From positions 248,001-312,000 of the forward strand of contig NZ_JAFFZE010000009.1 of assembly GCF_025165815.1 (NCBI RefSeq): a stretch of 64,000 bases of DNA, read 5' to 3'. This document shows, one piece after another, positions 1 to 64,000 of the stretch (the stretch's first letter is position 1; each line of letters opens with the position of its first letter). Under the pieces are notes generated by a model. That model was not told the origin of the DNA. It was given only the letters and a program-made list of their open reading frames with translations, and made no database searches. Origin of the DNA: Actinophytocola gossypii (lineage in GTDB: Bacteria > Actinomycetota > Actinomycetes > Mycobacteriales > Pseudonocardiaceae). Both the position numbers and the translations under genes were made by a program.

Positions 1-1
1 C

Positions 2-1405
2 GACTCGGTGACCCTGTACGGGCACGACCCGGACACCCCGCCGGACATCTACGGCAAGATCGGCACCTCGGGCGTCTCGATCGCCACGCTGGACGACATG
101 AAGGCCCTCTACGACGGGTTCGACCTCACCGCACCGTCCACTTCGGTCTCCATGACCATCAACGGCCCCGCGCCGACGATCCTGGCGTACTTCCTGAACA
201 CCGCGATCGACCAGGCGGTCGACCGGTTCGTCGCCGAGCACGACCGGCAGCCGTCCGAATCCGAGCGCGCGGATCTGGCCGCGTGGGCGCTGGCCAACGT
301 GCGCGGCACCGTGCAGGCCGACATCCTCAAGGAGGACCAGGGCCAGAACACCTGCATCTTCTCCACCGAGTTCTCCCTGCGGATGATGGCCGACATCCAG
401 GAATGGTTCATCCAGAACAAGGTCCGCAACTTCTACTCGGTGTCGATCTCCGGTTACCACATCGCCGAGGCCGGCGCGAACCCGATCAGCCAGCTCGCCT
501 TCACCCTCGCCAACGGCTTCACCTACGTCGAGTCCTACCTGGCGCGCGGCATGGACATCGACGACTTCGCGCCGAACCTGTCGTTCTTCTTCTCCAACGG
601 CCTCGACGCCGAGTACAGCGTGATCGGGCGGGTGGCCAGGCGGATCTGGGCGATCGCGATGCGGGAGCGCTACGGCGCGAACGAGCGGTCGCAGAAGTTC
701 AAGTACCACGTGCAGACCTCCGGCCGGTCGCTGCACGCGCAGGAGATGCACTTCAACGACATCCGCACCACGCTCCAGGCGCTGTGCGCGCTCTACGACA
801 ACTGCAACTCCCTGCACACCAACGCCTACGACGAGGCGGTCACCACGCCGACGGAGAGTTCGGTGCGCCGCGCGATGGCCATCCAGCTCATCATCAACAA
901 GGAGTGGGGCCTGTCGAAGAACGAGAACCCGCTGCAGGGCTCGTTCATCGTCGACGAGCTGACCGACCTGGTCGAGGAGGCCGTGCTGGCCGAGTTCGAG
1001 CGGCTGTCCGAGCGCGGCGGCGTGCTCGGCGCGATGGAGACCGGCTACCAGCGCGGCCGCATCCAGGACGAGTCGATGCTCTACGAGCAGCGCAAGCACG
1101 ACGGTTCGCTGCCGGTGATCGGGGTGAACACGTTCCTGCCGAGCAGGGACAACGCCGAGGAGCTGCCGACGATCGAGCTGGCCAGGGCCACCGAGGACGA
1201 GAAGCGCTCCCAGGTCGACCGCACCCGCGAGTTCCGCCGGCGGCACGCCGAGGACGCCCAGGACGCGCTGCGCCGGCTGCGGGAGGCCGTGGCGAACGAC
1301 GCCAACGTGTTCGGCGTGCTGATGGACGCGGCTAGGGTGTGCACGTTGGGTCAGATCACCGAGACGTTCTTCGAGGTCGGTGGTCAGTACCGGCGGAACG
1401 TGTGA
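2..1405 (+). CDS. icmF: Fused isobutyryl-CoA mutase IcmF, C-terminal part (5' end outside window)
   Basis: The reading frame is open through the left edge, so only about the last 467 residues are present; IcmF proteins are usually about 1,070-1,090 residues (B12 domain, MeaI-type GTPase chaperone, then mutase domain). The visible part is the acyl-CoA-binding mutase half: [30 protein letters not shown], the [10 protein letters not shown] segment that lines the B12 face, and [11 protein letters not shown], which is typical of IcmF rather than methylmalonyl-CoA mutase. Family members interconvert isobutyryl- and n-butyryl-CoA (some also pivalyl/isovaleryl-CoA) using adenosylcobalamin in the cytosol. 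The next gene, a 3-hydroxyacyl-CoA dehydrogenase 11 bp downstream, fits channelling of butyryl-CoA into beta-oxidation. The B12 and GTPase halves cannot be checked here; an ethylmalonyl-CoA-type mutase is a less likely alternative. Confidence 0.9.
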
Positions 1406-1416
1406 GAGGGGTACCG

Positions 1417-2280
1417 GTGGCGGAGATCGAGCGGGTCGGCGTGGTCGGCTGCGGACTGATGGGTTCTGGCATCGCGGAGGTGTGCGCGCGGGCCGGCCTG
1501 GACGTGGTCGTCAACGAGGTCGGCGAGGACGCGCTGGCCGCGGGCCGGGCGCGGATCGAGAAGTCGCTCGGCCGGGCCGTGCGCAACGGCAAGCTCGAGG
1601 AGTCCGCCCGCGACGAGGCACTGGGCCGGATCCGGTTCAGCTCCGACCTCGGCGAGTTCGCCGACCGCCAGCTGGTGGTCGAGGCGGTCGCGGAGAACGA
1701 GCAGGTCAAGACCGACGTGTTCACCGCGCTGGACAAGGTGATCACCGACCCCGAGGCGATCTTCGCGTCGAACACCTCGTCGATCCCGATCATGAAGCTG
1801 GGCATGGCGACCTCGCGACCGCAGCAGGTGATCGGCATTCACTTCTTCAACCCGGTGCCGGTGCTCAAGCTGGTCGAGCTGGTGCCGTCGCTGCTCACCG
1901 ACGAGTCCACGAAGGAGCGTGCCGAGGCGTTCGTGGAGTCGAAGCTGGGCAAGGAGGTCATCCTGTCCCAGGACCGTGCCGGCTTCGTGGTGAACGCGCT
2001 GCTGGTGCCGTACCTGCTGTCGGCGATCCGGATGCTGGAGTCCGGCTTCGCGTCGCCGGAGGACATCGACACCGGCATGGTGCAGGGCTGCGCGCACCCG
2101 ATGGGCCCGCTGGCGCTGACCGATCTGATCGGCCTGGACACCACCAAGGCGATCGCGGAGTCGATGTACGCGGAGTTCAAGGAGCCGCTGTACTCGCCGC
2201 CCCCGCTGCTGCTGCGGATGGTCGACGCGGGCCTGCTCGGCAAGAAGAGCAGCCGAGGCTTCTACGACTACAGCAAGTAG
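1417..2280 (+). CDS. 3-hydroxybutyryl-CoA dehydrogenase family protein
   Basis: A 287-residue NAD(P)-dependent 3-hydroxyacyl-CoA dehydrogenase of the single-function PaaH/FadB2/Hbd type. It oxidises 3-hydroxybutyryl-CoA, or reduces acetoacetyl-CoA, in the cytosol. The N-terminal Rossmann fold shows GxGxxG at G11/G13/G16 (VVGCGLMGSG). NTSSIP and the catalytic histidine in GIHFFNPVP (about H142) follow, and the C-terminal helical domain ends in SSRGFYDYSK, typical of the family. The GTG start at 1417 is chosen because GAGAGGGG lies just upstream and the protein begins directly at the fold; an upstream ATG at 1339 would overlap icmF by 67 bp. It is probably co-transcribed with icmF. Confidence 0.9.
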   Translation: MAEIERVGVVGCGLMGSGIAEVCARAGLDVVVNEVGEDALAAGRARIEKSLGRAVRNGKLEESARDEALGRIRFSSDLGEFADRQLVVEAVAENEQVKTDVFTALDKVITDPEAIFASNTSSIPIMKLGMATSRPQQVIGIHFFNPVPVLKLVELVPSLLTDESTKERAEAFVESKLGKEVILSQDRAGFVVNALLVPYLLSAIRMLESGFASPEDIDTGMVQGCAHPMGPLALTDLIGLDTTKAIAESMYAEFKEPLYSPPPLLLRMVDAGLLGKKSSRGFYDYSK

Positions 2281-2284
2281 GGCG

Positions 2285-2527
2285 TCAGCTCGACTTCAGG
2301 AACCGCTGCCAGCTGTTCGGGGTGAACGACAGGGTGCCGCCGGTCCGGTTCTTGGTGTCCCGCACCAGGACGGCGTCAACGGCCTGAGCGACCTCTACGC
2401 AGTTGCTTCCGTTGCCCGCGCTGCGGCTGGACTTGCGCCAGCTCAGGCCGACCTCTACGCACGCGCCGCCGTTGCCCCCGCTGCGGCTGGACTTGCGCCA
2501 GCTCACGACGCGGTCCGTTGCTTCCAT
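2285..2527 (-). CDS. DUF397 protein with an internal 20-residue duplication
   Basis: An 80-residue DUF397 protein. The family is found almost only in actinobacteria, usually directly beside an XRE/DUF5753 regulator, as here; its role is unclear, possibly a partner or antagonist of that regulator. The hallmark WRKSSRS-x-GNG-x-x-CVEV motif, normally single, occurs twice in tandem (residues about 9-28 and 29-48), followed by the usual VLVRDTKNRTGGTLSF and a W near the C-terminus. The start overlaps the end of the XRE gene by 25 bp, so translation is probably coupled. The stop is 4 bp from the convergent dehydrogenase gene. The duplication is unusual; either one copy is spare or the protein has two recognition modules. 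Confidence 0.88.
   Translation of the reverse strand: MEATDRVVSWRKSSRSGGNGGACVEVGLSWRKSSRSAGNGSNCVEVAQAVDAVLVRDTKNRTGGTLSFTPNSWQRFLKSS
2391..2510 (-). repeat. Two-copy 60-bp tandem repeat inside the DUF397 gene
   Basis: Bases 2391-2450 and 2451-2510 align over their full length without gaps (period exactly 60 bp, 20 codons), with scattered differences that mostly fall in the GGNGGACVEV/AGNGSNCVEV part. The reading frame is kept. This is an in-frame duplication, old enough to have diverged. Confidence 0.9.
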
Positions 2528-3330
2528 TGCTGCACACCTTCCTCAATGAGTTCCAGGGACTCGTCCCCGGAGTACGCGTCGGTCCGGATGGTGTCAAACA
2601 CTACCGTTGTCATCTCCACCATTGCCGGGTCCTGCACGGTCTGGCCGTCCAGCACGGTGTCCAGGTATGCGACCGCCGGTTGTCTGGCCAGTTCCGCGAT
2701 GACGAAGGCACCAGCCAGCGCGGTGTGCGCACGGGCGGCGGAGATCAGCTGGATCGTGATGCGCGGCCGGCGAGCGAACTCGGCCAACTTCGCCAGTTGA
2801 GCCGCCATCACCCCGGGGCCGCCGATCTCGCGGCGCAGCACATGCTCGTCAATGACCGCCCACAGCCACGGCGGTTCCTCGGTGTCCAGCACACGTTGGC
2901 GGTTCAGCTTCGCCGCCACCCGTGCGGTCACCTCATCGCTGGTCAGGCCGGGATACGCCTCAACCAGGGTTCTCGCGTAGTCCTCGGTCTGCAACAGGCC
3001 GGGCACAAGCGTGTGCTCGAAGGTCTTGATCGTGCGGGCCTCCGCTTCGGCGGCCACGAACGGTCGGAAGCCCGGTGAGATCGGGGCGGCGCGAATCCTC
3101 GCCTCCAGGCGACACAGCATGCCCGCCGTACCGAAGACCTTGTCCAGCAGCGCCGCCTGTTCACGGGTTGGCATCCGGTAACCGGACTCGATGTTCTTCA
3201 CCGTGGAGTGGCTGAACCCGATCTGTCTGGCCAGCTCGTCCTGGGTGAGGCGGCGCGTCTCCCGCTGCGCCCGCACCTCCTCGGCGATCAGCTGCCGCTC
3301 CAGATCGCCGCCGGATCCCCCGAGAGTCAT
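2503..3330 (-). CDS. XRE-family regulator with DUF5753 domain
   Basis: A 275-residue cytosolic protein. The N-terminal helix-turn-helix (about residues 17-72: RRLTQDELARQIGFSHSTVKNIESG) is an XRE/Cro-type DNA-binding domain. The rest is DUF5753, recognisable from TFEHTLVPGLLQTEDYAR, RQRVL, WAVIDEHVLRREIGG and the late YLDTVLDGQTVQDP. Streptomycete relatives act in development and antibiotic regulation, but no specific target is visible here. The ATG at 3330 has a strong GGAGGGGG ribosome site 4 nt away. It is paired with the overlapping DUF397 gene. Confidence 0.92.
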   Translation of the reverse strand: MTLGGSGGDLERQLIAEEVRAQRETRRLTQDELARQIGFSHSTVKNIESGYRMPTREQAALLDKVFGTAGMLCRLEARIRAAPISPGFRPFVAAEAEARTIKTFEHTLVPGLLQTEDYARTLVEAYPGLTSDEVTARVAAKLNRQRVLDTEEPPWLWAVIDEHVLRREIGGPGVMAAQLAKLAEFARRPRITIQLISAARAHTALAGAFVIAELARQPAVAYLDTVLDGQTVQDPAMVEMTTVVFDTIRTDAYSGDESLELIEEGVQQWKQRTAS

Positions 3331-3351
3331 GCGCCCCCTCCTCGCACCTTA

Positions 3352-3379
3352 TGTGACGTACAGCGCATGATAAGTCACA
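3352..3379 (-). promoter_or_regulatory. Putative XRE promoter with inverted repeat
   Basis: On the minus strand TATCAT (3367-3372) matches a -10 box about 37 nt before the XRE start. It lies inside an inverted repeat TGTGAC (3352-3357) / GTCACA (3374-3379), a plausible autoregulatory operator. No convincing -35 is visible. Confidence 0.4.
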
Positions 3380-3419
3380 CAGTGCGATAGGCCGCAGAGA
3401 CCCGCACAGAACGAGAGCG

Positions 3420-3446
3420 GGCCAGGACCGCGACGCGGCCCTGGCC
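3420..3446 (-). terminator. Hairpin after the serine protease gene
   Basis: GGCCAGG (3420-3426) and CCTGGCC (3440-3446) form a 7-bp stem, extended after one mismatch by four more G-C pairs around a 3-nt loop. It begins 7 nt past the protease stop. There is no T-tract, as is common for actinobacterial hairpins. Confidence 0.6.
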
Positions 3447-3453
3447 GGTCGGC

Positions 3454-4902
3454 TCACGGGTTGGTCATGTCCAGGGTGTACTGGCCGGAGCCGCTGTAGG
3501 CGTGCACCCGGTACCGGTAGTAGCCGGCCGTTCCGTTGTACGACAGGGTCTCGTCGGCGTTCGGGCTGGTGGAGCTGGCCACGTTCGCCCAGTTGTAGCC
3601 GTTCCACTTCTGCAGGTACAGGTCGAAGTCGGCGCCGGACGGGCCGTCCAGGCAGCCGGTGTGCGTGCCGCTGCCGGTCGACCGGTAGTAGCTGCCGTTC
3701 GGCTGGTAGCCGCTCTGGCCGGAGCCGAGGTTGCCGCTGCCGCTCAGGTCCGCCTCCTCCTGGCAGTCGCCGCCGCCCGGGGGTGGTTCGTCGCCGTTGG
3801 TGATCAGGGTGAGGTTGTAGGCCTGCAGGATCTCGTTCACCGGCTGGAAGTACGTGGTGCCGCCGGACCTGCAGTTCCCGGAGCCGCCGGAGGTCACGCC
3901 CTGCGCCTGGTTGCCGGCGAGCAGCGAGCCGCCGGAGTCACCCGGCTCGGCGCACACGGTGGTGCGGATCAGGCCGGACACCGTGCCCTGCGGGTAGGTC
4001 ACCGACGTGTTGCGGGCCTGGATGGTGCCGCAGTGCCAGCCGGTCGTCGAGCCGGACCGGCACACCGTGGAGCCGACCGCGGCGTCCTGCGAACCGCCGA
4101 CGGCGACCCGGCCACCCGCGTAGTTGTTCACCGCGCCGACCATCGTGTTGCCGGAGCCCACCCGCACCCAGGCGTAGTCGTTGCCGGGGAAGCTCGACCC
4201 GGCGAACTGGCCGTTCGGCTGGCTGGTGCTGGCTCCGGTCCGTCCACAGTGGCCGGCGGTGACGAAGCCGCCGTTCACCGAGAACCCGACCGAGCAGCGC
4301 GATCCGGAGCCGATGTAGTACGGGTTGCCGCCGACGACGTCGATCAGCGGCCGGGGCGACTCGGTCGAGCGCACCACCCGCACCGCGTCCCGGTCGACCC
4401 CGCTGGCCAGCACGAACCGCTCCCCGGCGGCGACCGAGCGGGTGTTCACCACGACCGTGTTGGTCGTGACGTCGACGTACCAGCTGGCCACCCCCGCCGG
4501 CACGGCATCGCGGTTCGCGTCCAGGGTGTCCTGCACGGCGTCCAGTTCGGCGACCGAGCGTTCGACGAGGCGTGGCTCGGCGCCTCCCTCCCGCACCGAG
4601 CCGGCCGCCTCGGCATTGGTGACGCCGACGACCAGCGTGTCGCCCTTCAGCCAGCCGCCGGCGTAGTCGTCGCCGAGCTGCTTGCGCAGCTCGAGGTTGG
4701 TGGTGCTCGCCTGTTTCTCGGCGGCGAGCCGGCTCCGCGCCTGGTCCTCGGTCAGCCCGAGATGGCGCTGGACGGCGGCCAGCATGCCGTCCCCGCCGGC
4801 GCGGTCGGGCTCCGGCGCACCGGCGGCGGGCACCGCGAGCGCGGTGACCATGGCCGTGCCGAGCGCGGCGACCAGTATTCCCAAGTGGACTCTTCGATCC
4901 AT
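3454..4902 (-). CDS. Secreted alpha-lytic/streptogrisin-type serine protease with PPC domain
   Basis: A 482-residue exported zymogen. A signal peptide (about residues 1-29, RRVHLGILVAALGTAM... to VPAAGA) is followed by an alpha-lytic-type pro-domain (about 30-186) that normally folds the enzyme and is then removed. The S1-family catalytic domain begins near IDVVGGNPYY and has the full triad: His218 in TAGHC, Asp242 in GNDYAWV and Ser323 in EPGDSGGS. A GDEPPPGGGD linker leads to a C-terminal PPC-like beta-domain (about 385-482) ending FDLYLQKWNGYNW and RYRVHAYSGSGQYTL, probably for substrate or wall binding. The ATG at 4902 is preferred because AAGGGAGA lies just before it and the signal peptide starts there. 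It probably degrades external protein for nutrition. Confidence 0.93.
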   Translation of the reverse strand: MDRRVHLGILVAALGTAMVTALAVPAAGAPEPDRAGGDGMLAAVQRHLGLTEDQARSRLAAEKQASTTNLELRKQLGDDYAGGWLKGDTLVVGVTNAEAAGSVREGGAEPRLVERSVAELDAVQDTLDANRDAVPAGVASWYVDVTTNTVVVNTRSVAAGERFVLASGVDRDAVRVVRSTESPRPLIDVVGGNPYYIGSGSRCSVGFSVNGGFVTAGHCGRTGASTSQPNGQFAGSSFPGNDYAWVRVGSGNTMVGAVNNYAGGRVAVGGSQDAAVGSTVCRSGSTTGWHCGTIQARNTSVTYPQGTVSGLIRTTVCAEPGDSGGSLLAGNQAQGVTSGGSGNCRSGGTTYFQPVNEILQAYNLTLITNGDEPPPGGGDCQEEADLSGSGNLGSGQSGYQPNGSYYRSTGSGTHTGCLDGPSGADFDLYLQKWNGYNWANVASSTSPNADETLSYNGTAGYYRYRVHAYSGSGQYTLDMTNP

Positions 4903-5004
4903 GTCCGTGTCTCCCTTGACATCGGTGCAGGGCGGATCAGCAAGGGAAACGGTAGGGCGGAAGCAGGGCGGCGGGGACATATCAACTTGCCCATCACACC
5001 GGGT

Positions 5005-5973
5005 TTATGCCGGCGTCGGATGTGCTCCGAAGCGCGGGTGGGCCGCCAGCCAGCGGGCGTAGGGCGGGCTGTACCGCAGCGAGTCGGTGTAGGCGGCCAG
5101 GGCGTACTGGTGCACCTGGTCGGCGACCGCGTCGGCGGGTGCCTCCGGGTGCCAGCCCAGCAGGTGCCGCCACCGCAGCGGCGCGCCGGCGAGCGGCAGG
5201 GCCCGCATCCCGGACAACTCCCGGAACGTCGGCTGGCACAGCGCGACCGCCTGGCCGCTCTGCACGAGGTCGATGCACACGCGCAGGTCGGTCTCGTACA
5301 TGGGCTCCGGGCTGAACCCGGCCCGCCCGCAGGCCGCGACGAAGCACTCGGTGAAGCACCCGTCGCCCGGCGCCGCCGCCCACCGCGAACCGGCGAGGTC
5401 GGCGAGGGTCACCTCGTCCCCGCGTGCACTCGGGTGTTCCTCGGGCAGCAGCACGCCCACGACGTCGACGGCGATCAGCCGCCACTCGAGCCCGTGTTCG
5501 CTCGGCGGTGGCGCGTCCCCGCAGACCCCGACGATGGCGAAGTCGAGCCGGCCCACCGCGACCAGCTCGACGAGTTCCTGCGCCGACCAGGACGCCTGGG
5601 TGGTGATGCTGGTGTCCGGCTTGCTCTCCGACAGCCGCCGGACCAGTCCGCTGACCATCGAGTTGCACACCGAGCCGATGCGGTACCGCACGGTCGCCGC
5701 GCCGGTCCCGGACAGCCGCGCCGCCTCGTGCCGCAGGTCCTCGACCACCGGCAGCAGCACCCGCGCCCTGGCGAGTACCAGCTCACCGAGCGACGTCGGC
5801 CGGGAACCGCGCCGGTCCCGCTCGAACAGCGGACCGCCGAGCGCGCGCTCGATCCGGTTGAGCTGCGCCGTGAGCGCGGGCTGCGCCAGCCCGAGCCGCG
5901 CCGCCGCCTTGGTCACGCTGCCGCTCTCCGCGACCGCGCACACCACCCGGAGGTGCCGCAGCTCCAGCTCCAT
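5005..5973 (-). CDS. LysR-family transcriptional regulator
   Basis: A 322-residue LTTR. The N-terminal winged HTH is canonical (MELELRHLRVVCAVAESGSVTKAAARLGLAQPALTAQLNRIERALG), followed by a periplasmic-binding-like effector domain (about 90-300). The ATG at 5973 places the protein exactly at the family start; a longer frame upstream is not typical. It is divergent from the MpaB-like gene with about 100 bp between the starts, the standard LysR arrangement, so control of that gene is plausible but unproven. The effector is unknown. Confidence 0.9.
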   Translation of the reverse strand: MELELRHLRVVCAVAESGSVTKAAARLGLAQPALTAQLNRIERALGGPLFERDRRGSRPTSLGELVLARARVLLPVVEDLRHEAARLSGTGAATVRYRIGSVCNSMVSGLVRRLSESKPDTSITTQASWSAQELVELVAVGRLDFAIVGVCGDAPPPSEHGLEWRLIAVDVVGVLLPEEHPSARGDEVTLADLAGSRWAAAPGDGCFTECFVAACGRAGFSPEPMYETDLRVCIDLVQSGQAVALCQPTFRELSGMRALPLAGAPLRWRHLLGWHPEAPADAVADQVHQYALAAYTDSLRYSPPYARWLAAHPRFGAHPTPA

Positions 5974-6075
5974 ACCAGGAAACGCTAAGCCGCGCCGGAC
6001 CCGACGAAAAGCCCCAAATGCGCGCAACGTGTGATACACAGATTCAAGAATGTCTCATCGACTCGGGAGGTCGCG

Positions 6076-6933
6076 GTGACGGCGGACGCACTCGAACGGG
6101 TCGGCGTGGACCTCCCCGGTCCCGGCTCGCTGCACTGGCGGTGGGCCGGCGAGGTCCGCGGCTACCTGCTGCTGGTCAAGGCCGGTCTGCTGCAGCTCAT
6201 GCATCCCGGTCTCGGTGCTGGCGTCGAGCAGCACTCCGACTTCTTCAACGAGCCGTGGGAGCGCGTCCTGCGCTCGGTCCCCGAGATCCAGGGCGTCACC
6301 TTCGACTGGCCGGACGGCGCCCGCACCGCGCGGCGCATCCGGGAGTACCACAACGACATCAAGGGCGTGGACGGCCGGGGCGACCGCTACCACGCCCTCG
6401 ACCCCGAGGTTTTCTTCTGGGCGCACGCCACGATCTTCGACGCGCTGTACCAGATGATCGACCTCTTCGACCACCGGATGAGCGACGCGGAGTCCGAACA
6501 GCTCTACGCCGAATCGCGCCGGGTGTTCCGCGCGTACGGCGTCAGCGACCGGATCGTGCCGCCGGACTGGGCCGGCTTCCGCGCCTACTTCGACCGCATG
6601 TGCCGCGAGGAACTCGTGATCACCCCGGCCGCCCGGGGTCTGATCGAGTTCGCCAAGGAGCCGCCCGCCACGTTCCCGCTGGTGCCCGCCCCGCTCTACC
6701 GGGCACTGCGCAGGCCGACCGCCAAGCCGCTGTGGTGGATCTCCGTCGGCACGCTGCCCGACCCCGTACGCCGGCAGATCGGCGAGCGGTGGACCGACCG
6801 CGACGAGCGGCGACACCGGTGGTTCCGGCGCGCGGTCGCCACGTCCTGGCGCGTCGTGCCGCCGCGGTTCAGGTACACCGAACGCGCACGGCAGGGCTTC
6901 CGGCGGGCCGGGGTGGGACCATCGGGCAGGTGA
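6076..6933 (+). CDS. MpaB/DUF2236-family oxygenase-like protein
   Basis: A 285-residue protein of the DUF2236 (MpaB/latex-clearing-protein-like) family; characterised members bind haem b and cleave or oxidise hydrophobic substrates with oxygen. Visible family features are LLLVKAGLLQLMHPGLGAGV, the HSDFFNEPWERVLRS segment, RIREYHNDIKG, and ALDPEVFFWAHATIFDA with its conserved histidine, a likely haem ligand region. The GTG at 6076 sits 5 nt after GGGAGG. Its stop overlaps the GTG of the downstream TetR gene (GTGA), so the two are co-translated and the TetR probably controls this gene. The substrate cannot be predicted. Confidence 0.85.
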   Translation: MTADALERVGVDLPGPGSLHWRWAGEVRGYLLLVKAGLLQLMHPGLGAGVEQHSDFFNEPWERVLRSVPEIQGVTFDWPDGARTARRIREYHNDIKGVDGRGDRYHALDPEVFFWAHATIFDALYQMIDLFDHRMSDAESEQLYAESRRVFRAYGVSDRIVPPDWAGFRAYFDRMCREELVITPAARGLIEFAKEPPATFPLVPAPLYRALRRPTAKPLWWISVGTLPDPVRRQIGERWTDRDERRHRWFRRAVATSWRVVPPRFRYTERARQGFRRAGVGPSGR

Positions 6934-7532
6934 ACCTCCTCGACCTGGTGCTGAACGGGCCGGAGCCGGACCCGGTCGGCGAGACCGTGCTGGACGCCGC
7001 CCTCGAGGAGTTCCTGGCCTACGGCCTGCGCCGGACCACGGTGGACGTCGTCGCCCGCCGGGCCGGAATCTCCCGGGCGACCTTGTACCGGCGCTTCGAC
7101 GGCAAGGACGCCCTCGTGCAGGCGGTGCTCATCCGCGAGTGCCGGCGGTTCTTCGGCAGCATCGCCGCCGCCGTCGCCGACCAGGACACCGCCGAGGAAC
7201 GCCTGGTCGAGGGGTTCGTCGTCGGCGTCCGCTACGCCAGCACCGATCCGCTGCTCAACCGCCTGCTCGCCTCCGACCCCGAGGCGCTGCTGCCGTACCT
7301 GACCACCGACGGGCACCTGGTGGTCGCCGCCGCCCGCGACTTCCTGGTCCGGCAGTCACCCGAGTCCGACCCGATCGAGGGCCGTACGCCCGAAGGAGTG
7401 GCGGAGGTGTTCGTGCGCCTCGCGATCTCGTTCACCCTGATGCCGCGCGGCGCCATCCCGCTGGACACCGACGACTCCGTGCGCGCGTTCGCCCGCGGCT
7501 ACCTCGCCCCGTTGATGCGGTCCGGTACCTGA
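6930..7532 (+). CDS. TetR-family regulator of the MpaB-like gene
   Basis: A 200-residue TetR protein. The N-terminal HTH reads EFLAYGLRRTTVDVVARRAGISRATLYRRFDGKDALVQAV (about residues 28-66); the C-terminal half is a variable ligand-binding domain. The GTG start overlaps the preceding stop by 4 bp (GTGA), so it is translationally coupled to the oxygenase-like gene and most likely represses that operon. Its 3' end overlaps the convergent TetR gene by 34 bp. Confidence 0.92.
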   Translation: MNLLDLVLNGPEPDPVGETVLDAALEEFLAYGLRRTTVDVVARRAGISRATLYRRFDGKDALVQAVLIRECRRFFGSIAAAVADQDTAEERLVEGFVVGVRYASTDPLLNRLLASDPEALLPYLTTDGHLVVAAARDFLVRQSPESDPIEGRTPEGVAEVFVRLAISFTLMPRGAIPLDTDDSVRAFARGYLAPLMRSGT

Positions 7533-8149
7533 GCCGCGACGGCCGCCACGAGCAGCCGCAGGTCGGCCTTGGCCCGCTTCCACCGGGCCGTCAGCTCCGC
7601 CGGGTCCGGGTCGGCCAGCCCGAGCAGCCGCACCCCGCGCGCGGTGTCCAGCGCGGTGTCCATGACGTGCCGGAGCCGCGGCTCGTCCGCGTGCGCGCCG
7701 AACGCCGTCCCGGCCAGCTCCAGCAGTGCCGCCCGCGCCGCGGGCTCGGCCTCGACGAGTTGTTCGCGCAGTCCGGGGTCGGTGCGGGCGGCCACCCACA
7801 GCTCCATCGTCGCCCACATGACCGGGCCGTCGTGGATCTCCCACAGCAGGTCGAGGGCTGCTTCGAGCGGGTCCGGCGCCTGCCGCACGGCGTGGACCCG
7901 GTCGGACGCCAGCGACACCCGCAACGCCGCGAGGTGCCGCACGGTGGCGGCGACCAGGTCGGCGCGGGTGGGGAAGTGGTGCACCTGCGCCCCTCGGGTG
8001 ACGCCGGCGAGCTCGGTGACCCTGGTCGTCGTGGTGCCCGTGTAGCCGTACCGGACCAGGCAGTCGACCGTCGCGTCGAGCAGGCGCTTGCGCATCGCGG
8101 CACGGCGTTCCTGCTGGGTCAGTCCGGTCTTGGACCTCCGCGCGGGCAT
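7499..8149 (-). CDS. TetR-family transcriptional regulator
   Basis: A 216-residue TetR protein with HTH TVDCLVRYGYTGTTTTRVTELAGVTRGAQVHHFPTRADLVAA. The substitution of QVHHFPT for the usual LYYHF/YRHF shows a divergent third helix. The C-terminal domain is of the TetR_C type common in actinobacteria. The start is fixed by a leaderless promoter: TAAAAT (8156-8161) lies 6 nt before the ATG. It is separated by only 9 bp from the upstream CGNR gene on the same strand, but its own -10 box implies independent transcription. The target is unknown. Confidence 0.9.
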   Translation of the reverse strand: MPARRSKTGLTQQERRAAMRKRLLDATVDCLVRYGYTGTTTTRVTELAGVTRGAQVHHFPTRADLVAATVRHLAALRVSLASDRVHAVRQAPDPLEAALDLLWEIHDGPVMWATMELWVAARTDPGLREQLVEAEPAARAALLELAGTAFGAHADEPRLRHVMDTALDTARGVRLLGLADPDPAELTARWKRAKADLRLLVAAVAAQVPDRINGAR

Positions 8150-8155
8150 CCGGTC

Positions 8156-8161
8156 ATTTTA
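8156..8161 (-). promoter_or_regulatory. Leaderless -10 box of the TetR gene
   Basis: TAAAAT (TANNNT consensus) ends 6 nt before the ATG at 8149 and overlaps the TAA stop of the CGNR gene. This spacing places the transcript start at or next to the start codon. Confidence 0.6.
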
Positions 8162-8698
8162 TGTGGCGGATCTCACCGGGCTCGTGGTGCGTGCCCGGTG
8201 CCGGCGGACCGCGTCGCGGTTGGCGCACGCGGGTGAGCAGTAGCGCTGCCGCCCGCCTCGGCTGAAGTCGGCGAACGGGCGGTGGCAGTCGGCGAGTGCG
8301 CAGCGGTGCAGCCGGTCCATGCCGCGCCCGGCGAGGTGCAGCGCCGTCCCGACGCTGATCAGCGCGCGCAGCACGCCGGCCAGCGACAGGTCGGGCTCCC
8401 GGTAGTGGAGGTGCCAGCCGTTGCCGGAGTGGTCCGTCAGCCGAGGGCTCGACGCCGACTCCGCCAGCAGCGCGTTCAGCAGCCCGGCCCGCTCCCGGTG
8501 GTCCCCGCTGTCCACCACCGCCAGCCAGCGCTCCAGGAACACCGCGACCTCGGCGACGTCCCGGTCCGTGCCCGCCCGTTCGACCACCACGCCCGCCTCG
8601 ACACACCGGGCGGTCAGCTCCCCGGCCGTCCGTGGTGGCGCGGCGGCCAGGTCGACCGCGAACCGGACCGGATCCTCGCCGTAAGGGTTCAGGTGCAC
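8159..8698 (-). CDS. CGNR zinc-finger protein (ABATE family)
   Basis: A 179-residue protein of the actinobacterial CGNR family, thought to be stress-linked transcription factors. The N-terminal ABATE-type domain (about 1-125) is followed by a C-terminal zinc ribbon, RCALADC...RYCSPACANRDAVRRHRAR, with four cysteines in C-x4-C-x15-C-x3-C spacing and the CxNRDAVRRHR variant of the CGNR signature. The start is a GTG. It is divergent from the small protein at 8725, with a 26-bp shared upstream region. Confidence 0.85.
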   Translation of the reverse strand: MHLNPYGEDPVRFAVDLAAAPPRTAGELTARCVEAGVVVERAGTDRDVAEVAVFLERWLAVVDSGDHRERAGLLNALLAESASSPRLTDHSGNGWHLHYREPDLSLAGVLRALISVGTALHLAGRGMDRLHRCALADCHRPFADFSRGGRQRYCSPACANRDAVRRHRARTTSPVRSAT

Positions 8699-8724
8699 AG
8701 GACCATTACAGCAGACTGGCCACC

Positions 8725-8907
8725 ATGACCGCCGCGCACCGCTGGGAGACCACCTCGAGCCACGTCACGAGCGACGGCTGGGTCCGCTACCAGGCATGTC
8801 TCTGCGGCCTGACCCGCGTCCTGCTCAACGCCGAACCGATCGGCGTCGCCGCGCGGAATGATCCGCCACGCCGGGAGGTTGTCGATGAACATGACCATGG
8901 CGGCTAG
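8725..8907 (+). CDS. Small hypothetical protein (60 residues)
   Basis: A short protein starting MTAAHRWETTSSHVTSDGWVR, with a CLC pair inside YQACLCGLTRVLL. The HRW..SSH..S.G.VRYQ.C.CG pattern recurs in small unannotated actinobacterial proteins I recall, often with two cysteines that could bind metal; no function is known. It ends 42 bp before fbiC and is divergent from the CGNR gene. Evidence is limited to the pattern and codon bias. Confidence 0.55.
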   Translation: MTAAHRWETTSSHVTSDGWVRYQACLCGLTRVLLNAEPIGVAARNDPPRREVVDEHDHGG

Positions 8908-8949
8908 CGTGGGCGGGTACCGACCGTACGTTCACCAGGAGGAATGCCC

Positions 8950-11550
8950 GTGACGGCGCCCGTGCCCGATGGCTTCGTGCCCACCGAGTCGGCCGTCCGC
9001 CGGGCGCTGCGCCGGGCGCGCGACGGGGTGACCCTCGACCGCACCGAGGCCGAGACGCTCCTGCACGCACGCGGTGAACAACTCGACGACCTGCTCGCCG
9101 CCGCGTCCCGGGTGCGGGACGCCGGCCTCGCCGCGGCCGGCCGCGAGGGCGTCATCACCTACTCGCGCAGTGTGTTCGTGCCGCTCACCAAGCTCTGCCG
9201 GGACCGCTGCCACTACTGCACCTTCGCCACCGTGCCCGGCCGGGTGCCCTCGGCGTTCCTCAGCGAGGACGAGATCCTGGACATCGTCCGGCGCGGCGCC
9301 GAACTGGGGTGCAAGGAAGTCCTGTTCACCCTCGGCGACCGGCCGGAGGACCGCTGGACCGCGGCGCGCGAGTGGCTGGAGGAGGCCGGCTACCCGGACA
9401 CGCTCTCCTACGTGCGCGCGATGTCGATCAAGGTCCTGGAGGAGACCGGGGTGCTGCCGCACCTCAACCCCGGCGTGCTGAGCTGGACCGACTTCCAGCG
9501 GCTCAAGCCGGTGTCGGCGTCGATGGGCATGATGCTGGAGACGACCGCCACCCGGCTGTGGTCGGAGAAGGGCGGCCCGCACTACGGCTCGCCGGACAAG
9601 GAGCCCGCGGTCCGGCTGCGCGTGCTGGAGGACGCCGGCCGCAGCTCGGTGCCGTTCACCACGGGCATCCTCATCGGCATCGGCGAGACGCTGGCCGAAC
9701 GGGTCGACTCGCTGTTCGCCATCCGCGGCGTCGCGCGCCAGTACGGCGGCATCCAGGAAGTCATCGTGCAGAACTTCCGCGCCAAGCCGGACACCGCCAT
9801 GGCCGGCATGGCCGACGCGACTCTCGAGGAGCTGGCGGCGACCGTCGCGGTCGCCCGCCTCGTACTCGGCCCAAGGATGCGCATCCAGGCCCCGCCGAAC
9901 CTGATCGGCGGCGAGTTCGAGCTGCTGCTGCGCGCCGGCATCGACGACTGGGGCGGTGTCTCGCCGCTCACGCCGGATCACGTCAACCCGGAACGGCCGT
10001 GGCCGCAGGAGGAGACGCTCACCCGGCACACGTCCGCGGCCGGGTTCACGCTCGCCGAGCGGCTGCCGATCTACCCGGAGTACGTGTTGCGGGGCGAGCC
10101 GTGGCTGGACCCGAGGGTCGCCGGCCACGTCGCCGCGCTGGCCGATCCGGCGATCGGCCTGGCCGCGACGGGGTCCGCTCCGGTCGGCCGCCCGTGGCAG
10201 GAACCCGAGGTCGCGCTGGTGTCGTCGGGCCGTACCGACCTGCACGCGTCGATCGACACCGAGGGCAGGACCGCGGACCGCCGCGACGACTTCGACTCGG
10301 TGTACGGGGACTGGGAGTCGTTGCGGGCACAGGTTTCCGCGCCGCCGACCGCCGCCGCGTCCGGGCCGTCCGAAACGCTGCGCCGGGACTTCTCCGCCGC
10401 GCTGCTGCGTGCCGAGTCTGACCCGAGTGGACTGTCCGATGAGGACGCCATGCTGTTGTTGTCCGCCAACGAGGGCGCGGAGATCACCGCGCTGGCCGCG
10501 CTGGCCGACGACGTCCGCCGGGACACGGTCGGTGACGAGGTGACCTATGTGGTCACCCGGAACATCAACTTCACCAACGTCTGCTACACCGGGTGCCGGT
10601 TCTGCGCGTTCGCGCAGCGACGCACCGACAGCGACGCCTACACGCTGTCCCTGGAGCAGGTGGGGCAGCGGGCGACGCAGGCCTGGGAGGTCGGCGCGAC
10701 CGAGGTGTGCATGCAGGGCGGCATCCACCCGGACCTGCCGGGGACGGCGTACTTCGACATCGCCGCCGAGGTCAAGCGGCGGGCGCCGGGCCTGCACGTG
10801 CACGCGTTCTCGCCGATGGAGGTGGTGAACGGCGCGTCCAGGACGAACCTGTCCGTGCGCGACTGGCTGACCGCGGCCCGCGAGTCCGGAGTGGACTCCC
10901 TACCCGGCACGGCGGCCGAGATCCTCGACGACGACGTGCGCTGGATCCTGACCAAGGGCAAGCTGCCCACGGCGTCCTGGATCGAGGTCGTGACGACCGC
11001 GCACGAACTCGGCATCCCGACCACGTCGACGATGATGTACGGGCACGTCGACAACCCGTCACACTGGGTCGCCCACATCAAGCTCATCCGGGACCTACAG
11101 GCACGAACCGGTGGTTTCACGGAGTTCGTCCTGCTGCCGTTCGTGCACACGAACGCTCCGCTGTACCTGGCCGGTATCGCCAGGCCCGGCCCGACGCACC
11201 TGGAGAACCGCGCCGTGCACGCCCTGGCGCGGCTGCTGCTGCACGGCCGGATCCAGAACATCCAGACGAGCTGGGTCAAGCTGGGCACTCCGGGCGTGGT
11301 CGACGTACTGCGTGGCGGCGTCAACGACCTGGGCGGCACCCTGATGGAGGAGACCATCAGCCGCATGGCCGGTTCCGAGAACGGCAGCTACAAGACGATC
11401 GCCGACCTGGAGGCCCTCGCGCACGCGGCCGGCCGCCCGGCCCGCCAGCGCACCACCACCTACGGCGAGGTCCCGGCGGAACGCCTCACCACGGCCCGCG
11501 AACACGACGGCGTGTGGCGCCCGAACCTGCTCCCACTGGTCAGCGGCTGA
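8950..11550 (+). CDS. fbiC: Bifunctional FO synthase FbiC (CofG-CofH fusion)
   Basis: An 866-residue fusion of two radical-SAM enzymes that together build FO (7,8-didemethyl-8-hydroxy-5-deazariboflavin), the chromophore of coenzyme F420, from a ribityl-pyrimidine and tyrosine. The CofG half carries [10 protein letters not shown] (C83, C87, C90) and the CofH half [10 protein letters not shown] (C545, C549, C552); each CxxxCxxC set binds a 4Fe-4S cluster. Length and order match actinobacterial FbiC. The GTG at 8950 is preferred over the ATG at 8944: AGGAGG (8937-8942) is only 1 nt from that ATG but 7 nt from the GTG. TAGCGT (8905-8910) could be its -10. An F420-type oxidoreductase in the same window (56797-57765) is a plausible user. 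Confidence 0.97.
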
Positions 11551-12445
11551 GGGCACCCTCCAGAACACGATCGAGTGCGGCCCGGCCCGCGGGTCCCCAG
11601 TGCGGCTTGCCGCCGGGAAGACCCCGGTCTCCGTTCTGCCCCATGAGCATCAGGAAGAGGCTCTTCATCGCGGCCAGCCCGCGGGCGCGCCGGATCGTCG
11701 ACTCGTCCGCCCGCGCGTACGTGTCGAAGAACCGTCCGGCGGCGCCCGGGGGAAGCAGCACCCAGGCGGCGGCGAGGTCCCACGCAGGATCGCCGGCGAA
11801 CAGGTCACCGAAGTCGACGACGCCCGAGAGCGTTCCGGCCGAGACGACGACGTTCGCGGGATGGAGGTCGCCGTGCACCCACACCGGCGGGCCCACCCAC
11901 GCGTCGGCCGCGACGGCGTCGGTCCAGACGGCCCGGACATCGGCGGCGATGTCGTCGGGGTTGACGGCCCGGAGGAAGTTCTCGAAGCCGTCCGTGCAGT
12001 CCCTGGGATGAGCACCACGGTCCGTACTGCCCGGCGCGTCAGCGGGCGCCGCCACATGGAGCGCCCGGAGGAAACCCGCCAGCGTGTCGGCCGCGTGGGT
12101 GCTGCGGGTGATCGAGCCGTGGTCGAGCGGTTCGCCGGCAACCCAGGTCATCACGGTCCAGTGCTTGGGGAAGCGCTCGGACGGTTCGCCGAACCGCACC
12201 GGGGTCGGTACCGGGAGGGGCAGGCGTGGGGCCAGCACGGGTAGCCATCGCCGCTCCTTGAACTGGAGCGCCGGGGTGGGGTCCATGCGCTGCATCCGCA
12301 CGGCCAACTTGTCCCCGAGACGCCACATGTGGTTGCCCCAGCCGCCCGCCACCTCACGGATGGGCAGCCCCGCAAGGTCTGCATGCTGGTCCCGCAGCAG
12401 GTCGCGAACCAGGTCCGCGGTCACCTCGATCGCGGTGTCGGCCAT
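11540..12445 (-). CDS. Aminoglycoside phosphotransferase (APH) family kinase
   Basis: A 301-residue APH/choline-kinase-fold protein. Motifs are the Brenner box [10 protein letters not shown] (H191, catalytic D193, N198) and the metal-binding DFGD (D211). The N-terminal ATP lobe ([20 protein letters not shown]) has a plausible lysine at position 46. The substrate is unknown; family members phosphorylate aminoglycosides, macrolides, homoserine or other hydroxyls, and most chromosomal copies are not resistance genes. The start is supported by a leaderless -10 (TACTGT, 8 nt upstream). The gene overlaps the convergent fbiC by 11 bp. Confidence 0.88.
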
Positions 12446-12453
12446 GCGAAGCC

Positions 12454-12459
12454 ACAGTA
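12454..12459 (-). promoter_or_regulatory. Leaderless -10 box of the APH gene
   Basis: Minus-strand TACTGT ends 8 nt before the ATG at 12445, so the mRNA probably begins at or just before the start codon. It lies in the 36-bp gap after the VOC gene. Confidence 0.5.
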
Positions 12460-12481
12460 CTGAGCGCGGGACTCGCTGAGT

Positions 12482-12895
12482 TCACCAGTCGCCGGCGGGT
12501 TCGCCTGGTTTGTGGGTGCCGAAGGTCCACTCGTAGCCCTCGGGGTCGCGGACGCGGCAGCGGTAGTTGCCCCACTCGGTCCCTTCCGGCTTCCACACGG
12601 GGGTCGCGTCGGCGGCGAGGGCGCGTTCCCAGGCCGCGTCCACGTCGGACTCGGCCGCCACGGCCAGGTACATGCCCTGGCCGACGGCCTCGTCCCGTGG
12701 TGCCGGGCGGTCGTAGCCGGCGCCGTCGTCGGAGAAGACGATGATCGCGACGTCGTCGAGGCGGGCTTCGGCGTGGGCCACCGTGCCATTGTCGGCGTCG
12801 TAGCGCATGGTGGTCTCGAAACCGAACGCTCGCGCCAGCCAGTCGAGGGCGGTCGGTGCGTCGCGGTAGCTCAGGTAGGCGTGCAAGGTCGTCAT
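12482..12895 (-). CDS. VOC-superfamily (glyoxalase/bleomycin-resistance-like) protein
   Basis: A 137-residue single VOC module: LHAYLSYRDAPTALDWLARAFGFETT at the N-terminus and YRCRVRDPEGYEWTFGTH at the C-terminus, with a metal-ligand-like E in DPEG. It resembles the PhnB/YaeR group; the reaction is unknown. The ATG at 12895 is chosen because the fold starts there. It is divergent from mscR across a 101-bp region that holds a GATAAT -10 (12923-12928, minus strand) inside an inverted repeat, suggesting shared or opposed control of the two genes. Confidence 0.85.
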   Translation of the reverse strand: MTTLHAYLSYRDAPTALDWLARAFGFETTMRYDADNGTVAHAEARLDDVAIIVFSDDGAGYDRPAPRDEAVGQGMYLAVAAESDVDAAWERALAADATPVWKPEGTEWGNYRCRVRDPEGYEWTFGTHKPGEPAGDW

Positions 12896-12913
12896 GGCGA
12901 CAGCCTGGCAGGG

Positions 12914-12938
12914 CTTGCGGTCATTATCTGTCCGCAAG
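12914..12938. promoter_or_regulatory. Inverted repeat between VOC gene and mscR
   Basis: CTTGCGG (12914-12920) and CCGCAAG (12932-12938) form perfect 7-bp arms around an 11-bp spacer, in the divergent promoter region. The spacer contains GATAAT on the minus strand, a -10 candidate for the VOC gene 27 nt from its start. It is a good operator candidate for an unidentified dimeric regulator. Confidence 0.55.
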
Positions 12939-12996
12939 TGCACTCGACTGGTAGAAGTACACGTAGGCATCGGTGCATGAGAGAACGAGGTGGCAC

Positions 12997-14082
12997 ATGG
13001 CACAAGAGGTTCGGGGCGTCATCGCCAGGGCGAAGGGCGCGCCGGTCGAGATCGAGACGATCGTGGTTCCCGACCCCGGGCCCGGCGAGGCAGTGGTGCG
13101 CGTCCAGGCCTGTGGGGTCTGCCACACCGACCTGCACTACCGCGAGGGCGGGATCAACGACGAATTTCCCTTCCTCCTCGGGCACGAGGCCGCGGGCGTC
13201 GTGGAGTCGGTCGGCGACGGGGTCACCGATCTCGAGCCGGGGGACTACGTCATCCTCAACTGGCGCGCGGTCTGCGGCACCTGCCGCGCCTGCCTGCGCG
13301 GCCGCCCCTGGTACTGCTTCTCGACCTTCAACGCGTCGCAGCCGATGACCCTCACCGACGGCACCGCGCTGACCCCGGCGCTCGGGATCGGGGCGTTCGC
13401 CGAGAAGACGCTCGTCCACAGCGGACAGTGCACGAAGGTCGACCCGGACGCGGCGCCGGAGGCCGCCGGGCTGCTCGGCTGCGGGATCATGGCCGGCATC
13501 GGTGCCGCGGTGAACACCGGGAACGTCACCCGCGGTGACAGCGTCGCGGTCATCGGGTGCGGCGGTGTCGGGTGCGCCTCGATCGCCGGCGCGGCGATCG
13601 CCGGGGCCACGAAGATCATCGCCGTCGACCTGGACGAGCGGAAGCTGGAGTGGGCGAAGAAGTTCGGCGCCACGCACACGGTGAACGCGAAGGACGTCGA
13701 CGTCGTCGAGGCGGTCAAGGAGCTGACCGGCGGGTTCGGCGCGGACGTCGTGATCGAGGCGGTCGGGCGGCCGGAGACCTGGAAGCAGGCCTTCTACGCC
13801 CGCGACCTCGCCGGCACCGTCGTGCTGGTCGGCGTGCCGACCCCGGACATGCGGCTCGAGATGCCGATGATCGACTTCTTCTCGCACGGCGGCTCGCTCA
13901 AGTCCAGCTGGTACGGCGACTGCCTGCCCTCCCGCGACTTCCCCTACCTCATCGACCTGTACCAGCAGGGCAGGCTCGACCTCGACGCCTTCGTCACCGA
14001 GAAGATCACCCCGACCCAGGTCGAGGACGCCTTCACCAAGATGCACCACGGCGACGTGCTGCGCTCGGTGGTGGTCTTCTGA
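12997..14082 (+). CDS. mscR: S-(hydroxymethyl)mycothiol dehydrogenase (formaldehyde detoxification)
   Basis: A 361-residue zinc-dependent class III alcohol dehydrogenase. It oxidises the mycothiol-formaldehyde adduct with NAD and, in mycobacteria, also reduces S-nitrosomycothiol. Zinc ligands are visible: catalytic C42 (ACGVCHTD) and H63/E64 (GHEAAG), plus the structural four-cysteine lobe C93/C96/C99/C107. The Rossmann GxGGVG sits in [37 protein letters not shown] near the C-terminus is characteristic of the mycothiol enzymes. The ATG at 12997 follows AACGAGG. Its stop overlaps the ATG of the MBL hydrolase (TGATG), a conserved actinobacterial pair. Confidence 0.93.
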
Positions 14083-14711
14083 TGGCGGTCCGGGTGGAGA
14101 AGGTCGTCACCTCCGGAACCTTCAACCTCGACGGCGGCAGCTGGGAGGTCGACAACAACGTCTGGCTCCTCGGCGACGACGAACAGGTCCTGGTGATCGA
14201 CGCCGCGCACGACGCCGACGCCATCGCCGCCGCGGTGGGGGAGCGTGACGTCCTCGCGATCGCCTGCACGCACGGGCACGACGACCACGTCAACGCCGCC
14301 CCGGCGCTGGCCGAGCTGGTCGACGCCCCCGTGCTGCTGCACCCGGCCGACGACGTGCTGTGGCGGCTCGCGCACGCCGAGGCCCGCCCGACCGGTGAAC
14401 TCGCGGACAACGAGGTGCTGAACGTCGCCGGCACGCGGGTCCACGTGCTGCACACCCCGGGCCACGCGCCCGGCGCCGTGTGCCTGCACGTGCCCGACCT
14501 GGGTGTCGTGTTCACCGGGGACACGCTGTTCAACGGCGGTCCCGGCGCCACCGGTCGCTCGTACTCGGACTTCCCGACGATCGTCGACTCCATCCGGAAC
14601 CGGCTGCTCACCCTGCCGCCGGACACGGTCGTGCACACCGGCCACGGCGACGACACCAGAATCGGCGATGAGCAACCTCACCTCGACGAATGGATAGCCC
14701 GCGGACACTAG
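14082..14711 (+). CDS. MBL-fold hydrolase paired with mscR
   Basis: A 209-residue metallo-beta-lactamase-fold hydrolase with intact HxHxDH (H64, H66, D68, H69 in THGHDDHVNA), HTPGHAPG, TGDTLF and HTGHGDDT, so a binuclear metal site is expected. Its start codon overlaps the mscR stop, so the two are translated together. The obvious inference is hydrolysis of S-formylmycothiol, the MscR product, which would release formate and mycothiol in the manner of glyoxalase II; this has not been shown for this protein. A short G/C hairpin follows the gene. Confidence 0.88.
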   Translation: MAVRVEKVVTSGTFNLDGGSWEVDNNVWLLGDDEQVLVIDAAHDADAIAAAVGERDVLAIACTHGHDDHVNAAPALAELVDAPVLLHPADDVLWRLAHAEARPTGELADNEVLNVAGTRVHVLHTPGHAPGAVCLHVPDLGVVFTGDTLFNGGPGATGRSYSDFPTIVDSIRNRLLTLPPDTVVHTGHGDDTRIGDEQPHLDEWIARGH

Positions 14712-14714
14712 GAC

Positions 14715-14729
14715 TGGCCCCGGGGGCCA
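14715..14729 (+). terminator. Short G/C hairpin after the mscR-MBL operon
   Basis: TGGCCCC (14715-14721) and GGGGCCA (14723-14729) are perfect complements around one base (in practice a 6-bp stem with a 3-nt loop), 3 nt past the MBL stop. There is no T-tract. Confidence 0.45.
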
Positions 14730-14741
14730 CCCAGGTCGTAG

Positions 14742-14755
14742 GATTGTCGACAATC
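14742..14755. promoter_or_regulatory. Perfect 14-bp palindromic operator before the aminotransferase gene
   Basis: GATTGTCGACAATC is its own reverse complement. It overlaps a TAGGAT -10 candidate (14739-14744) and the likely transcript start, 20 bp before the aminotransferase ATG, so binding there should block initiation. The TTGTCGACAA core resembles operators of FadR-subfamily GntR repressors in actinobacteria. No such regulator gene is adjacent. Confidence 0.7.
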
Positions 14756-14774
14756 TACGAGGAGGGTTGTGCTG

Positions 14775-16025
14775 ATGGCTGGGTTGTCCCCGATTCTCAA
14801 GCAGGCCACGCCGGTGCTCGCCGAACGCGGCGAGGGCGTGTACCTCTACGGCGAGGACGGGCGCCGGTATCTCGACTTCACCGCCGGGATCGGCGTGACC
14901 AGCACCGGGCACTGCCATCCTCGGGTCGTCGAGGCCGTGCGTGAGCAGGCCGGGAAGCTCATCCACGGCCAGTACACGACCGTGATGCACCGGCCGCTGC
15001 TGACGCTCTCGGAGCGGCTCGGCGAGGTGCTGCCGTCCGGGCTGGACGCGTTGTTCTACGTGAACTCCGGCAGCGAGGCGGTCGAGGCCGCCCTGCGGCT
15101 GTCCCGGCACGCCACCGGCCGGCCGAACGTCCTGGTGTTCCACGGGTCGTTCCACGGGCGGACCGTCGGCGCGGCGTCGATGACCACGTCGGCCACGAAG
15201 TTCCGCGCCGGGTTCGCGCCGCTGATGGGCGGGGTCGCGGTGGCGCCGTTCCCCACGGCCTACCGGTACGGCTGGAGCGAGCAGGAGGCGACCCGGTTCG
15301 CGCTGCGCGAGCTGGACTACGTGCTGGCGACGATGTCCTCCCCGGCCGAGACGGCGGCGTTCTTCGTGGAGCCGGTGCTCGGCGAGGGCGGCTACGTACC
15401 GGCGAACACGGAGTTCATGCAGGGCCTGCGCGAGCGCGCGGACCGGCACGGGATCCTGCTGGTGGTCGACGAGGTGCAGACCGGCTTCGGCCGGACCGGC
15501 CGGTTCTGGGGCCACGACCACTTCGACGTCCGCCCGGACGTCGTGATCACGGCGAAGGGCCTGGCCAGTGGGTTCCCGCTGTCGGCCATCGCCGCGTCGA
15601 AGGACCTGATGGCGAAGGCGTGGCCGGGTTCGCAGGGCGGCACCTACGGCGGCAACGCGGTCGCCTGCGCGGCCGCGCTGGCGACCCTGGACGTGGTCCA
15701 GTCCGAGGGCCTGGTGGACAACGCGGCCGCGATGGGCACCCGGCTGCGCGAGGGCTTGGCCAAGGTCGCCGCCGACGTCCCGGCGATCGGCGACGTGCGC
15801 GGGCTGGGCCTGATGCTGGGCAACGAGTTCGTCGACTCCGACGGCGCCCCGGACGCGGCCGCGGCGACGCGGGTGCAGCAGGCGGCGTCGGCGGCGGGCC
15901 TGCTCCTGCTGACCTGCGGCGCCGCCGGCAACGTGGTGCGGATGATCCCGCCGCTGGTCGTGAACGCCGAGCAGATCGACGAGGGCCTGGGGCTGTGGCG
16001 GGAGGCCGTGACCTCAGCGGTCTGA
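14775..16025 (+). CDS. Class III aminotransferase (GabT-like)
   Basis: A 416-residue PLP-dependent omega-aminotransferase. It has SGSEAVEAALRL, FHGSFHGRTVGA, LVVDEVQTGFGRTG (D232 pairs with the pyridine N) and the Schiff-base lysine K261 in ITAKGLASGFPLSA. The closest functional group is 4-aminobutyrate or acetylornithine-type transaminases, but the amino donor cannot be fixed from sequence. The ATG at 14775 lies 8 nt after GAGGAGGG (14759-14766); an in-frame GTG at 14769 is too close. Transcription is probably gated by the palindrome just upstream. The 3' end overlaps the convergent protease/NTPase gene by 12 bp. Confidence 0.9.
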   Translation: MAGLSPILKQATPVLAERGEGVYLYGEDGRRYLDFTAGIGVTSTGHCHPRVVEAVREQAGKLIHGQYTTVMHRPLLTLSERLGEVLPSGLDALFYVNSGSEAVEAALRLSRHATGRPNVLVFHGSFHGRTVGAASMTTSATKFRAGFAPLMGGVAVAPFPTAYRYGWSEQEATRFALRELDYVLATMSSPAETAAFFVEPVLGEGGYVPANTEFMQGLRERADRHGILLVVDEVQTGFGRTGRFWGHDHFDVRPDVVITAKGLASGFPLSAIAASKDLMAKAWPGSQGGTYGGNAVACAAALATLDVVQSEGLVDNAAAMGTRLREGLAKVAADVPAIGDVRGLGLMLGNEFVDSDGAPDAAAATRVQQAASAAGLLLLTCGAAGNVVRMIPPLVVNAEQIDEGLGLWREAVTSAV

Positions 16026-19000
16026 GAGCTGGTCCCGCACCCACAGCGACTGTTCCAGCTCGGCCTGGTGCACCGCAGGCCGAACCCGTGCCAACTCCTG
16101 CCGAATGGCGACGGCTTCGTTGATCGCCTCGAGCGCCTCGCCGTGCTGCCCGTGGTCCGCGAGCAGCACGGCGAGGTTGTTCAGGCTCCCGGCAAGGTAG
16201 TGCAGGAACGCGTCCGGCCGCGCCCGCGCCAACTCGCGGTAGATCCCGACGGCTTCCCGCATCGCCGGCACGCCGTCCGCCGCGCCCACGACCAGGGCCC
16301 GGTTGTTCAGACTCTCGGCGAGGCCGGGCCGGAAGGCGTCGGGTTGGGCTCGTGCCAGTTCGCGCCGAATGGCGACGGCTTCGTTGATCGCGTCCAGCGC
16401 CTCCGTCAGCCGTCCCACGCTGACCAGCCAGGTGGCGAGGTTGTTCAGGGCCATGGCGAGCACGGGGCGGAACGCGTCCGGCTGACCGGATGCCGACTCG
16501 CGGTAGATGCCGATGGCTTCGGTGACCGCGGCCAGCGCTTCCGCCGGTCGCCCCCGGTCTCCCAGCCGGTTGGCCAGGTTGGTGAGGCTGTCCGCGAGAT
16601 CGGTTCGGAAGGCGTCGGGCTCGGCCTGTGCCAGGTCGCGGCGGATGCCGACGGCTTCGGTGATCGTGTGCAGGGCTTCCTCCTGCCGTCCCAGCTCCAC
16701 CAGGCGCAGGGAAAGGTTGTTCAGGTTCTGGGCGAGGTGGGCGCGGAAGATGCCGGGACGAGCGCGCGTCAGCTCGCGGTAGGTGTCGGTGGACTCCGTG
16801 ATGGCGGCCAGCGCCTGTTCGCGGCGACCCACGTCGGCCAACCGACCGGAAAGGACGGCCAGGCTCAGTGCGAGACCGGGTCGGTAGGTGTCCGGCTGGG
16901 CTCGCGTCAGCTCGCGGTAGATGTCGGTGGCCTCGGTGATCTCGGCGAGAGCCCGTTCGTGCTGACCCACGTCACCCAGCCGGTTGGCGAAGTTGACCAG
17001 TCTCAGCGCGAGAGCGGGACGGAAGGTGTCCGGCCGCTCCCGTGCCAGATCGCGCTGGATGGCGACGGCCTCCGCGATCGCCGCGGTCGCCTCCTCCCGC
17101 TGCCCCAGGGCTCCCAGGCGTTCGGCGAGGTGGTGCAGGCTCAGCGCGAGGCTGGGGTGGAAGGTGTCCGGTCGCTCCTGTGCCAGGTCGCGCTGGATGG
17201 CGACGGCTTCGACAACGGGCGCCAGCGCCTCCGCACGTCGTCCCGATTCCGCCAGGCTGTTGGCGAGCGAGGTGAGGGCCGACGAAAGGTGGGGGCGGTA
17301 GGCGTCCGGCAGGGAGCGGGCCAGCTCGCGGTAGATGTCGGTGGCTTCGGTGATCGCGCGCAGCGCGTCCTTCCGTTGTCCCAGCTCGCCCAGCCGTTCG
17401 GCGCGGTTCTTCAGGCTCAGCGCGAGGTAGGGGCGGAAGGCGTCAGGCCGCAGCTGCACCGCGTGACGGTAGATGTCGGTGGCCTCGGTGATCGCGGCCA
17501 ACGCCTGTTCTCGCCGCCCGACGTGCGTGAAGGCGTCGGCGAGGTTGTGGATGCTCAGGGCCAGGTCGGGGAGGTGGGCGTCGGGGTGGGCGCCTGCCAG
17601 CTCCCGTCGGATCGCGACGGCTTCGCTGATCGCCGCCAGCGCGTCCTCCCACCGTCCCGCCGCCACCAGATAGGTGGAGCGGTTGTGGACGCTCCTGGCG
17701 AGGTCGGCGAGGTGAGCGTCCGATCCGGTCCGCGCCAGGTCACGCCGAAGGGCGACGGCTTCGGTGATCGCCGCCAGCGCCTCCTCCCACCGCCCCAGCG
17801 CCCCCACCCGCACGGCGAAGTCGTTCAGGCTGCCGGCGAGGTCGGGCCCGGCGAGGCGGCGGTGCTCGACGACCAGACGTCGGGTGAGGCGCGCGGCCAC
17901 CTCGGCCAGGGCATGGCTGTACGGGGGTAGGTGCTCGTTCAGCCGGGCCAGGTCGGCGACCTCGGTGTCCGGGTCGTCGATGACGCGTTGCAGGCCGGCC
18001 AACAGAGGACCGGGCGCCTCCACCCGGGTCGCGACCTCGATGGCGGCGACGGCCAGCCCGCCGGCAGACAGTGCGGACAGCCCGTCGTCGAGGGAGCCGG
18101 CGAACGCGCGGTGCGCGGCGGCGCGGGCGTACACCGTGAGCAGCTGTGTGGCCTGGGTGTGGGTGGCGCCGGGGACCAGCGCGGGGACCAGATCGGGGTT
18201 CCGCTGGACCTGGCGGCCGACGAACCGTTCCGCCAACCGATCCGGTTGTAACGCGCCCCACGGCGGGTACAGGCCCGCGATCCACTCGCGGACCGCGGCG
18301 CGACGGTCCCGGGTCTGGTCCGCCAGCCGGGGCACCCGCGCCAGCAGGGCGTCGGCCTCCTCGCGGGTCTCGGCGCCGAGCAGGACGGCCGCGGCCAGGG
18401 CGTCGGTCAGCGCCTCCATGCTGAGCGCGGACAGCACCCCCTGCGCCGCCCTCGTCCAGTACCGCCGCTCGTGGCGCAGCACCCGGTCCTCCACGGCGAA
18501 GTCGCGGCCGGTCAGCGGGTGCGCCGCGTCGAGCAGGTCGGCGAGCGCGGTCATGTGCAGGGTCAGCGCGGTCTGGTCGTCCAGCACCGGATCGGGCAGG
18601 TTCGCGGCCAGCTCTGCCCACGGGTGTTCGGCCAGGTCCGGGACGTGGGGCAGGGCGGCGGCGAACGCGTCGACGGCCGCGCGGTACGCCTGCCGGCGGC
18701 CGTTCGGCTCTGGTTCCAGCTCGCCGAGGGCGTGCTCGATGGTGCCGTCGAGCAGCGCTTCCACCGTGGCGTCCTCGGACGTCAGCGCCGTCCACCACGA
18801 ACCGGTGGTCCTGGCCAGCATCAGCACCTTGACCGGGGTGGCGCCGCCGTGGCGGGCCAGGGCGTGCAGTACCCGGACCACCTGCTCGGTGTGCGTCTCG
18901 GCGTAGTCGACCACGACCAGCGTCGGCACGGCCGCGTCGGCCAGGGCGTCCACCTCGGCGGCGTGCTGGCCGAGCCACAGGACCGCCCAGCCCTCGTCGG

Positions 19001-19844
19001 TGAGGGCCTGCGCGCAGTGCACCGCGAGACGTGTCTTGCCCTGGCCGCCCGGTCCGTGCAGCAGCCACGCGCCGAACCCCGGCCGGTCCGCCCAGGCTCG
19101 CAGCCGGGCCATGACCTCGGCGCGCCCGCGGAACGGCACCACCTGCCGGGACGCCACCAGCAGGGCCGCCGGTGACGGGACGCCGCCGGGGACGTGGGGC
19201 TCGGCCAGGTCCTGCCACTCGATCGGCGCCAGCGTCATCCGCCGCCCGGTGTGCTCGGCCAGCACCTCGCGGAACCGCCGGTCGTGGTGCAGCACGTAGA
19301 CCGGAACCGCCTCCAGCGCCGCGTGCCCGCGCCGCGCCGGGTCGATCGTGACCACGCCGGCCAGCAGGTCGCCGCAGAACACCGGGGCGCCGGAGAGTCC
19401 GGCCCACGGCGACGTGCCTTCCGGCGGGAGCCCGGTCAGGTTCAGCACGTAGCGGTCGCCCACGTACCGGTCACCCAGGTTGATCGTCCCGCTGGCGTGC
19501 GCGGTGTCCGCGGGCTGTCCCTCCCGGCGCATGAAGTCCGGGTAACCCCAGGTCTCGCACGGGATGCCCGGGCGGTGGGTCACCGTGCGGCCCCAGCGCA
19601 CCCCCGACCCCGTCGGCGGCCGCCAGCGCGGGTCCTCGACCAGCACCAGCGCGGCGTCGTCCCGGCCGCCGGGCGTGCCGCGCCAGACCACCGTGGCCCG
19701 GTACCGGTCGGCGCCGCCCAGTGGTCGTACGTGGGTCTCGCCGCCTTCGGCACCGACGACGTGGGCCGACGTCAGGACCAGGCACCGGTCGAGGACGTAG
19801 CCGGACCCGGAGCCGTGGACCCGCACCACCCGGCGACCGTCCAC
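16014..19844 (-). CDS. Trypsin-like protease / P-loop NTPase / TPR protein (predicted conflict-system core)
   Basis: A 1276-residue three-part protein. Residues about 1-200 are a trypsin-like domain with the complete triad H28 (TSAHVV), D63 (DDAALV) and S151 (GLSGAPVF), but no signal peptide, so it should act in the cytosol. Residues about 235-430 hold a STAND-like P-loop ATPase: Walker A GPGGQGKT (264-271), Walker B TLVVVDYAET (D313) and a sensor-like LMLART. A helical stretch leads to 13 TPR units (684-1276), mostly exactly 46 residues. The GTG start follows a GAGG site that overlaps the end of the Trypco2-like gene 8 bp upstream, so the two are coupled. This layout matches NTP-dependent conflict systems in which TPRs sense a trigger, the NTPase switches and the protease fires. 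The trigger and substrate are unknown. Confidence 0.88.
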   Translation of the reverse strand: MDGRRVVRVHGSGSGYVLDRCLVLTSAHVVGAEGGETHVRPLGGADRYRATVVWRGTPGGRDDAALVLVEDPRWRPPTGSGVRWGRTVTHRPGIPCETWGYPDFMRREGQPADTAHASGTINLGDRYVGDRYVLNLTGLPPEGTSPWAGLSGAPVFCGDLLAGVVTIDPARRGHAALEAVPVYVLHHDRRFREVLAEHTGRRMTLAPIEWQDLAEPHVPGGVPSPAALLVASRQVVPFRGRAEVMARLRAWADRPGFGAWLLHGPGGQGKTRLAVHCAQALTDEGWAVLWLGQHAAEVDALADAAVPTLVVVDYAETHTEQVVRVLHALARHGGATPVKVLMLARTTGSWWTALTSEDATVEALLDGTIEHALGELEPEPNGRRQAYRAAVDAFAAALPHVPDLAEHPWAELAANLPDPVLDDQTALTLHMTALADLLDAAHPLTGRDFAVEDRVLRHERRYWTRAAQGVLSALSMEALTDALAAAVLLGAETREEADALLARVPRLADQTRDRRAAVREWIAGLYPPWGALQPDRLAERFVGRQVQRNPDLVPALVPGATHTQATQLLTVYARAAAHRAFAGSLDDGLSALSAGGLAVAAIEVATRVEAPGPLLAGLQRVIDDPDTEVADLARLNEHLPPYSHALAEVAARLTRRLVVEHRRLAGPDLAGSLNDFAVRVGALGRWEEALAAITEAVALRRDLARTGSDAHLADLARSVHNRSTYLVAAGRWEDALAAISEAVAIRRELAGAHPDAHLPDLALSIHNLADAFTHVGRREQALAAITEATDIYRHAVQLRPDAFRPYLALSLKNRAERLGELGQRKDALRAITEATDIYRELARSLPDAYRPHLSSALTSLANSLAESGRRAEALAPVVEAVAIQRDLAQERPDTFHPSLALSLHHLAERLGALGQREEATAAIAEAVAIQRDLARERPDTFRPALALRLVNFANRLGDVGQHERALAEITEATDIYRELTRAQPDTYRPGLALSLAVLSGRLADVGRREQALAAITESTDTYRELTRARPGIFRAHLAQNLNNLSLRLVELGRQEEALHTITEAVGIRRDLAQAEPDAFRTDLADSLTNLANRLGDRGRPAEALAAVTEAIGIYRESASGQPDAFRPVLAMALNNLATWLVSVGRLTEALDAINEAVAIRRELARAQPDAFRPGLAESLNNRALVVGAADGVPAMREAVGIYRELARARPDAFLHYLAGSLNNLAVLLADHGQHGEALEAINEAVAIRQELARVRPAVHQAELEQSLWVRDQLSDR
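16017..17795 (-). repeat. Thirteen tandem TPR units, 138-bp period
   Basis: Eleven consecutive units of exactly 46 residues (138 bp), then one of 42 and a final one of 45, each reading roughly GRxEEALAAITEAVxIRRELAxxxPDAFRPxLAxSLNNLAxxLxxx. Two sub-types alternate: EAVAIRRELA and EATDIYRELT. The units are similar but not identical. The constant length and DNA similarity favour unequal crossing-over, so the copy number may vary between strains. Confidence 0.9.
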
Positions 19845-19852
19845 AGCGGACC

Positions 19853-20179
19853 TCAGCGCCCGATGTGCCCGGACAGGTCGCCCGAATCCTCGCCGTCCGG
19901 GTCGGCGGAGACCAGCAGGTCGCCGCCACCCGCGCGCCGCGGCGTCAGCGTGACCTTCACCCGGTGCGTCCTTGCCCGGGCCGCGCCCGCCTCGACGTCA
20001 CCGGAGACCACCCAGGCCTTGAAGCCGGCCTTCGCCTTGGTGTCCGCCCTGAGCTCGAGGGCGAACTCCAGCTCCACCGGCCCGACCACGAACTCGATGT
20101 CAGCTCCGGCGGCCCGGGCGGCGGCCGTCAGCAGCTCGTCCCGGACCGCCGACACCGCGTCCGCCAGCTCGATCTCCAT
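19853..20179 (-). CDS. Trypco2-like small protein (partner of the trypsin/NTPase/TPR protein)
   Basis: A 108-residue protein (116 if the GTG at 20203 is used) matching, by recall, the trypsin-co-occurring domain 2 family: IELADAVSAVRDELLTAA, the core DIEFVVGPVELEFALELRAD, KAWVVSGDVEAG and THRVKVTLTPRR. Such domains are found next to cytosolic trypsin-like conflict proteins and are suspected substrates, sensors or effectors of the protease. It sits 8 bp before the NTPase gene, whose ribosome site lies over its stop. The ATG at 20179 matches the family N-terminus. TAGGGT (20213-20218), overlapping the stop of the upstream SRPBCC gene, could be its own -10, giving this two-gene unit an independent promoter. 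Confidence 0.82.
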   Translation of the reverse strand: MEIELADAVSAVRDELLTAAARAAGADIEFVVGPVELEFALELRADTKAKAGFKAWVVSGDVEAGAARARTHRVKVTLTPRRAGGGDLLVSADPDGEDSGDLSGHIGR

Positions 20180-20215
20180 GTCCACCCCAGCAGTAGCCGC
20201 CACTGCCGGACAACC

Positions 20216-21157
20216 CTAGTCGACCCTCCGGTAGTGCTCGGTCAGTTCGGCCACCCGGTCCGCCGGCCAGCCGCAGCGGATCTCGCCCTGGGTGGCGGCG
20301 AAGAACAGCTCCAGCTGCACGTGCCACGCGGCCAGCGCCTCGGCCCGCAGGTGCGCCAGCCGGGCGGGCACGGTCTGGGTCAACTCCACCCGCACGCCCA
20401 GCTCCTCGTCGGTGGCGAACCGCCAGGTGACGGTGCCGGCGGGCTCGTTGTCGTGCAGCCACTCGTAGGTCAGCTCGTCCGGAGCATCCGTGTGCAGCAG
20501 GCGGCCGGCGGGGACGTGGTCGTTCGTCGCCCGTACGGGTGGCTTGTCGCTGAGCTGGGTGTCCTCGGTGAGCAGGGACCAGACGTCGGCGAGTGGTTTC
20601 CACACCAGGTCGCGGACGAAGTGCAGCTCGGAGCCGTCCTGCGTCTCGCGGACGGTGCCCTCGGCCAGGCCGAACTCCTCGATGTAGGCCTCGGTACGGG
20701 ACAGCGTGTCGTCGGGCGGGGTCGCCGGTACGCCGTCGAGGCGGGCCGCCAGGAACGCCAGGCAGGTGTCCCAGCCGGTGGCGGTCCGGCCGGCGCCCAG
20801 CAGGCCCCGCCCGCCGCCGCCGATCGTCTGGGTGAAGACCAGCAGGCAGCCGTCACCCGCGGGGATCAGCTCGAAACGCAGGACGTCGAGGTTCCAGCGG
20901 AACATGTAGACCTTCGGCGGGTCGACCTCCAGCACCTCGCCGTCCCACGTCCCGTCGACCACGGCCTCGCCGGGGAACGTGAACCGCATCGGGGCGCCGG
21001 GTCGCGCCTCGGCCTCGACCTCGGCGGGGAACCAGTGCGCCAGCTCCGCCGGGTCGCTGATCGCGCGCCACACCTTCGCGGGGGAGTGGCGGAGGCGGCG
21101 TTCGAAACGCAGTACCGGCCGGCCGTCGATGGTCCGCAGGGTCGCGCGCTCAGTCAT
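20216..21157 (-). CDS. Two-domain SRPBCC (AHSA1-like) protein
   Basis: A 313-residue protein with two tandem SRPBCC/AHSA1 domains. The first (about 10-140) shows RHSPAKVWRAISDPAELAHWFPAEVE and WDTCLAFLAARLDG; the second (about 170-310) shows RDLVWKPLADVWSLLT and AWHVQLELFFAA. These helix-grip folds bind hydrophobic ligands in a cavity; no enzyme residues are predictable. The start overlaps the end of the ArsR gene by 8 bp, a very common actinobacterial ArsR-SRPBCC pair in which the regulator controls its partner. Confidence 0.88.
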   Translation of the reverse strand: MTERATLRTIDGRPVLRFERRLRHSPAKVWRAISDPAELAHWFPAEVEAEARPGAPMRFTFPGEAVVDGTWDGEVLEVDPPKVYMFRWNLDVLRFELIPAGDGCLLVFTQTIGGGGRGLLGAGRTATGWDTCLAFLAARLDGVPATPPDDTLSRTEAYIEEFGLAEGTVRETQDGSELHFVRDLVWKPLADVWSLLTEDTQLSDKPPVRATNDHVPAGRLLHTDAPDELTYEWLHDNEPAGTVTWRFATDEELGVRVELTQTVPARLAHLRAEALAAWHVQLELFFAATQGEIRCGWPADRVAELTEHYRRVD

Positions 21158-21467
21158 CCGGCTCCTCCATCGTCTCCAGGTGCCGCTCCAGTGCGTCCAA
21201 ACTGGACGTCCACATGCGACGATATGGTGCGAGCCAGTCGTCCAGCTCCACCAACGGTTCCAGGCGCAGCCGGTACCACCGGCGCTGCGCGTCCTGCCGG
21301 ACCTCGACCAGGCCGGCGCCGCGCAGGACCTTCAGGTGTTTGGACACCGTCGGCTGCGTCAGCGCCAGCCGGTCGACCAGCTCGCCGACCGGGCGTTCGC
21401 CGTCGCGCAGGAGATCGAGGATCTCCCGGCGGCGCGGCTCGGCCAGCACCTCGAATGCAGATGCCAT
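21150..21467 (-). CDS. ArsR-family regulator paired with the SRPBCC protein
   Basis: A 105-residue winged-helix repressor: FEVLAEPRRREILDLLRDGERPVGELVDRLALTQPTVSKHLKVLRGAGLVEVRQDAQRRWYRL. There is no cysteine metal site, so it is of the non-metal ArsR subgroup. The ATG at 21467 is fixed by a leaderless -10 (TATATT, 6 nt upstream). It overlaps the SRPBCC gene by 8 bp and presumably controls it. Confidence 0.92.
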   Translation of the reverse strand: MASAFEVLAEPRRREILDLLRDGERPVGELVDRLALTQPTVSKHLKVLRGAGLVEVRQDAQRRWYRLRLEPLVELDDWLAPYRRMWTSSLDALERHLETMEEPDD

Positions 21468-21473
21468 GCCAGC

Positions 21474-21479
21474 AATATA
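21474..21479 (-). promoter_or_regulatory. Leaderless -10 box of the ArsR-SRPBCC operon
   Basis: TATATT on the minus strand ends 6 nt before the ArsR ATG, within the 32-bp gap to the aldolase stop. It is one of the most AT-rich hexamers in the neighbourhood. Confidence 0.6.
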
Positions 21480-21499
21480 GCTGACGAGGCATGTAGGCG

Positions 21500-22327
21500 C
21501 TAGGCGAGCACGCGCAGGAGGCGGGCGACCTCGTCGGCGACCGCGTCGCGACCGGCACCCAGGTACTTGCGGGTGTCCACGACCTGCGGGTTCTCCGCGA
21601 GGAACGCCCGCGCGGCCGCGGTGAACGCCTTGTTCAGCTGGGTCGCGATGTTGATCTTCGTCATGCCGGCGGCGACGGCGCGGCGCAGGTCGTCGTCGGG
21701 CACCCCGGAGGAGCCGTGCAGCACCAGCGGCACCGGGACCGCCTCGTGCAGCCGGCCGATCAGCTCCAGGTCGACCGCGGCGTCGCGGGTGAGCATGGCG
21801 TGCGAGGTGCCGACCGCGACGGCGAGCGCGGCCACCCCGGTCGCCTCCACATAGGCCTTCGCCTCGTCCGGGTCGGTGCGCACGCCCGGCGCGTGCACGC
21901 CGTCCTTGCCGCCGACCTCACCCAGCTCGGCCTCGACCCACACCCCGCGCTCGCGGCAGTGCGCCACCACCGCCGCGGTGGCCGCCACGTTGTCCTCGTA
22001 GGACATCGTGGACGCGTCGTACATCACCGAGCCGAAGCCGAGCCGGACCGCCTCGTGCACCAGGTCGACGTCGGTGGCGTGGTCGAGGTGCACCGCGACC
22101 GGCGCGCTCGACGCCCGCGCGACCGCCAACGTCGCCAGCCCCAACGGTTCCAGCGCGCCGTGGTACCGCACCGCGTTCTCGCTGATCTGCAGCACGACCG
22201 GCGCGCCGGCCGCCTCCGCGCCGGCGACCAGGGCCTCGGCGTGCTCGAGCTGGATCACGTTGAACGCGCCGACGCCGCGCCCGGCCTTGGCCGCGGGGTC
22301 GACGAGGTCAGCGGTCGGCGTCAGCAT
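21500..22327 (-). CDS. Class II ketose-bisphosphate aldolase
   Basis: A 275-residue zinc-dependent aldolase of the FbaA/GatY/KbaY type, cleaving fructose- or tagatose-bisphosphate to dihydroxyacetone phosphate and glyceraldehyde-3-phosphate. Signature segments are VAVHLDHATD (catalytic D and zinc His), VEAELGEVGGKDG, VGTSHAM and PLVLHGSSGVPDDDLRRAVAAGMTKINIAT. The length fits the short GatY/KbaY group better than glycolytic FbaA. The ATG at 22327 has GGAGGAG 5 nt upstream and overlaps the kinase stop by 7 bp. It is the last gene of the DeoR-linked sugar operon. Confidence 0.9.
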   Translation of the reverse strand: MLTPTADLVDPAAKAGRGVGAFNVIQLEHAEALVAGAEAAGAPVVLQISENAVRYHGALEPLGLATLAVARASSAPVAVHLDHATDVDLVHEAVRLGFGSVMYDASTMSYEDNVAATAAVVAHCRERGVWVEAELGEVGGKDGVHAPGVRTDPDEAKAYVEATGVAALAVAVGTSHAMLTRDAAVDLELIGRLHEAVPVPLVLHGSSGVPDDDLRRAVAAGMTKINIATQLNKAFTAAARAFLAENPQVVDTRKYLGAGRDAVADEVARLLRVLA

Positions 22328-23214
22328 GGGAGCTCCTCCACCTCGATGTCCGGCGCGAGCCGCCGGTAGATGTCCAGGTCGACGTCGCCGGCGAGCGGGC
22401 ACGCGACCGCGGCCGCGGACAGCGCCACGGCGTCGGCGAGCAGTTCTGGCCAGCCGGCACCCGCCGCGATCCCGGCGGCCAGCGCGGCGACACACGCGTC
22501 ACCGGCGCCGGTCGGGTTGCCGCGCATCGGCTCCGGCCGCGCCCGCCACACCCCGTCGGCGGTGACGGCGAGCAGCCCGTCCTCGCCGAACGAGGCGAGG
22601 ACGGCGCCCACTCCGCGCGCCCGCAGCCACTCGGCACCCGCGCGCGGGTCGTCGTGTCCGGTGACCGCCGCCAGTTCCTCGGCGTTCGGCTTGACCAGCC
22701 GGGGGCCGGCGGGGACGCCGTCCAGCAGCGCCTGGCCGGAGGTGTCCAGGATGACCGGGGTCGTGGTCGTGCGGATCAGCTGGGCGTAGGCGTCGGAGGG
22801 CAGGCCGGGCGGCAGGCTGCCGGACAGCACCACCACGTCGGCCCGCTCGGCCAGCTGGTGGAAGTCGCCGACCAGGCGCGACCAGTCCGAGATGGACACC
22901 CGGGGCCCCGGCTCGTTGAGCACCGTCGCGTCACCGTCGGCCACCACCGTGACTGTCCTGCGCACCGGGGCGTCGAGGGCCACCAGCGACTCCGGAATGC
23001 CGGCCGCGGCGAGGTCCGCCTGGATCTCGGTGCCACCCGCGAACCCGGTGACCAGCGCGTTGTGGCCGAGCGCGCGCAGCACCCTGGCGACGTTGACGCC
23101 CTTGCCGCCGGCCCGGACGGCGACCTCCGACACCCGGTGCGACTCGCCGGGGACCAGCGCCGGCACGTGGTAGGTGACGTCGAGCGCCGCGTTGAGGGTC
23201 ACGGTCAGGATCAC
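22321..23214 (-). CDS. PfkB-family hexose-phosphate kinase (FruK/LacC-type)
   Basis: A 297-residue PfkB kinase. The N-terminal ILTVTLNAALDVTYHV and GGKGVNVARVLRALG, and the C-terminal NPTGAGDACVAALAAG with the catalytic Asp, place it in the 1-phosphofructokinase/tagatose-6-phosphate kinase subgroup, which makes the ketose bisphosphate used by the downstream aldolase. The GTG start overlaps the ROK kinase stop by 4 bp (GTGA). Whether it acts on fructose-1-P, fructose-6-P or tagatose-6-P cannot be told. Confidence 0.9.
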   Translation of the reverse strand: MILTVTLNAALDVTYHVPALVPGESHRVSEVAVRAGGKGVNVARVLRALGHNALVTGFAGGTEIQADLAAAGIPESLVALDAPVRRTVTVVADGDATVLNEPGPRVSISDWSRLVGDFHQLAERADVVVLSGSLPPGLPSDAYAQLIRTTTTPVILDTSGQALLDGVPAGPRLVKPNAEELAAVTGHDDPRAGAEWLRARGVGAVLASFGEDGLLAVTADGVWRARPEPMRGNPTGAGDACVAALAAGIAAGAGWPELLADAVALSAAAVACPLAGDVDLDIYRRLAPDIEVEELPC

Positions 23215-24113
23215 GACGCCGCCCGCCAGGCCATGATGCCGGCGCCGATGCAGCCGGCGTTGTCCCCCAGTGCGGCCCGCACCAGCGTCGGCATCCGCTG
23301 GAACGCCATCCGCTCCGCCAGCGACTCGCGCAGCGGTTCGAGCAGCGTGTCGCCGGACTCGGCGAGGCCGCCGCCGATCGCCACCACCTCGGGGGCCAGC
23401 AGGGTGACCGCCGTGGTCAGCGCCGTCGCCAGGCCGTCGATGGCCCGCGACCACACCGCGACGGCGTCCGGGTCACCGGCCTCGACCGCGGCGGCGACCT
23501 CCGCGGCCCGGGTGACCGGCCGGCCGGTGCGGGCGGCGTAGTTGCGGGCGATGAACGCCGCCGACGCGACGGTCTCCAGGCAGCCGCGCGTCCCGCAGCC
23601 GCACACCGCCCCCAGCGGATCGACCACCACGTGCCCCAGCTCGCCGGCGTAGCCGTCCGCGTCGAGGCGATGGCCGTCGACCAGCACGGCCGCCGCGATC
23701 CCGGTGCCGATCGGCACGAACATGGCGTTCGGCTTGCCGGTCGCCGCGCCGACGGTGAACTCGGCCAGGCCACCCGTGCGCACGTCGTGGCCGAGCGCGA
23801 CCGGCATGCCGGCGGCCTCGGAGAGTTGGTCACGCAGCGGCAGGTCCCGCCAGCCGAGGTTGACCGCGGCCCGCGCGATGCCGTGCCGCTCGTCGACGAT
23901 CCCGGGCGCGGCGACGCCGACCCCGACGACTCTGGCGTCGCCGGCCGCGGCGCGCAGCTCGTCGATCAACTCGACGATCTGTCCCACGTCGACGCTGCCG
24001 TCCACCCGCCGGGTGGCGGCGCGATGCGTGTGCACGACACGCAGGTCCTCGGCCACGAGCGCGGCCTTGATCGAGGTGCCGCCGACGTCGATCGCCGCGA
24101 CGAGCCGGTGCAT
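23211..24113 (-). CDS. ROK-family sugar kinase
   Basis: A 300-residue ROK kinase. The phosphate motif AIDVGGTSIKAAL is at the N-terminus, the catalytic segment GHDVRTGGLAEF is near residue 108, GYAGELGHV supplies the zinc His, and CGCGTRGCLE carries the zinc cysteines. This is an enzyme, not a ROK repressor, since no N-terminal HTH is present. It should make a hexose-6-phosphate for the PfkB kinase downstream. GGAGGACGGGAC precedes the ATG. It is the first gene of the operon and is divergent from the DeoR gene across 41 bp. Confidence 0.92.
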   Translation of the reverse strand: MHRLVAAIDVGGTSIKAALVAEDLRVVHTHRAATRRVDGSVDVGQIVELIDELRAAAGDARVVGVGVAAPGIVDERHGIARAAVNLGWRDLPLRDQLSEAAGMPVALGHDVRTGGLAEFTVGAATGKPNAMFVPIGTGIAAAVLVDGHRLDADGYAGELGHVVVDPLGAVCGCGTRGCLETVASAAFIARNYAARTGRPVTRAAEVAAAVEAGDPDAVAVWSRAIDGLATALTTAVTLLAPEVVAIGGGLAESGDTLLEPLRESLAERMAFQRMPTLVRAALGDNAGCIGAGIMAWRAAS

Positions 24114-24154
24114 GTCCCGTCCTCCGCAGGTCAGTGGGGGCTACATTGCACCAC

Positions 24155-24940
24155 GTGGACCGCTACCAACGGCTGAGCACCCTGCTCGACCTGCTCGGGC
24201 AGCGCGGCCGGGTGGACGTCGACGACCTGGCCACCGAGCTGGACGTGTCCGCCGCGACGATCCGCCGCGACCTCGACCACCTGGCCGACCAGCAGCTGCT
24301 CACCCGGACCCGGGGCGGCGCGGTGGCCAACAGCGTCGCCTACGACCTGCCGCTGCGGTACAAGACGGCGCGGCACGCGTCGGAGAAGGAGCGGATCGGC
24401 CGAGGGGCGGCGGCGTCGGTGGCGCGGGGGAGCGTGATCGGCCTCAACGGCGGGACGACGACCACGGAGATCGCGCGGGCGCTGGTGGTCCGTCCGGACC
24501 TGGCGACCCCGGCCGACGAGCCGGCAGTGACGCTGGTCACCAACGCGCTGAACATCGCCGGGGAGTTGGCCGTGCGGCCACACGTCAAGCTCGTGCTGAC
24601 CGGGGGAGTGGCCCGGCCGCAGTCGTTCGAGCTGACCGGCCCACTGGCCACGCGGGTGCTGACGGAGATCACGATGGACGTGGTGTTCCTCGGGGTGGAC
24701 GCGGTCGACCCGGCGCAGGGGGCGTACGCACACCACGAGGGCGAGGCGAGCATCAACCGGCTGATGGCGGAGCGAGCCCGCCGGATCGTGGTGGCGGCGG
24801 ACAGCTCGAAGCTGGGGCGGCACGCGTTCGCCAGGATCTGCCCGACGTCGTCGATCGACCTGCTGATCACCGACAGCGGGGCGCCGGCCGAACTGGTGGC
24901 CGCGTTCGAGGCCGAGGGCGTTCCGGTCGAGACGGTCTGA
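24155..24940 (+). CDS. DeoR/GlpR-family repressor of the sugar operon
   Basis: A 261-residue DeoR-type regulator: HTH RVDVDDLATELDVSAATIRRDLDHLADQQLLTRTRGGAV, then a sugar-phosphate sensor domain with NGGTTTTEIAR, LVTNALNIAGELA, LTGG and VVAADSSKLG. It is divergent from the ROK-PfkB-aldolase operon, so it most likely represses that operon until a sugar phosphate binds. The GTG at 24155 gives the family N-terminus (DRYQRLSTLLD). A TTG at 24146, 5 nt after GGGGG, is a possible alternative. Confidence 0.9.
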   Translation: MDRYQRLSTLLDLLGQRGRVDVDDLATELDVSAATIRRDLDHLADQQLLTRTRGGAVANSVAYDLPLRYKTARHASEKERIGRGAAASVARGSVIGLNGGTTTTEIARALVVRPDLATPADEPAVTLVTNALNIAGELAVRPHVKLVLTGGVARPQSFELTGPLATRVLTEITMDVVFLGVDAVDPAQGAYAHHEGEASINRLMAERARRIVVAADSSKLGRHAFARICPTSSIDLLITDSGAPAELVAAFEAEGVPVETV

Positions 24941-24950
24941 CCGCAGTGCG

Positions 24951-24977
24951 GTTCCGGAGGTGGCGTTCCTCCGGAAC
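24951..24977. terminator. Bidirectional hairpin between the DeoR and VOC genes
   Basis: GTTCCGGAGG (24951-24960) and CCTCCGGAAC (24968-24977) are perfect 10-bp arms with a 7-nt loop. They lie 10 bp from each of two convergent gene ends, so both transcripts can use the hairpin. Confidence 0.75.
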
Positions 24978-24987
24978 GGGTGCGCGA

Positions 24988-25373
<386 letters not shown>

Positions 25374-25377
<4 letters not shown>

Positions 25378-25670
25378 GTGTTCGGTTCCTCTTGGTCGAT
25401 GGGCCACCGACCGACGATCGAGCGCAGCGGGCTCGTGTCGATGTGGTGGAACTTGTACCGGCCCTGCCGCCGGGTGCGCACCAGGCCGGCCTGTTCGAGC
25501 ACCGCGAGGTGCTGCGAGATGGCCTGGCGCGACGAGGCAAGACCGTGCTTCATGGCAAGTCGCCCGCAGATCTCGAACAACGTCTGACCGTCCCTGTCGG
25601 TCAGCTCGTCCAGGATGATGCGTCGAGTCGCGTCGCCGATCGCCTTGAACAGCTCGGGGTCCGCGTCCAT
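25374..25670 (-). CDS. ArsR-family regulator paired with the VOC gene
   Basis: A 98-residue winged helix: LFKAIGDATRRIILDELTDRDGQTLFEICGRLA, then SSRQAISQHLAVLEQAGLVRTRRQGRYKFHHID. The only cysteine is in the EICGRL helix, so no typical arsenic or cadmium site is present. The promoter directly upstream has an inverted repeat filling the whole -35/-10 spacer, a strong sign of autorepression. The mRNA is probably leaderless, as the -10 ends 6 nt before the ATG. Confidence 0.93.
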
Positions 25671-25676
25671 GCCACA

Positions 25677-25706
25677 GTTATAGGCAAGTCGTCACTTGCC
25701 TGTCAA
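25677..25706 (-). promoter_or_regulatory. ArsR-VOC promoter with operator in the spacer
   Basis: Minus strand: TTGACA (-35, 25701-25706), an 18-bp spacer, and TATAAC (-10, 25677-25682). The spacer is exactly GGCAAGT-GACG-ACTTGCC, a perfect 7-bp inverted repeat. A dimer bound there would block sigma-70-type polymerase. Confidence 0.85.
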
Positions 25707-25708
25707 GG

Positions 25709-26320
25709 TCAGGGTCGGTGGCCGAGCATCCGCAGGACCAGGTCGGCGTACTGGTGGCCCAGCTCGGTCGGGGTCTGCCTGGCGGAGTCCTGGTACCAGC
25801 GGGAGACGTCGATGCCCAGGCCCAGCACCGCCCTGGCCGCCGTGCGCACGTCCGGCACCGCGAACGCGCCGGCCTCGACCCCCCGGGTGATCACGTCGCG
25901 GACCAGCTGCTCGGTGCGCCGCCGGAGGTCGGCCACCACCTCGTACTCGTCCGGGGGCAGCGCGCCGAGCTCGTGCTGCACCACGCGGGCCACGACGTGC
26001 CGGTTGGCGTGCCAGGCCACGAACATCTCCACGAACGAGCGCATCGTCGCCACCGGATCCGGGTCGGCGGCGACCACCCGTTCGACCATCGTCAGCATTC
26101 GTTGGTGGCCGCTGCGGCTGATCGCGAACAGCACCGCCGACTTCGCCGGGAAGTGCACGTACAGCGCCGCCGGGCTCATGCCGGCCGCCGTGGCGATGTC
26201 CCTGGTCGTGGTCGCGTGGTAGCCGCGCTCGGCGAACGACTCGACCGCGGCGGCCATCAGCCGCCGGGCCGCGTCGGGGCGGACGTCGGGCCAGAGGTCG
26301 TCCGCTTCGGCCGTGGTCAC
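25709..26320 (-). CDS. TetR-family regulator of the acyl-CoA dehydrogenase operon
   Basis: A 203-residue TetR protein: HTH VESFAERGYHATTTRDIATAAGMSPAALYVHFPAKSAVLFAI, C-terminal ligand domain with AWHANRHVVARVVQHELGAL. It is the last gene of a five-gene beta-oxidation operon; its GTG overlaps the acyl-CoA dehydrogenase stop (GTGA). The probable operator is the palindrome at 29840-29861 before the first gene, and the likely inducer is an acyl-CoA intermediate. Placement in the operon resembles KstR-type and FadR-type actinobacterial lipid regulators; orthology to any named one is not claimed. Confidence 0.9.
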   Translation of the reverse strand: MTTAEADDLWPDVRPDAARRLMAAAVESFAERGYHATTTRDIATAAGMSPAALYVHFPAKSAVLFAISRSGHQRMLTMVERVVAADPDPVATMRSFVEMFVAWHANRHVVARVVQHELGALPPDEYEVVADLRRRTEQLVRDVITRGVEAGAFAVPDVRTAARAVLGLGIDVSRWYQDSARQTPTELGHQYADLVLRMLGHRP

Positions 26321-27414
26321 CGCGGAGCGGGCAGGTCGACCAGTGGGGCCAGCAGCCGCCGGTGCTGGCCGGGCGTGCCGAGCGCGATCTGGTCGGCCTT
26401 GGCGCGCTTGAGGTACAGGTGCGCCGGGTGCTCCCAGGTCATCCCGATGCCGCCGTGCAGCTGCACGCACTCCTCGGCCGCGTGCACGGCCACCGTGGAG
26501 CACAGCGAGTTCGCCAGCAGCGCCGCCACCCGCTCCTCCGGACCGCCGACCGCGTCGGCCGCGTTGCGGGCCGCGGCCCTGGCCAGGGCCAGCTCGCCGA
26601 ACAGGTCGGCCAGCCGGTGCTTGAGCGCCTGGAACGAGCCCACCGGGCGGCCGAACTGGTGGCGGTCCTTGAGGTAGGCGACCGTGGTCGTCAGGCACCA
26701 GTCCGCGACCCCGACCTGCTCGGAGGCCAGCAGCGCCGCCGCCGTCCACAACGCACCGTCCAGTGCGGACTCGGGGTCGCCGGTGAGCCGGGTGGACGCG
26801 GCGCCGTCGAACGTGACGTCGGCGATCGGGCGGGTCAGGTCGAGCGACACCGCCGGGGTGACGGTGACCTGGGCCTGGTCCACGCGCACCGTGTGCAGGG
26901 TCGGGCCGTCCACGCCGACCGCCGGCACGACCAGCACGTCCGCCGCGGCCGCGTCGGCCACCGAGCGGACCCGACCGCGCAGCACGCCGTCCGTGTACTC
27001 CACAGTGGACGGGAACGCCGAACCGGGTGCGGTGGCGAGGGAGACGGCCAGCGCGCCGACCGTCCGGCCGGAACCGAGCGCGCCCAGCAGCTCCCCGTCG
27101 GCCGGCTCGCAGCCGAGCAGCGCGGTCGTGGCCAGCACGGCGCTGCCCAGGAACGGCACCGGGGCCACCGTGCGCCCCAGCTCCTCCAGCACCACCGCCA
27201 CCTCGCGGGCGGACGCGCCCTGCCCGCCGAGGGACTCCGGCACGTGCAGCGAACCGGCGCCCAGCTCCGCGGTCAGCGTGCGCCACAGGTCCAGGTCGTG
27301 CGGCTTGTCGGTCTCGCACCGGGCCAGGATCGACGCCGGCTGGGCGCGGTCGGCCAGCAGGTCGGCGACGCTCGCCCGGAGCTGGTCCTCGACGTCGGAG
27401 TACAGCAGGTTCAT
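26317..27414 (-). CDS. Acyl-CoA dehydrogenase, smaller subunit of a probable heteromer
   Basis: A 365-residue FAD acyl-CoA dehydrogenase-fold protein: DLWRTLTAELGAGSLHVPESLGGQGAS, VAYLKDRHQFGRPVGSFQALKHRLADLF and QLHGGIGMTWEHPAHLYLKRAKAD. It is shorter and more divergent than its neighbour; the central FAD-binding strand is weak (VEYTDGVLRGRVRSVADAAAADVLVV). Adjacent acyl-CoA dehydrogenase pairs in actinobacteria commonly form alpha2beta2 enzymes acting on sterol side chains or other bulky acyl-CoAs. The ATG overlaps the upstream stop (ATGA), favouring equal synthesis. Confidence 0.9.
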   Translation of the reverse strand: MNLLYSDVEDQLRASVADLLADRAQPASILARCETDKPHDLDLWRTLTAELGAGSLHVPESLGGQGASAREVAVVLEELGRTVAPVPFLGSAVLATTALLGCEPADGELLGALGSGRTVGALAVSLATAPGSAFPSTVEYTDGVLRGRVRSVADAAAADVLVVPAVGVDGPTLHTVRVDQAQVTVTPAVSLDLTRPIADVTFDGAASTRLTGDPESALDGALWTAAALLASEQVGVADWCLTTTVAYLKDRHQFGRPVGSFQALKHRLADLFGELALARAAARNAADAVGGPEERVAALLANSLCSTVAVHAAEECVQLHGGIGMTWEHPAHLYLKRAKADQIALGTPGQHRRLLAPLVDLPAPR

Positions 27415-28589
27415 CGGGGCAGGTCCTTCCACGGCACCTTCGTGTCCACCCTGGCCTCGGCGGGCAGGCCGAGTACCCGCTCGGCGATGATGTTGCGCAG
27501 CACCTCGGACGTGCCGCCCTCGATCGAGTTGCCCTTCGCGCGCAGGTACCGGTAGCCGGCCTCCCGGCCGAGGAAGTCGACCAGGTCCGGGCGTCGCATC
27601 GTCCAGTCGTCGTAGCGCAGGCCGTCCTCGCCGAGCATCTCCAGCTCCAGGCCGGTCAGCTCCTGGTTCAGCCGGGCGAACGCCAGCTTCATCGCCGAGC
27701 CCTCCGGCCCGGGGTGGCCGACCGCGAGCTGCTGGCGCAGCCGGACCCCGGCCAGCCGCAAGGCCTCCGACTGGACCCACAGGTCGACCAGCCGGTCGTG
27801 CAGCTCGGGTGTGCGGACCTCCGGGCGGTCCCGCCACGCCCGCGCGACCGGGCCGATCATGCCGCCCTCGCGGGGAACCGGGCGCCCGCCGATCGCGACG
27901 CGCTCGTTCATCAGCGTGGTCTGCGCGACCCGCCAGCCGTCGCCGACCTCGCCGAGCCGGTCGGTGTCCGGAATCCTGGTGTCGGTCATGAAGACCTCGT
28001 TGAACTCCGCCTCGCCGGTGATCTGGCGCAGCGGCCGTACCTCGACGCCCGGCGCGGTCATGTCCAGCACGAAGTAGGACATGCCGGCGTGCTTGGGGAC
28101 GTCGGGATCGGTGCGGGTCAACAGGATCGCCCAGCGCGCGGAGTGCGCGCTCGAGGTCCACACCTTCTGGCCGGTCACCAGCCAGTCGTCGCCGTCGCGG
28201 ACCGCCCTGGTGCCGACGGCGGCGAGGTCGGAGCCGGCGCCCGGCTCGGAGAACAGCTGGCACCACACCTCCTCGCCGGTCCACAGTGGACGCAGGAAGC
28301 GGTGCTTCTGCTCGTCGGTGCCGAAGGCCAGGATCGTCGGCGCGGCCATGCCGAGCCCGATGCCGATCCGCCGGGGGTCGTTGTCCGGCGCGCCGGCGGC
28401 CGCCAGCTCCTGGTCGACGACGTTCTGCAGCTCCCGTTCGGCGCCGAGGCCGCCGAGCCCTTCCGGGAAGTGCACCCAGGCGAGGCCGGCGTCGAACCTG
28501 GCCCGCAGGAACTCCAGGCGGTCCGTGGTGGCCGGGTCGTTCCGGTCGAGGAACTCGCGTGTCCGCTCGCGCAGCGTCTCGGCGTTCAC
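27411..28589 (-). CDS. Acyl-CoA dehydrogenase, catalytic-type subunit
   Basis: A 392-residue acyl-CoA dehydrogenase with well-kept FAD contacts: WCQLFSEPGAGSDLAAV, VTGQKVWTSSAHSARWAILL, and the C-terminal KGNSIEGGTSEVLRNIIAERVLGLP holding the acidic residue region. FAD-dependent alpha,beta-desaturation of an acyl-CoA passes electrons to ETF. The GTG start overlaps the MaoC stop (GTGA) and the stop overlaps the second dehydrogenase start, so the two subunits are tightly coupled. Chain length is unknown; pairing suggests a bulky or steroid-like substrate. Confidence 0.92.
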   Translation of the reverse strand: MNAETLRERTREFLDRNDPATTDRLEFLRARFDAGLAWVHFPEGLGGLGAERELQNVVDQELAAAGAPDNDPRRIGIGLGMAAPTILAFGTDEQKHRFLRPLWTGEEVWCQLFSEPGAGSDLAAVGTRAVRDGDDWLVTGQKVWTSSAHSARWAILLTRTDPDVPKHAGMSYFVLDMTAPGVEVRPLRQITGEAEFNEVFMTDTRIPDTDRLGEVGDGWRVAQTTLMNERVAIGGRPVPREGGMIGPVARAWRDRPEVRTPELHDRLVDLWVQSEALRLAGVRLRQQLAVGHPGPEGSAMKLAFARLNQELTGLELEMLGEDGLRYDDWTMRRPDLVDFLGREAGYRYLRAKGNSIEGGTSEVLRNIIAERVLGLPAEARVDTKVPWKDLPR

Positions 28590-29038
28590 GGGACGTAGAG
28601 CACGATCGTCTCGGCGACGCAGGCCGGCTTGTCGCCGCCCTGCACCTCGATGGTCCAGCGCAGGGTCGCCTGCTTGCCGCGTGGCTTGTCGGCCACCGCG
28701 AGCAGTTCGGCGCCGACCCGGATCTTCGAGCCGACCGGCAGAAGGGCCGGGAACCGGACCTTCTCCAGGCCGTAGTTGATGCCCATGGTGACGTTGTCGA
28801 CCGAGTAGACCTGCTTGCCCAGCAGGGGGATCAGCGAGAGCGTGAGGTAGCCGTGGGCGATCGTGCCGCCGAACGGGCCGTCCTTGGCGCGCTCGGTGTC
28901 CACGTGGATCCACTGGTGGTCGCCGGTGGCGTCGGCGAACCGGTCGACCCGGTCCTGGGTGACCTCGAGCCAGTCGCTGTGGCCGAGGTGCTCGCCAGCG
29001 GCGGCGGTCAGCTCGTCGAGATCGGCGAAGGTGCGCAT
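28586..29038 (-). CDS. MaoC-family enoyl-CoA hydratase
   Basis: A 150-residue single hot-dog protein with the hydratase-2 motif: TGDHQWIHVDTERAKDGPFGGTIAHGYLTLSL (D/H catalytic pair). It adds water to trans-2-enoyl-CoA to give (R)-3-hydroxyacyl-CoA, the step after the acyl-CoA dehydrogenases in this operon. GAGGACACC precedes the ATG; 7 bp separate it from the SDR gene. Confidence 0.92.
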   Translation of the reverse strand: MRTFADLDELTAAAGEHLGHSDWLEVTQDRVDRFADATGDHQWIHVDTERAKDGPFGGTIAHGYLTLSLIPLLGKQVYSVDNVTMGINYGLEKVRFPALLPVGSKIRVGAELLAVADKPRGKQATLRWTIEVQGGDKPACVAETIVLYVP

Positions 29039-29045
29039 GGTGTCC

Positions 29046-29801
29046 TCAGTCCTGCGGCCCGCCGGCCACGTAGATCACCTGGCCGGACACGAACCCGGAC
29101 TCCTCGCCGGCCAGGAACGACACGGTGGCCGCGATGTCCTCCGGCTGGCCGACCCGGCGCACCGGGATGGCCGCCGCGGCGCTGTTCTTGAAGTCCTCGA
29201 AGCCCACCTTGAGCCGCTCGGCGGTGGCCGCGGTCATCTCGGTCTCGATGAAGCCCGGCGCGATCGCGTTGACCGTGACGCCGAACTTGCCCAGCTCGAT
29301 CGCGAGGGTCTTGGTGAAGCCCTGCATGCCGGCCTTGGCCGCGGAGTAGTTCGCCTGCCCCCGGTTGCCGAGCGCGGAGGTGCTGGACAGGTTGACGATG
29401 CGGCCCCAGCCCTGCTCGGTCTGGTGCTTCTGCACCTCGCGGCTCATCAGGAACGCGCCACGCAGGTGCACGCCGAGGACCGCGTCCCAGTCGTCCTCGG
29501 TCATCTTGAACAGCAGGTTGTCCCGGGTGATGCCGGCGTTGTTGACCAGCACGGTCGGCGGGCCCAACTCGGCGGCGACCCGCGCGACCGCGGCCTCGAC
29601 CTGGGCCGCGTCGGCGACGTCCGCGCCGACCGCGACCGCCGAGCCACCCTTGGCGGTGATCGCCTCGACGGTGGCGGCGCAGCTGTCCTCGGTGAGGTCG
29701 AGCACCCCGACCCCGAAGCCGTCCTGCGCGAGTCGCTTGGCGACCGCGGCACCGATGCCGCGGGCGGCACCGGTCACGATCGCGACACGGGAGTGGGCCA
29801 C
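29046..29801 (-). CDS. SDR-family 3-hydroxyacyl-CoA dehydrogenase / 3-oxoacyl reductase (FabG-like)
   Basis: A 251-residue classical short-chain dehydrogenase: TGAARGIG cofactor loop, NNAG, catalytic S (NLSSTSAL), YSAAK (Tyr/Lys) and PGFIETEM. It is annotated generically as FabG, but in an operon with MaoC and acyl-CoA dehydrogenases it more likely oxidises the (R)-3-hydroxyacyl-CoA made by MaoC. The GTG start is 8 nt after GGAGGA. It is the first gene of the operon, controlled from the palindrome 38 bp upstream. Confidence 0.9.
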   Translation of the reverse strand: MAHSRVAIVTGAARGIGAAVAKRLAQDGFGVGVLDLTEDSCAATVEAITAKGGSAVAVGADVADAAQVEAAVARVAAELGPPTVLVNNAGITRDNLLFKMTEDDWDAVLGVHLRGAFLMSREVQKHQTEQGWGRIVNLSSTSALGNRGQANYSAAKAGMQGFTKTLAIELGKFGVTVNAIAPGFIETEMTAATAERLKVGFEDFKNSAAAAIPVRRVGQPEDIAATVSFLAGEESGFVSGQVIYVAGGPQD

Positions 29802-29839
29802 TGGTTCTGTCCTCCACGCTGTGGTCGCTGGGTGTGAAG

Positions 29840-29861
29840 TTACTAAGCAAGCGCTTAGTAA
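29840..29861. promoter_or_regulatory. TetR-type operator of the beta-oxidation operon
   Basis: TTACTAAGC (29840-29848) and GCTTAGTAA (29853-29861) are perfect 9-bp arms around AAGC. The site lies 38-60 bp before the SDR start, in the promoter zone, and stands out as AT-rich. The inner AGCAAGCGCTTAGT is one base off the KstR2-like pattern AnCAAGnnCTTGnT as I remember it. The operon's own TetR (25709-26320) is the likely binder. Confidence 0.8.
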
Positions 29862-29963
29862 GGTAGCTCGCCCCGATGGGCGGTGTCCAGGCCCGCGGCG
29901 GCGCCGACGCGTCAGTTGGTGTCGGTCGCCACACAGCCTTCGGGTGTTCGCCGGTAAGGCGTT

Positions 29964-29982
29964 TGCCTATAGTGATTAGGCA
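29964..29982 (+). promoter_or_regulatory. Promoter/operator of the TetR-SGNH operon
   Basis: TGCCTA (29964-29969) and TAGGCA (29977-29982) form an inverted repeat over TATAGT (29968-29973), a near-perfect -10. The transcript would have a leader of about 40 nt before the GTG at 30019. Autoregulation by the downstream TetR is the simple reading. Confidence 0.55.
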
Positions 29983-30018
29983 GATGGGTATCGACGTTAG
30001 GTAGATGAAAGGCGGACC

Positions 30019-30585
30019 GTGGCACGCGCCGGGCTCAACGCGGAACGGCTGACCCGAGCCGGGGCGGACCTCGCCGACGAACTCGGCTTCGACCAGGTGA
30101 CGCTCTCGGCGCTCGCCAGTCGCTTCGAGGTCAGGGTCGCCAGTCTGTACTCGCACGTGCGCGGCTCAGCGGACCTCAGGGCCAGGATCGCCCTGTTCGC
30201 ACTGGCCGAACTCGCCGACCGGGCCGCCGACGCCCTCGCGGGCCGGTCCGGCAAGGACGCCCTGGCCGCACTGGCGAACGTCTACCGCGACTACGCCAGG
30301 ACGCACCCCGGCCGCTACGCCGCGACCCAGCTCAGGCTCGACCCGGAGACGGCAGCGGCCAGCGCCGGGCCCCGGCACGCCCAGCTGACGCGCGCGATCC
30401 TGCGCGGCTACGACCTGACCGGCACGGACCAGACGCACGCGGTCCGCTTGCTGGGCAGCGTCTTCCACGGCTACGTCAGCCTCGAACTGGGCGGCGGCTT
30501 CGACCACAGCGCCCCCGACACCGAGGAGACCTGGTCCCGGATCCTCGACGCCCTCGACTCCCTCCTACGGAACTGGCCGGACTGA
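30019..30585 (+). CDS. TetR-family regulator with WHG-type C-terminal domain
   Basis: A 188-residue TetR protein. The HTH is AGADLADELGFDQVTLSALASRFEVRVASLYSHVRGSADLRARIA, and the C-terminal part (YRDYARTHPGRYAATQL ... VFHGYVSLELGGGFD) matches the WHG/TetR_C_33 group. A promoter with an overlapping inverted repeat precedes it, and the SGNH hydrolase begins 4 bp after its stop, so the two form an operon. The start is a GTG after AAAGGCGG. Confidence 0.9.
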   Translation: MARAGLNAERLTRAGADLADELGFDQVTLSALASRFEVRVASLYSHVRGSADLRARIALFALAELADRAADALAGRSGKDALAALANVYRDYARTHPGRYAATQLRLDPETAAASAGPRHAQLTRAILRGYDLTGTDQTHAVRLLGSVFHGYVSLELGGGFDHSAPDTEETWSRILDALDSLLRNWPD

Positions 30586-30589
30586 GCAC

Positions 30590-31762
30590 ATGAACGACTG
30601 GATCACCACTCCCATCACCGACGACCTGCTGCGCGGCGCCGCCGAGTTGGAGCGCACCGAGCACGGCCTGCTGCCGCACCGGCTCCCGGCCTGGGCCCGC
30701 GCCCAGTGCGCGGACGGGCAGCTCGCCATGGTCGAGGCGCAACCCGCCGGCGTCCGGCTGGTGTTCCGCACCAGGGCCACCGTCGTCGAACTGGACGTCC
30801 TGCCGACCAAACGCGGCTTCGCCGGCATGCCGCCCCGGCCCGACGGCCGGTACGACCTGCTGGTCGACGGTCAGCCGGCCGGGCAGGGCAGTGTGGCCGG
30901 CGGCAACATGCTGACCATCGATCCCCGCTCCGGCACCGCGACCATGGAGCCGGGACCGCCCGGCACCCTCGGCTTCACCGGCCTGCCCGACCGGGTGAAG
31001 GACGTCGAGCTCTGGTTGCCGCACAACGAGATGATCGAGCTGGTCGCGCTGCGCACCGACGCCCCCGTCGAGCCGGTGCCGGACCGGGGCGGCCGGGTGT
31101 GGCTGCACCACGGCAGCTCGATCAGCCATGGCTCCAATGCCACGAGCCCGACCGCGACCTGGCCGGCGGTCGCCGCCGCGCTCGGCGGGGTGGAGCTGGT
31201 CAACCTGGGGATGGGCGGGAGCGCCATGCTCGACCCGTTCACCGCGCGCACCATGCGCGACACCCCCGCCGACCTGGTGAGCGTCAAGCTCGGCATCAAC
31301 CTGGTCAACGGCGACATCATGCGCCTGCGGGCGTTCACCCCGGCCGTCCACGGCTTCCTCGACACCATCCGTGACGGCCACCCGGACACGCCGCTGCTGG
31401 TCGTCTCGCCCATCCTGTGCCCGATGCACGAGGACACCCCCGGGCCCGCCGGGCTGGACCTCGACGAGCTGAGCGCCGGCCGGGTGCGGTACCAGGCCAC
31501 CGGTGACCCGGCGGACCGCACCGCCGGAAAACTGACGCTCACCGTGATCCGGGACGAGTTGGCCCGGCTGGTGGCGCAGCGGGCCGCCGACGACCCGAAC
31601 CTGTACTACCTGGACGGCCGCGACCTCTACGGCGAGGCCGACTTCGCCGAGCTGCCACTGCCCGACGCCCTGCATCCGGACACGGCCACCCACCGCCGCA
31701 TCGGCGAGCGCTTCAGCAAGGCGGTGTTCGCCGCGGGCGGTCCGTTCGCGGCGTCCCGCTGA
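30590..31762 (+). CDS. SGNH/GDSL hydrolase with SsfX3-like N-terminal domain
   Basis: A 390-residue cytosolic esterase-type protein. The N-terminal beta-rich domain (about 1-160) resembles that of SsfX3-like carbohydrate esterases. The SGNH core follows with Ser177 (GSSISHG), Gly209 (LGMGGSA), Asn237 (KLGINLV) and Asp359/His362 (LPDALHPD), so all four blocks are intact. It should hydrolyse or transfer acyl groups on a sugar or small molecule. No signal peptide is present. It lies 4 bp after the TetR gene. Confidence 0.87.
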   Translation: MNDWITTPITDDLLRGAAELERTEHGLLPHRLPAWARAQCADGQLAMVEAQPAGVRLVFRTRATVVELDVLPTKRGFAGMPPRPDGRYDLLVDGQPAGQGSVAGGNMLTIDPRSGTATMEPGPPGTLGFTGLPDRVKDVELWLPHNEMIELVALRTDAPVEPVPDRGGRVWLHHGSSISHGSNATSPTATWPAVAAALGGVELVNLGMGGSAMLDPFTARTMRDTPADLVSVKLGINLVNGDIMRLRAFTPAVHGFLDTIRDGHPDTPLLVVSPILCPMHEDTPGPAGLDLDELSAGRVRYQATGDPADRTAGKLTLTVIRDELARLVAQRAADDPNLYYLDGRDLYGEADFAELPLPDALHPDTATHRRIGERFSKAVFAAGGPFAASR

Positions 31763-32278
31763 TCAGAACTCGAAGCCGCCGGGTTTCGCGTTGCGGTCGG
31801 CGACCAGGCCGGCGAGGGTCGCGATCGCGATCTCCGGCGGAGTGCGGGAGCCGATGTTGAGACCGATCGGGCGGTGGACGCGGGCGATCGCCGTCTCGTC
31901 GACGCCGAGGTCGCGGAGGGCGGCGACGTGCGGGCCGGGATGACGCGGGTTGCCCATGATGCCGATCCAGCGGACGTTCATGGCCAGCGCGTCCCGCAGG
32001 ACCGGGCCCAGCTCGGGGCGGTGGTGGTCGGTCAGCACGATGTCGGTGTGGCCGTCCAGGTCGTCCGGGAGGCGGGGCAGGACCGTCGTCTCGGCGTCCT
32101 CGTCGTTGGCGACGCGGCCGCGCTCCGGCTCGACCAGGACCGTGCGGTAGCCGAGGTCGCGGCCGTAGCGGATCAGGTAGTGCGCGACCGGCGACGCGAA
32201 CACGGCGACCAGCGTGCGCGGCTCGGTGGGATCTGGCGATGCGCCGTGGGCGACGGCGCAGCCGGCGTCGGTCTCCAT
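31763..32278 (-). CDS. XdhC-C-like Rossmann protein (truncated XdhC family)
   Basis: A 171-residue protein containing only the XdhC C-terminal Rossmann domain: TLVAVFASPVAHYLIRYGRDLGYRTVLVEPERG, TDHHRPELGPVLRDALAMNVRWIGIMGN, and IGLNIGSRTPPEIAIATLAGLVADRN. Full XdhC proteins (molybdenum cofactor insertion into xanthine dehydrogenase) have an N-terminal CoxI domain that is absent here, and no Mo-enzyme gene is nearby. The stop is contiguous with the SGNH stop; the start is 18 bp from nudC on the other strand. Confidence 0.85.
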   Translation of the reverse strand: METDAGCAVAHGASPDPTEPRTLVAVFASPVAHYLIRYGRDLGYRTVLVEPERGRVANDEDAETTVLPRLPDDLDGHTDIVLTDHHRPELGPVLRDALAMNVRWIGIMGNPRHPGPHVAALRDLGVDETAIARVHRPIGLNIGSRTPPEIAIATLAGLVADRNAKPGGFEF

Positions 32279-32283
32279 GAGCC

Positions 32284-32289
32284 TAGGGT
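32284..32289 (+). promoter_or_regulatory. Leaderless -10 box of nudC
   Basis: TAGGGT ends 7 nt before the GTG at 32297. This selects 32297 over the in-frame GTG at 32288, which lies inside the box. Confidence 0.6.
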
Positions 32290-32296
32290 GACACGC

Positions 32297-33163
32297 GTGA
32301 CACCCCTCCCGTACAACGAGGTGACGCTGGATCGCGCGGGTGCGCGGCGAGCCGACGAGGCGTGGGTCGCGTCCGCGCGGACGCGTTCGCGGGTACTGGC
32401 CTTCTGGCGCGACGGCTGCCTGACCGCCGACGGGCGCCCGGTGTCGTTCGACGGCGATCCGGCGGTGTTCCTCGGGCTCGACGGGGACACCGCGGTGTTC
32501 GCCGCCGACCTGTCCGACCTGGCGGAGCCGGACGCGCTCGCGCTGGCCGGCGCGGACGCGGTGCGCGACGTGCGGCAGCTGTTCGGCGCGGTCGGCCCCG
32601 CCGAGGCGGCCGTGCTGGCCTATGCCAGGGGGATGCTGCACTGGCACCGCAACCAGCGGTTCTGCGGCGCGTGCGGGGACGCGACGGAACCGCGGCACGG
32701 CGGGCACCAGCTCGTGTGCCGCGGGTGCGAGAAGCCGCTGTTCCCGCGGATCGAGCCGGCCGTGATCATGCTGGTCACCTCGGCCGACGGGTCGCGGTGC
32801 CTGCTCGGCCGGCACCGAGGGGCGGCGCAGGACGCGTACTCGACGCTCGCCGGTTTCGTGGAGGTCGGCGAGAGCCTGGAGGACGCCGTGCGGCGCGAGC
32901 TGGCCGAGGAGGCCGGCGTGACCGTCACGTCGGTGCGGTACCAGGCGTCGCAGGCCTGGCCGTTCCCGTCGGGTCTGATGGTCGGCTTCCGGGCCGTCGC
33001 GGCGTCATCCGCCGTGGCGGTGGACGAGGACGAGCTGATCGAGGCGTGCTGGTTCACCCGGTCGGCGGTGCGTGACCTGATCGGGCGACACCGTGCGGCC
33101 GGGCGGGAGCGGCGCGACTCGATCGAGTCGTACCTCGTGTCGACCTGGCTCGACGAGGAGTGA
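32297..33163 (+). CDS. nudC: NAD+ diphosphatase / RNA deNADding enzyme NudC
   Basis: A 288-residue NudC. The zinc ribbon FCGACGD...LVCRGCEKPLFPRIEPAVIML is followed by the Nudix box GFVEVGESLEDAVRRELAEEAGV and the NudC-specific SQAWPFPSGLMVGF. It cleaves NADH/NAD+ to NMN(H) and AMP and removes NAD caps from RNA 5' ends. The start is set by a leaderless -10. Its stop overlaps the next start (GTGA). Confidence 0.95.
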   Translation: MTPLPYNEVTLDRAGARRADEAWVASARTRSRVLAFWRDGCLTADGRPVSFDGDPAVFLGLDGDTAVFAADLSDLAEPDALALAGADAVRDVRQLFGAVGPAEAAVLAYARGMLHWHRNQRFCGACGDATEPRHGGHQLVCRGCEKPLFPRIEPAVIMLVTSADGSRCLLGRHRGAAQDAYSTLAGFVEVGESLEDAVRRELAEEAGVTVTSVRYQASQAWPFPSGLMVGFRAVAASSAVAVDEDELIEACWFTRSAVRDLIGRHRAAGRERRDSIESYLVSTWLDEE

Positions 33164-33939
33164 TTCGCGTGCGCGATTTCGAGGATTTGGTGGCTGAGGC
33201 GTCGGCGGTCTCCGTTTCGGGTTGGGACTTCTCGTGGCTTGACGGCAGGGCGACCGAGGAGCGGCCGTCCTGGGGGTACTCCGGGCTGCTGGCGGAGCGG
33301 CTGGCCCGTGCGCGGGTGGCGCTGGACGTCCAGACCGGCGGCGGCGAGCTGCTGGCCGGCGTGCCCCGGCTCGCACCGGTGACCGTGGCGACCGAGGGCT
33401 GGCCGCCCAACCTCGAACGGGCGAGGGCGGTGCTCGGCGCGCGCGGGGTCACCGTCGTGGCCGACCGGGACGAGCCGCCGCTTCCGTTCCGGGACGGCGT
33501 GTTCGACCTCGTGGTGAGCCGGCACCCGGTGCGGACCTGGTGGGGTGAGATCGCGCGGGTGCTGGCACCCGGTGGCACGTACCTGTCGCAGGAGGTGGGG
33601 CCGGCGAGTGTGTTCGAACTCGTCGAGTTCTTCCTCGGCCCGCAGCCGGACGAGGTGCGGAACGGCCGGCATCCCGACCGGACCCGGCGCGAGGCGGAGG
33701 CGGCCGGCCTGGAGATCGTGGACCTGCGCATGGAGCGCCTGCGGACCGAGTTCTACGACATCGGTGCGGTGGTGTACTTCCTGCGCAAGGTGATCTGGAT
33801 GGTGCCGGGCTTCACCGTTGCCGAGTACCGCGCGACGCTGCGCCGGCTGCACGACCTGATCGAGGCCGAGGGCCGGTTCCTCGCGCACACAACCAGGATC
33901 CTGGTGGAGGCGCGCAAGCCGTCTACTGTGGACTCATAG
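33160..33939 (+). CDS. SAM-dependent methyltransferase (class I)
   Basis: A 259-residue class I methyltransferase-like protein: ARVALDVQTGGGELLAGVP (motif I), VTVATEGWPPNLERAR (acidic residue after strand 2), DGVFDLVVSRHPVRTWWGEIARVLAPGGTYLSQEVG (motifs IV-VI). The WDFSWLDGRATEERPSWGYSGLLAERL lead-in is typical of an actinobacterial orphan subgroup without known substrate. The GTG overlaps the nudC stop; an alternative GTG at 33169 is possible. Confidence 0.85.
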   Translation: MIRVRDFEDLVAEASAVSVSGWDFSWLDGRATEERPSWGYSGLLAERLARARVALDVQTGGGELLAGVPRLAPVTVATEGWPPNLERARAVLGARGVTVVADRDEPPLPFRDGVFDLVVSRHPVRTWWGEIARVLAPGGTYLSQEVGPASVFELVEFFLGPQPDEVRNGRHPDRTRREAEAAGLEIVDLRMERLRTEFYDIGAVVYFLRKVIWMVPGFTVAEYRATLRRLHDLIEAEGRFLAHTTRILVEARKPSTVDS

Positions 33940-34072
33940 ACCTCGCCGCCCGGGTGACCGGGGTGAGGTTGGCTTCGGTCGAGTACGGGTCGTCGAGTGA
34001 GGTCTCCGCGTGGTCGGCTTCTCCTTCCGTTGGCGAGCGGCCGCAGCCGGGACACGAGCAGTGTTCGCTCAT
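33923..34072 (-). CDS. Small Cys-containing hypothetical protein (49 residues)
   Basis: A short protein beginning MSEHCSCPGCGRSPTEGEADHA, with CxC and CxxC cysteines that could bind zinc, and otherwise polar. Support comes from a TACAAT -10 (34080-34085) exactly 7 nt before its ATG, a leaderless start, in otherwise GC-rich DNA. It overlaps the methyltransferase 3' end by 17 bp and is divergent from the phosphoribosyltransferase gene. No function can be assigned. Confidence 0.55.
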   Translation of the reverse strand: MSEHCSCPGCGRSPTEGEADHAETSLDDPYSTEANLTPVTRAARSMSPQ

Positions 34073-34079
34073 GTGTTCG

Positions 34080-34085
34080 ATTGTA
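34080..34085 (-). promoter_or_regulatory. Leaderless -10 box of the 49-residue protein
   Basis: Minus-strand TACAAT (5 of 6 to TATAAT) ends 7 nt before the ATG at 34072. Confidence 0.6.
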
Positions 34086-34139
34086 CGGGGGTTTGCGGGG
34101 GGTGGCAACCGGGGGACACTGAGGGCTGGAGGTGACGCC

Positions 34140-34766
34140 ATGCGCTTCCGGGATCGGATCGACGCCGGGCGTGCGCTGGCCGAGGTGCTGGAGCCGCTGC
34201 GTGCCGAGGCGCCGATCGTGCTCGGGCTGCCGCGCGGCGGGGTGCCGGTCGCCGCGGAGGTCGCGGCCGAGCTCGGCGCGCCGCTGGACATCGTGCTGGT
34301 GCGCAAGATCGGTGCGCCGGGTCGGGAGGAGCTCGCCGTCGGCGCGGTCGGCGAGGACGGCGTGACCGTGCGGAACGACGAGGTCCTGGCCGAGCTGGGG
34401 CTGACCTGGGCCGACGTGTCCGGTCAGGTCGAGCGGGAGCGGGCGGAGATCGTCCGGCGGGCGACGGAGCTGCGTCCGGGCGGGGAACGCCCCGACCTGC
34501 TTGACCGCACCGTGGTCCTGGTCGACGACGGAATCGCCACCGGCGCGTCGGTGGCCGCCGCGATCCGGGTGCTCCGGCGCCTCGGCGTCCGGCGCCTCGT
34601 GCTGGCGGTGCCGGTCGCCCCGGCGGACGCGCTGCCGAAGCTGCGCGCGCTCGCGGACGACGTCGTGTGCCCGGTGACCCCGGACCGGTTCATCGCGGTG
34701 GGGCAGTGGTACACCGACTTCGCGCAGGTCTCGGACCGGGAGGTGCGCAAGCTCCTCGCGGGCTGA
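34140..34766 (+). CDS. Phosphoribosyltransferase-family protein
   Basis: A 208-residue type I PRTase fold. The PRPP loop is VVLVDDGIATGAS (about 123-135), preceded by IVLGLPRGGVPVAAEVAAELGAPLDIVLVRKIGAPG and followed by VLAVPVAP. This is the ComF/YigZ-unrelated erythromycin-esterase-associated group whose substrate is unknown, not a recognised purine or pyrimidine salvage enzyme. GGAGGTGA lies 5 nt before the ATG. The 3' end is 2 bp from the convergent helicase stop. Confidence 0.87.
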   Translation: MRFRDRIDAGRALAEVLEPLRAEAPIVLGLPRGGVPVAAEVAAELGAPLDIVLVRKIGAPGREELAVGAVGEDGVTVRNDEVLAELGLTWADVSGQVERERAEIVRRATELRPGGERPDLLDRTVVLVDDGIATGASVAAAIRVLRRLGVRRLVLAVPVAPADALPKLRALADDVVCPVTPDRFIAVGQWYTDFAQVSDREVRKLLAG

Positions 34767-34768
34767 CG

Positions 34769-37267
34769 TCAGAGCTGGCCGGCGTCGGTGATCGTGACGG
34801 CGGCGGCGCCGATCTCGTCGGAGGCCTCCAGGTCGATGTCGGCGGTGAAGCCCCAGTCGTGGTCGCCGGCGGGGTCGGCGAAGATCTGGCGGACCTGCCA
34901 GCGGTCCGGTTGCTGGTCGATGATCAGGTACTTCGGGCCCCGCGCGTCCGGGCCGGTGTCGATCTCGTCGTGCAGGTCGAAGTACGGCTCAAGGGCGTCC
35001 TCCCACGCCTCGGCGTCCCAGCCGGACTCGGCGTCGAGCGCGCCCAGGTCGGCGTAGGCCCGGCGGGCGGCCAGCTGGACCCGGTGGAACAGCGCGTTGC
35101 GGACCAGGACCCGGAACGCCCGCGTGTTCGTGGTCACCGCGGGAACGGTGTCGTCGGGTTCGGTGAGCGGGTCGTCGGTGGGGTTGGTGAGCTTCTCCCA
35201 CTCGTCCAGCAGGCTGGAGTCGACCTGGCGCACCAGCTCGCCGAGCCACTCGATCAGGTCGGCCAGCTCCTCGGTCTTCGCTTCGGCCGGGACCGTCTGG
35301 CGGAGTGCCTTGTACGTGTCGGCGAGGTAGCGCAGGACCATGCCCTCGCTGCGGGCCAGCTGGTAGAAGCCGACGTACTCGACGAACGTCATCGCCCGCT
35401 CGTACATGTCCCTGGCCACCGACTTGGGGGACAGGTGGTAGTCCGCCACCCACGGGTGTCCCTGGCGGTACGTCTCGTACGCGGCGTGCAGCAACTCCTC
35501 GAGGGGCTTGGGATGGGTGACGTCCTCGAGCAGCGCCATCCGGTCGTCGTACTCGATGCCCTCGGCCTTCATCGCCTGGACGGCCTCGCCGCGGGCCTTG
35601 AACTGCTGGGCGCTCAGGACCTGCCTCGGGTCCTCCAGAATGGACTCGATGACCGACAGGACGTCCAGCGGATAGCTGGGGTCGGTGCGGTCCAGCAGCT
35701 CGATCGCGGCCAGTGCCAACGGGGACAGCGGCTGGTTGAGGGCGAAGTCGAGTTGCAGATCCACGGTCAGGCGCACTCGGCGGCCCTGCTCGTCCGGTTC
35801 GTCGAGCTTCTCCACCACGCCCGCCGCCAGCAGCGCGCGGTAGATCGCGATCGCGCGGCGGATGTGGCGCCGCTGGGCCGGACGGTCCTCGTGGTTGTCC
35901 TCCAGGAGCTTGCGCATCGCGCTGAACGCGTCGCCCGGGCGGCCGATCACGTTCAGCAGCATGGCGTGGCTGACCTGGAAGCTGGACGTCAGCGGCTCCG
36001 GTTCGGCCTCCACCAGGCGCTGGAACGTCGGCTCGCCCCAGCCGATCGAGCCCTCCGGAGGCTTCTTGCGCACCACCTTGCGGCGCTTCTTCGGGTCGTC
36101 GCCGGCCTTCGCCAGGGCCTTCTCGTTCTCGATGACGTGTTCGGGGGCCTGCACGACGACGTTGCCGACCGTGTCGTAGCCGGCCCGCCCGGCCCGGCCG
36201 GCGATCTGGTGGAACTCCCGTGCCTTCAGCAGCCGCACCCGCTGACCGTCGTACTTGGACAGTGCGGTGAACACGACCGTCCTGATCGGCACGTTGATGC
36301 CGACCCCCAGCGTGTCCGTGCCGCACACGATCTTCATCAGGCCGGCCTGCGCCAACCGCTCCACCAGCCTGCGGTACTTCGGCAGCATGCCGGCGTGGTG
36401 CACGCCGATCCCGTGCCGCACCAGCCGGGACAGCGTTTTCCCGAAGCCCGCCGTGAACCGGAAGTTGCCGATCAGCTCGGCGATCCGGTCCTTCTCCGCG
36501 CGCGTGCACACGTTGATGCTCATCAGCGACTGCGCCCGCTCCAGCGCCGCCGCCTGGGTGAAGTGCACGACGTAGACCGGCGCCTGGTTCGTGCCGAGCA
36601 GCTCCTCGATCGTCTCGTGCAGCGGGGTCAGGCGGAACGAGTAGAACAGCGGGACCGGGCGCTGCGCGGAGGTGACCACCGCCGTGGACCGGCCGGTGCG
36701 CCGGGTCAGGTCCGCCTCGAACCGGCTGACGTCGCCCAGCGTGGCCGACATCAGCAGGAACTGCGCCTTCGGCAGCTCAAGCAGCGGCACCTGCCAGGCC
36801 CAGCCCCGGTCGGGCTCGGCGTAGAAGTGGAACTCGTCCATCACCACCTGGCCGACGTCCGCGTCGCCGCCCTCGCGCAGCGCGATGTTGGCCAGGATCT
36901 CGGCCGTGCAGCAGATGATCGGCGCCGCCGGGTTGACCGCGGAGTCCCCGGTCAGCATGCCGACGTTGACCGCGCCGAACACCTCGCAGAGCGCGAAGAA
37001 CTTCTCCGACACCAGCGCCTTGATCGGCGCCGTGTAGAACGTCCGCTGCCCGTTCGCCAGCGCGACGAAGTGCGCGCCGGTGGCCACCATGCTCTTGCCG
37101 GACCCGGTCGGCGTGGACAGGATCACGTTCGACCCGGAGACGATCTCGATCATCGCCTCCTGCTGGGCCGGGTAGAGCGTCAGGCCCTGCTCCTCGGCCC
37201 ACGTGCCGAACGCGTCGAACAGGGAATCCGGGTCGGGCTCGGCCGGCAGCGCCTCGATGAGTGTCAT
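34769..37267 (-). CDS. DEAD/DEAH-box (Ski2-like) helicase with DUF3516 domain
   Basis: An 832-residue superfamily 2 helicase. Motif I is PTGSGKS (53-59), motif II DEFH (144-147, in VVMDEFHFYAE), motif III SATLGD, motifs IV-VI include HHAGMLPKYR, GTDTLGVGINVPIRTV and QIAGRAGRAGYD. The C-terminal half is DUF3516, an actinobacterial helical/beta domain. Function is probably RNA remodelling or turnover; direct evidence is scarce. It starts 41 bp downstream of the PP2C gene on the same strand. Confidence 0.92.
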   Translation of the reverse strand: MTLIEALPAEPDPDSLFDAFGTWAEEQGLTLYPAQQEAMIEIVSGSNVILSTPTGSGKSMVATGAHFVALANGQRTFYTAPIKALVSEKFFALCEVFGAVNVGMLTGDSAVNPAAPIICCTAEILANIALREGGDADVGQVVMDEFHFYAEPDRGWAWQVPLLELPKAQFLLMSATLGDVSRFEADLTRRTGRSTAVVTSAQRPVPLFYSFRLTPLHETIEELLGTNQAPVYVVHFTQAAALERAQSLMSINVCTRAEKDRIAELIGNFRFTAGFGKTLSRLVRHGIGVHHAGMLPKYRRLVERLAQAGLMKIVCGTDTLGVGINVPIRTVVFTALSKYDGQRVRLLKAREFHQIAGRAGRAGYDTVGNVVVQAPEHVIENEKALAKAGDDPKKRRKVVRKKPPEGSIGWGEPTFQRLVEAEPEPLTSSFQVSHAMLLNVIGRPGDAFSAMRKLLEDNHEDRPAQRRHIRRAIAIYRALLAAGVVEKLDEPDEQGRRVRLTVDLQLDFALNQPLSPLALAAIELLDRTDPSYPLDVLSVIESILEDPRQVLSAQQFKARGEAVQAMKAEGIEYDDRMALLEDVTHPKPLEELLHAAYETYRQGHPWVADYHLSPKSVARDMYERAMTFVEYVGFYQLARSEGMVLRYLADTYKALRQTVPAEAKTEELADLIEWLGELVRQVDSSLLDEWEKLTNPTDDPLTEPDDTVPAVTTNTRAFRVLVRNALFHRVQLAARRAYADLGALDAESGWDAEAWEDALEPYFDLHDEIDTGPDARGPKYLIIDQQPDRWQVRQIFADPAGDHDWGFTADIDLEASDEIGAAAVTITDAGQL

Positions 37268-37308
37268 GGTGGCCCCGATCGTGCCTGATCGGTGCCGCCG
37301 CACCCAAG

Positions 37309-38226
37309 TCAGGGCGCGGGTGGGAACGGAACGAGGACCGTGGTGACGTTGTCGTGCCCGCCCAGCTCCAGCGCGACCCTGGTCAGCTCGTCCGCGCCGG
37401 TCAGCGGAACCACCTCGGCCGGGTCGCCGGGCAGTGCCTCGACCAGGGCCGCCGGCTCGGGCAGGTAGTTCCACAGCCCGTCGCTGCACAACAGCACCTG
37501 GCCGGGGCCGTCCGGGGTCAGGGTCAGCGTCCTCGGCTCGATCGCGCCCGCGTCCGCGCCGATCCACCTCGACAGGGCGTGCGCCTGGTAGGCCGACATG
37601 GCCTGCTCCTCGCTCATGCCCTCGGCCACCAGTTCGGCGGCCACGGTGTCGTCGGCGGTCAGCAACCGCGCGTCCGACCCGGCGAGCCAGTACGCCCGGC
37701 TGTCCCCGACCCAGCCGACGGTGACCGTGGTCGCCGTGACCACGGCGGAGACGAACGTGCACGACGGTGCCGTGCCGGCCTTCTCCGGGTCCGCCAGCGC
37801 GGTGACGCCCTCGATCGCCCGCGCCACCGCTGCCCGGGTGGCCGCCTCGGCGTCGCCGCCCTCCCCTGCCGCGTCGAGCAGCACCGCGAGTGCCTCGTCG
37901 ACCGCGCGCTGGGCGGCGCTGTCGCCTCGGTCCGAGGTCGCCACGCCGTCGCACACGACCGCGACCACCGTGGGCGTCCCGTCGGTGACCACGCCGAACG
38001 CCATCGAGTCCTCGTTGCGGGCACGGCGCCGGCCGCGGTCGCTGATCCCGGCGACCAGGCCGAGGTCGGCGACCATCCGGTCCCGTCCGGTCGGCTGGGT
38101 GCGGCCGCAGTCCGCGCAGACCCCCTCGTCGCTCACGTCGGAGCTCCGGCAGGCGACACACGGCCAGTCGCCCGCGGTGCCGAGCGGACCGCCTTCCGGT
38201 GTCCGGGCGGTGTCCACCAAAACCAT
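37309..38226 (-). CDS. PP2C-family Ser/Thr phosphatase with N-terminal zinc ribbon
   Basis: A 305-residue phosphatase. C23/C26/C37/C40 (CVACRSSD...CADCG) form a short zinc ribbon, then the PP2C core with RNEDSMAFG, VVCDGVATSDRGD, GWVGDSRAYWL, LLCSDGLWNYLP and HDNVTTVLV, so the metal-binding aspartates are intact. It should reverse Ser/Thr phosphorylation; ribbon-bearing PP2Cs are often encoded with von Willebrand and kinase genes, but no kinase is nearby. AAGGAG precedes the ATG. Confidence 0.9.
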   Translation of the reverse strand: MVLVDTARTPEGGPLGTAGDWPCVACRSSDVSDEGVCADCGRTQPTGRDRMVADLGLVAGISDRGRRRARNEDSMAFGVVTDGTPTVVAVVCDGVATSDRGDSAAQRAVDEALAVLLDAAGEGGDAEAATRAAVARAIEGVTALADPEKAGTAPSCTFVSAVVTATTVTVGWVGDSRAYWLAGSDARLLTADDTVAAELVAEGMSEEQAMSAYQAHALSRWIGADAGAIEPRTLTLTPDGPGQVLLCSDGLWNYLPEPAALVEALPGDPAEVVPLTGADELTRVALELGGHDNVTTVLVPFPPAP

Positions 38227-38300
38227 GTGCTCCTTCCGAGGGGTCGTGATCTCAGCCTAGACCGCGGGCTCGGCGGGCAGAGCCGGAACGATCCGCCGGC

Positions 38301-38348
38301 TTGACAAACGCGCGTCGCGGGCTCCACCATTCCACTACTTCATTAGTG
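38301..38348 (+). promoter_or_regulatory. GntR-ABC operon promoter and inverted repeat
   Basis: A consensus -35 TTGACA (38301-38306) is followed 18 bp later by a weak -10 (CACCAT, 38325-38330). An inverted repeat CACTA (38333-38337) / TAGTG (38344-38348) sits around the transcript start, 12 bp before the GntR ATG. It probably binds the YtrA-type GntR encoded next. Confidence 0.6.
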
Positions 38349-38360
38349 AAAGGGTGCTGG

Positions 38361-38759
38361 ATGATCGAGTTCCGACTCGACCGGGGTTCCGGAGTCGCCA
38401 CCTATCTGCAACTCGTGCACCAGGTCAAGCAGGCGTTGCGGCTTGGTGTGCTGCGGCCGGGGGACCGGCTGCCGACAGCGAAGGAGGTCGTCGACCAGTT
38501 GGCCATCAACCCGAACACGGTGCTCAAGGCCTATCGGGAGCTCGAACGCGAGGGACTCGTCGCGGCGAAGCCGGGTCTTGGCACGTTCGTGCAACGCGCG
38601 CTCGGTGGCACGTCGGTGACCGAGCACGCCCGGCTGCGCGACTCGCTGGGCGCCTGGGTCACCGACGCCCGCGCGGCCGGCCTGGACGCCGAGGACGTGG
38701 AGGCCCTGTTCGCGGCCGTGGTGCTCGACAAGTTTCGCGTAGGGGAGGAGACGGCATGA
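38361..38759 (+). CDS. GntR-family (YtrA subfamily) regulator
   Basis: A 132-residue regulator: IEFRLDRGSGVATYLQLVHQVKQALRLGVLRPGDRLPTAKEVVDQLAINPNTVLKAYRELEREGLVAAKPGLGTFV, a GntR winged helix, and only a short helical tail, which defines the YtrA group that governs ABC exporters. Its stop overlaps the ABC ATPase start (ATGA), so it heads a three-gene operon that it presumably represses, with an antibiotic or envelope signal as inducer. Confidence 0.93.
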   Translation: MIEFRLDRGSGVATYLQLVHQVKQALRLGVLRPGDRLPTAKEVVDQLAINPNTVLKAYRELEREGLVAAKPGLGTFVQRALGGTSVTEHARLRDSLGAWVTDARAAGLDAEDVEALFAAVVLDKFRVGEETA

Positions 38760-39664
38760 CCGCGTCGACGGCGTTGACGGCGACCGGGCTGGGCAAGCGG
38801 TACCGGGGGAACTGGGCGCTGAAGGACTGCTCGCTGGCGGTGCCGGCGGGGCGCGTGGCCGCGCTGGTCGGGCCGAACGGTGCCGGCAAGACGACGTTGC
38901 TGCACCTGGCGACCGGGCTGCTGACGCCGACCTCTGGCTCGGTGTCGGTGTTCGGCGAGCCGGCCGGGCGGAACGCGACCCTGGCGCGGGTGGCGTTCCT
39001 GGCCCAGGACAAGCCGCTCTACGACGGGTTCACCGTCGCCGACATGCTGCGGTTCGGGCGGCACCTGAACCCGCGCTGGGACGACGACTCGGCCAGGACG
39101 CGGCTGGCGGCGCTGGGGATCCCGCTCGACCGCAAGGTGGGCGCGCTCTCCGGCGGGCAGCAGGCGCAGGTCGCGTTGACCGTCGCGCTCGCGAAGCGCC
39201 CGGAGCTGCTGCTGCTCGACGAACCGCTGGCGAACCTGGACCCGCTGGCCCGGCACGAGGTCATGCGGGACCTGATGGTCGCGGTCGCCGAGCGGGAGAT
39301 GACCGTGGTGCTCTCCTCGCACGTGGTACCGGACCTGAAGGACACCTGTGACTGGCTGATCGTGCTCAACGGCGGCCGGGTGCAGCTCAGTGGGGACATC
39401 GAGGAGCTGATCGCCGGGCACCGGCTGCTGACCGGCCCGGTCTCGCTCGCGGACGGTGTGGCCGGCCGGCTGGACACGGTGGACGACCGGCGGACCGACC
39501 GGCAGGCCACGCTGCTGGTGCGGGCCGGCCCGGGCGAGGTCTTCGATCCACGGTGGACCGTTCGGGGTGTCGAGCTGGAGGAGCTGGTGGTGGCCTACCT
39601 GCGCAGCCCGGACTCCACCGCGTTGCCACGCCTGACGCTCGCTGGTGTCCTGGGAGGGAACTGA
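38756..39664 (+). CDS. ABC transporter ATP-binding protein (YtrB-like)
   Basis: A 302-residue ATPase: Walker A GPNGAGKTT, Q-loop FLAQDKPLY, signature LSGGQQAQVAL, Walker B LLLLDEPLANLD, and H-loop SSHVVPDL. It should energise the permease encoded next. The ATG overlaps the GntR stop; its own stop overlaps the permease ATG by one base. Confidence 0.93.
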   Translation: MTASTALTATGLGKRYRGNWALKDCSLAVPAGRVAALVGPNGAGKTTLLHLATGLLTPTSGSVSVFGEPAGRNATLARVAFLAQDKPLYDGFTVADMLRFGRHLNPRWDDDSARTRLAALGIPLDRKVGALSGGQQAQVALTVALAKRPELLLLDEPLANLDPLARHEVMRDLMVAVAEREMTVVLSSHVVPDLKDTCDWLIVLNGGRVQLSGDIEELIAGHRLLTGPVSLADGVAGRLDTVDDRRTDRQATLLVRAGPGEVFDPRWTVRGVELEELVVAYLRSPDSTALPRLTLAGVLGGN

Positions 39665-40578
39665 TGTACTGGATGACGCTGCGGCAGCACCGGATGCAGT
39701 TGCTGGTCACGCTCGGCCTGTTGGCCGCCTTCGGCGTGGTGCTGCTCGTGCACGGCATCGGCACCGCGAGCGCCACCGAGGGGCTGACCGGTCACGCCCT
39801 GGAGGAGGCACTGGGCTCCCGGCAGGACGTGCTGCTCGCCGTGATCGGGTGGTTCCCGGTCCTGCCGGCGCTGATCGGGGTGTTCTGGGGTGCTCCCGTG
39901 CTCTCGCGTGAGTACGAGCGGGGCACGCATCTGCTGGCGTGGACGCAGTCGGTGTCGCGACGGCGGTGGGTGCTCACGAAGCTCGGGGTCCTGGCGCTGC
40001 TGGTGACGCTGGCCGGGCTGGCGCTCGGCCTGATGGTCGACGCATGGATCGGGGTCGGCGGGGCACGGGTCGAGCAGAGGTTCGGTGACACCGCGGTCTT
40101 CACGACGAGCGGGGTGGCCGCAGCGGGGTGGTGGCTGTTCGCGTTCATGCTCGGCGCCTCGGCGGGCGCGCTGTTCCGACGGCTGCTGCCGGCGATGGCG
40201 GTGACGATCGCGGTGTTCGTCGTGGCGTTGTGGCTGTTCATGGTCAACCGAGGGGAGTACGCCACTCCCGAGCGGTTCGTCTCCGACATCACCGCGCCGA
40301 TGGCGTTCCCCGAGGGGTCCGTACCGGCCGGTGGCGCATGGCTGGACGACAGGGGTGTGGAGGTGTCCGACGACGCCGTCGCGGGGGTCTGTGCGGACGA
40401 GGGCCGAGATACCTACTTGCCCTGCATGGCGGAGGAGGGGTACCGGACGGTGAACTACCTGCACCGGGCCGACCAGTACTGGCGGTTCCAGTGGACCGAG
40501 GCCGGGCTGCTGCTCGGCGCGGCGCTCGTGCTCGGTGGCGTGGGGTACCACCGGGGGACGCGTGCCTCCGTGCGGTGA
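39664..40578 (+). CDS. ABC transporter permease
   Basis: A 304-residue membrane protein with about six helices: LLVTLGLLAAFGVVLLVHG, DVLLAVIGWFPVLPALIGVFWG, LTKLGVLALLVTLAGLALGL, GWWLFAFMLGASAGALF, MAVTIAVFVVALWLFMV and LLLGAALVLGGVGYH. The large loop (about 205-285) between the last two is extracytoplasmic and contains two cysteines. It forms the channel half with the ATPase. The substrate is unknown. The stop is 3 bp from the convergent response regulator. Confidence 0.9.
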   Translation: MYWMTLRQHRMQLLVTLGLLAAFGVVLLVHGIGTASATEGLTGHALEEALGSRQDVLLAVIGWFPVLPALIGVFWGAPVLSREYERGTHLLAWTQSVSRRRWVLTKLGVLALLVTLAGLALGLMVDAWIGVGGARVEQRFGDTAVFTTSGVAAAGWWLFAFMLGASAGALFRRLLPAMAVTIAVFVVALWLFMVNRGEYATPERFVSDITAPMAFPEGSVPAGGAWLDDRGVEVSDDAVAGVCADEGRDTYLPCMAEEGYRTVNYLHRADQYWRFQWTEAGLLLGAALVLGGVGYHRGTRASVR

Positions 40579-40581
40579 CGC

Positions 40582-41241
40582 TCAGGCCCGGCCGACCAGG
40601 CCGGACTCGTAGGCGGCGATGACCAGCTGGGCCCGGTCGCGGGCGTGCAGCTTGCTCAGCAGGCGGCCGACGTGCGTCTTGACCGTCGGCATCCCCAGGT
40701 ACAGGCGTTGGGCGATCTCGCTGTTCGACAGGCCCCGCGCGATCAGGATCAGGACCTCGCGTTCCCGGTCCGTGACGCCCGCCAGCGTCGGGGTCGCGCG
40801 GGGTTCCTGACGCCCGAACTCCGCGATCAGCCGCCGGGTGACGCTCGGCGCAAGCAGCGCGTCGCCCTCGGCCACCACGTCGATCGCCCGCAGCAGGTCG
40901 GCGGGCGGGGTGTCCTTGAGCAGGAACCCGCTCGCCCCGGCCCGCAGCGCGGCGTAGACGTAGGTGTCCAGGTCGAACGTGGTCAGGATCAGCACCTTCA
41001 CCGCCGCGGTGTCCGGGTCGGCGCAGATCCGCCTGGTCGCCTCGATCCCGTCCAGGTCCGGCATCCGCACGTCCATCAGCACCACGTCCGGGCGGGTGGT
41101 CCTGGCCAACTCCACCGCCTCCGCGCCGGTCGCGGCCTCGCCGACCGCCTCCAGGTGCGCCGCGGTCTCCACCAGCAGCCGGAAGCTGCCCCGGACCAGC
41201 GCCTGGTCGTCGGCCACCAGCACCCTGGTCACCCTGGTCAC
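40582..41241 (-). CDS. NarL/LuxR-type response regulator
   Basis: A 219-residue regulator: receiver domain with phosphoacceptor in VVLMDVRMPDLDGIEATRR and the conserved Lys in GFLLKDTPPADLLRAI, then a LuxR HTH (TDREREVLILIARGLSNSEIAQRLYLGMPTVKTHVGRLLSKL). The GTG overlaps the sensor kinase stop (GTGA), so they form one two-component system. Its targets probably include the divergent ABC operon at 42544. An alternative GTG at 41232 would drop three residues. Confidence 0.93.
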   Translation of the reverse strand: MTRVTRVLVADDQALVRGSFRLLVETAAHLEAVGEAATGAEAVELARTTRPDVVLMDVRMPDLDGIEATRRICADPDTAAVKVLILTTFDLDTYVYAALRAGASGFLLKDTPPADLLRAIDVVAEGDALLAPSVTRRLIAEFGRQEPRATPTLAGVTDREREVLILIARGLSNSEIAQRLYLGMPTVKTHVGRLLSKLHARDRAQLVIAAYESGLVGRA

Positions 41242-42386
41242 CGCGTACCGAACGGGATCGTCGCGGTGACCAGGAAACCGCCGCCTGCGCGCGGGCCGGC
41301 GGCGAACGTGCCGCCGTACACCGCGACCCGCTCGCGCATGCCGACCAGCCCGTGCCCGGCGTGCGGCTCGGCCCGCAGCACCGGGCCGTCGTTGGTGACC
41401 TCCACCCGGACATCCTCGCCGGTCGGCGTCACCGTCACCCGGCAGCGGGTCGGGCCGGCGTGTCTGACCACGTTGGTCACCGCCTCCTGCACGATCCGGT
41501 ACACCGACAGCCCGACCCCCTCCGGCACGTCGCCCGCGCCGACCTCGACGGTCACCGACACCCCGGCGTCGGCGGCCCGGGACGCCAGGTCGGGCAGCGC
41601 CGCCAGGCCGGGCGCCGGGGCCAGCGCGGCGCCGTCCCCCTCGGCACGCAGCACGCCCAGCAGGTGCCGCATCTCCGCCAGCGAGCCGCGGCTGGTGTCC
41701 TCGATGACCCGCAGCGCCTCCCGCGCCTCGGCCGGCCGGGACTCCGCCACGTGGTTGCCGATGCCCGCCTTGACCGCGATCAGGCTCATGCTGTGCGCCA
41801 CGATGTCGTGCAGCTCCCTGGCGATCCGCAGCCGCTCCCGCGCCACCGCCTCGCGCGCGGCCCGCGCCACCGCCTCGTCGGCGTAGGCCTGGCGGACCCG
41901 TGCGGTCAGCCCCAGCGTCCAGCCGGTGAGCAGCACCGCCGTCCCGAACGCCAGGCCATAGCCGGTGTCCAGCCACGCCTCGAACGCCGGCCGGCGCGTC
42001 ACCACCGAGACGGCGAACGCCACCACGCACACCGCCAGCGCCACCGCCGACCGCCCGCGCGGCTCGGTCCTGGCCACCAGGTACAGCACCACCGCGATCG
42101 CCACCAGCGGGGCACCGACCGCGACCGTCGGTACCACGCCGGTCAGCAGGCACACCGCGGCCGAGGCCATCGCCACGACCAGCGCCGGCAACGGCCACCG
42201 GCGACGCACCGCGATCGGACCCCCGATGGCCAGGCCCGCCAGGAACGACACCCACACCGGCTCGCGGACCGACCCCGGCGGCTCCGCGTCGATCGCCGCG
42301 AACACCACGATCCCGCCGAACACCAGCGCCACCAGCACGTCGAACGCGACGAGGTGGCGCTGGTCGCGGAGCAGGAACGTCAGCAC
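41238..42386 (-). CDS. Sensor histidine kinase (NarL-type, HisKA_3)
   Basis: A 382-residue membrane kinase. Four or five hydrophobic helices (about residues 12-150), then HisKA_3 with ERLRIARELHDIVAHSMSLIAVKAGI (phosphorylated His in ELHD) and an HATPase with YRIVQEAVTNVVRHAG and GHGLVGMRERV. There is no large extracellular sensor, so the signal is probably at the membrane, as in BceS/LiaS-like systems paired with ABC exporters. The start is a leaderless GTG (TACCGT 6 nt upstream). Confidence 0.92.
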   Translation of the reverse strand: MLTFLLRDQRHLVAFDVLVALVFGGIVVFAAIDAEPPGSVREPVWVSFLAGLAIGGPIAVRRRWPLPALVVAMASAAVCLLTGVVPTVAVGAPLVAIAVVLYLVARTEPRGRSAVALAVCVVAFAVSVVTRRPAFEAWLDTGYGLAFGTAVLLTGWTLGLTARVRQAYADEAVARAAREAVARERLRIARELHDIVAHSMSLIAVKAGIGNHVAESRPAEAREALRVIEDTSRGSLAEMRHLLGVLRAEGDGAALAPAPGLAALPDLASRAADAGVSVTVEVGAGDVPEGVGLSVYRIVQEAVTNVVRHAGPTRCRVTVTPTGEDVRVEVTNDGPVLRAEPHAGHGLVGMRERVAVYGGTFAAGPRAGGGFLVTATIPFGTR

Positions 42387-42392
42387 GGCACG

Positions 42393-42398
42393 ACGGTA
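42393..42398 (-). promoter_or_regulatory. Leaderless -10 box of the two-component system
   Basis: Minus-strand TACCGT ends 6 nt before the GTG at 42386. The rest of the 157-bp divergent region to 42544 shows no clear promoter for the ABC operon. Confidence 0.5.
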
Positions 42399-42543
42399 GC
42401 CGCCGGCACGCCGGCCGCGCGTCGGACGCGAGGACGTCATACCCCGGGTGGACCCCGTCGCCCTAATCGGCCCCTGGTCGGACCGGGGTGTGACGGGCCG
42501 TGGGGCGATGTGCGGAACGCCTCGGCCGGCGACGCTGATCGCC

Positions 42544-43287
42544 GTGACCACAACTACCTCTCCGGCCGCGAGCGCGGTCGGGCTGACCAAGGTGTACGGC
42601 AGCGGCGACTCCCGCGTCGCCGCACTCGACGACGTGACCGTGGACTTCGCCGCCGGGCGCTTCACGGCGATCATGGGCCCGTCCGGGTCCGGCAAGTCCA
42701 CCCTCATGCACTGCGTGGCCGGGCTGGACGAGCCGACCTCGGGCCGGGTGTGGCTCGGCGACGTCGAGCTGTCCGCCCTCGCCGACGACGACCTCACCGC
42801 CCTGCGCCGCGACCGCGTCGGCTTCGTGTTCCAGGCGTTCAACCTGCTCCCGACGCTCACCGCGTGGGAGAACATCACCCTGCCGCTCGACCTCGCCGGC
42901 AAACGCACCGACCAGCGTCTCGCCGACACGATCGTGCGCGCGGTCGGGCTGGGGGACCGCCTGCACCACCGGCCGAGCCAGCTCTCCGGCGGCCAGCAGC
43001 AGCGGGTCGCCTGCGCCCGCGCGATGGTGACCGGCCCGGACGTGGTGTTCGCCGACGAACCGACCGGTGCGCTGGACTCCCGCGCGTCGGCCGACCTGCT
43101 GGGCCTGCTCCGGCGCGGCGTCGACGAGCTCGGGCAGACCGTGGTGATGGTGACCCACGAGCCGGCCGCCGCCGCGTACGCCGACCGCGTCCTGTTCCTC
43201 GCCGACGGCCGGCTGGTCGACGCGCTCGACGCGCCGACCGCGGACCGGGTGCTGGACCGGATGAAGTCGCTGGAAAGGGTGAGCTGA
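42544..43287 (+). CDS. ABC transporter ATP-binding protein (MacB/LolD type)
   Basis: A 247-residue ATPase: VGLTKVYGSGDSRVAALDDV, Walker A GPSGSGKST, Q-loop FVFQAFNLLPTLTAWENITLPL, signature LSGGQQQRVACARA, Walker B VVFADEPTGALD, and VMVTHEP. The LPTLTAWEN segment is typical of MacB/LolD/BceA ATPases that serve FtsX-type permeases. The GTG at 42544 begins the protein; the permease starts directly after its stop. Confidence 0.93.
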   Translation: MTTTTSPAASAVGLTKVYGSGDSRVAALDDVTVDFAAGRFTAIMGPSGSGKSTLMHCVAGLDEPTSGRVWLGDVELSALADDDLTALRRDRVGFVFQAFNLLPTLTAWENITLPLDLAGKRTDQRLADTIVRAVGLGDRLHHRPSQLSGGQQQRVACARAMVTGPDVVFADEPTGALDSRASADLLGLLRRGVDELGQTVVMVTHEPAAAAYADRVLFLADGRLVDALDAPTADRVLDRMKSLERVS

Positions 43288-45702
43288 GTGCTGCGCGCGA
43301 TGGTCCGCGACCTGCGGGCGCACCGGGGCCGGCTGGCGATGACGCTGGCCGCGATCGTGCTCGGGGTGGCGTTCGTGGTGTCCACCTGGGTGATGTCCGA
43401 CTCCACCGCCCGCGGCGTCGGCGACACCGACCTCCGGTCCGACGTGGACGTCGTCGTGCGGAGCCCCGAGCGGGGCGCCGTGCTCGCGCCGGCCGACCTG
43501 GACCGGCTCGCCGAACTGCCCGGCGTGACCGACGCGGACGGCGTGCTCGCCGGCCGGGCCGCGCTCGTCGGGGCGGACGGCAAGCTCGTGCCCGGTCCGC
43601 ACGACCGCGCCGGCACCGGCTGGGACGACACCGGGCGCTTCGCCCTGACCGAGGGCCACGCGCCGGGCGGGCCGGACGAGGTCGCCGTGCACACCGACAC
43701 CGGGCTGTCCACCGGGGACACCGCGCGGGTCGTGCTCGGCGACGGCCGCGAGGTCCGGGCCACCGTCGTCGGCACGTTCACCTTCCGCACCCTCGGCCTC
43801 GAACGCGCCCCCACCCTCGCCTGGGACGCCGACACCGCGCTCGCGCTGTTCGGCCGCTACGACCGGATCGAGCTGACCGGTCACGACATCGACGTGCCGG
43901 CCGAGGACGGGTGGCGGGTCGACACCGGCGCGGCGCTGAACGACGAGGTACGCGCCGACGCCGAGGCCTCCGCGCGGTCCACCAAGGAGAGCCTGCTCGC
44001 GTTCGCCGCGGTGGCGCTGCTCGTCGGCGGGTTCGTCATCGCCAACACCTTCACCATGCTCGTCACCCAACGGGTGCGGCAGTTCGCGCTGCTCCGCGCG
44101 GTCGGCGCGACCCGCCGCCAGGTGCGGCGCGCCGTGCTCGGCGAGGCCGCCGTGCTCGGGATCGCGGGCGCCACGATCGGGACCGCGCTGGGGGTCGGCC
44201 TCGGACTCGGCGCCGTCGCACTGTCCCAGGACGACGCCACGTTCGCCGTGTCCCCGCTCGCGATCCTCGCCGGGTACGCGGTCGGCGTCGGCGTGACCGT
44301 GGTCGCCGCGTACGGGTCCGCCCGCCGCGCGGCCGCCGTCGCCCCGGTCGCCGCGCTGCGCACCGACGCGCTCGTGCCGCCCCGCCGGCGGATCCGGGTC
44401 GGGCTCGGCATCGCGCTGCTGCTCGCCGGCACCGCGATGGTCGCCGCCACCGCCGGGGCCGACCTCGACACCACGAGCCGGGTCGTCGGCCTCGCCGGCG
44501 GCGTCGTGGCCTGGCTCGGGGTGCTGGTGCTCGCGCCGGAACTGGCCGGCGTCCTGCGTCCCGTCGTCCGGGTGCTCGGCCGGTTCGGTGGCCCGGCCGT
44601 CCGGCTCGGCGGCCGCAACGCCGTACGCGATCCCCGCCGCACCGCCGCCACCTCGTCCGCCCTGCTGGTCGGGCTCGCGCTGGTGTGCGCGTTCGCCACA
44701 CTCGGCGAGACGATGGTGTCGATGTTCGGCTCGACGGTCCGGGCCACCGTGCCCGAGTCCACGACCGTGCTCCGCTCCGCCTCGGGCGACGAACCGCTGG
44801 CCACCGACGTCCTCGACCGCGTCCGGGACACCCCGGGCGTGACCGAGGCGGCCGCCGACCGGTACGGCTTCGTCGAGGTCACGCACGCCGGTGTCACCAG
44901 CGGCACCACGGTGTCGGCCATCGAGCCGGACGCCTTCGGGACCGTGCTCAACCAGGAGGTCACCGTCGGCACCGGCGACCTGGACGCCGGGTTCGTGGTC
45001 GGTTCCAACCAGGCCGCCATGCTCGGCGTCGGCCTCGGCGACGAGGTCACCCTCGACTTCGGCGAGGAGACCGTGACCCGCCCGATCGTGGGCCTGCACA
45101 CCACCACCGAGGCGCAGCCGCTGTTCTACCTCGACGTCGCCGCCGCGCCCGAGTGGTACCGCGAGCGCGTCACCAGCGTCTACGCCACCGGACCCGATCC
45201 GGCCGCCGCCCGCGCCGCGCTCGACGCCGCCTTCGCCGACCGCCCGGACGTGCGGGTGTTCGACCGCGAAGGCCTGATCGAGGCCGACATGGGCGAGTTC
45301 GAGGCCGTGCTCGCGGTGATGTACGCGATGTTCGGCGCCGCCGTGGTGATCGCGGTGTTCGGGGTGGTGAACACGCTCGCGCTGTCGGTGCTCGAACGCC
45401 GCCGCGAGGTCGGCGTGCTGCGCGCGGTCGGCGCCTCCCGGCGGCTCGTGCGTCGCACGGTGCGGCTGGAGAGCCTGGTCATCTGCGGCTGGGGCGGGAT
45501 CGCCGGCATCATGGTCGGGGTCCTGTTCGGCGCGATCATGCAGCACGTGATGCTCGGCCGCCCGCTGTTCGACATCACGGTGCCGTACCAGGTCATCGGG
45601 GTGTCGCTGGCCGGCATGGTCGGTGTCGGCGTGCTCGCCGCGGTGTGGCCGGCGCGTCGGGCCGCGCACACCGACGTTCTCTCCGCCATCGCCTCGGAGT
45701 AA
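43288..45702 (+). CDS. FtsX-like ABC permease (large, two FtsX domains)
   Basis: An 804-residue membrane protein: an N-terminal helix (about 15-35), a periplasmic-type loop, an FtsX core (about 235-370: FAAVALLVGGFVIANTFTMLVTQRVRQFALLRAVGATRRQV), a middle helix pair, a second loop, and a C-terminal FtsX core (about 675-795: VLAVMYAMFGAAVVIAVFGVVNTLALSVLERRREVGVLRAVGASRRLV). It is the mechanotransducing type rather than a classical channel. It probably exports or extracts a lipophilic or peptide compound, with control by the divergent two-component system. Confidence 0.92.
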   Translation: MLRAMVRDLRAHRGRLAMTLAAIVLGVAFVVSTWVMSDSTARGVGDTDLRSDVDVVVRSPERGAVLAPADLDRLAELPGVTDADGVLAGRAALVGADGKLVPGPHDRAGTGWDDTGRFALTEGHAPGGPDEVAVHTDTGLSTGDTARVVLGDGREVRATVVGTFTFRTLGLERAPTLAWDADTALALFGRYDRIELTGHDIDVPAEDGWRVDTGAALNDEVRADAEASARSTKESLLAFAAVALLVGGFVIANTFTMLVTQRVRQFALLRAVGATRRQVRRAVLGEAAVLGIAGATIGTALGVGLGLGAVALSQDDATFAVSPLAILAGYAVGVGVTVVAAYGSARRAAAVAPVAALRTDALVPPRRRIRVGLGIALLLAGTAMVAATAGADLDTTSRVVGLAGGVVAWLGVLVLAPELAGVLRPVVRVLGRFGGPAVRLGGRNAVRDPRRTAATSSALLVGLALVCAFATLGETMVSMFGSTVRATVPESTTVLRSASGDEPLATDVLDRVRDTPGVTEAAADRYGFVEVTHAGVTSGTTVSAIEPDAFGTVLNQEVTVGTGDLDAGFVVGSNQAAMLGVGLGDEVTLDFGEETVTRPIVGLHTTTEAQPLFYLDVAAAPEWYRERVTSVYATGPDPAAARAALDAAFADRPDVRVFDREGLIEADMGEFEAVLAVMYAMFGAAVVIAVFGVVNTLALSVLERRREVGVLRAVGASRRLVRRTVRLESLVICGWGGIAGIMVGVLFGAIMQHVMLGRPLFDITVPYQVIGVSLAGMVGVGVLAAVWPARRAAHTDVLSAIASE

Positions 45703-45712
45703 TACTGCGAGC

Positions 45713-46912
45713 ATGAGACGAGCCGCGATCGTGACCCCGCTGCGTACCCCTGTCGGCGCGTTCGGCGGGACCCTGCGCCCGGTGCCCGTGGAGGACCTGG
45801 CCGCCACCGTGGTGAAGGCCGTGGTCGCCCGCTCCGGGGTCGACCCGGCGCTGGTGGACGACGTGGTGTTCGCCCAGTCCTACGCCAACGCCGAGACGCC
45901 GTGCGTCGGCCGGTGGGCCGCGCTGCACGCCGGCCTGCCGGTCGAGGTGCCCGGCCTGCAACTCGACCGCCGCTGCGCGGGCGGGCTCCAGTCGGTGGCG
46001 ACCGCGGCGATGATGGTGCAGACCGGCGCGGCCGACGTGGTCCTCGCCGGCGGCGTGGAGAGCATGAGCAACGCCGAGCACTACACCACCGGCGTGCGCT
46101 GGGGCAGCAGGTCGGGCGGGGTGCAGCTGTGGGACCGGCTCGACCGGGGCCGCGAACGGTCCCAGCCGGAGTGGCGGTTCGGGAAGATCTCCGGGATGGT
46201 CGAGACCGCCGAGAACGTCGCAGCGCGGTACGGCGTCACCCGCGAGGAGGCCGACGCGTACGCGGCCCGCAGTCACCAGCGGGCCGCGTCGGCCTGGGCG
46301 GCCGGCACGTTCGCCGCCGAGGTCGTGCCGGTCGAGGTGCCGCAGCGGCGCGGCGAGCCGATCGTGTTCGACCGGGACGAGGGCGTGCGCGCCGACTCGA
46401 CGCCAGAGACCCTGGCGAAGCTGCGGACGATCTTCCCGGACGGCACGGTCACCGCCGGCAACGCCAGTCAGCAGAACGACGCCGCCGCCGCGTGCCTGGT
46501 GGTCGCCGAGGACCGGCTCGACGCGCTCGGGCTCACTCCGCTCGGCTTCCTGGTCGGCTGGACCGCGGTCGGCTGCGAGCCGGGGGAGATGGGCATCGGG
46601 CCGGTGCCGGCGGTGCGGAAGCTGTTCGCCCGCACCGGGCTGTCCTTCGACGACCTGGGCCTGGTCGAGCTGAACGAGGCGTTCGCCTGCCAGGTGCTTG
46701 CCGTGCTGCGCGGCTGGGACTGGGACGACCAGGAACGGCTGAACGTCAACGGCGGCGGCGTGTCGCTCGGCCACCCGATCGCGGCCACCGGCACCCGGAT
46801 CCTGACCTCGCTGCTGCACGAGATGGACCGCCGGGGCGTGCGCTACGGCCTGGAGACCATGTGCGTCGGCGGCGGGCAGGGCATGGCGGCGGTGTTCGAA
46901 GGCGTCAGGTAG
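45713..46912 (+). CDS. Acetyl-CoA acetyltransferase (thiolase)
   Basis: A 399-residue thiolase: acyl-enzyme Cys88 in [51 protein letters not shown] (His) and the second cysteine [10 protein letters not shown]. It catalyses acetyl-CoA condensation or 3-ketoacyl-CoA cleavage. The ATG at 45713 is 10 bp after the permease stop; there is no clear ribosome site. The 3' end overlaps the convergent phosphoesterase by 8 bp. Confidence 0.93.
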
Positions 46913-47741
46913 CGCGCGGCAGGACCGTGCGGGGGAGGCCGTGCGGGCGGCTGCGCGGCTTCCACTCGCGCGGGTAGCCCAGCGAGACCTCCTCGAACCG
47001 GACGCCGTCGTAGGTCGTGGTGCGCGGGATGTGCAGGTGCCCGTAGACCATGACCTCCGTGCGGTACCGGGTGTGCCAGTCGGCGGTCAGCTCGGTGCCG
47101 CACCACTGCGCGAACTCCGGGAACCGCAGGATGTCGGTGGGGGTTCGGACCAGCGGGTAGTGGTTGACCAGCACCGTCGACGTGCCGGGGTCGAGCGCGT
47201 CGAGCCGCCGGGCGGTCTCCTCGATCCGCGCGCGGCACCAGTCGTCGCGGGTCGGGTACGGGTCGGGGTGCAGCAGGTACTCGTCGGTGCAGACCACGCC
47301 GGTGCGGTGCGCGTAGGCGAGGCCCTCCTCCTTGGTGGCGCAGCCGGGCGGCCGGAACGAGTAGTCGTAGAGCGTGAACAGCGGCGCGATCGTCACCGGG
47401 CCGTCCGGGCCGGGCCACGTCTGGTACGGGTCCTCCGGCGTGACGATGTCGAGCCGGCGGCACAGCTCCACCAGCGCCTCGTACCGCTCGACGCCGCGCA
47501 GCGTGACCGGATCGTCCGGCGGCGTCCACAGCTCGTGGTTGCCCGGCACCCAGAAGACCTTCGCCCACCGCTCCCGCAGCGTGCCCAGCGCCCACTCGAC
47601 GCTCGCGAACCGCTCGGCGACGTCGCCGGCCACCAGCAGCCAGTCGTCGGCCGAACCCGGCCGCAGGCCGCGCACCACCTCCCGGTTGTCGGCATAGGAC
47701 ACGTGCAGGTCGCTGACCGCGGCGAGAGTAGGAGTGCTCAC
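46905..47741 (-). CDS. Calcineurin-like metallophosphoesterase
   Basis: A 278-residue phosphoesterase with the full metal set: SDLHVSY (D11, H13), GDVAER, GNHELW, VNHYPLV and GHLHIPR. There is no signal peptide. In many actinobacteria this gene lies beside an Sfp-type phosphopantetheinyl transferase and is suspected to act on related substrates; no such transferase is present here. A leaderless -10 (TAGGGT) lies 7 nt before the GTG. Confidence 0.9.
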   Translation of the reverse strand: MSTPTLAAVSDLHVSYADNREVVRGLRPGSADDWLLVAGDVAERFASVEWALGTLRERWAKVFWVPGNHELWTPPDDPVTLRGVERYEALVELCRRLDIVTPEDPYQTWPGPDGPVTIAPLFTLYDYSFRPPGCATKEEGLAYAHRTGVVCTDEYLLHPDPYPTRDDWCRARIEETARRLDALDPGTSTVLVNHYPLVRTPTDILRFPEFAQWCGTELTADWHTRYRTEVMVYGHLHIPRTTTYDGVRFEEVSLGYPREWKPRSRPHGLPRTVLPRAT

Positions 47742-47748
47742 CAGGCCG

Positions 47749-47754
47749 ACCCTA
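47749..47754 (-). promoter_or_regulatory. Leaderless -10 box of the metallophosphoesterase gene
   Basis: Minus-strand TAGGGT ends 7 nt before the GTG at 47741. Confidence 0.55.
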
Positions 47755-47843
47755 ACGGGCGCGTTATGCCCGATCCTCTACTGTCCGCCCGGGCCGTACC
47801 GCAGAATGGCGGTGGATCACTGGGGCGCGGTGAGGGAGTGGCG

Positions 47844-48869
47844 GTGCGCGGACTTCGGGTCTCGTTCGGCGGTGCGGTCGGTGGGGTCGCGGTGATGGTC
47901 GCGACGCTGCTCGTGGCACCCGCTCCGGCCGCCGGCCAGCCGACCTCGGTCGCCGGTCTGCTCGCCCATTACCACGACCTGAGCAAGGAAGCCGAGCGCG
48001 TCAACGAGGAGCTGCTGCTCGTCCAGGAGTCGCTGGCCGGGCAGCGGAAGGCGTCCGCGAAGGCCAGGACCGCCGCCGACGACGCGCGGACCGCCGCCGA
48101 CCGGGCCCGCCACCGGGCGAGCACGGTGCCGGACCTCGACCAGTACGCCGACGCGCTCGCGCGCCGCCGGGGACTGACCGCGCTGTCGGCGCTCGCGGAC
48201 AGCACGAGCCCCGACGACCTGCTTGGCAGGCTGCGTGCGGTGGCTCTTGCCAGCCGCCTCACCAGCACCGGCACCGAGGGCGACGCGGCGCTGGCCGCCG
48301 CCGAACAGGCGGAGCGGGCGGCGGACACGGCCGAGGACGCCGCGGCACGCGCGGAGGCCGAGGTCGCCGCCGGGACGACGGACCTCCAGCGCCGCCGGGC
48401 CGACCTGGACCGGCAGATCCGCGAGGTGCGGGCGGCGCTGGACAGGCTGACCCCGGAACAGCGCTCGCTGCTCGCCGGCGCCGAGGACTACGGCGACGAC
48501 GTGGTCATCCCGGGCGGCGACATCGGCGGGATGCTGGAGTTCGCGCTGGCCCAGATGGGCAAGCCGTACCTGTGGGGCGCGGTCGGCCCGAACGCCTACG
48601 ACTGCTCGGGCCTGGTGCAGACCGCGTTCCGCAAGATCGGCGTCGAGGTGCCGCGAGTGTCCCGGGTGCAGGCCACCGTCGGGCAGTCGATCCCGCGCTC
48701 GCAGGTGCGCGCGGGTGACCTGATCTTCTACTACAACCCGGTGCAACACGTGGCCATCGCCGTGGACGACACCCGCGCGGTGCACGCCCCAAGCTTCGGT
48801 GAGTCGGTCAAGATCGCCGGCATCGACGCCATCGGCCCGATCACCGTGATCCGGCGGGTCATCGCCTGA
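47844..48869 (+). CDS. Secreted NlpC/P60 peptidoglycan hydrolase
   Basis: A 341-residue exported protein. A signal peptide (VRGLRVSFGGAVGGVAVMVATLLVAPAPAAG) is followed by a long alpha-helical coiled coil (about 40-205, rich in EQAERAADTAEDAA) and a C-terminal NlpC/P60 domain with Cys254 (YDCSGLVQ), His302 (QHVAIAV) and a polar third residue. It resembles RipA/RipC-type D,L-endopeptidases that cut peptide stems during division; the coiled coil may autoinhibit it. The GTG at 47844 lies 7 nt after GAGGG; the GTG at 47838 is too close. Confidence 0.9.
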   Translation: MRGLRVSFGGAVGGVAVMVATLLVAPAPAAGQPTSVAGLLAHYHDLSKEAERVNEELLLVQESLAGQRKASAKARTAADDARTAADRARHRASTVPDLDQYADALARRRGLTALSALADSTSPDDLLGRLRAVALASRLTSTGTEGDAALAAAEQAERAADTAEDAAARAEAEVAAGTTDLQRRRADLDRQIREVRAALDRLTPEQRSLLAGAEDYGDDVVIPGGDIGGMLEFALAQMGKPYLWGAVGPNAYDCSGLVQTAFRKIGVEVPRVSRVQATVGQSIPRSQVRAGDLIFYYNPVQHVAIAVDDTRAVHAPSFGESVKIAGIDAIGPITVIRRVIA

Positions 48870-48870
48870 A

Positions 48871-48923
48871 ACCCTGAACGACCCTCTTGGGACGGTGAAT
48901 GTCCCAAGAGGGTCGTTCAGGGT
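48871..48923. terminator. Perfect 23-bp inverted repeat (bidirectional terminator)
   Basis: Bases 48871-48893 and 48901-48923 are exact reverse complements (core GACCCTCTTGGGAC) with a 7-nt loop GGTGAAT. It lies 1 bp past the NlpC stop and 15 bp before the BCCT stop, serving both convergent genes. The perfect length is more than a terminator needs and resembles dispersed intergenic hairpins I recall from Amycolatopsis-type genomes. Confidence 0.85.
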
Positions 48924-48937
48924 CGGTCGAGCCGGGG

Positions 48938-50713
48938 TCAGCGCCGCCGGAGGCCGCGTCGGCGTGCCTTGACGTGTTCCTCGGCCGCTGCCGCTCGCAG
49001 CTTCCGGAACATCTCGTCCTCCTGGATCATCAGCTGGTCGGACCGCAGGTCGCGCCACAGCGACACGCACAGGCCGATCATCACCAGGGCGAACGGCGCG
49101 GCGACGATGATCGTCAGGTTCTGCAGGCCGGTCAGCGCGTTCCCGCTCCCGTCCCCGACGAGCAGCATCACGATGGCGACGGCACCCATCAGCACGCCCC
49201 AGAAGATCACCACGTGGCGCTTCGGATGCACCGAGCCGCCCTGGGACAGCGTGCCCATCACCACCGAGGCCGCGTCGGCGCCGGATACGAAGAAGATCGA
49301 CACCAGCAGGATCACCAGTACCGCGGCCACTGTGGACAGTGGGAGGCTCTGCAGGAACGCGAACGTCATGCCTTCCGACGTCCCGTTCGGGTTGTACACC
49401 CAGGTGTCCACCCTGAACACGTCACCGAGTGTCTCGTTCGCGTTGTGCGCGGCAAGTTCCTCGGGACTCAGGCCCTGGGCGCGCAGCGCGTCCCGCTGCT
49501 GGCGGATCGCCGCCCCACCGAAGATGGCGAACCAGAACAGGCTCACCACGCTCGGCACCAGGATCACGCCGGCCACGAACTGCCGGATCGTCCGCCCGCG
49601 GCTGATCCGCGCGATGAACACACCGACGAACGGCGTCCAGGAGATCCACCACGCCCAGTAGAAGATCGTCTGCCCACCGAGCCAGGCCTGCATCTCCTCC
49701 CCGCCGGTGACGCCGGTGCGGCCGGACATCTCCGCGAACTCCCGGACGTAGTCACCGATCGCGCCGGGCAGCAGGTTCAGCATCAGCACCGTCGGGCCGA
49801 CGACCAGCACGAACACGGCCAGTACCGCGGCCAGCACCATGTTGATGTTCGACAGCCACTGGATGCCCTTGGCCACACCGGACACCGCCGAGGCGACGAA
49901 CGCCATCGTCAGCACCGCGATCACGGCCACCAGCAGCAACGTGCCCGCCTCGCCGACCCAGCCGACGAACTCCATGCCCTCGGCGACCTGCAGGGCGCCG
50001 AGCCCGAGCGAGGCGGCCGAGCCGAACAGCGTGGCGAAGATCGCCATGATGTCGATGGCCTTGCCCAGCGGGCCCTCGGCCCGGCGCTTGCCGAGCAGCG
50101 GTGCGAACACCGAGCTGAACAGCTGGCGCCTGCCGCGGCGGAAGGTGCTGTAGGCGATCGCCAGGCCGACCACCGCGTAGATCGCCCACGGGTGGATGGT
50201 CCAGTGGAAGAGCGTGGTCGCCATCGCCGTGTGCACGGCGTCGTCCGACGCCGGCAGGTCGGTGCCCGGGGGTGGACTCATCAGGTGGGTGACCGGCTCG
50301 GCCACGCCGAAGAACATCAGCCCGATGCCCATGCCCGCGCTGAACATCATCGCGATCCAGGACACCGTCCGGAACTCGGGCTTCTCCTTGTCGTCACCGA
50401 GCGGGATGCGTCCGTAGCGGCTGATCGACAGTCCGATCGCGAACAGCACGAATCCACTCGCGACAAGGACGAAAGCCCAGCCGCCGTAAGGAATGATGCC
50501 GTCGTTGAGGATGCTGGACGCGACCGTGACCATCGAGTCGGTGCCGAACACCCCCCACGCGAGGAAAACCACGGTGAGCGCGGCCGCGACTCCGAACACG
50601 ACGCGGTCGGTCACCGCGGGCTGGTCAGCGGCCCGCCGCGGTGTCTCGACGCTCGTGTCCTCGTCTTCCTGCCCCGGGCCGGTGGCTTCCGGAGCTTTCG
50701 TCACTTCATCCAT
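48938..50713 (-). CDS. BCCT-family betaine/choline/carnitine transporter
   Basis: A 591-residue secondary transporter with 12 expected helices. Family marks are MMFSAGMGIGLMFFGVAEPVTH (glycine-rich helix), TLFHWTIHPWAIY, WAWWISWTPFVGVFIARISRGRTIRQF (tryptophan box) and FFVSGADAASVVMG. It takes up compatible solutes such as glycine betaine or choline with Na+ or H+. Basic residues at the C-terminus (VKARRRGLRRR) recall the osmosensing tail of BetP. The ATG at 50713 lacks a good ribosome site. A CGAACCGGTTCG palindrome lies 65 bp upstream. Confidence 0.93.
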   Translation of the reverse strand: MDEVTKAPEATGPGQEDEDTSVETPRRAADQPAVTDRVVFGVAAALTVVFLAWGVFGTDSMVTVASSILNDGIIPYGGWAFVLVASGFVLFAIGLSISRYGRIPLGDDKEKPEFRTVSWIAMMFSAGMGIGLMFFGVAEPVTHLMSPPPGTDLPASDDAVHTAMATTLFHWTIHPWAIYAVVGLAIAYSTFRRGRRQLFSSVFAPLLGKRRAEGPLGKAIDIMAIFATLFGSAASLGLGALQVAEGMEFVGWVGEAGTLLLVAVIAVLTMAFVASAVSGVAKGIQWLSNINMVLAAVLAVFVLVVGPTVLMLNLLPGAIGDYVREFAEMSGRTGVTGGEEMQAWLGGQTIFYWAWWISWTPFVGVFIARISRGRTIRQFVAGVILVPSVVSLFWFAIFGGAAIRQQRDALRAQGLSPEELAAHNANETLGDVFRVDTWVYNPNGTSEGMTFAFLQSLPLSTVAAVLVILLVSIFFVSGADAASVVMGTLSQGGSVHPKRHVVIFWGVLMGAVAIVMLLVGDGSGNALTGLQNLTIIVAAPFALVMIGLCVSLWRDLRSDQLMIQEDEMFRKLRAAAAEEHVKARRRGLRRR

Positions 50714-51535
50714 AAGTTTGTGAGCCCGCGCCGAACCCGCCGGCGCGATGCCTCCCTCCCGATGCGGAACTGTTGGTCGAACCGGTTCGGCAGCCTAGAC
50801 CTTAGGGCAACGCCGAGAAGTGACATTGTTGCGCATTGTGAGCCGGCGATGTTTCGTTACGCAAAAGAGCCCTCGTCCGCGCCGGCAAGTGTAGTCACCA
50901 CCAGCGGCCAGAGCATCCTGAACCCGGTGAACCCGCAGGTGAAGAAGCCCCTGGTACTGACGGTGCCGGCCGTCCGTGGCGAGTCCGGAGCGTCTCGGCG
51001 AGCGCGCGCCGCGACGGCGGCGACCGAGGACATGCGAACACCGCGCAGGCGGCGAGCAGCATCACGCCGGGGCGGTCCTGACGCGCGGCATTGTCCAGTC
51101 TGGTCACCCATCCAATCATGCGCCCCTGGAACAGCACGACCGGGTGGTGTTTGAGCACGAGCAGGACGGCGACGGTCCACCTCGGCGTGCCCGGGCACCG
51201 CACGATCCACTGTGGAATTCCGGCGTGATCAGCTGGATGTGCGGCGGAAGCGGCATCTTCAGGCCGCGATGACGCGGGTGCGGGCGAGTGGGGCTTGTCG
51301 GGTGGCGGTCAGGTCGCGCTGACCAGCCGCGTAGGCTCGCGACCTGCCGGTGCGCGCCTCTGGCGGGCCACCGGCCGCGCCGCGCCCGCGGCCGGAGTTC
51401 GACGGTCGGCTCGGTGTGCCGGATGCACGGCTGTTTCCGATGTCGACGTGGCGGCGCCGGGTGTCCCGCGAACCGCGTGGTCTCGGCCCGCCAGCTTGGC
51501 CTGCGCCGCCTCGCCGGGTGCTGGCCGTGAGCGCG
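50714..51535. other. 822-bp region with no credible gene
   Basis: The first 150 bp is the upstream region of the BCCT gene and contains a palindrome at 50778-50789. Beyond it, short frames exist on both strands (for example 50895-51203 minus and 50976-51272 plus), but they are arginine/serine-rich, lack ribosome sites and overlap one another, so none is preferred. A minus-strand stretch around 51000-51200 reads TVAVLLVLKHHPVVLF and PGVMLLAACAVFAC, hinting at an eroded membrane protein. No tRNA, IS end or inverted terminal repeat is visible. Confidence 0.6.
50778..50789. promoter_or_regulatory. Palindrome upstream of the BCCT gene
   Basis: CGAACCGGTTCG is a perfect 12-bp palindrome about 65 bp before the BCCT start. 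Minus-strand TAGGCT upstream of it could be a -10. It is a possible operator, though G/C-rich palindromes occur by chance. Confidence 0.3.
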
Positions 51536-53278
51536 TCAGCGGCCCACCGCGTAGCCCTGCATCGCACGCGGGTTCGCCGCGCCGCGTAACAGGCCGGTGG
51601 CGCGGTCGTGGGCGACCGACGACATGCGACCGAGCGACCACGGGTCGGCGACCGTGACGTCGTGGCCCCGGCGACGCAGGTCGTCGAGCGCCTCCGTGCC
51701 CACCCTGGACTCCACGAGCACCTCGGTCCCGGTCGTGCGGGGGTAGAACGAACTCGGGAATGCGGTGGTGTGCCAGACCGGCGCGTCGATGGCCTCCTGC
51801 AGGTTCATCCCGTGCCCGGCGTGGTTCAGGAAGAAGCCCAGCTGCCACTGGTCCTGCTGGTCGCCGCCCGGTGTGCCGAACGACAGAATCTCCTCGTCGC
51901 GCACGGCCAGTGACGGGGACAGGGTCGTGCGCGGGCGCTTGCCCGGGGCGAGCGAGTTCGGCAGGCCCTCCTCCAGCCAGAACATCTGCGCGCGGGTGCC
52001 GAGACAGAAGCCCAGCCGCTCCACGGTCGGCGAGCTCTGCAGCCAGCCGCCGGACGGGGTGGCGGACACCACGTTGCCCCACCGGTCGGCCACGTCGAGG
52101 TGGCAGGTGTCGCCGCGGGTGGTGCCCAGCGGGGACAGCGTCGGCTCGCCGATCCCCGGACCGGCCCTCGTGACGTCGGCGCCCTCGGTGACGAACGCCG
52201 GCAGCCGGCCCGCGCCGGGGCGCAGCGGCGTGCCGGCCTCGCCGGTGACCAGTGCCGCCCGCTCGGCCGCGTAGGCGGGGGAGAGTAGGAGGTCGAGCGG
52301 CACCGACGGGTCGTCGCCGTAGTTCGCGTCGCGGTCGGCGAAGCACAGCTTGGTGACCTCGACGACCCGGTGGATCAGCTCGGCGCTGCCCGGCGGCGGC
52401 AGCTCGCCCAGCGCGTGCAGGGTGGCGAGCTGCTGGAGCAGCACCGGACCCTGGCTCCACGCGCCCGCCTTGCACACCCGCCAGCCGAACACGTCCAGGC
52501 TGACCGGCTCCTCGTAGCCCGGCCGCCAGGCGGCCAGGTCGTCACCGGTGAGCAGTCCGGCGCGCCGCTGCCCGGAGTCGTCGAAGGTCTCGGTGCGGCA
52601 GTGCGCGTCCAGTTCCTCGGCGACGAAGCCCTCGTACCAGGCCCGCATGGCCGCGTCCAGCCGGGCCTCGCGGCTCGGACCGACCGCCTCGGCGGCCAGC
52701 CGGCGGTACGTCTCGGCCAGCGCGGGGTTGCGTACCAGCTCGCCGGCCCGGGCCGCCGGAAGCCAGCGGCGCGCCGACGTCGGCCAGTGGGTGCGGAACA
52801 GCTCCTCGACCGTGGCGATCGTGGTGACCACCGCGTCGGACACCGGGTGCCCGCGCTCGGCGTACCCGATGGCGTACTCGAGCACGTCGGCGAGCGGCAT
52901 CGTGCCGTGGTCGCGCAGCAGCGTGAGCCAGGCACCGACCGCTCCCGGCACCGTCGCCGCCAGCAGCCCGGTGCCGGGGACGAGCTCGAGCCCCTCGCCC
53001 CGGAACCGTTCGAGCGTGGCGCCGGCCGGCGCCGGGCCCTGTCCACACAGGACCACCGGGGTCCGGTCGGCCGCCGTGGTGAAGAGGATCGGGACCTCGC
53101 CGCCAGGGCCGTTCATGTGCGGCTCCACCACGTGCAGGGTGAAGCCAGCGGCCGCGGCCGCGTCGAAGGCGTTGCCCCCGTACTCCAGCACGGCCATACC
53201 CGCCGAGGAGGCGAGCCAGTGCGTGCTGGCCACCATGCCGAAGGTGCCGGCGAGCTCCGGCCGCGTGGTGAAGGTCAT
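51536..53278 (-). CDS. Gamma-glutamyltransferase family protein
   Basis: A 580-residue Ntn-hydrolase proenzyme. The autocleavage/nucleophile Thr391 is in RGDTCHLDV, with GGWLQSSPTVERLGF and TPGGDQQDQWQLGFFLNHAGHGMNLQEAIDAP downstream. MVASTHWLASSAGMAVLEYGGNAFDAAAAAGF opens the large subunit. There is no signal peptide, so it acts in the cytosol. It belongs to the actinobacterial GGT-like group whose natural substrate is uncertain. The ATG has no ribosome site of its own; a five-codon ORF with a perfect one overlaps it (ATGA). Confidence 0.9.
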   Translation of the reverse strand: MTFTTRPELAGTFGMVASTHWLASSAGMAVLEYGGNAFDAAAAAGFTLHVVEPHMNGPGGEVPILFTTAADRTPVVLCGQGPAPAGATLERFRGEGLELVPGTGLLAATVPGAVGAWLTLLRDHGTMPLADVLEYAIGYAERGHPVSDAVVTTIATVEELFRTHWPTSARRWLPAARAGELVRNPALAETYRRLAAEAVGPSREARLDAAMRAWYEGFVAEELDAHCRTETFDDSGQRRAGLLTGDDLAAWRPGYEEPVSLDVFGWRVCKAGAWSQGPVLLQQLATLHALGELPPPGSAELIHRVVEVTKLCFADRDANYGDDPSVPLDLLLSPAYAAERAALVTGEAGTPLRPGAGRLPAFVTEGADVTRAGPGIGEPTLSPLGTTRGDTCHLDVADRWGNVVSATPSGGWLQSSPTVERLGFCLGTRAQMFWLEEGLPNSLAPGKRPRTTLSPSLAVRDEEILSFGTPGGDQQDQWQLGFFLNHAGHGMNLQEAIDAPVWHTTAFPSSFYPRTTGTEVLVESRVGTEALDDLRRRGHDVTVADPWSLGRMSSVAHDRATGLLRGAANPRAMQGYAVGR

Positions 53279-53292
53279 TCGCCGACTGCCAT
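53275..53292 (-). other. Five-codon leader ORF (MAVGE) coupled to the GGT gene
   Basis: ATG GCA GTC GGC GAA TGA runs from 53292 to 53275. AGGAGG (53299-53304) stands exactly 6 nt before its ATG, and its TGA overlaps the GGT ATG as ATGA. Ribosomes would load here and re-initiate on GGT. It may be a simple coupling device or a residue of a start-site shift. Confidence 0.5.
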
Positions 53293-53347
53293 GAGATACC
53301 TCCTGCGGTCTCGCGGGTATCGTGCGCCTCGCGGATGTGGGCGACTT

Positions 53348-53366
53348 TACCCCCCTCGGGTATACT
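53348..53366 (+). promoter_or_regulatory. CsoR operator and -10 box
   Basis: TACCC-CCCTC-GGGTA (53348-53362) is the C/G-rich dyad typical of CsoR sites; TATACT (53361-53366) overlaps it as a -10. Binding of apo-CsoR would block the promoter. The divergent GGT gene starts 70 bp away and may also be affected. Confidence 0.75.
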
Positions 53367-53408
53367 GAATGGTCGGTCGTTGGTCGGGACGTCGGAAGGG
53401 AACTCGGG

Positions 53409-53690
53409 ATGCGGGGCTACACGAGCGACAAGGACGCCTACCTCAAGCGCCTGCGACGCGTCGAGGGCCAGATCCGCGGTTTGCAGCGGATGGTCGAGAA
53501 CGACGAGTACTGCATCGACGTGTTGACCCAGATCTCGGCGGCCACCAAGGCACTCCAGGCGGTGTCCCTCGGCCTCATGGACGAGCACCTGCGCCACTGC
53601 GTCGCCCAGGCGATCGCCGACGGCGGCAAGGACGCCGACGAGAAGGTCCGCGAGGCCAGCGACGCGATCGCCCGCCTGGTCCGCTCCTGA
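53409..53690 (+). CDS. csoR: CsoR-family copper-sensing repressor
   Basis: A 93-residue all-helical DUF156 repressor. The Cu(I) ligands C35 (EYCIDV), H60 and C64 (DEHLRHC) are all present, matching copper-sensing CsoR rather than the RcnR/FrmR/CstR types. Cu(I) binding releases the DNA. A matching dyad overlaps its own -10 just upstream, so it is autoregulated. No copper ATPase or chaperone gene is next to it, so its main target is probably elsewhere. Confidence 0.92.
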   Translation: MRGYTSDKDAYLKRLRRVEGQIRGLQRMVENDEYCIDVLTQISAATKALQAVSLGLMDEHLRHCVAQAIADGGKDADEKVREASDAIARLVRS

Positions 53691-53701
53691 CCGGCCGGCC
53701 G

Positions 53702-54136
53702 ATGATCGACCTGCGGCCGGTGCGGCCGACGGACGCCTCGGCGATCGCGGACCTGTTGACCCAGCTTGGCTACCCCGCCGACGCCGACCAGGTGCGTGCG
53801 CGGCTGCGCAACTGGCTGCCCGACCAGCACAGCCGTCTCGTGGCCGCCGAGTCGGACGGCGTCGTCGTCGGGGTCGCCGCACTGCACGTCATGCCGCTCC
53901 TGGAGTACGACGGCCGGCTTGCCCGGCTCCTGGCGCTCGTGGTCGACCAGGCCTGGCGTGGACACGGCGTGGGGCGTGCCCTGGTGACCAGGGCCGAGCA
54001 CGAGGCACGCGAGCTGGGCTGCCGCGAACTCGAGATCACCAGTTCCCGCTATCGCGAGGACGCCCACCGCTTCTACCACGGGCTCGGCTACGAGGACGTC
54101 TGTGGCCGGAAGGCACGCCTGATGAAGGCGCTGTAG
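53702..54136 (+). CDS. GNAT-family N-acetyltransferase
   Basis: A 144-residue acetyltransferase: IDLRPVRPTDASAIADLLTQLGYP, the acetyl-CoA loop DQAWRGHGVGRALVTRAEHEARELGC, and YREDAHRFYHGLGYEDV. The acceptor is unknown. It starts 11 bp after csoR and could be read through from the CsoR promoter, which would make it copper-inducible. Confidence 0.88.
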   Translation: MIDLRPVRPTDASAIADLLTQLGYPADADQVRARLRNWLPDQHSRLVAAESDGVVVGVAALHVMPLLEYDGRLARLLALVVDQAWRGHGVGRALVTRAEHEARELGCRELEITSSRYREDAHRFYHGLGYEDVCGRKARLMKAL

Positions 54137-54149
54137 CCCGGCGAACAGC

Positions 54150-54776
54150 TCAGCGAACGCCGCGAGGGCGGAACTGGATGCTGATCCTCGGGCCGACCGG
54201 CTTCGCCGTCTTCGGCACCGCGTGCTCCCACGTGCGCTGGCACGACCCGCCCATCACGATCAGGTCGCCCAGGCCGAGGGCGTGACGGAGGGTTCCGCCG
54301 CCTCCGCGCGGCCGGAGTAACAGGTCCCTCGGCGCGCCGACCGACACGATCGCGACCATCGTGTCCTCCGTGCTGCCGCGGCCGATCCGGTCGCCGTGCC
54401 AGGCCACGCTGTCCCGCCCGCTGCGGTAGTAGCACAGGCCGGCCGTGCGGAACGGCTCGCCCAGCTCGTCGGCGTAGTAGGCGGACAGTGCCTCCCGTGC
54501 CTCCTCGAGCACGGGGTGCGGTAACTCCTCGCCCTCGCCGTAGAAGCTCAACAGGCGGGGCACGTCGACCACGCGGTCGTACATCCGCCGCCGCTCCGCT
54601 TGCCACGGAACCTCGCGCGACAGGCGGTCGAACAGTGTTCCGGCACCCTTCAGCCAGCCCGGTCGGGTGTCGATCCACGCGCCGTCGCTCAGCGGCGTCC
54701 GGCGCATGGACGACAGCGGACGCAGCCCGACGTCGTCGAGGTCGTCCAGTAGTGAGCCCTGCAGTCCTGCTGTCAT
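54150..54776 (-). CDS. AlkB-like 2-oxoglutarate/Fe(II) dioxygenase
   Basis: A 208-residue dioxygenase. The iron triad is H127/D129 (AWHGDRIG) and H185 (TWEHAVP), with R197 and R203 (PRISIQFRPRG) to bind 2-oxoglutarate. FRTAGLCYYRSGRDSVAWHGD is typical of the AlkB fold that removes alkyl groups from DNA or RNA bases. The start is a leaderless ATG (TACAGT 7 nt upstream). It is convergent with the GNAT gene and divergent from NDH-2. Confidence 0.9.
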   Translation of the reverse strand: MTAGLQGSLLDDLDDVGLRPLSSMRRTPLSDGAWIDTRPGWLKGAGTLFDRLSREVPWQAERRRMYDRVVDVPRLLSFYGEGEELPHPVLEEAREALSAYYADELGEPFRTAGLCYYRSGRDSVAWHGDRIGRGSTEDTMVAIVSVGAPRDLLLRPRGGGGTLRHALGLGDLIVMGGSCQRTWEHAVPKTAKPVGPRISIQFRPRGVR

Positions 54777-54783
54777 GCCCGTC

Positions 54784-54789
54784 ACTGTA
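54784..54789 (-). promoter_or_regulatory. Leaderless -10 box of the AlkB-like gene
   Basis: Minus-strand TACAGT ends 7 nt before the ATG at 54776. Confidence 0.6.
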
Positions 54790-54873
54790 CACCGCGTTTC
54801 GAACACACGTGCGGAGGTTGGCCGGCACCTTCTCCGGGTATGCCGCTGGCCCGACGACGAAAGGGTGACAACA

Positions 54874-56211
54874 ATGTCCGACAACGGCCAGCGGCGACCA
54901 AGGGTCGTCGTGGTCGGCGCCGGGTTCGCCGGCTACCACTGCCTGCGCACGCTCGAACGCCGGCTGCCGCCCGACGCCGCCGACCTGTGTGTGGTCAACC
55001 CGACCGACTACATGCTCTACGTCCCGCTGCTGCCCGAGGTGGCCGGCGGTTCGCTCGACCCGCGCCGGGTGGCCGTGCCGCTGCGTACCAAGCTCAAGCG
55101 CACCCAGGCCGTCCTCGGCGACGTCACCGGCATCGACCTCGACCGGCAGACCGCCACCGTGACCAACGTCGAGGGCACCGACACCAACCTGCACTGGGAC
55201 CGCCTGGTCATCGCGTCCGGCAGTGTGACCCGGCTGCTCTCGATCCCCGGCGTCGCCGAGTACGCCAAGGGCTTCAAGTCCGTCGCCGAGAGCATCTACC
55301 TGCGGGACCACATCCTGCGCCAGCTGGAGCTCGCCGAGCAGACCGACGACCCGGCGGAACGGCGCGAGCGCACCACCTTCGTCGTCGTCGGCGCCGGCTA
55401 CACGGGCACCGAACTGGTCGCCCAGGGCGCGGAGCTGACCCGCCAGGCCCTGCGCCGCTACCGGGGGCTGCGCGAGGAGGACGTGCGCTGGGTCCTGATC
55501 GACATGGCCGACCGGATCCTGCCCAACCTGAGCGAGCGGCTGTCCGGACCGGCGCAGAGCGTGCTCGAGCGTCGAGGCGTCGACGTCCGGCTGAAGACCA
55601 GCGTCAGCGAGGTCACCCAGCACTGCGCCCGGCTCACCGACGACACCGAGATCCCCACCCGGACCGTGGTGTGGTGCGTCGGTGTCCGGCCCGACCCGCT
55701 GGTCGAGCCGCTGAACCTGCCCACCACAAAGGGCAGGCTGAACACCGACGCCTACCTCCAGGTGCCCGGGCAACCGAAGGTGTTCGCCGCGGGTGACGTC
55801 GCCGCGGTGCCGGACCTCACCCGGCCCGGGGAGATCACGCCGATGACCGCCCAGCACGCGCAGCGCCAGGGCCGGGTCGCCGGGATCAACGTCGCGGCGT
55901 CGCTCGGCGTCGGCGAGGCACGCGAGTACAAGCACCGGGACCTGGGCTTCGTCGTCGACCTGGCCGGCTCGCAGGCCGTCGCCGACCCGCTGCACGTGCC
56001 GCTGCGCGGGTTCCCGGCGAAGGTCGTCACCCGCGGGTACCACCTGATGGCGATGCCGTCGAACCGGCTGCGGGTCGCGTTCGACTGGGCCGCCGACCTG
56101 CTCACCCGCCGCCAGGTCGTCCACTTCGGACTCGTGCCGGAGGAGGGGATCAGCCTGGCCGAGGCGGACGGTCAGCGCACCGGCGGGTTTGCCGGCAGCA
56201 AGGCCGGGTAG
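54874..56211 (+). CDS. Type II NADH dehydrogenase-like FAD oxidoreductase
   Basis: A 445-residue NDH-2-like protein. The first FAD GxGxxG is G15/G17/G20 (VVVGAGFAG), a second nucleotide-binding VVVGAGYTGTELV lies near 170, then GVRPDPL and the FAD-binding VFAAGDVAAVPD. The C-terminal region (RGYHLMAMPSNRLRVAFDWAADLLTRR) is the membrane-anchoring helix of actinobacterial NDH-2. It oxidises NADH and passes electrons to menaquinone without pumping protons. GAAAGGG precedes the ATG. Other disulfide-reductase-like roles cannot be excluded. Confidence 0.9.
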   Translation: MSDNGQRRPRVVVVGAGFAGYHCLRTLERRLPPDAADLCVVNPTDYMLYVPLLPEVAGGSLDPRRVAVPLRTKLKRTQAVLGDVTGIDLDRQTATVTNVEGTDTNLHWDRLVIASGSVTRLLSIPGVAEYAKGFKSVAESIYLRDHILRQLELAEQTDDPAERRERTTFVVVGAGYTGTELVAQGAELTRQALRRYRGLREEDVRWVLIDMADRILPNLSERLSGPAQSVLERRGVDVRLKTSVSEVTQHCARLTDDTEIPTRTVVWCVGVRPDPLVEPLNLPTTKGRLNTDAYLQVPGQPKVFAAGDVAAVPDLTRPGEITPMTAQHAQRQGRVAGINVAASLGVGEAREYKHRDLGFVVDLAGSQAVADPLHVPLRGFPAKVVTRGYHLMAMPSNRLRVAFDWAADLLTRRQVVHFGLVPEEGISLAEADGQRTGGFAGSKAG

Positions 56212-56248
56212 CCGCCGGACTCGGAGCTTTCGAGGGAGTTGATGTGGC

Positions 56249-56797
56249 ATGCCCAGGATCGAGGGCAAGCGGGTGGCGTTCCTCGCCACCGACGGGGTGG
56301 AGCAGGTCGAGCTGGACCGGCCGTGGCAGGCGGTCACCGACGCCGGCGGCCGGCCGGAACTCATCGGCCTGGAGCCGGGCGAACTCCAGGCGTTCAACCA
56401 CCTCGACAAGGGGGACCGCAAGCCGGTCGACACCACGGTCGACGACGCCCGCCCGGACTCCTACGACGCGCTGGTGCTGCCCGGCGGTGTGGCCAACGGC
56501 GACTTCGTGCGGGCCGACGAGCGCGCCGTGCGGTTCGTCAAGGAGTTCGTCACCTCCGGCAAGCCGGTCGCGGTGATCTGCCACGGCGGCTGGGTGCTCG
56601 CCGAGGCCGACGTGGTCCGCGGCCGGACGATGACCTCGTGGCCGAGCCTGAAGACCGACCTGCGCAACGCGGGCGCGACCTGGGTCGACCAGGAGGTCGT
56701 CACCGACAACGGCCTGGTGTCCAGCCGCAACCCCGGCGACCTGGACGCGTTCTGCGCCAAGGCCGTCGAGGAGATCGCCGAGGGTGTGCACGCCTGA
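56249..56797 (+). CDS. DJ-1/PfpI-family protein
   Basis: A 182-residue class I glutamine-amidotransferase-like protein: VAFLATDGVEQVEL (acidic residue near position 18), ALVLPGGVANGDFVR and the nucleophile elbow VAVICHGGWVLAEA with Cys111/His112. Family members act as chaperone-like proteins, proteases or deglycases (disputed). The stop overlaps the ATG of the F420-type oxidoreductase by one base, so the two are coupled and probably share a stress role. Confidence 0.9.
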   Translation: MPRIEGKRVAFLATDGVEQVELDRPWQAVTDAGGRPELIGLEPGELQAFNHLDKGDRKPVDTTVDDARPDSYDALVLPGGVANGDFVRADERAVRFVKEFVTSGKPVAVICHGGWVLAEADVVRGRTMTSWPSLKTDLRNAGATWVDQEVVTDNGLVSSRNPGDLDAFCAKAVEEIAEGVHA

Positions 56798-57765
56798 TGG
56801 TCGGCTTCGGCTACACGCTGATGACCGAGCAGGCCGGTCCGCGTGAGCTGGTGCGCTTCGCCGCCGAGGCGGAGCGCACCGGCTTCGACTTCGAGGTGAT
56901 GAGCGACCACTACTTCCCCTGGCTCGCCGAGCAGGGGCACGCCCCGAACGCCTGGAGCGTGCTCGGCGCGGTCACCCAGGCGACGTCCACCGTCGAGCTG
57001 ATGACCTACGTGACCTGCCCGATCATGCGGTACCACCCGACCGTCGTCGCGCAGCAGGCGGCGACCACCCAGCTGCTGTCCGGCAACCGGTTCACCCTGG
57101 GGCTCGGCGCCGGGGAGAACCTCAACGAGCACGTGGTCGGCCGCGGCTGGCCGCCGGTGAACCAGCGGCACGAGATGCTGGCCGAGGCCATCGACATCAT
57201 CGGCGCGCTGTTCGACGGCGGCCACGTCAACTACGCGGGCCGGCACTTCCAGGTGGACTCGGCCAAGCTGTGGGACCTGCCGGACGTCCGGGTGCCGATC
57301 GCGACAGCGGTGTCCGGCGCGCAGTCGGTCGACCGCTTCGCGCCCCTGGCCGACGCGATGATCGCGGTCGAGCCGACCGCGGAGCTGTGCGAGCGCTGGG
57401 ACGGCGTCCGGCGCGGCACGCGGAAGATCGCGCAGCTGCCGGTGAGCTGGGACCCCGACCGCGGCGCCGCGGTGCGCCGGGCGCACGAGCAGTTCCGCTG
57501 GTTCGCCGGCGGCTGGAAGGTCAACGCCGAGCTACCGGGACCGGCCGGGTTCGCGGCCGCCACCCAGTTCGTCACCGAGGACGACGTGGCCGAGAACATC
57601 CCGTGCGGCCCCGACGTCGACCCGATCGTGGCCGCGGTGAAGCCGTTCTGGGAGGCCGGCTTCACCGACGTCGCGCTGGTCCAGATCGGCGGCGAGCACC
57701 AGGACGCGTTCTTCCCGTTCGCCCGTGACCAGCTGCTCCCGGCGCTGCGGGAGGCGGCCGGCTAG
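56797..57765 (+). CDS. F420-dependent LLM-class oxidoreductase (FGD/G6PD-like)
   Basis: A 322-residue TIM-barrel of the luciferase-like family: GYTLMTEQAGPRELVRFAAEAERTGFDFEVMSDHYFPWLAEQ, TYVTCPIMRYHPTVVAQQAATTQLLSGNRFTLGLGAGENLNEHVVG and PIATAVSGAQSVDRFAPLADAM, closely like the F420-dependent glucose-6-phosphate dehydrogenase subgroup. It uses F420, whose synthesis needs the fbiC gene at 8950. The substrate is not known. It follows the PfpI gene with TGATG overlap and overlaps the convergent enolase-family gene by 4 bp. Confidence 0.9.
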   Translation: MVGFGYTLMTEQAGPRELVRFAAEAERTGFDFEVMSDHYFPWLAEQGHAPNAWSVLGAVTQATSTVELMTYVTCPIMRYHPTVVAQQAATTQLLSGNRFTLGLGAGENLNEHVVGRGWPPVNQRHEMLAEAIDIIGALFDGGHVNYAGRHFQVDSAKLWDLPDVRVPIATAVSGAQSVDRFAPLADAMIAVEPTAELCERWDGVRRGTRKIAQLPVSWDPDRGAAVRRAHEQFRWFAGGWKVNAELPGPAGFAAATQFVTEDDVAENIPCGPDVDPIVAAVKPFWEAGFTDVALVQIGGEHQDAFFPFARDQLLPALREAAG

Positions 57766-58889
57766 GCCGTCTCGGTGAACTCCAGCCGGTCGGTGGTCCA
57801 GGTCGCCGCCTGGGCGCTGAGGGTGAGGCCGAGCCCCGGCCGGTCCGGCACCACGAGCCGGCCCGCCCGGATCTCGAGTCGCTCCTCGAACAGCGGCTCC
57901 AGCCAGTCGACGTGCTCCACCCACGCCGTCCTCGGGTAGGCGGCGGCCAGGTGCACGTGCAGCTCCGGCGCGAAGTGCGTGACCAGCCCCAGCCCGTGCT
58001 GGTCGGCGAGCGCCATGATCCGCAGGAACGGGGTGATCCCGCCGACCCTCGGCGCGTCCGGCTGGACGTGGTCGCACCCGCCGGCGGCCATCAGCCTGCC
58101 GTGCTCGTCGACGCTGGTCAGCAGCTCGCCGGCGCCGACCGGGGTGTCCAGCGCGCCGGCGAGGGCGGCGTGCCCGTCGACGTCGTGGACGTCCAGCGGC
58201 TCCTCCAGCCACACCAGGTTCAGCCGCTCCAGCACGCGGCCGACCCGCAGCGCGGTGGCCCGGTCCCACTGCTGGTTCGCGTCGACCATCAGCGGCACGC
58301 CGTCACCGAGCCGATCGCGGACCACCCGCAGCCGCTCCAGGTCGGCGGCGACGTCCGGCTGGCCGACGGTGACCTTGATGCCGCCGACGCCGCGGGCGAG
58401 CGCGCGCTGGGCCGAGTCCACGACCTCGGGCAGCGGCGTGGTCGGCAACCCGCTCGGCGTGTGGAAGCACGGCACGGCCCGCCGGTACGCGCCGAGGAGC
58501 TTCGCCAGCGGCAGGTTCGCGCGCCTGGCCTTCAGGTCCCACAGCGCCACGTCGACGGCCGCGACCGCCTGCGTCGCCAGTCCGGCGCGCCCGGCCGACG
58601 CGGCCGACGACACCAGCTTCTCCCAGACGCGTCCGATGTCGTTCGGGTCCTCGCCGAGCAGCCGCGGCGCCAGCTCCTTCGCGTGCGCGTAGAGCGCGGG
58701 TCCGCCGGCGTGCATGGCGTGGCTGAACCCCAGGCCGGAGCCGCCGTCGACGGTACCCAGCTCGGCGAACAGGAATGCGACCTCGGTCAGCGGCGGCCGG
58801 TGCCCGGCCGGTGCCTTCCCGCCGGCGGGTGCCGCGAGCGGCAGGAACGCCAGCGACAGGCGGACCCGGTCGATCCGGTCATCGGGCAC
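57762..58889 (-). CDS. Enolase-superfamily (mandelate racemase/muconate lactonising-type) protein
   Basis: A 375-residue capping plus barrel enzyme. Metal ligands D203 (MVDANQQW), E229 (WLEEP) and E255 (VGAGELL) are present, as is a catalytic His305 in VTHFAPELHVHLAAAYP, typical of acid-sugar dehydratases of the MR subgroup. The KxK motif at the end of the second strand reads K172-V-T174, so the second catalytic lysine is replaced by threonine; racemase activity is therefore unlikely. GAGGAG is 7 nt before the GTG at 58889. It is divergent from the SMR gene. The substrate is probably an aldarate or related sugar acid. Confidence 0.85.
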   Translation of the reverse strand: MPDDRIDRVRLSLAFLPLAAPAGGKAPAGHRPPLTEVAFLFAELGTVDGGSGLGFSHAMHAGGPALYAHAKELAPRLLGEDPNDIGRVWEKLVSSAASAGRAGLATQAVAAVDVALWDLKARRANLPLAKLLGAYRRAVPCFHTPSGLPTTPLPEVVDSAQRALARGVGGIKVTVGQPDVAADLERLRVVRDRLGDGVPLMVDANQQWDRATALRVGRVLERLNLVWLEEPLDVHDVDGHAALAGALDTPVGAGELLTSVDEHGRLMAAGGCDHVQPDAPRVGGITPFLRIMALADQHGLGLVTHFAPELHVHLAAAYPRTAWVEHVDWLEPLFEERLEIRAGRLVVPDRPGLGLTLSAQAATWTTDRLEFTETA

Positions 58890-58960
58890 TCGGCGGCTCC
58901 TCGGGTCGTCGGCGGTCAGTTCTATCGCGCCACCCGGTGGCCTGCCTAGAGGCACCTTCT

Positions 58961-58992
58961 CCTGTACGGTTGTACATGTACAGAAGTACAGG
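58961..58992. promoter_or_regulatory. 32-bp near-perfect palindrome controlling the SMR-TetR operon
   Basis: Central TGTACATGTACA (58971-58982) is a perfect 12-bp palindrome, flanked after 3 mismatched pairs by CCTGTAC (58961-58967) / GTACAGG (58986-58992). In total 13 of 16 base pairs match about the centre. It contains four GTAC steps, and its right arm runs into the ribosome site of the SMR gene. It is the expected target of the TetR encoded in the same operon. Confidence 0.8.
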
Positions 58993-59002
58993 AGGGATTG
59001 TC

Positions 59003-59323
59003 GTGGGGTACGTCTACCTGGCGGTCGCCATCGCCTTCGAGGTGGTGGCGACCAGCCTGCTCAGGGCCACCGAGGGCTTCACCAGGCTCTGGCCGACGGT
59101 CGCCTGCCTCGCCGGCTACGCGGCCGCGTTCGCCATGCTCGCGCTGGTGGTCCGGCATGTTCCGGTCGGCGTGGCCTACGCCGTGTGGTCCGGGCTCGGC
59201 ACCGCGGCGATCGTCGCGATCGGTGTCCTGTTCCTGAACGAGTCGATCAGCGTCACCAAGGTCGTCGGCGTGCTGCTGGTGATCGCCGGCGTGGTGACCC
59301 TCAACATCGGAGGTGCCCATTGA
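59003..59323 (+). CDS. SMR-family multidrug efflux protein (EmrE/Qac-like)
   Basis: A 106-residue four-helix membrane protein. The essential acidic residue is E13 (AVAIAFEVVATSLLRATEGFTRLWP), with YAVWSGLGTAAIVAIGVLFLNESI and a C-terminal GVVTLNIGG. As a dimer it exports lipophilic cations in exchange for protons. The GTG start is about 6 nt after AGGAGGGA. A palindrome directly upstream and a coupled TetR gene downstream show drug-inducible control. Confidence 0.92.
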   Translation: MGYVYLAVAIAFEVVATSLLRATEGFTRLWPTVACLAGYAAAFAMLALVVRHVPVGVAYAVWSGLGTAAIVAIGVLFLNESISVTKVVGVLLVIAGVVTLNIGGAH

Positions 59324-59883
59324 GCGTGCGACGTGACCCCGAGGGCAGGCGGCGGACCATCGTCCGCGCTGCGATGCGGGTGATCGCCGAGGTCGGCCGA
59401 GGGCAGGTGACCCACCGGCTGATCGCGGCCAGGGCGGAGGTCCCGCTCGGCTCCACCACCTACTACTTCCCGACGCTCGACGACCTGGTGGTCACCGCCA
59501 TGCGGGAGGCGACCGAGGACGCGCGGGCGCAGCTCGAGGCGTGGGCGGAGGAGCTGATGCGCTCCGACGACCAGGTCACGACGCTCGTCGACCTGATCGC
59601 CGGGTACCTCGCCGACCGCGAGCAGGCCCTGCTGGAGTACGAGCTCTACCTCGCCGCGGCCCGCGCCCCCGACCTCCGGCCGAGCGCGGCGTTGTGGCTC
59701 GACGGGCTGCGCGGGATCTGCTCCCGGCTCGCCGGCGGGTACGAGCGCGGTGTCGCGCTGGCCGCGCTGGTGGACGGCGCGCTGCTGCAGGCGCTGGTGA
59801 CCGGCGACCCGCTCGACACCGAGGGGCTCCGCGCGGGCGTGGCCGGCCTGGTCAGCCCCCGAACAACGGCAGGATCGACCTGA
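59320..59883 (+). CDS. TetR-family repressor of the SMR exporter
   Basis: A 187-residue TetR protein: HTH RTIVRAAMRVIAEVGRGQVTHRLIAARAEVPLGSTTYYFPTLDDLVVTAM, C-terminal ligand domain. The start is a TTG overlapping the SMR stop (TTGA), 5 nt after GGAGGT; an in-frame GTG at 59326 would lie 11 nt away. It most likely binds the 32-bp palindrome upstream and is released by the exported drugs, the QacR-like logic. It is convergent with the MFS partner gene, overlapping by 32 bp. Confidence 0.9.
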   Translation: MSVRRDPEGRRRTIVRAAMRVIAEVGRGQVTHRLIAARAEVPLGSTTYYFPTLDDLVVTAMREATEDARAQLEAWAEELMRSDDQVTTLVDLIAGYLADREQALLEYELYLAAARAPDLRPSAALWLDGLRGICSRLAGGYERGVALAALVDGALLQALVTGDPLDTEGLRAGVAGLVSPRTTAGST

Positions 59884-59980
59884 TCGTCTGGTACAGCGCG
59901 TAGACCAGCGGGATCCCGACGACCAGCCAGGAGACCACCAGCCGGATCGTCTGGTTCGCCGGTGCGGACGGCTCGGTCAT
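59852..59980 (-). CDS. Small MFS-partner membrane protein (42 residues)
   Basis: A 42-residue protein with one hydrophobic helix (IRLVVSWLVVGIPLVYALYQTI) after a short polar N-terminus, ending SILPLFGG. It starts 2 bp after the stop of the OFA-type carrier. Similar small membrane proteins are found next to OFA-family MFS carriers and are described as MFS small subunits in databases I recall. The placement and hydrophobicity support a helper or assembly role. Confidence 0.75.
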   Translation of the reverse strand: MTEPSAPANQTIRLVVSWLVVGIPLVYALYQTIRSILPLFGG

Positions 59981-59982
59981 GA

Positions 59983-61383
59983 CTACCTCCTCCCGATCGC
60001 CTCGGCGAAGGCGTCGGTGTGTCCCTCGGCCTCGTGGAACCGGCTCGCGACCGGGCGGATCAGCAGGTTCGCGACGAACCCGACGGCCAGCACGCCGACC
60101 ATGGTGAACAGCGCGGGCCGGTAGTCGGCGGCCACCAGCTCGCCCGGCTCGCCCTGCGCGTCCAGGAAGCCGTTGATGATCAGCGGTCCGGCGATCCCGG
60201 CAGCGGACCACGCGGTGAGCAGCCTGCCGTGGATCGCGCCGACCTGGTAGGTGCCGAACAGGTCGCGCAGGTAGGCCGGGACGGTGGCGAACCCGCCGCC
60301 GTAGAAGGAGATGATGACGGCGGCGAGCAGCACGAACACGGCGGTCGAGCTGTTCCCGGCGACGGCGAGCAGGATGTACAGGACCATTCCGACACCGAGG
60401 TACATGACGTACGTCGGTTTGCGGCCGATGAAGTCCGATGTGGACGACCAGGCGAACCGGCCGGCCATGTTGAAGATGGACAGCAGCCCGACGAACGCGG
60501 TCGCCGCGGTGGCGGCCACCGTCGACGTGCCGCCCTCGCGGAAGAAGTCCTGGATCATCGGGCTGGCCTGTTCCAGGATGCCGATGCCCGCGGTCACGTT
60601 GCAGAACAGGACCGTCCACAGCAGCCAGAACTGCGGGGTCCGGATCGCGTTCGCGGCGGAGACGTTCGCGCGGGTGATCATCGGCTTGGCCTTGAGCTTC
60701 CCCGGGTCGAAGCCCTCCGGCCGCCAGCCGGGTGCCGGCACCTTCACGTTGAACACGCCGAGCATCATCACCAGGAAGTAGACGATGGCGAGGGTGAGGA
60801 ACAGCGCGGCGACCGCGCCCCCGGACGCCTGGCCGGTGGCGGAGTCGTAGTTCGGGTCGTAGAGCGACATCAGCTGCCGGGACAGCGGCGAGGCGACCAG
60901 CGCGCCGCCGCCGAAGCCCATGATCGCCATGCCGGTCGCCAGGCCCGGCCGGTCCGGGAACCACTTGATCAGCGTGGACACCGGCGAGATGTAGCCGATG
61001 CCGAGGCCGATGCCGCCGATGAACCCGTAGCCCAGGTACACCAGCCAGAGCTGGTCGGTGGCGATGCCGAGCGCGCCGATCAGGAAGCCGGAGGCCCAGA
61101 AGCAGGCCGCGGTGAACATCGCCGCACGCGGGCCGACGCGCTCCACCCAGGTGCCCATCACCGCCGCGGACACGCCGAGCATGACGATGGCGATCGAGAA
61201 GATGATCCCGATCGCGGTCAGGCTCGTGTCGAAGTGGGAGACGAGCGCGTTCTTGTAGACGCTGGTGGCGTAGGCCTGCCCGATGCAGAGGTGGATCGCC
61301 AGCGCCGCGGGCGGGATCAGCCATCTGCTGTAGCCGGGCTTGGCCACCGTGTGTTCACGGTCGAGGAACGACAACGCCGCCAC
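59983..61383 (-). CDS. OFA-family MFS transporter (oxalate/formate antiporter-like)
   Basis: A 466-residue carrier with 12 predicted helices. OFA-like features are YSRWLIPPAALAIHLCIGQAYATSVY, GYGFIGGIGLGIGYISPVSTLIKWFPDRPGLATGMAIMGFGGGALV and FYGGGFATVPAYLRDLFGTYQVGAIHGRLLTAWS. The substrate is probably a small carboxylate. The GTG at 61383 is preferred because GGAGGT (61391-61396) is 7 nt away; the GTG at 61392 overlaps that ribosome site. It is followed 2 bp later by the small partner gene. The LysR gene upstream on the same strand may regulate it. Confidence 0.9.
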   Translation of the reverse strand: MAALSFLDREHTVAKPGYSRWLIPPAALAIHLCIGQAYATSVYKNALVSHFDTSLTAIGIIFSIAIVMLGVSAAVMGTWVERVGPRAAMFTAACFWASGFLIGALGIATDQLWLVYLGYGFIGGIGLGIGYISPVSTLIKWFPDRPGLATGMAIMGFGGGALVASPLSRQLMSLYDPNYDSATGQASGGAVAALFLTLAIVYFLVMMLGVFNVKVPAPGWRPEGFDPGKLKAKPMITRANVSAANAIRTPQFWLLWTVLFCNVTAGIGILEQASPMIQDFFREGGTSTVAATAATAFVGLLSIFNMAGRFAWSSTSDFIGRKPTYVMYLGVGMVLYILLAVAGNSSTAVFVLLAAVIISFYGGGFATVPAYLRDLFGTYQVGAIHGRLLTAWSAAGIAGPLIINGFLDAQGEPGELVAADYRPALFTMVGVLAVGFVANLLIRPVASRFHEAEGHTDAFAEAIGRR

Positions 61384-61414
61384 GACCCCCACCTCCGTGC
61401 GGTCCGATCCGGAA

Positions 61415-61428
61415 GGTATGCGGTATGC
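61415..61428. repeat. Tandem heptamer in the MFS promoter region
   Basis: GGTATGC is repeated twice without a gap (61415-61421, 61422-61428), about 32-45 bp before the MFS GTG. It may be part of a regulator site; evidence is limited to the repeat. Confidence 0.35.
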
Positions 61429-61493
61429 AGGAGAACCGTAGTACACGACCGGCGCCGGGCGCACCGGCCAAGATTGTCGGGGACCGCGAAAAG

Positions 61494-62417
61494 TCAGCTC
61501 AGATAGCGGCGCATCAGGTCGTCCAACGTGGCCTGCACGTCCACCCGGTGCGCGGTGTCCAGCAGGGCGCGGGCCAGCATCGGCTCCGGGTCGCGGTCGG
61601 CGAGCACCAGCCCCACCTGGTGCTCCCGGCGCGGCCGTTTGAGCGGAACGACCCGCAGGCCGTCCGGCACGCCGAACACGTGCAGCCAGGCGTGCGCGAT
61701 CACGCTGGACCAGCGGCGGGTGCCGACGTGCGCGTAGATCGCGGAGACCGTGTCGGCCTCGATCGACGGCGTGACGGTCACCCCGGCCTCACCGAACGTC
61801 CGGTCCAGGATCCGGCGGTTCTGCATCACCGACGACAGCATCACCAGCGGGGTGTCGGCCAGTTCGGCCCAGCCGACCGACTCGCGGTCGGCGAACGCGC
61901 CGTCGACCGAGGTCAGCAGCAGGTAGCGCTCGCGGTAGAGCGGCACCACGCGGACGGTGCCGAGCGGCTCGCCGTCCACATAGGTCATCCCGATGTCGAG
62001 GTCGAACTCGGCCAGCCGCTGCACGATCTCCCGCGAGGACAGCGACTCGATCGACACCCGCACGTTCGGGTGCCGCTCGGCCAGCGGGCTGGTGAGCAGC
62101 GAGGCGAGCGTGATCGCGGTCGGGATCGCGCCGATCCGCAGCACCCCGGACAGCCCGCCGCGCATTCTGTCCAGCTCGTGCCGCATGGCGTCCTGCTCGG
62201 CGAGGATCCGGTGCGCCCACTGCAGGACCTGCTTGCCCTCCGGGGTGAACCCCTCGAAGCGCTGCCCGCGCTGCACGATCTGGATGTCGAGCTCGGCCTC
62301 GAGCTTGCGGATGGCGGCCGAGAGCGCCGGCTGGGACACGTGGCACGCCTGGGCCGCGCGGCCGAAGTGTCCCTCCCGTGCGAGCGCGCTCAGGTACTCC
62401 AGCTGGCGCAGCAACAT
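61494..62417 (-). CDS. LysR-family regulator
   Basis: A 307-residue LTTR: RQLEYLSALAREGHFGRAAQACHVSQPALSAAIRKLEAELDIQIVQRGQRFEGFTPEG, then an effector domain (about 90-300) with LRIGAIPTAITLASLLTSPLAERHPNVRV. It lies just upstream of the OFA carrier on the same strand, with a 110-bp gap, so carrier control in response to a carboxylate is plausible. It is divergent from the asparaginase gene. The ATG at 62417 is chosen; a TTG two codons upstream is possible. Confidence 0.9.
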   Translation of the reverse strand: MLLRQLEYLSALAREGHFGRAAQACHVSQPALSAAIRKLEAELDIQIVQRGQRFEGFTPEGKQVLQWAHRILAEQDAMRHELDRMRGGLSGVLRIGAIPTAITLASLLTSPLAERHPNVRVSIESLSSREIVQRLAEFDLDIGMTYVDGEPLGTVRVVPLYRERYLLLTSVDGAFADRESVGWAELADTPLVMLSSVMQNRRILDRTFGEAGVTVTPSIEADTVSAIYAHVGTRRWSSVIAHAWLHVFGVPDGLRVVPLKRPRREHQVGLVLADRDPEPMLARALLDTAHRVDVQATLDDLMRRYLS

Positions 62418-62500
62418 GGTCAACAGATACTCGCAATGTCGGCCGAGGTAAAGGAAGGTGGGTCGAGAAGTCTCGTTCGTCGATCGTTCGAGGAGGTTCG

Positions 62501-63541
62501 ATGTCCACCCTGCGACCCCGGCTGCTCATCGCGGTGCTGGCCGCCGCGACCGCGTTCGGCGTGTCCGGCTCCGCCGGCGCCGAGTCCGCGCCCCCACCGT
62601 CCGGTGACGGACCGATCCGCGGCGTCGTGCTGGCCGTGCACGGCGGCGCCGGCTCGCTGCCCCGCGGCAGCATCACACCCGAGCGGGAACGCGCCTACCG
62701 TGACGGCCTGGAGAAGGCCCTGCGCACCGGATACCGCCTGCTGGCCGACGGCCGGCCCAGCCTGGACGCGGTGGAGGCCGCGGTGCGCGTGCTGGAGGAC
62801 GACCCGCTGTTCAACGCCGGTAAGGGCGCGGTGTTCAACACCGACGCCGAGCACGAGCTGGACGCGTCGATCATGGACGGCCGGGACCTGCGGTCGGGCG
62901 CGGTCGCGGGCGTGCACAACACGAAGAACCCGATCTCACTGGCGCGGATGGTCATGGAGCGTTCCCCGCACGTGCTGATGGCCGGCGCCGGGGCGGACAC
63001 GTTCGCACTGCGCAACGGCGTGCCGTACACGACCCAGGACTACTACTTCACCCAGCGCCGGTGGGACTCGCTGATGGAGGCGAAGCAGCCGGACGCCGAG
63101 CCGAAGGAGGGCGGCGGCACGGTCGGCGCGGTGGCGGTGGACCGGTCGCGCGAGGTCGCGGCGGCCACCTCGACCGGCGGACTGACGAACAAGCTGGTCG
63201 GCCGGGTCGGCGACTCGCCGATCATCGGCGCGGGAACGTACGCGAACAGCCGGACCGTGGCGGTGTCCTGCACCGGAACGGGTGAGGTCTTCATCCGTGG
63301 CGTGGCCGCCTACGACATCTCGGCGATCATGGAGTACACCGGGGCGCCGGTCCGGCGGGCCGCGTCGAAGGTGGTCAACGAGAAGATCCCGGCCCTCGGC
63401 GCGACCGGCGGGGTGATCGCGCTCGACCCACGTGGCACGCTGGCCACCCCGCACAGCACGCCCGGCCTGATCAACGGCTACATCACCCGCGACGGCCGGG
63501 TCGTCACCCGCGTCTACAACGACGAGACCCCGGCCGGGTAG
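62501..63541 (+). CDS. Secreted isoaspartyl peptidase/L-asparaginase (Ntn-type)
   Basis: A 346-residue exported proenzyme. A signal peptide (about 1-27: PRLLIAVLAAATAFGVSGSAGA) is followed by VLAVHGGAGSLP, FNAGKGAVFNTDAEHELDASIMDG and the autocleavage/nucleophile Thr207 in GGGTVGAVAVD, with STGGLTNKLVGRVGDSPIIGAGTYA. It cleaves isoaspartyl dipeptides and asparagine outside the cell. AGGAGG lies just before the ATG. A long G/C tract begins right after its stop. Confidence 0.92.
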   Translation: MSTLRPRLLIAVLAAATAFGVSGSAGAESAPPPSGDGPIRGVVLAVHGGAGSLPRGSITPERERAYRDGLEKALRTGYRLLADGRPSLDAVEAAVRVLEDDPLFNAGKGAVFNTDAEHELDASIMDGRDLRSGAVAGVHNTKNPISLARMVMERSPHVLMAGAGADTFALRNGVPYTTQDYYFTQRRWDSLMEAKQPDAEPKEGGGTVGAVAVDRSREVAAATSTGGLTNKLVGRVGDSPIIGAGTYANSRTVAVSCTGTGEVFIRGVAAYDISAIMEYTGAPVRRAASKVVNEKIPALGATGGVIALDPRGTLATPHSTPGLINGYITRDGRVVTRVYNDETPAG

Positions 63542-63549
63542 GCGACCCG

Positions 63550-63674
<125 letters not shown>

Positions 63675-63723
63675 ACGACGGGTGTAGAGCGAACGCCTGA
63701 CACGTCCTCGCGGTTCGCGGCGT

Positions 63724-63729
63724 TAGCTT
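63724..63729 (+). promoter_or_regulatory. Leaderless -10 box of the lipoprotein gene
   Basis: TAGCTT ends 8 nt before the ATG at 63738. It indicates that real sequence resumes right after the G/C tract. Confidence 0.5.
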
Positions 63730-63737
63730 CGGGCCGC

Positions 63738-64000
63738 ATGGGAGATCGAAGCAGGAAGCTGGTCGCGGTCGTGGTCGCGGCACTCGCCGTCACGACCGCG
63801 TGTAGCGAAGGGAGTGGGTCATCGTCCGCCGCGGGCGGTGCGGGTGACGGCGACAACCCGAAGGAGATCGCCAGCGCCGACGAGGTGATCGAGGTCGTCG
63901 ACCAGGGGTTCGCCACCTATCGCGTCGAGAAGCCGGGCATCAAGAGCGACTACCTGAGCTACGGGTTCGTCGTCGAGAACGTGTCCGACGAGGTGGCGCT
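63738..64000 (+). CDS. Putative lipoprotein, N-terminal part (3' end outside window)
   Basis: The frame from ATG 63738 stays open to the window end (87 codons). It reads MGDRSRKLVAVVVAALAVTTAC: a basic start, a hydrophobic stretch and a cysteine at residue 22 in TTAC, a weak lipobox. A Ser/Gly-rich linker (SEGSGSSSAAGGAGDGD) and an acidic, folded-looking part (EVIEVVDQGFATYRVEKPG, YLSYGFVVENVSDEVA) follow. The last segment resembles the FxxLG/DUF4352-like beta-sandwich lipoproteins of actinobacteria, exported and membrane-anchored. Function is unknown. Confidence 0.75.
   Translation, partial: MGDRSRKLVAVVVAALAVTTACSEGSGSSSAAGGAGDGDNPKEIASADEVIEVVDQGFATYRVEKPGIKSDYLSYGFVVENVSDEVA

Follow-up and report, generated by a model that had tools for sequence, protein, structure and literature searches.

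The name Trypco2 was given in 2020 to a protein that neighbours trypsins, and a pairing of trypsin with Trypco1 or Trypco2, with a role in conflict, was predicted for the VMAP ternary systems (Kaur et al. 2020; PMC7159879, passages on these systems). In the literature passages that name Trypco2, we found no experimental test of its role. The CARD-NLR/LypABC system of Caulobacter employs a trypsin-like peptidase, a STAND/NLR-type ATPase and TPR-like repeats, distributed over three proteins and accompanied by a CARD-like domain and a peptidase-endonuclease. Its function requires the peptidase and ATPase domains, the LypA S262A variant fails, and Trypco2 does not occur in the main text (PMC13236601). 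In AVAST and protease-Hachiman systems, an N-terminal trypsin-like protease is fused to a defence enzyme, and a second gene that occurs with it, as a rule upstream, encodes the partner, an MBL-type pro-nuclease that is cut after a conserved isoleucine (PMC12799240, in excerpt). AfsR-type regulators of Streptomyces combine a NOD with TPRs and carry a SARP transcription-activator domain (PMC10936776, in excerpt).

The locus described here lies in a 64,000-nucleotide stretch of Actinophytocola gossypii DNA (the window) and consists of a small Trypco2 gene followed by a large gene for a protease-STAND-TPR protein. In comparison with the VMAP systems, the switch and the sensor (STAND and TPR) reside in the protease chain itself and the large protein ends in TPRs. 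The first-pass annotation had likened the protease-switch-sensor layout to one predicted for bacterial conflict systems; that layout was published for VMAP ternary systems (PMC7159879, same passages), but MoxR, vWA and VMAP genes were found neither among the adjacent genes nor among ten further ORFs of the window at E ≤ 1e-8. The stand-alone Trypco2-trypsin pair is therefore a variant of the VMAP-type pairing predicted in 2020 and not a VMAP ternary system. Unlike in CARD-NLR/LypABC, protease, switch and repeats form one chain; as for a CARD, sought at the protease N-terminus only, the protease domain begins at about residue 12, and Trypco2 has no fold match. Where AVAST and Hachiman have an MBL-type pro-nuclease, the upstream gene here encodes Trypco2, a 108-residue protein in which no nuclease domain was found. 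An MBL-fold protein encoded at 13557-14711 was considered as an Avs1a/HamM-like partner and rejected, as it had no PADLOC match; its similarity to hydroxyacylglutathione hydrolase falls short of the curated cut-off, and its DNA is present, at least partly, in congeners without the pair. Where AfsR-type regulators have the SARP domain, the window protein has a protease. A search of PADLOC-DB 2.0.0 at E ≤ 0.01 returned no family for either protein, which weighs against a role in defence. Nevertheless, the reading we tentatively prefer, at somewhat less than an even chance, is that the pair constitutes an NLR-like, STAND-controlled protease module of a predicted conflict type, probably anti-phage and suicidal.

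Organization of the locus and its proteins

Both genes are on the minus strand, with the Trypco2 gene (19853..20179, 108 aa, ATG start) preceding the large gene (16014..19844, 1276 aa, GTG start); the ORFs and their coordinates agree with the first-pass annotation. The Trypco2 stop and the GTG are 8 nt apart. A GAGG motif resembling a ribosome site (19851..19854, minus strand) is located 6 nt before the GTG and, read as 19854-19851, overlaps the Trypco2 stop TGA (19855-19853), as had been described earlier. The suggestion that the small gene may have its own promoter found no support: a simple sigma-70 consensus scan, by which actinobacterial promoters are poorly covered, returned no sigma-70-like site in 19700-20500. 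The Trypco2 ATG follows the stop of a same-strand AHSA1-family gene by 36 nt, and because of this spacing transcription of Trypco2 from that gene is possible.

The small protein matched Pfam PF19631 with 99.1 bits (cut-off 24.2, E 1.8e-28), which establishes it as a Trypco2 protein, as proposed at first pass. The domain spans residues 3-80 (20173-19940, minus strand) and model positions 1-78 of 78. In the large protein, Trypsin_2 (residues 13-157; 19374..19808, minus strand) scored 30.1 bits against a cut-off of 27.6, nSTAND_NTPase5 (PF25199; residues 230-348; 18801..19157, minus strand) 45.1 against 34, and TPR_12 112.4 against 30.1. All three models thus exceed their curated cut-offs, and the protease-switch-repeat layout proposed at first pass is supported for the window protein and also by its relatives. 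The TPR array (16017..17771, minus strand) is likewise present; its 46-residue units number 14 by a profile built from the large protein, as opposed to the 13 claimed. A Walker A motif, GPGGQGKT (K270), and a Walker B motif, VVVDYAET (D313), lie in an NTPase between the N-terminal protease and the C-terminal TPRs, which is a STAND/NLR-like arrangement. The alignment places H28, D63, S151 and K270 where they had been assigned, and the His-Asp-Ser triad on a chymotrypsin fold, of the HtrA/V8-like kind, makes the protease an HtrA-like/trypsin-like serine peptidase. By inspection, no export signal was evident, the protease domain starting at about residue 12.

The catalytic and Walker residues are conserved. 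Among 82 aligned sequences, the His is found in 82, the Ser in 81, and the Walker A Lys and Walker B Asp in 82 each; the triad Asp occupies the exact column in 76, and in the other 6 the Asp is shifted by one column, within a DAALL-type motif. Alignment A3 has 62 rows for the large protein, of which just 32 match Trypsin_2 at E ≤ 0.001, as compared with 60 for nSTAND_NTPase5. In many orthologs, the protease is thus recognized by its alignment to the window protein, which weighs against our preferred reading. The number of TPR units varies from 0 to 15 per ortholog (71 complete ortholog ORFs). Units are slightly more alike within one protein than between proteins (0.50 versus 0.41), a difference too slight for a claim of concerted evolution.

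Conservation of the pair and its accessory distribution

Searches with trypsin-STAND alignment A2 (14 sequences) gave 251 confirmed candidates, the best 80 of which were inspected, a sample that favours close relatives. Trypco2 is encoded just upstream on the same strand in 71 of these best 80 named orthologs, with no more than 210 nt from its stop to the protease domain. At the remaining loci, it is just downstream (two), divergent (one), about 1.5 kb upstream (one) or missing from the fetched flank (five). Across the taxonomic family, a same-strand trypsin ORF directly adjoins Trypco2 at 52 of 78 loci, downstream in 47 and upstream in 5; the other 26 were not counted beside trypsin, and this weighs against our preferred reading. 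A lack of the pair in other genomes had been set beforehand as the result that would speak against the first-pass proposal; in both samples the pair is conserved. At the family loci, the types of NTPase and repeat are swapped beside a constant Trypco2-trypsin unit. Over 114 pairs with no phylogeny correction, Trypco2 distances correlate with those of the protease at r 0.87 and with those of the NTPase at 0.83 (partial correlations 0.52 and 0.25); by this measure, Trypco2 appears to track the protease more than the NTPase.

There are also large-gene copies with no Trypco2 nearby. The five such orthologs among the best 80 keep an intact triad, three family genomes (G006, G017 and G018) have relatives of the large gene but no match to Trypco2 anywhere in the genome, and contig C1 of G064 carries one large-gene copy with no Trypco2 on that contig. 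The Trypco2 partner is therefore not absolutely required. In the Trypco2-less family genomes, the triad is broken in L150 and in one of three L151 copies. Loss of Trypco2 is not cleanly tied to loss of catalysis, since L149, the other two L151 copies and the five orthologs are intact.

The pair is accessory. Trypco2 occurs in one of six genomes of the genus, five congeners being without it, in 71 of 390 genomes of the family and in 33 plasmid records; relatives are found on plasmids. DNA similarity to three congeners (G001, G002 and G003) ends at 16009-16038 and resumes at 20231, which defines a slot at 16011..20231; these congeners have the same two flanking genes together, with the pair absent. 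Such patchy presence, plasmid carriage and an empty slot are in line with the accessory, mobile spread anticipated for a conflict system. No phage or viral-contig copy of the module was found, which weighs against our preferred reading; six viral stretches matched a search pattern, and none was a relative. The cassette is not foreign in base composition: its G+C of 0.737 (window 0.723) is no outlier among 4.2-kb stretches (mean 0.724, sd 0.014). Its ends share no exact 10-mer in a check for flanking repeats, and the window has no tRNA genes.

Proposed mechanism and alternatives

The STAND-controlled conflict module that we prefer builds on the domains, the intact catalytic and Walker residues, the conserved pairing, the conserved tail described below and the accessory distribution. 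In such a module, the TPR array would sense a trigger, upon which the STAND domain would exchange nucleotide and the protein would assemble. Assembly would concentrate or unlock the N-terminal HtrA-like serine proteases, which would go on to cleave proteins of the cell or partner proteins and so bring the cell to arrest. Trypco2, encoded by the preceding gene, would be a dedicated partner of the protease, contacting the large protein perhaps through its tail, and this contact would hold, license or aim the protease. On our best reading, Trypco2 either regulates the protease or is acted on by it, perhaps as an adaptor, inhibitor or substrate.

The tail is a conserved C-terminal element of the Trypco2 subfamily that is apparent from a comparison of 72 sequences and is new here. 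Most Trypco2 proteins of the subfamily end in GPGDVSG[HR]Ixx-COOH, and the last 11 residues of the window protein, DSGDLSGHIGR (19856..19888, minus strand), keep GDLSGHIGR without the GPG. The pattern G[PT][GA]x5[IVL]xx-end is matched by 42 of the 72 tails, the window tail not being among them. The tail is conserved as protein, its Gly and Pro codons having free third positions.

Trypco2 could instead be the substrate, or pro-effector, of the protease: the STAND domain fires, the tail is cut, possibly after the Ile at position -3, and the cut Trypco2 or the released protease then acts. We consider this rather unlikely. Apart from Trypco2, no recurrent neighbour was seen: a crude ORF-based clustering of proteins of at least 110 aa in the fetched flanks placed no family outside the pair in more than 4 of the best 80 loci. 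Position -3 is I, V, L, F, Y or M in 63 of 72 tails, that of the window protein included, and the HtrA/V8-like fold with Ser in 74 of 82 sequences, and Asp in none, at position 189 (which confers basic specificity on trypsin) also accords with such a cut. There is a precedent in HamMAB, whose trypsin-like protease cuts the partner nuclease C-terminal to conserved isoleucines that AVAST requires as well (PMC12799240, in excerpt). However, a cut after -3 would release just two residues, a poor gating event, and the -3 residue is non-hydrophobic in the other 9 tails. Trypco2 partners of other architectures carry different tails, and Trypco2 has neither another Pfam domain nor a solved-structure match.

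Structure models also bear on the tail. For the complex, Trypco2 and the protease-STAND part were joined into a single artificial chain; this model and that of Trypco2 alone come from different orthologs and alignments. In the complex, the tail block (residues 101-110) reached a pLDDT of 83, with adjoining blocks at 66 and 46, whereas in Trypco2 alone the two final blocks had 58 and 50; the tail is thus predicted more confidently in the company of the protease-STAND protein than by itself. The Trypco2 domain on the whole is predicted less confidently there, which weighs against our preferred reading, the first eight blocks having pLDDT values of 76, 76, 60, 80, 80, 77, 56 and 81 in the complex and 86, 87, 78, 88, 77, 75, 50 and 86 alone. 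The tail may touch the large protein; in this model it forms no strand and no bridge, unlike a canonical protease substrate. A more specific form of partnership, which we judge unlikely, is that Trypco2 gates the protease, with the protease-STAND chain recognizing its class-specific tail and, on activation, either cleaving it at the conserved Ile or binding it there as it would a product.

Quite improbable, in our view, is that the large protein resembles AfsR in being a NOD-TPR protein that regulates development or metabolism, here through regulated proteolysis, and has no role in conflict. Actinobacteria do use such regulators (PMC10936776, in excerpt), and the genes adjoining the pair are ordinary metabolic or regulatory ones by Pfam (aminotransferase, AHSA1, ArsR, aldolase); no defence island was seen among the scanned neighbours, which weighs against a conflict role. 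A housekeeping regulator, however, would not be expected to be so patchy within the genus, to be carried on plasmids or to swap its NTPase and repeats and vary so widely in TPR number, and Pfam finds no DNA-binding domain in the large protein. That Trypco2 inhibits a dangerous protease in the manner of an antitoxin, in what is chiefly an addiction-type module, would fit the small gene coming first, the tight spacing and the plasmid occurrence, but is very doubtful given that the large STAND-TPR part would be superfluous and that intact-triad relatives without nearby Trypco2 exist.

Significance

If the STAND-controlled module serves in defence, an NLR-like protease branch with no adjacent nuclease or gasdermin would join the actinobacterial immune repertoire. 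Should Trypco2 gate the protease, Trypco2-trypsin-STAND would add one more branch, without a nuclease, to a proteolytic innate immunity that already includes the isoleucine-gated HamM/Avs1a nucleases and CARD-NLR systems, and many sensor types would share the Trypco2-trypsin unit as an exchangeable cassette. With an intact protease, a classical STAND switch, a partner bearing a short, conserved tail and relatives on plasmids, this compact two-gene module makes the role of Trypco2 directly testable.

Conservation of the pair

The two genes of the pair lie on the minus strand. The Trypco2 gene (20179-19853) encodes a 108-residue protein that matches PF19631 over the whole domain (Pfam, E 1.8e-28), and the gene for the large protein P0001 (1276 residues; 19844-16014) starts 8 nt beyond it. 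In P0001, Trypsin_2 (residues 13-157), nSTAND_NTPase5 (residues 230-348) and a long TPR array all score above the curated Pfam cut-offs. The PADLOC models matched neither protein. An MBL-fold protein resembling hydroxyacylglutathione hydrolases is encoded nearby (13557-14711) and was judged unrelated to the pair; the window also encodes an APH-family phosphotransferase (11540-12445).

Orthologs were sought with the trypsin-STAND region as query in genome_contigs, which has one genome per species, and the best 80 of 251 confirmed relatives were retained. These span Streptomyces, Kitasatospora, Actinomadura, Nocardia, Nocardiopsis, Kutzneria, Actinoplanes and other actinobacteria. Trypco2 lies directly upstream on the same strand in 71 of the 80, with no more than 210 nt from its stop to the protease domain. 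It is directly downstream of the protease gene in two, divergent in one (L219) and about 1.5 kb upstream in one (L215), and it was not found in the flanking DNA examined in five (L176, L182, L198, L204, L229). The pairing of Trypco2 with the protease-STAND protein is conserved. Two pairs each occur in L213 and on a Streptomyces aurantiacus plasmid. Since Trypco2 follows the protease gene in L170 and L171 (near 11283-11600), L083, L085, L087, L093 and L094, the order of the pair is not fixed but its adjacency is.

Partners of Trypco2 in the taxonomic family

Trypco2 is present in 71 of 390 genomes of the window's taxonomic family (78 matches). A same-strand trypsin ORF directly adjoins it in 52 of 78 family loci (77 outside the window, plus the window), downstream in 47 and upstream in 5. 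L101 was scored as a miss, although a trypsin ORF lies about 4.5 kb upstream, as in its relatives. Of the remaining misses, 13 belong to a single genus, four encode a longer protein and eight are others, fragments included. Among these eight, L078 encodes a Trypco2 whose tail is complete (GPGEVSGHVGR; 6914-7234) beside a WXG100/RHS-repeat, polymorphic-toxin-like protein (1768-6816), with no trypsin match in the flanking DNA examined. The 13 loci (L120, L124, L125, L127, L128, L131, L132, L134, L135, L137-L140) carry their own Trypco2 type (LGLDEVL...LRRDL) with a long C-terminal extension of its own kind and no trypsin match nearby; this type is possibly domesticated. L141, L142, L143 and L144 (near 6752-7495) encode proteins of about 165 residues, apparently of two Trypco2-like halves, the second seen by eye only (Pfam shows one in L141), again with no trypsin match nearby.

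Pfam scans of 19 trypsin partners, picked for varied architecture, found Trypsin_2 at E<=0.001 in 17 (below its cut-off in L104), Trypsin alone in L092 and neither in L119. Many carry NPHP3_N/NACHT, NB-ARC or AAA_16 NTPases, some below cut-off, and many have TPR, HEAT or Sel1 repeats; the protease is the sole domain in three (L104, L112, L116). Thus the Trypco2-protease unit stays the same, and what is exchanged is the switch and the sensor. Pairwise distances over 114 pairs, taken without phylogenetic correction, agree with this (Trypco2-trypsin r 0.868, Trypco2-NTPase r 0.828; partial correlations 0.515 and 0.245). Relatives in L150 and L151 (3015-4115), from genomes with no Trypco2 match, have degenerate protease triads.

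The C-terminal tail of Trypco2

In this subfamily, most Trypco2 proteins carry GPGDVSG[HR]Ixx-COOH at the C-terminus, separated from the Pfam domain by a variable linker. The pattern G[PT][GA]x5[IVL]xx-end fits 42 of the 72 tails compared (the window's plus those of 71 loci), and I, V, L, F, Y or M stands at -3 in 63. Within the subset of 62 tails that are alike in length, the counts are G at -11 (46), P at -10 (41), G at -9 (46), D at -8 (36), R or H at -4 (50) and I at -3 (38). The window's tail, DSGDLSGHIGR, keeps the second half of the consensus and lacks GPG; Trypco2 beside NPHP3_N-type proteins often ends like ISGxExxxER instead. At -11 to -9, all four bases occur in the third position of the G and P codons, so the constraint lies on the protein rather than on an overlapping ribosome site. 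ATC predominates among the Ile codons, as expected from G+C-rich coding. No mention of the tail was found in passages of the literature, including those of the 2020 paper (PMC7159879).

Modelled alone from a 68-row alignment, Trypco2 forms one helix and a sheet (pLDDT 75; last blocks 58 and 50). We also modelled Trypco2-linker-protease-STAND of L152 as one chain with the stop read through (94 rows; pLDDT 88, pTM 0.84). Residues 101-110, comprising nine of the 11 tail residues and the Gly substituted for the stop, average 83, against 66 in the preceding block and 46 in the following one. Judged from these confidence values, a short stretch is ordered between floppy neighbours, as a docked peptide would be, and we regard it as a lead. 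The modelled tail forms no strand or bridge, which speaks against a canonical substrate pose. The Trypco2 domain is on the whole less confident here than alone. Ortholog and alignment are not the same in the two models.

Accessory distribution and mobility

The pair is accessory and mobile. Trypco2 occurs in one of six genomes of the window's genus. In congeners G001, G002 and G003 the aminotransferase and AHSA1 genes are neighbours, separated by 0.3-0.75 kb of other DNA; similarity to the window ends at 16009-16038 and restarts at 20231. In the other two congeners, G004 and G005, no match was obtained at the thresholds used to the aminotransferase and to AHSA1, respectively. The slot is a small variable site; in three congeners (L245, L246, L247) it holds other short DNA, differing by eye. 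Among plasmid records, 91 carry P0001 relatives and 33 carry Trypco2; in 19 of the 91, a single place spans 80% or more of the query. NCBI-derived annotation mostly calls these plasmid-borne relatives 'trypco2 family protein' or 'tetratricopeptide repeat protein', names that omit the protease and switch domains. Trypco2 had no match in phage records, nor the trypsin-STAND query in viral contigs. The G+C content of the cassette is ordinary, and its ends showed no exact repeats.

Relation to known systems and proposed working

The Trypco2-trypsin link has already been published for VMAP ternary conflict systems (PMC7159879), and the stand-alone Trypco2 and trypsin-STAND-TPR pair is a variant of it. 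Within passages of the open-licence PMC literature, supplementary tables (which possibly list such loci) being outside this scope, we found neither a report of experiments on Trypco2 nor a description of the stand-alone pair. According to portions of the respective reports, lysis by the Caulobacter system LypABC requires its peptidase and ATPase domains (PMC13236601), and in HamMAB/AVAST a partner encoded by its own gene is cut, or inferred to be cut, after conserved isoleucines by a fused trypsin-like protease, which was toxic once dimerised (PMC12799240). Trypco2 occupies the place of that partner, the pro-nuclease, but is a small protein in which no nuclease domain is seen. Most likely, the TPR array would sense a trigger, the STAND domain would drive assembly and the HtrA-like proteases would be activated by proximity; this reading agrees with the domain layout and with LypABC and HamMAB/AVAST, the relatives that have been tested. 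Trypco2 may serve as a substrate or an inhibitor or, as we favour, an adaptor or lock.
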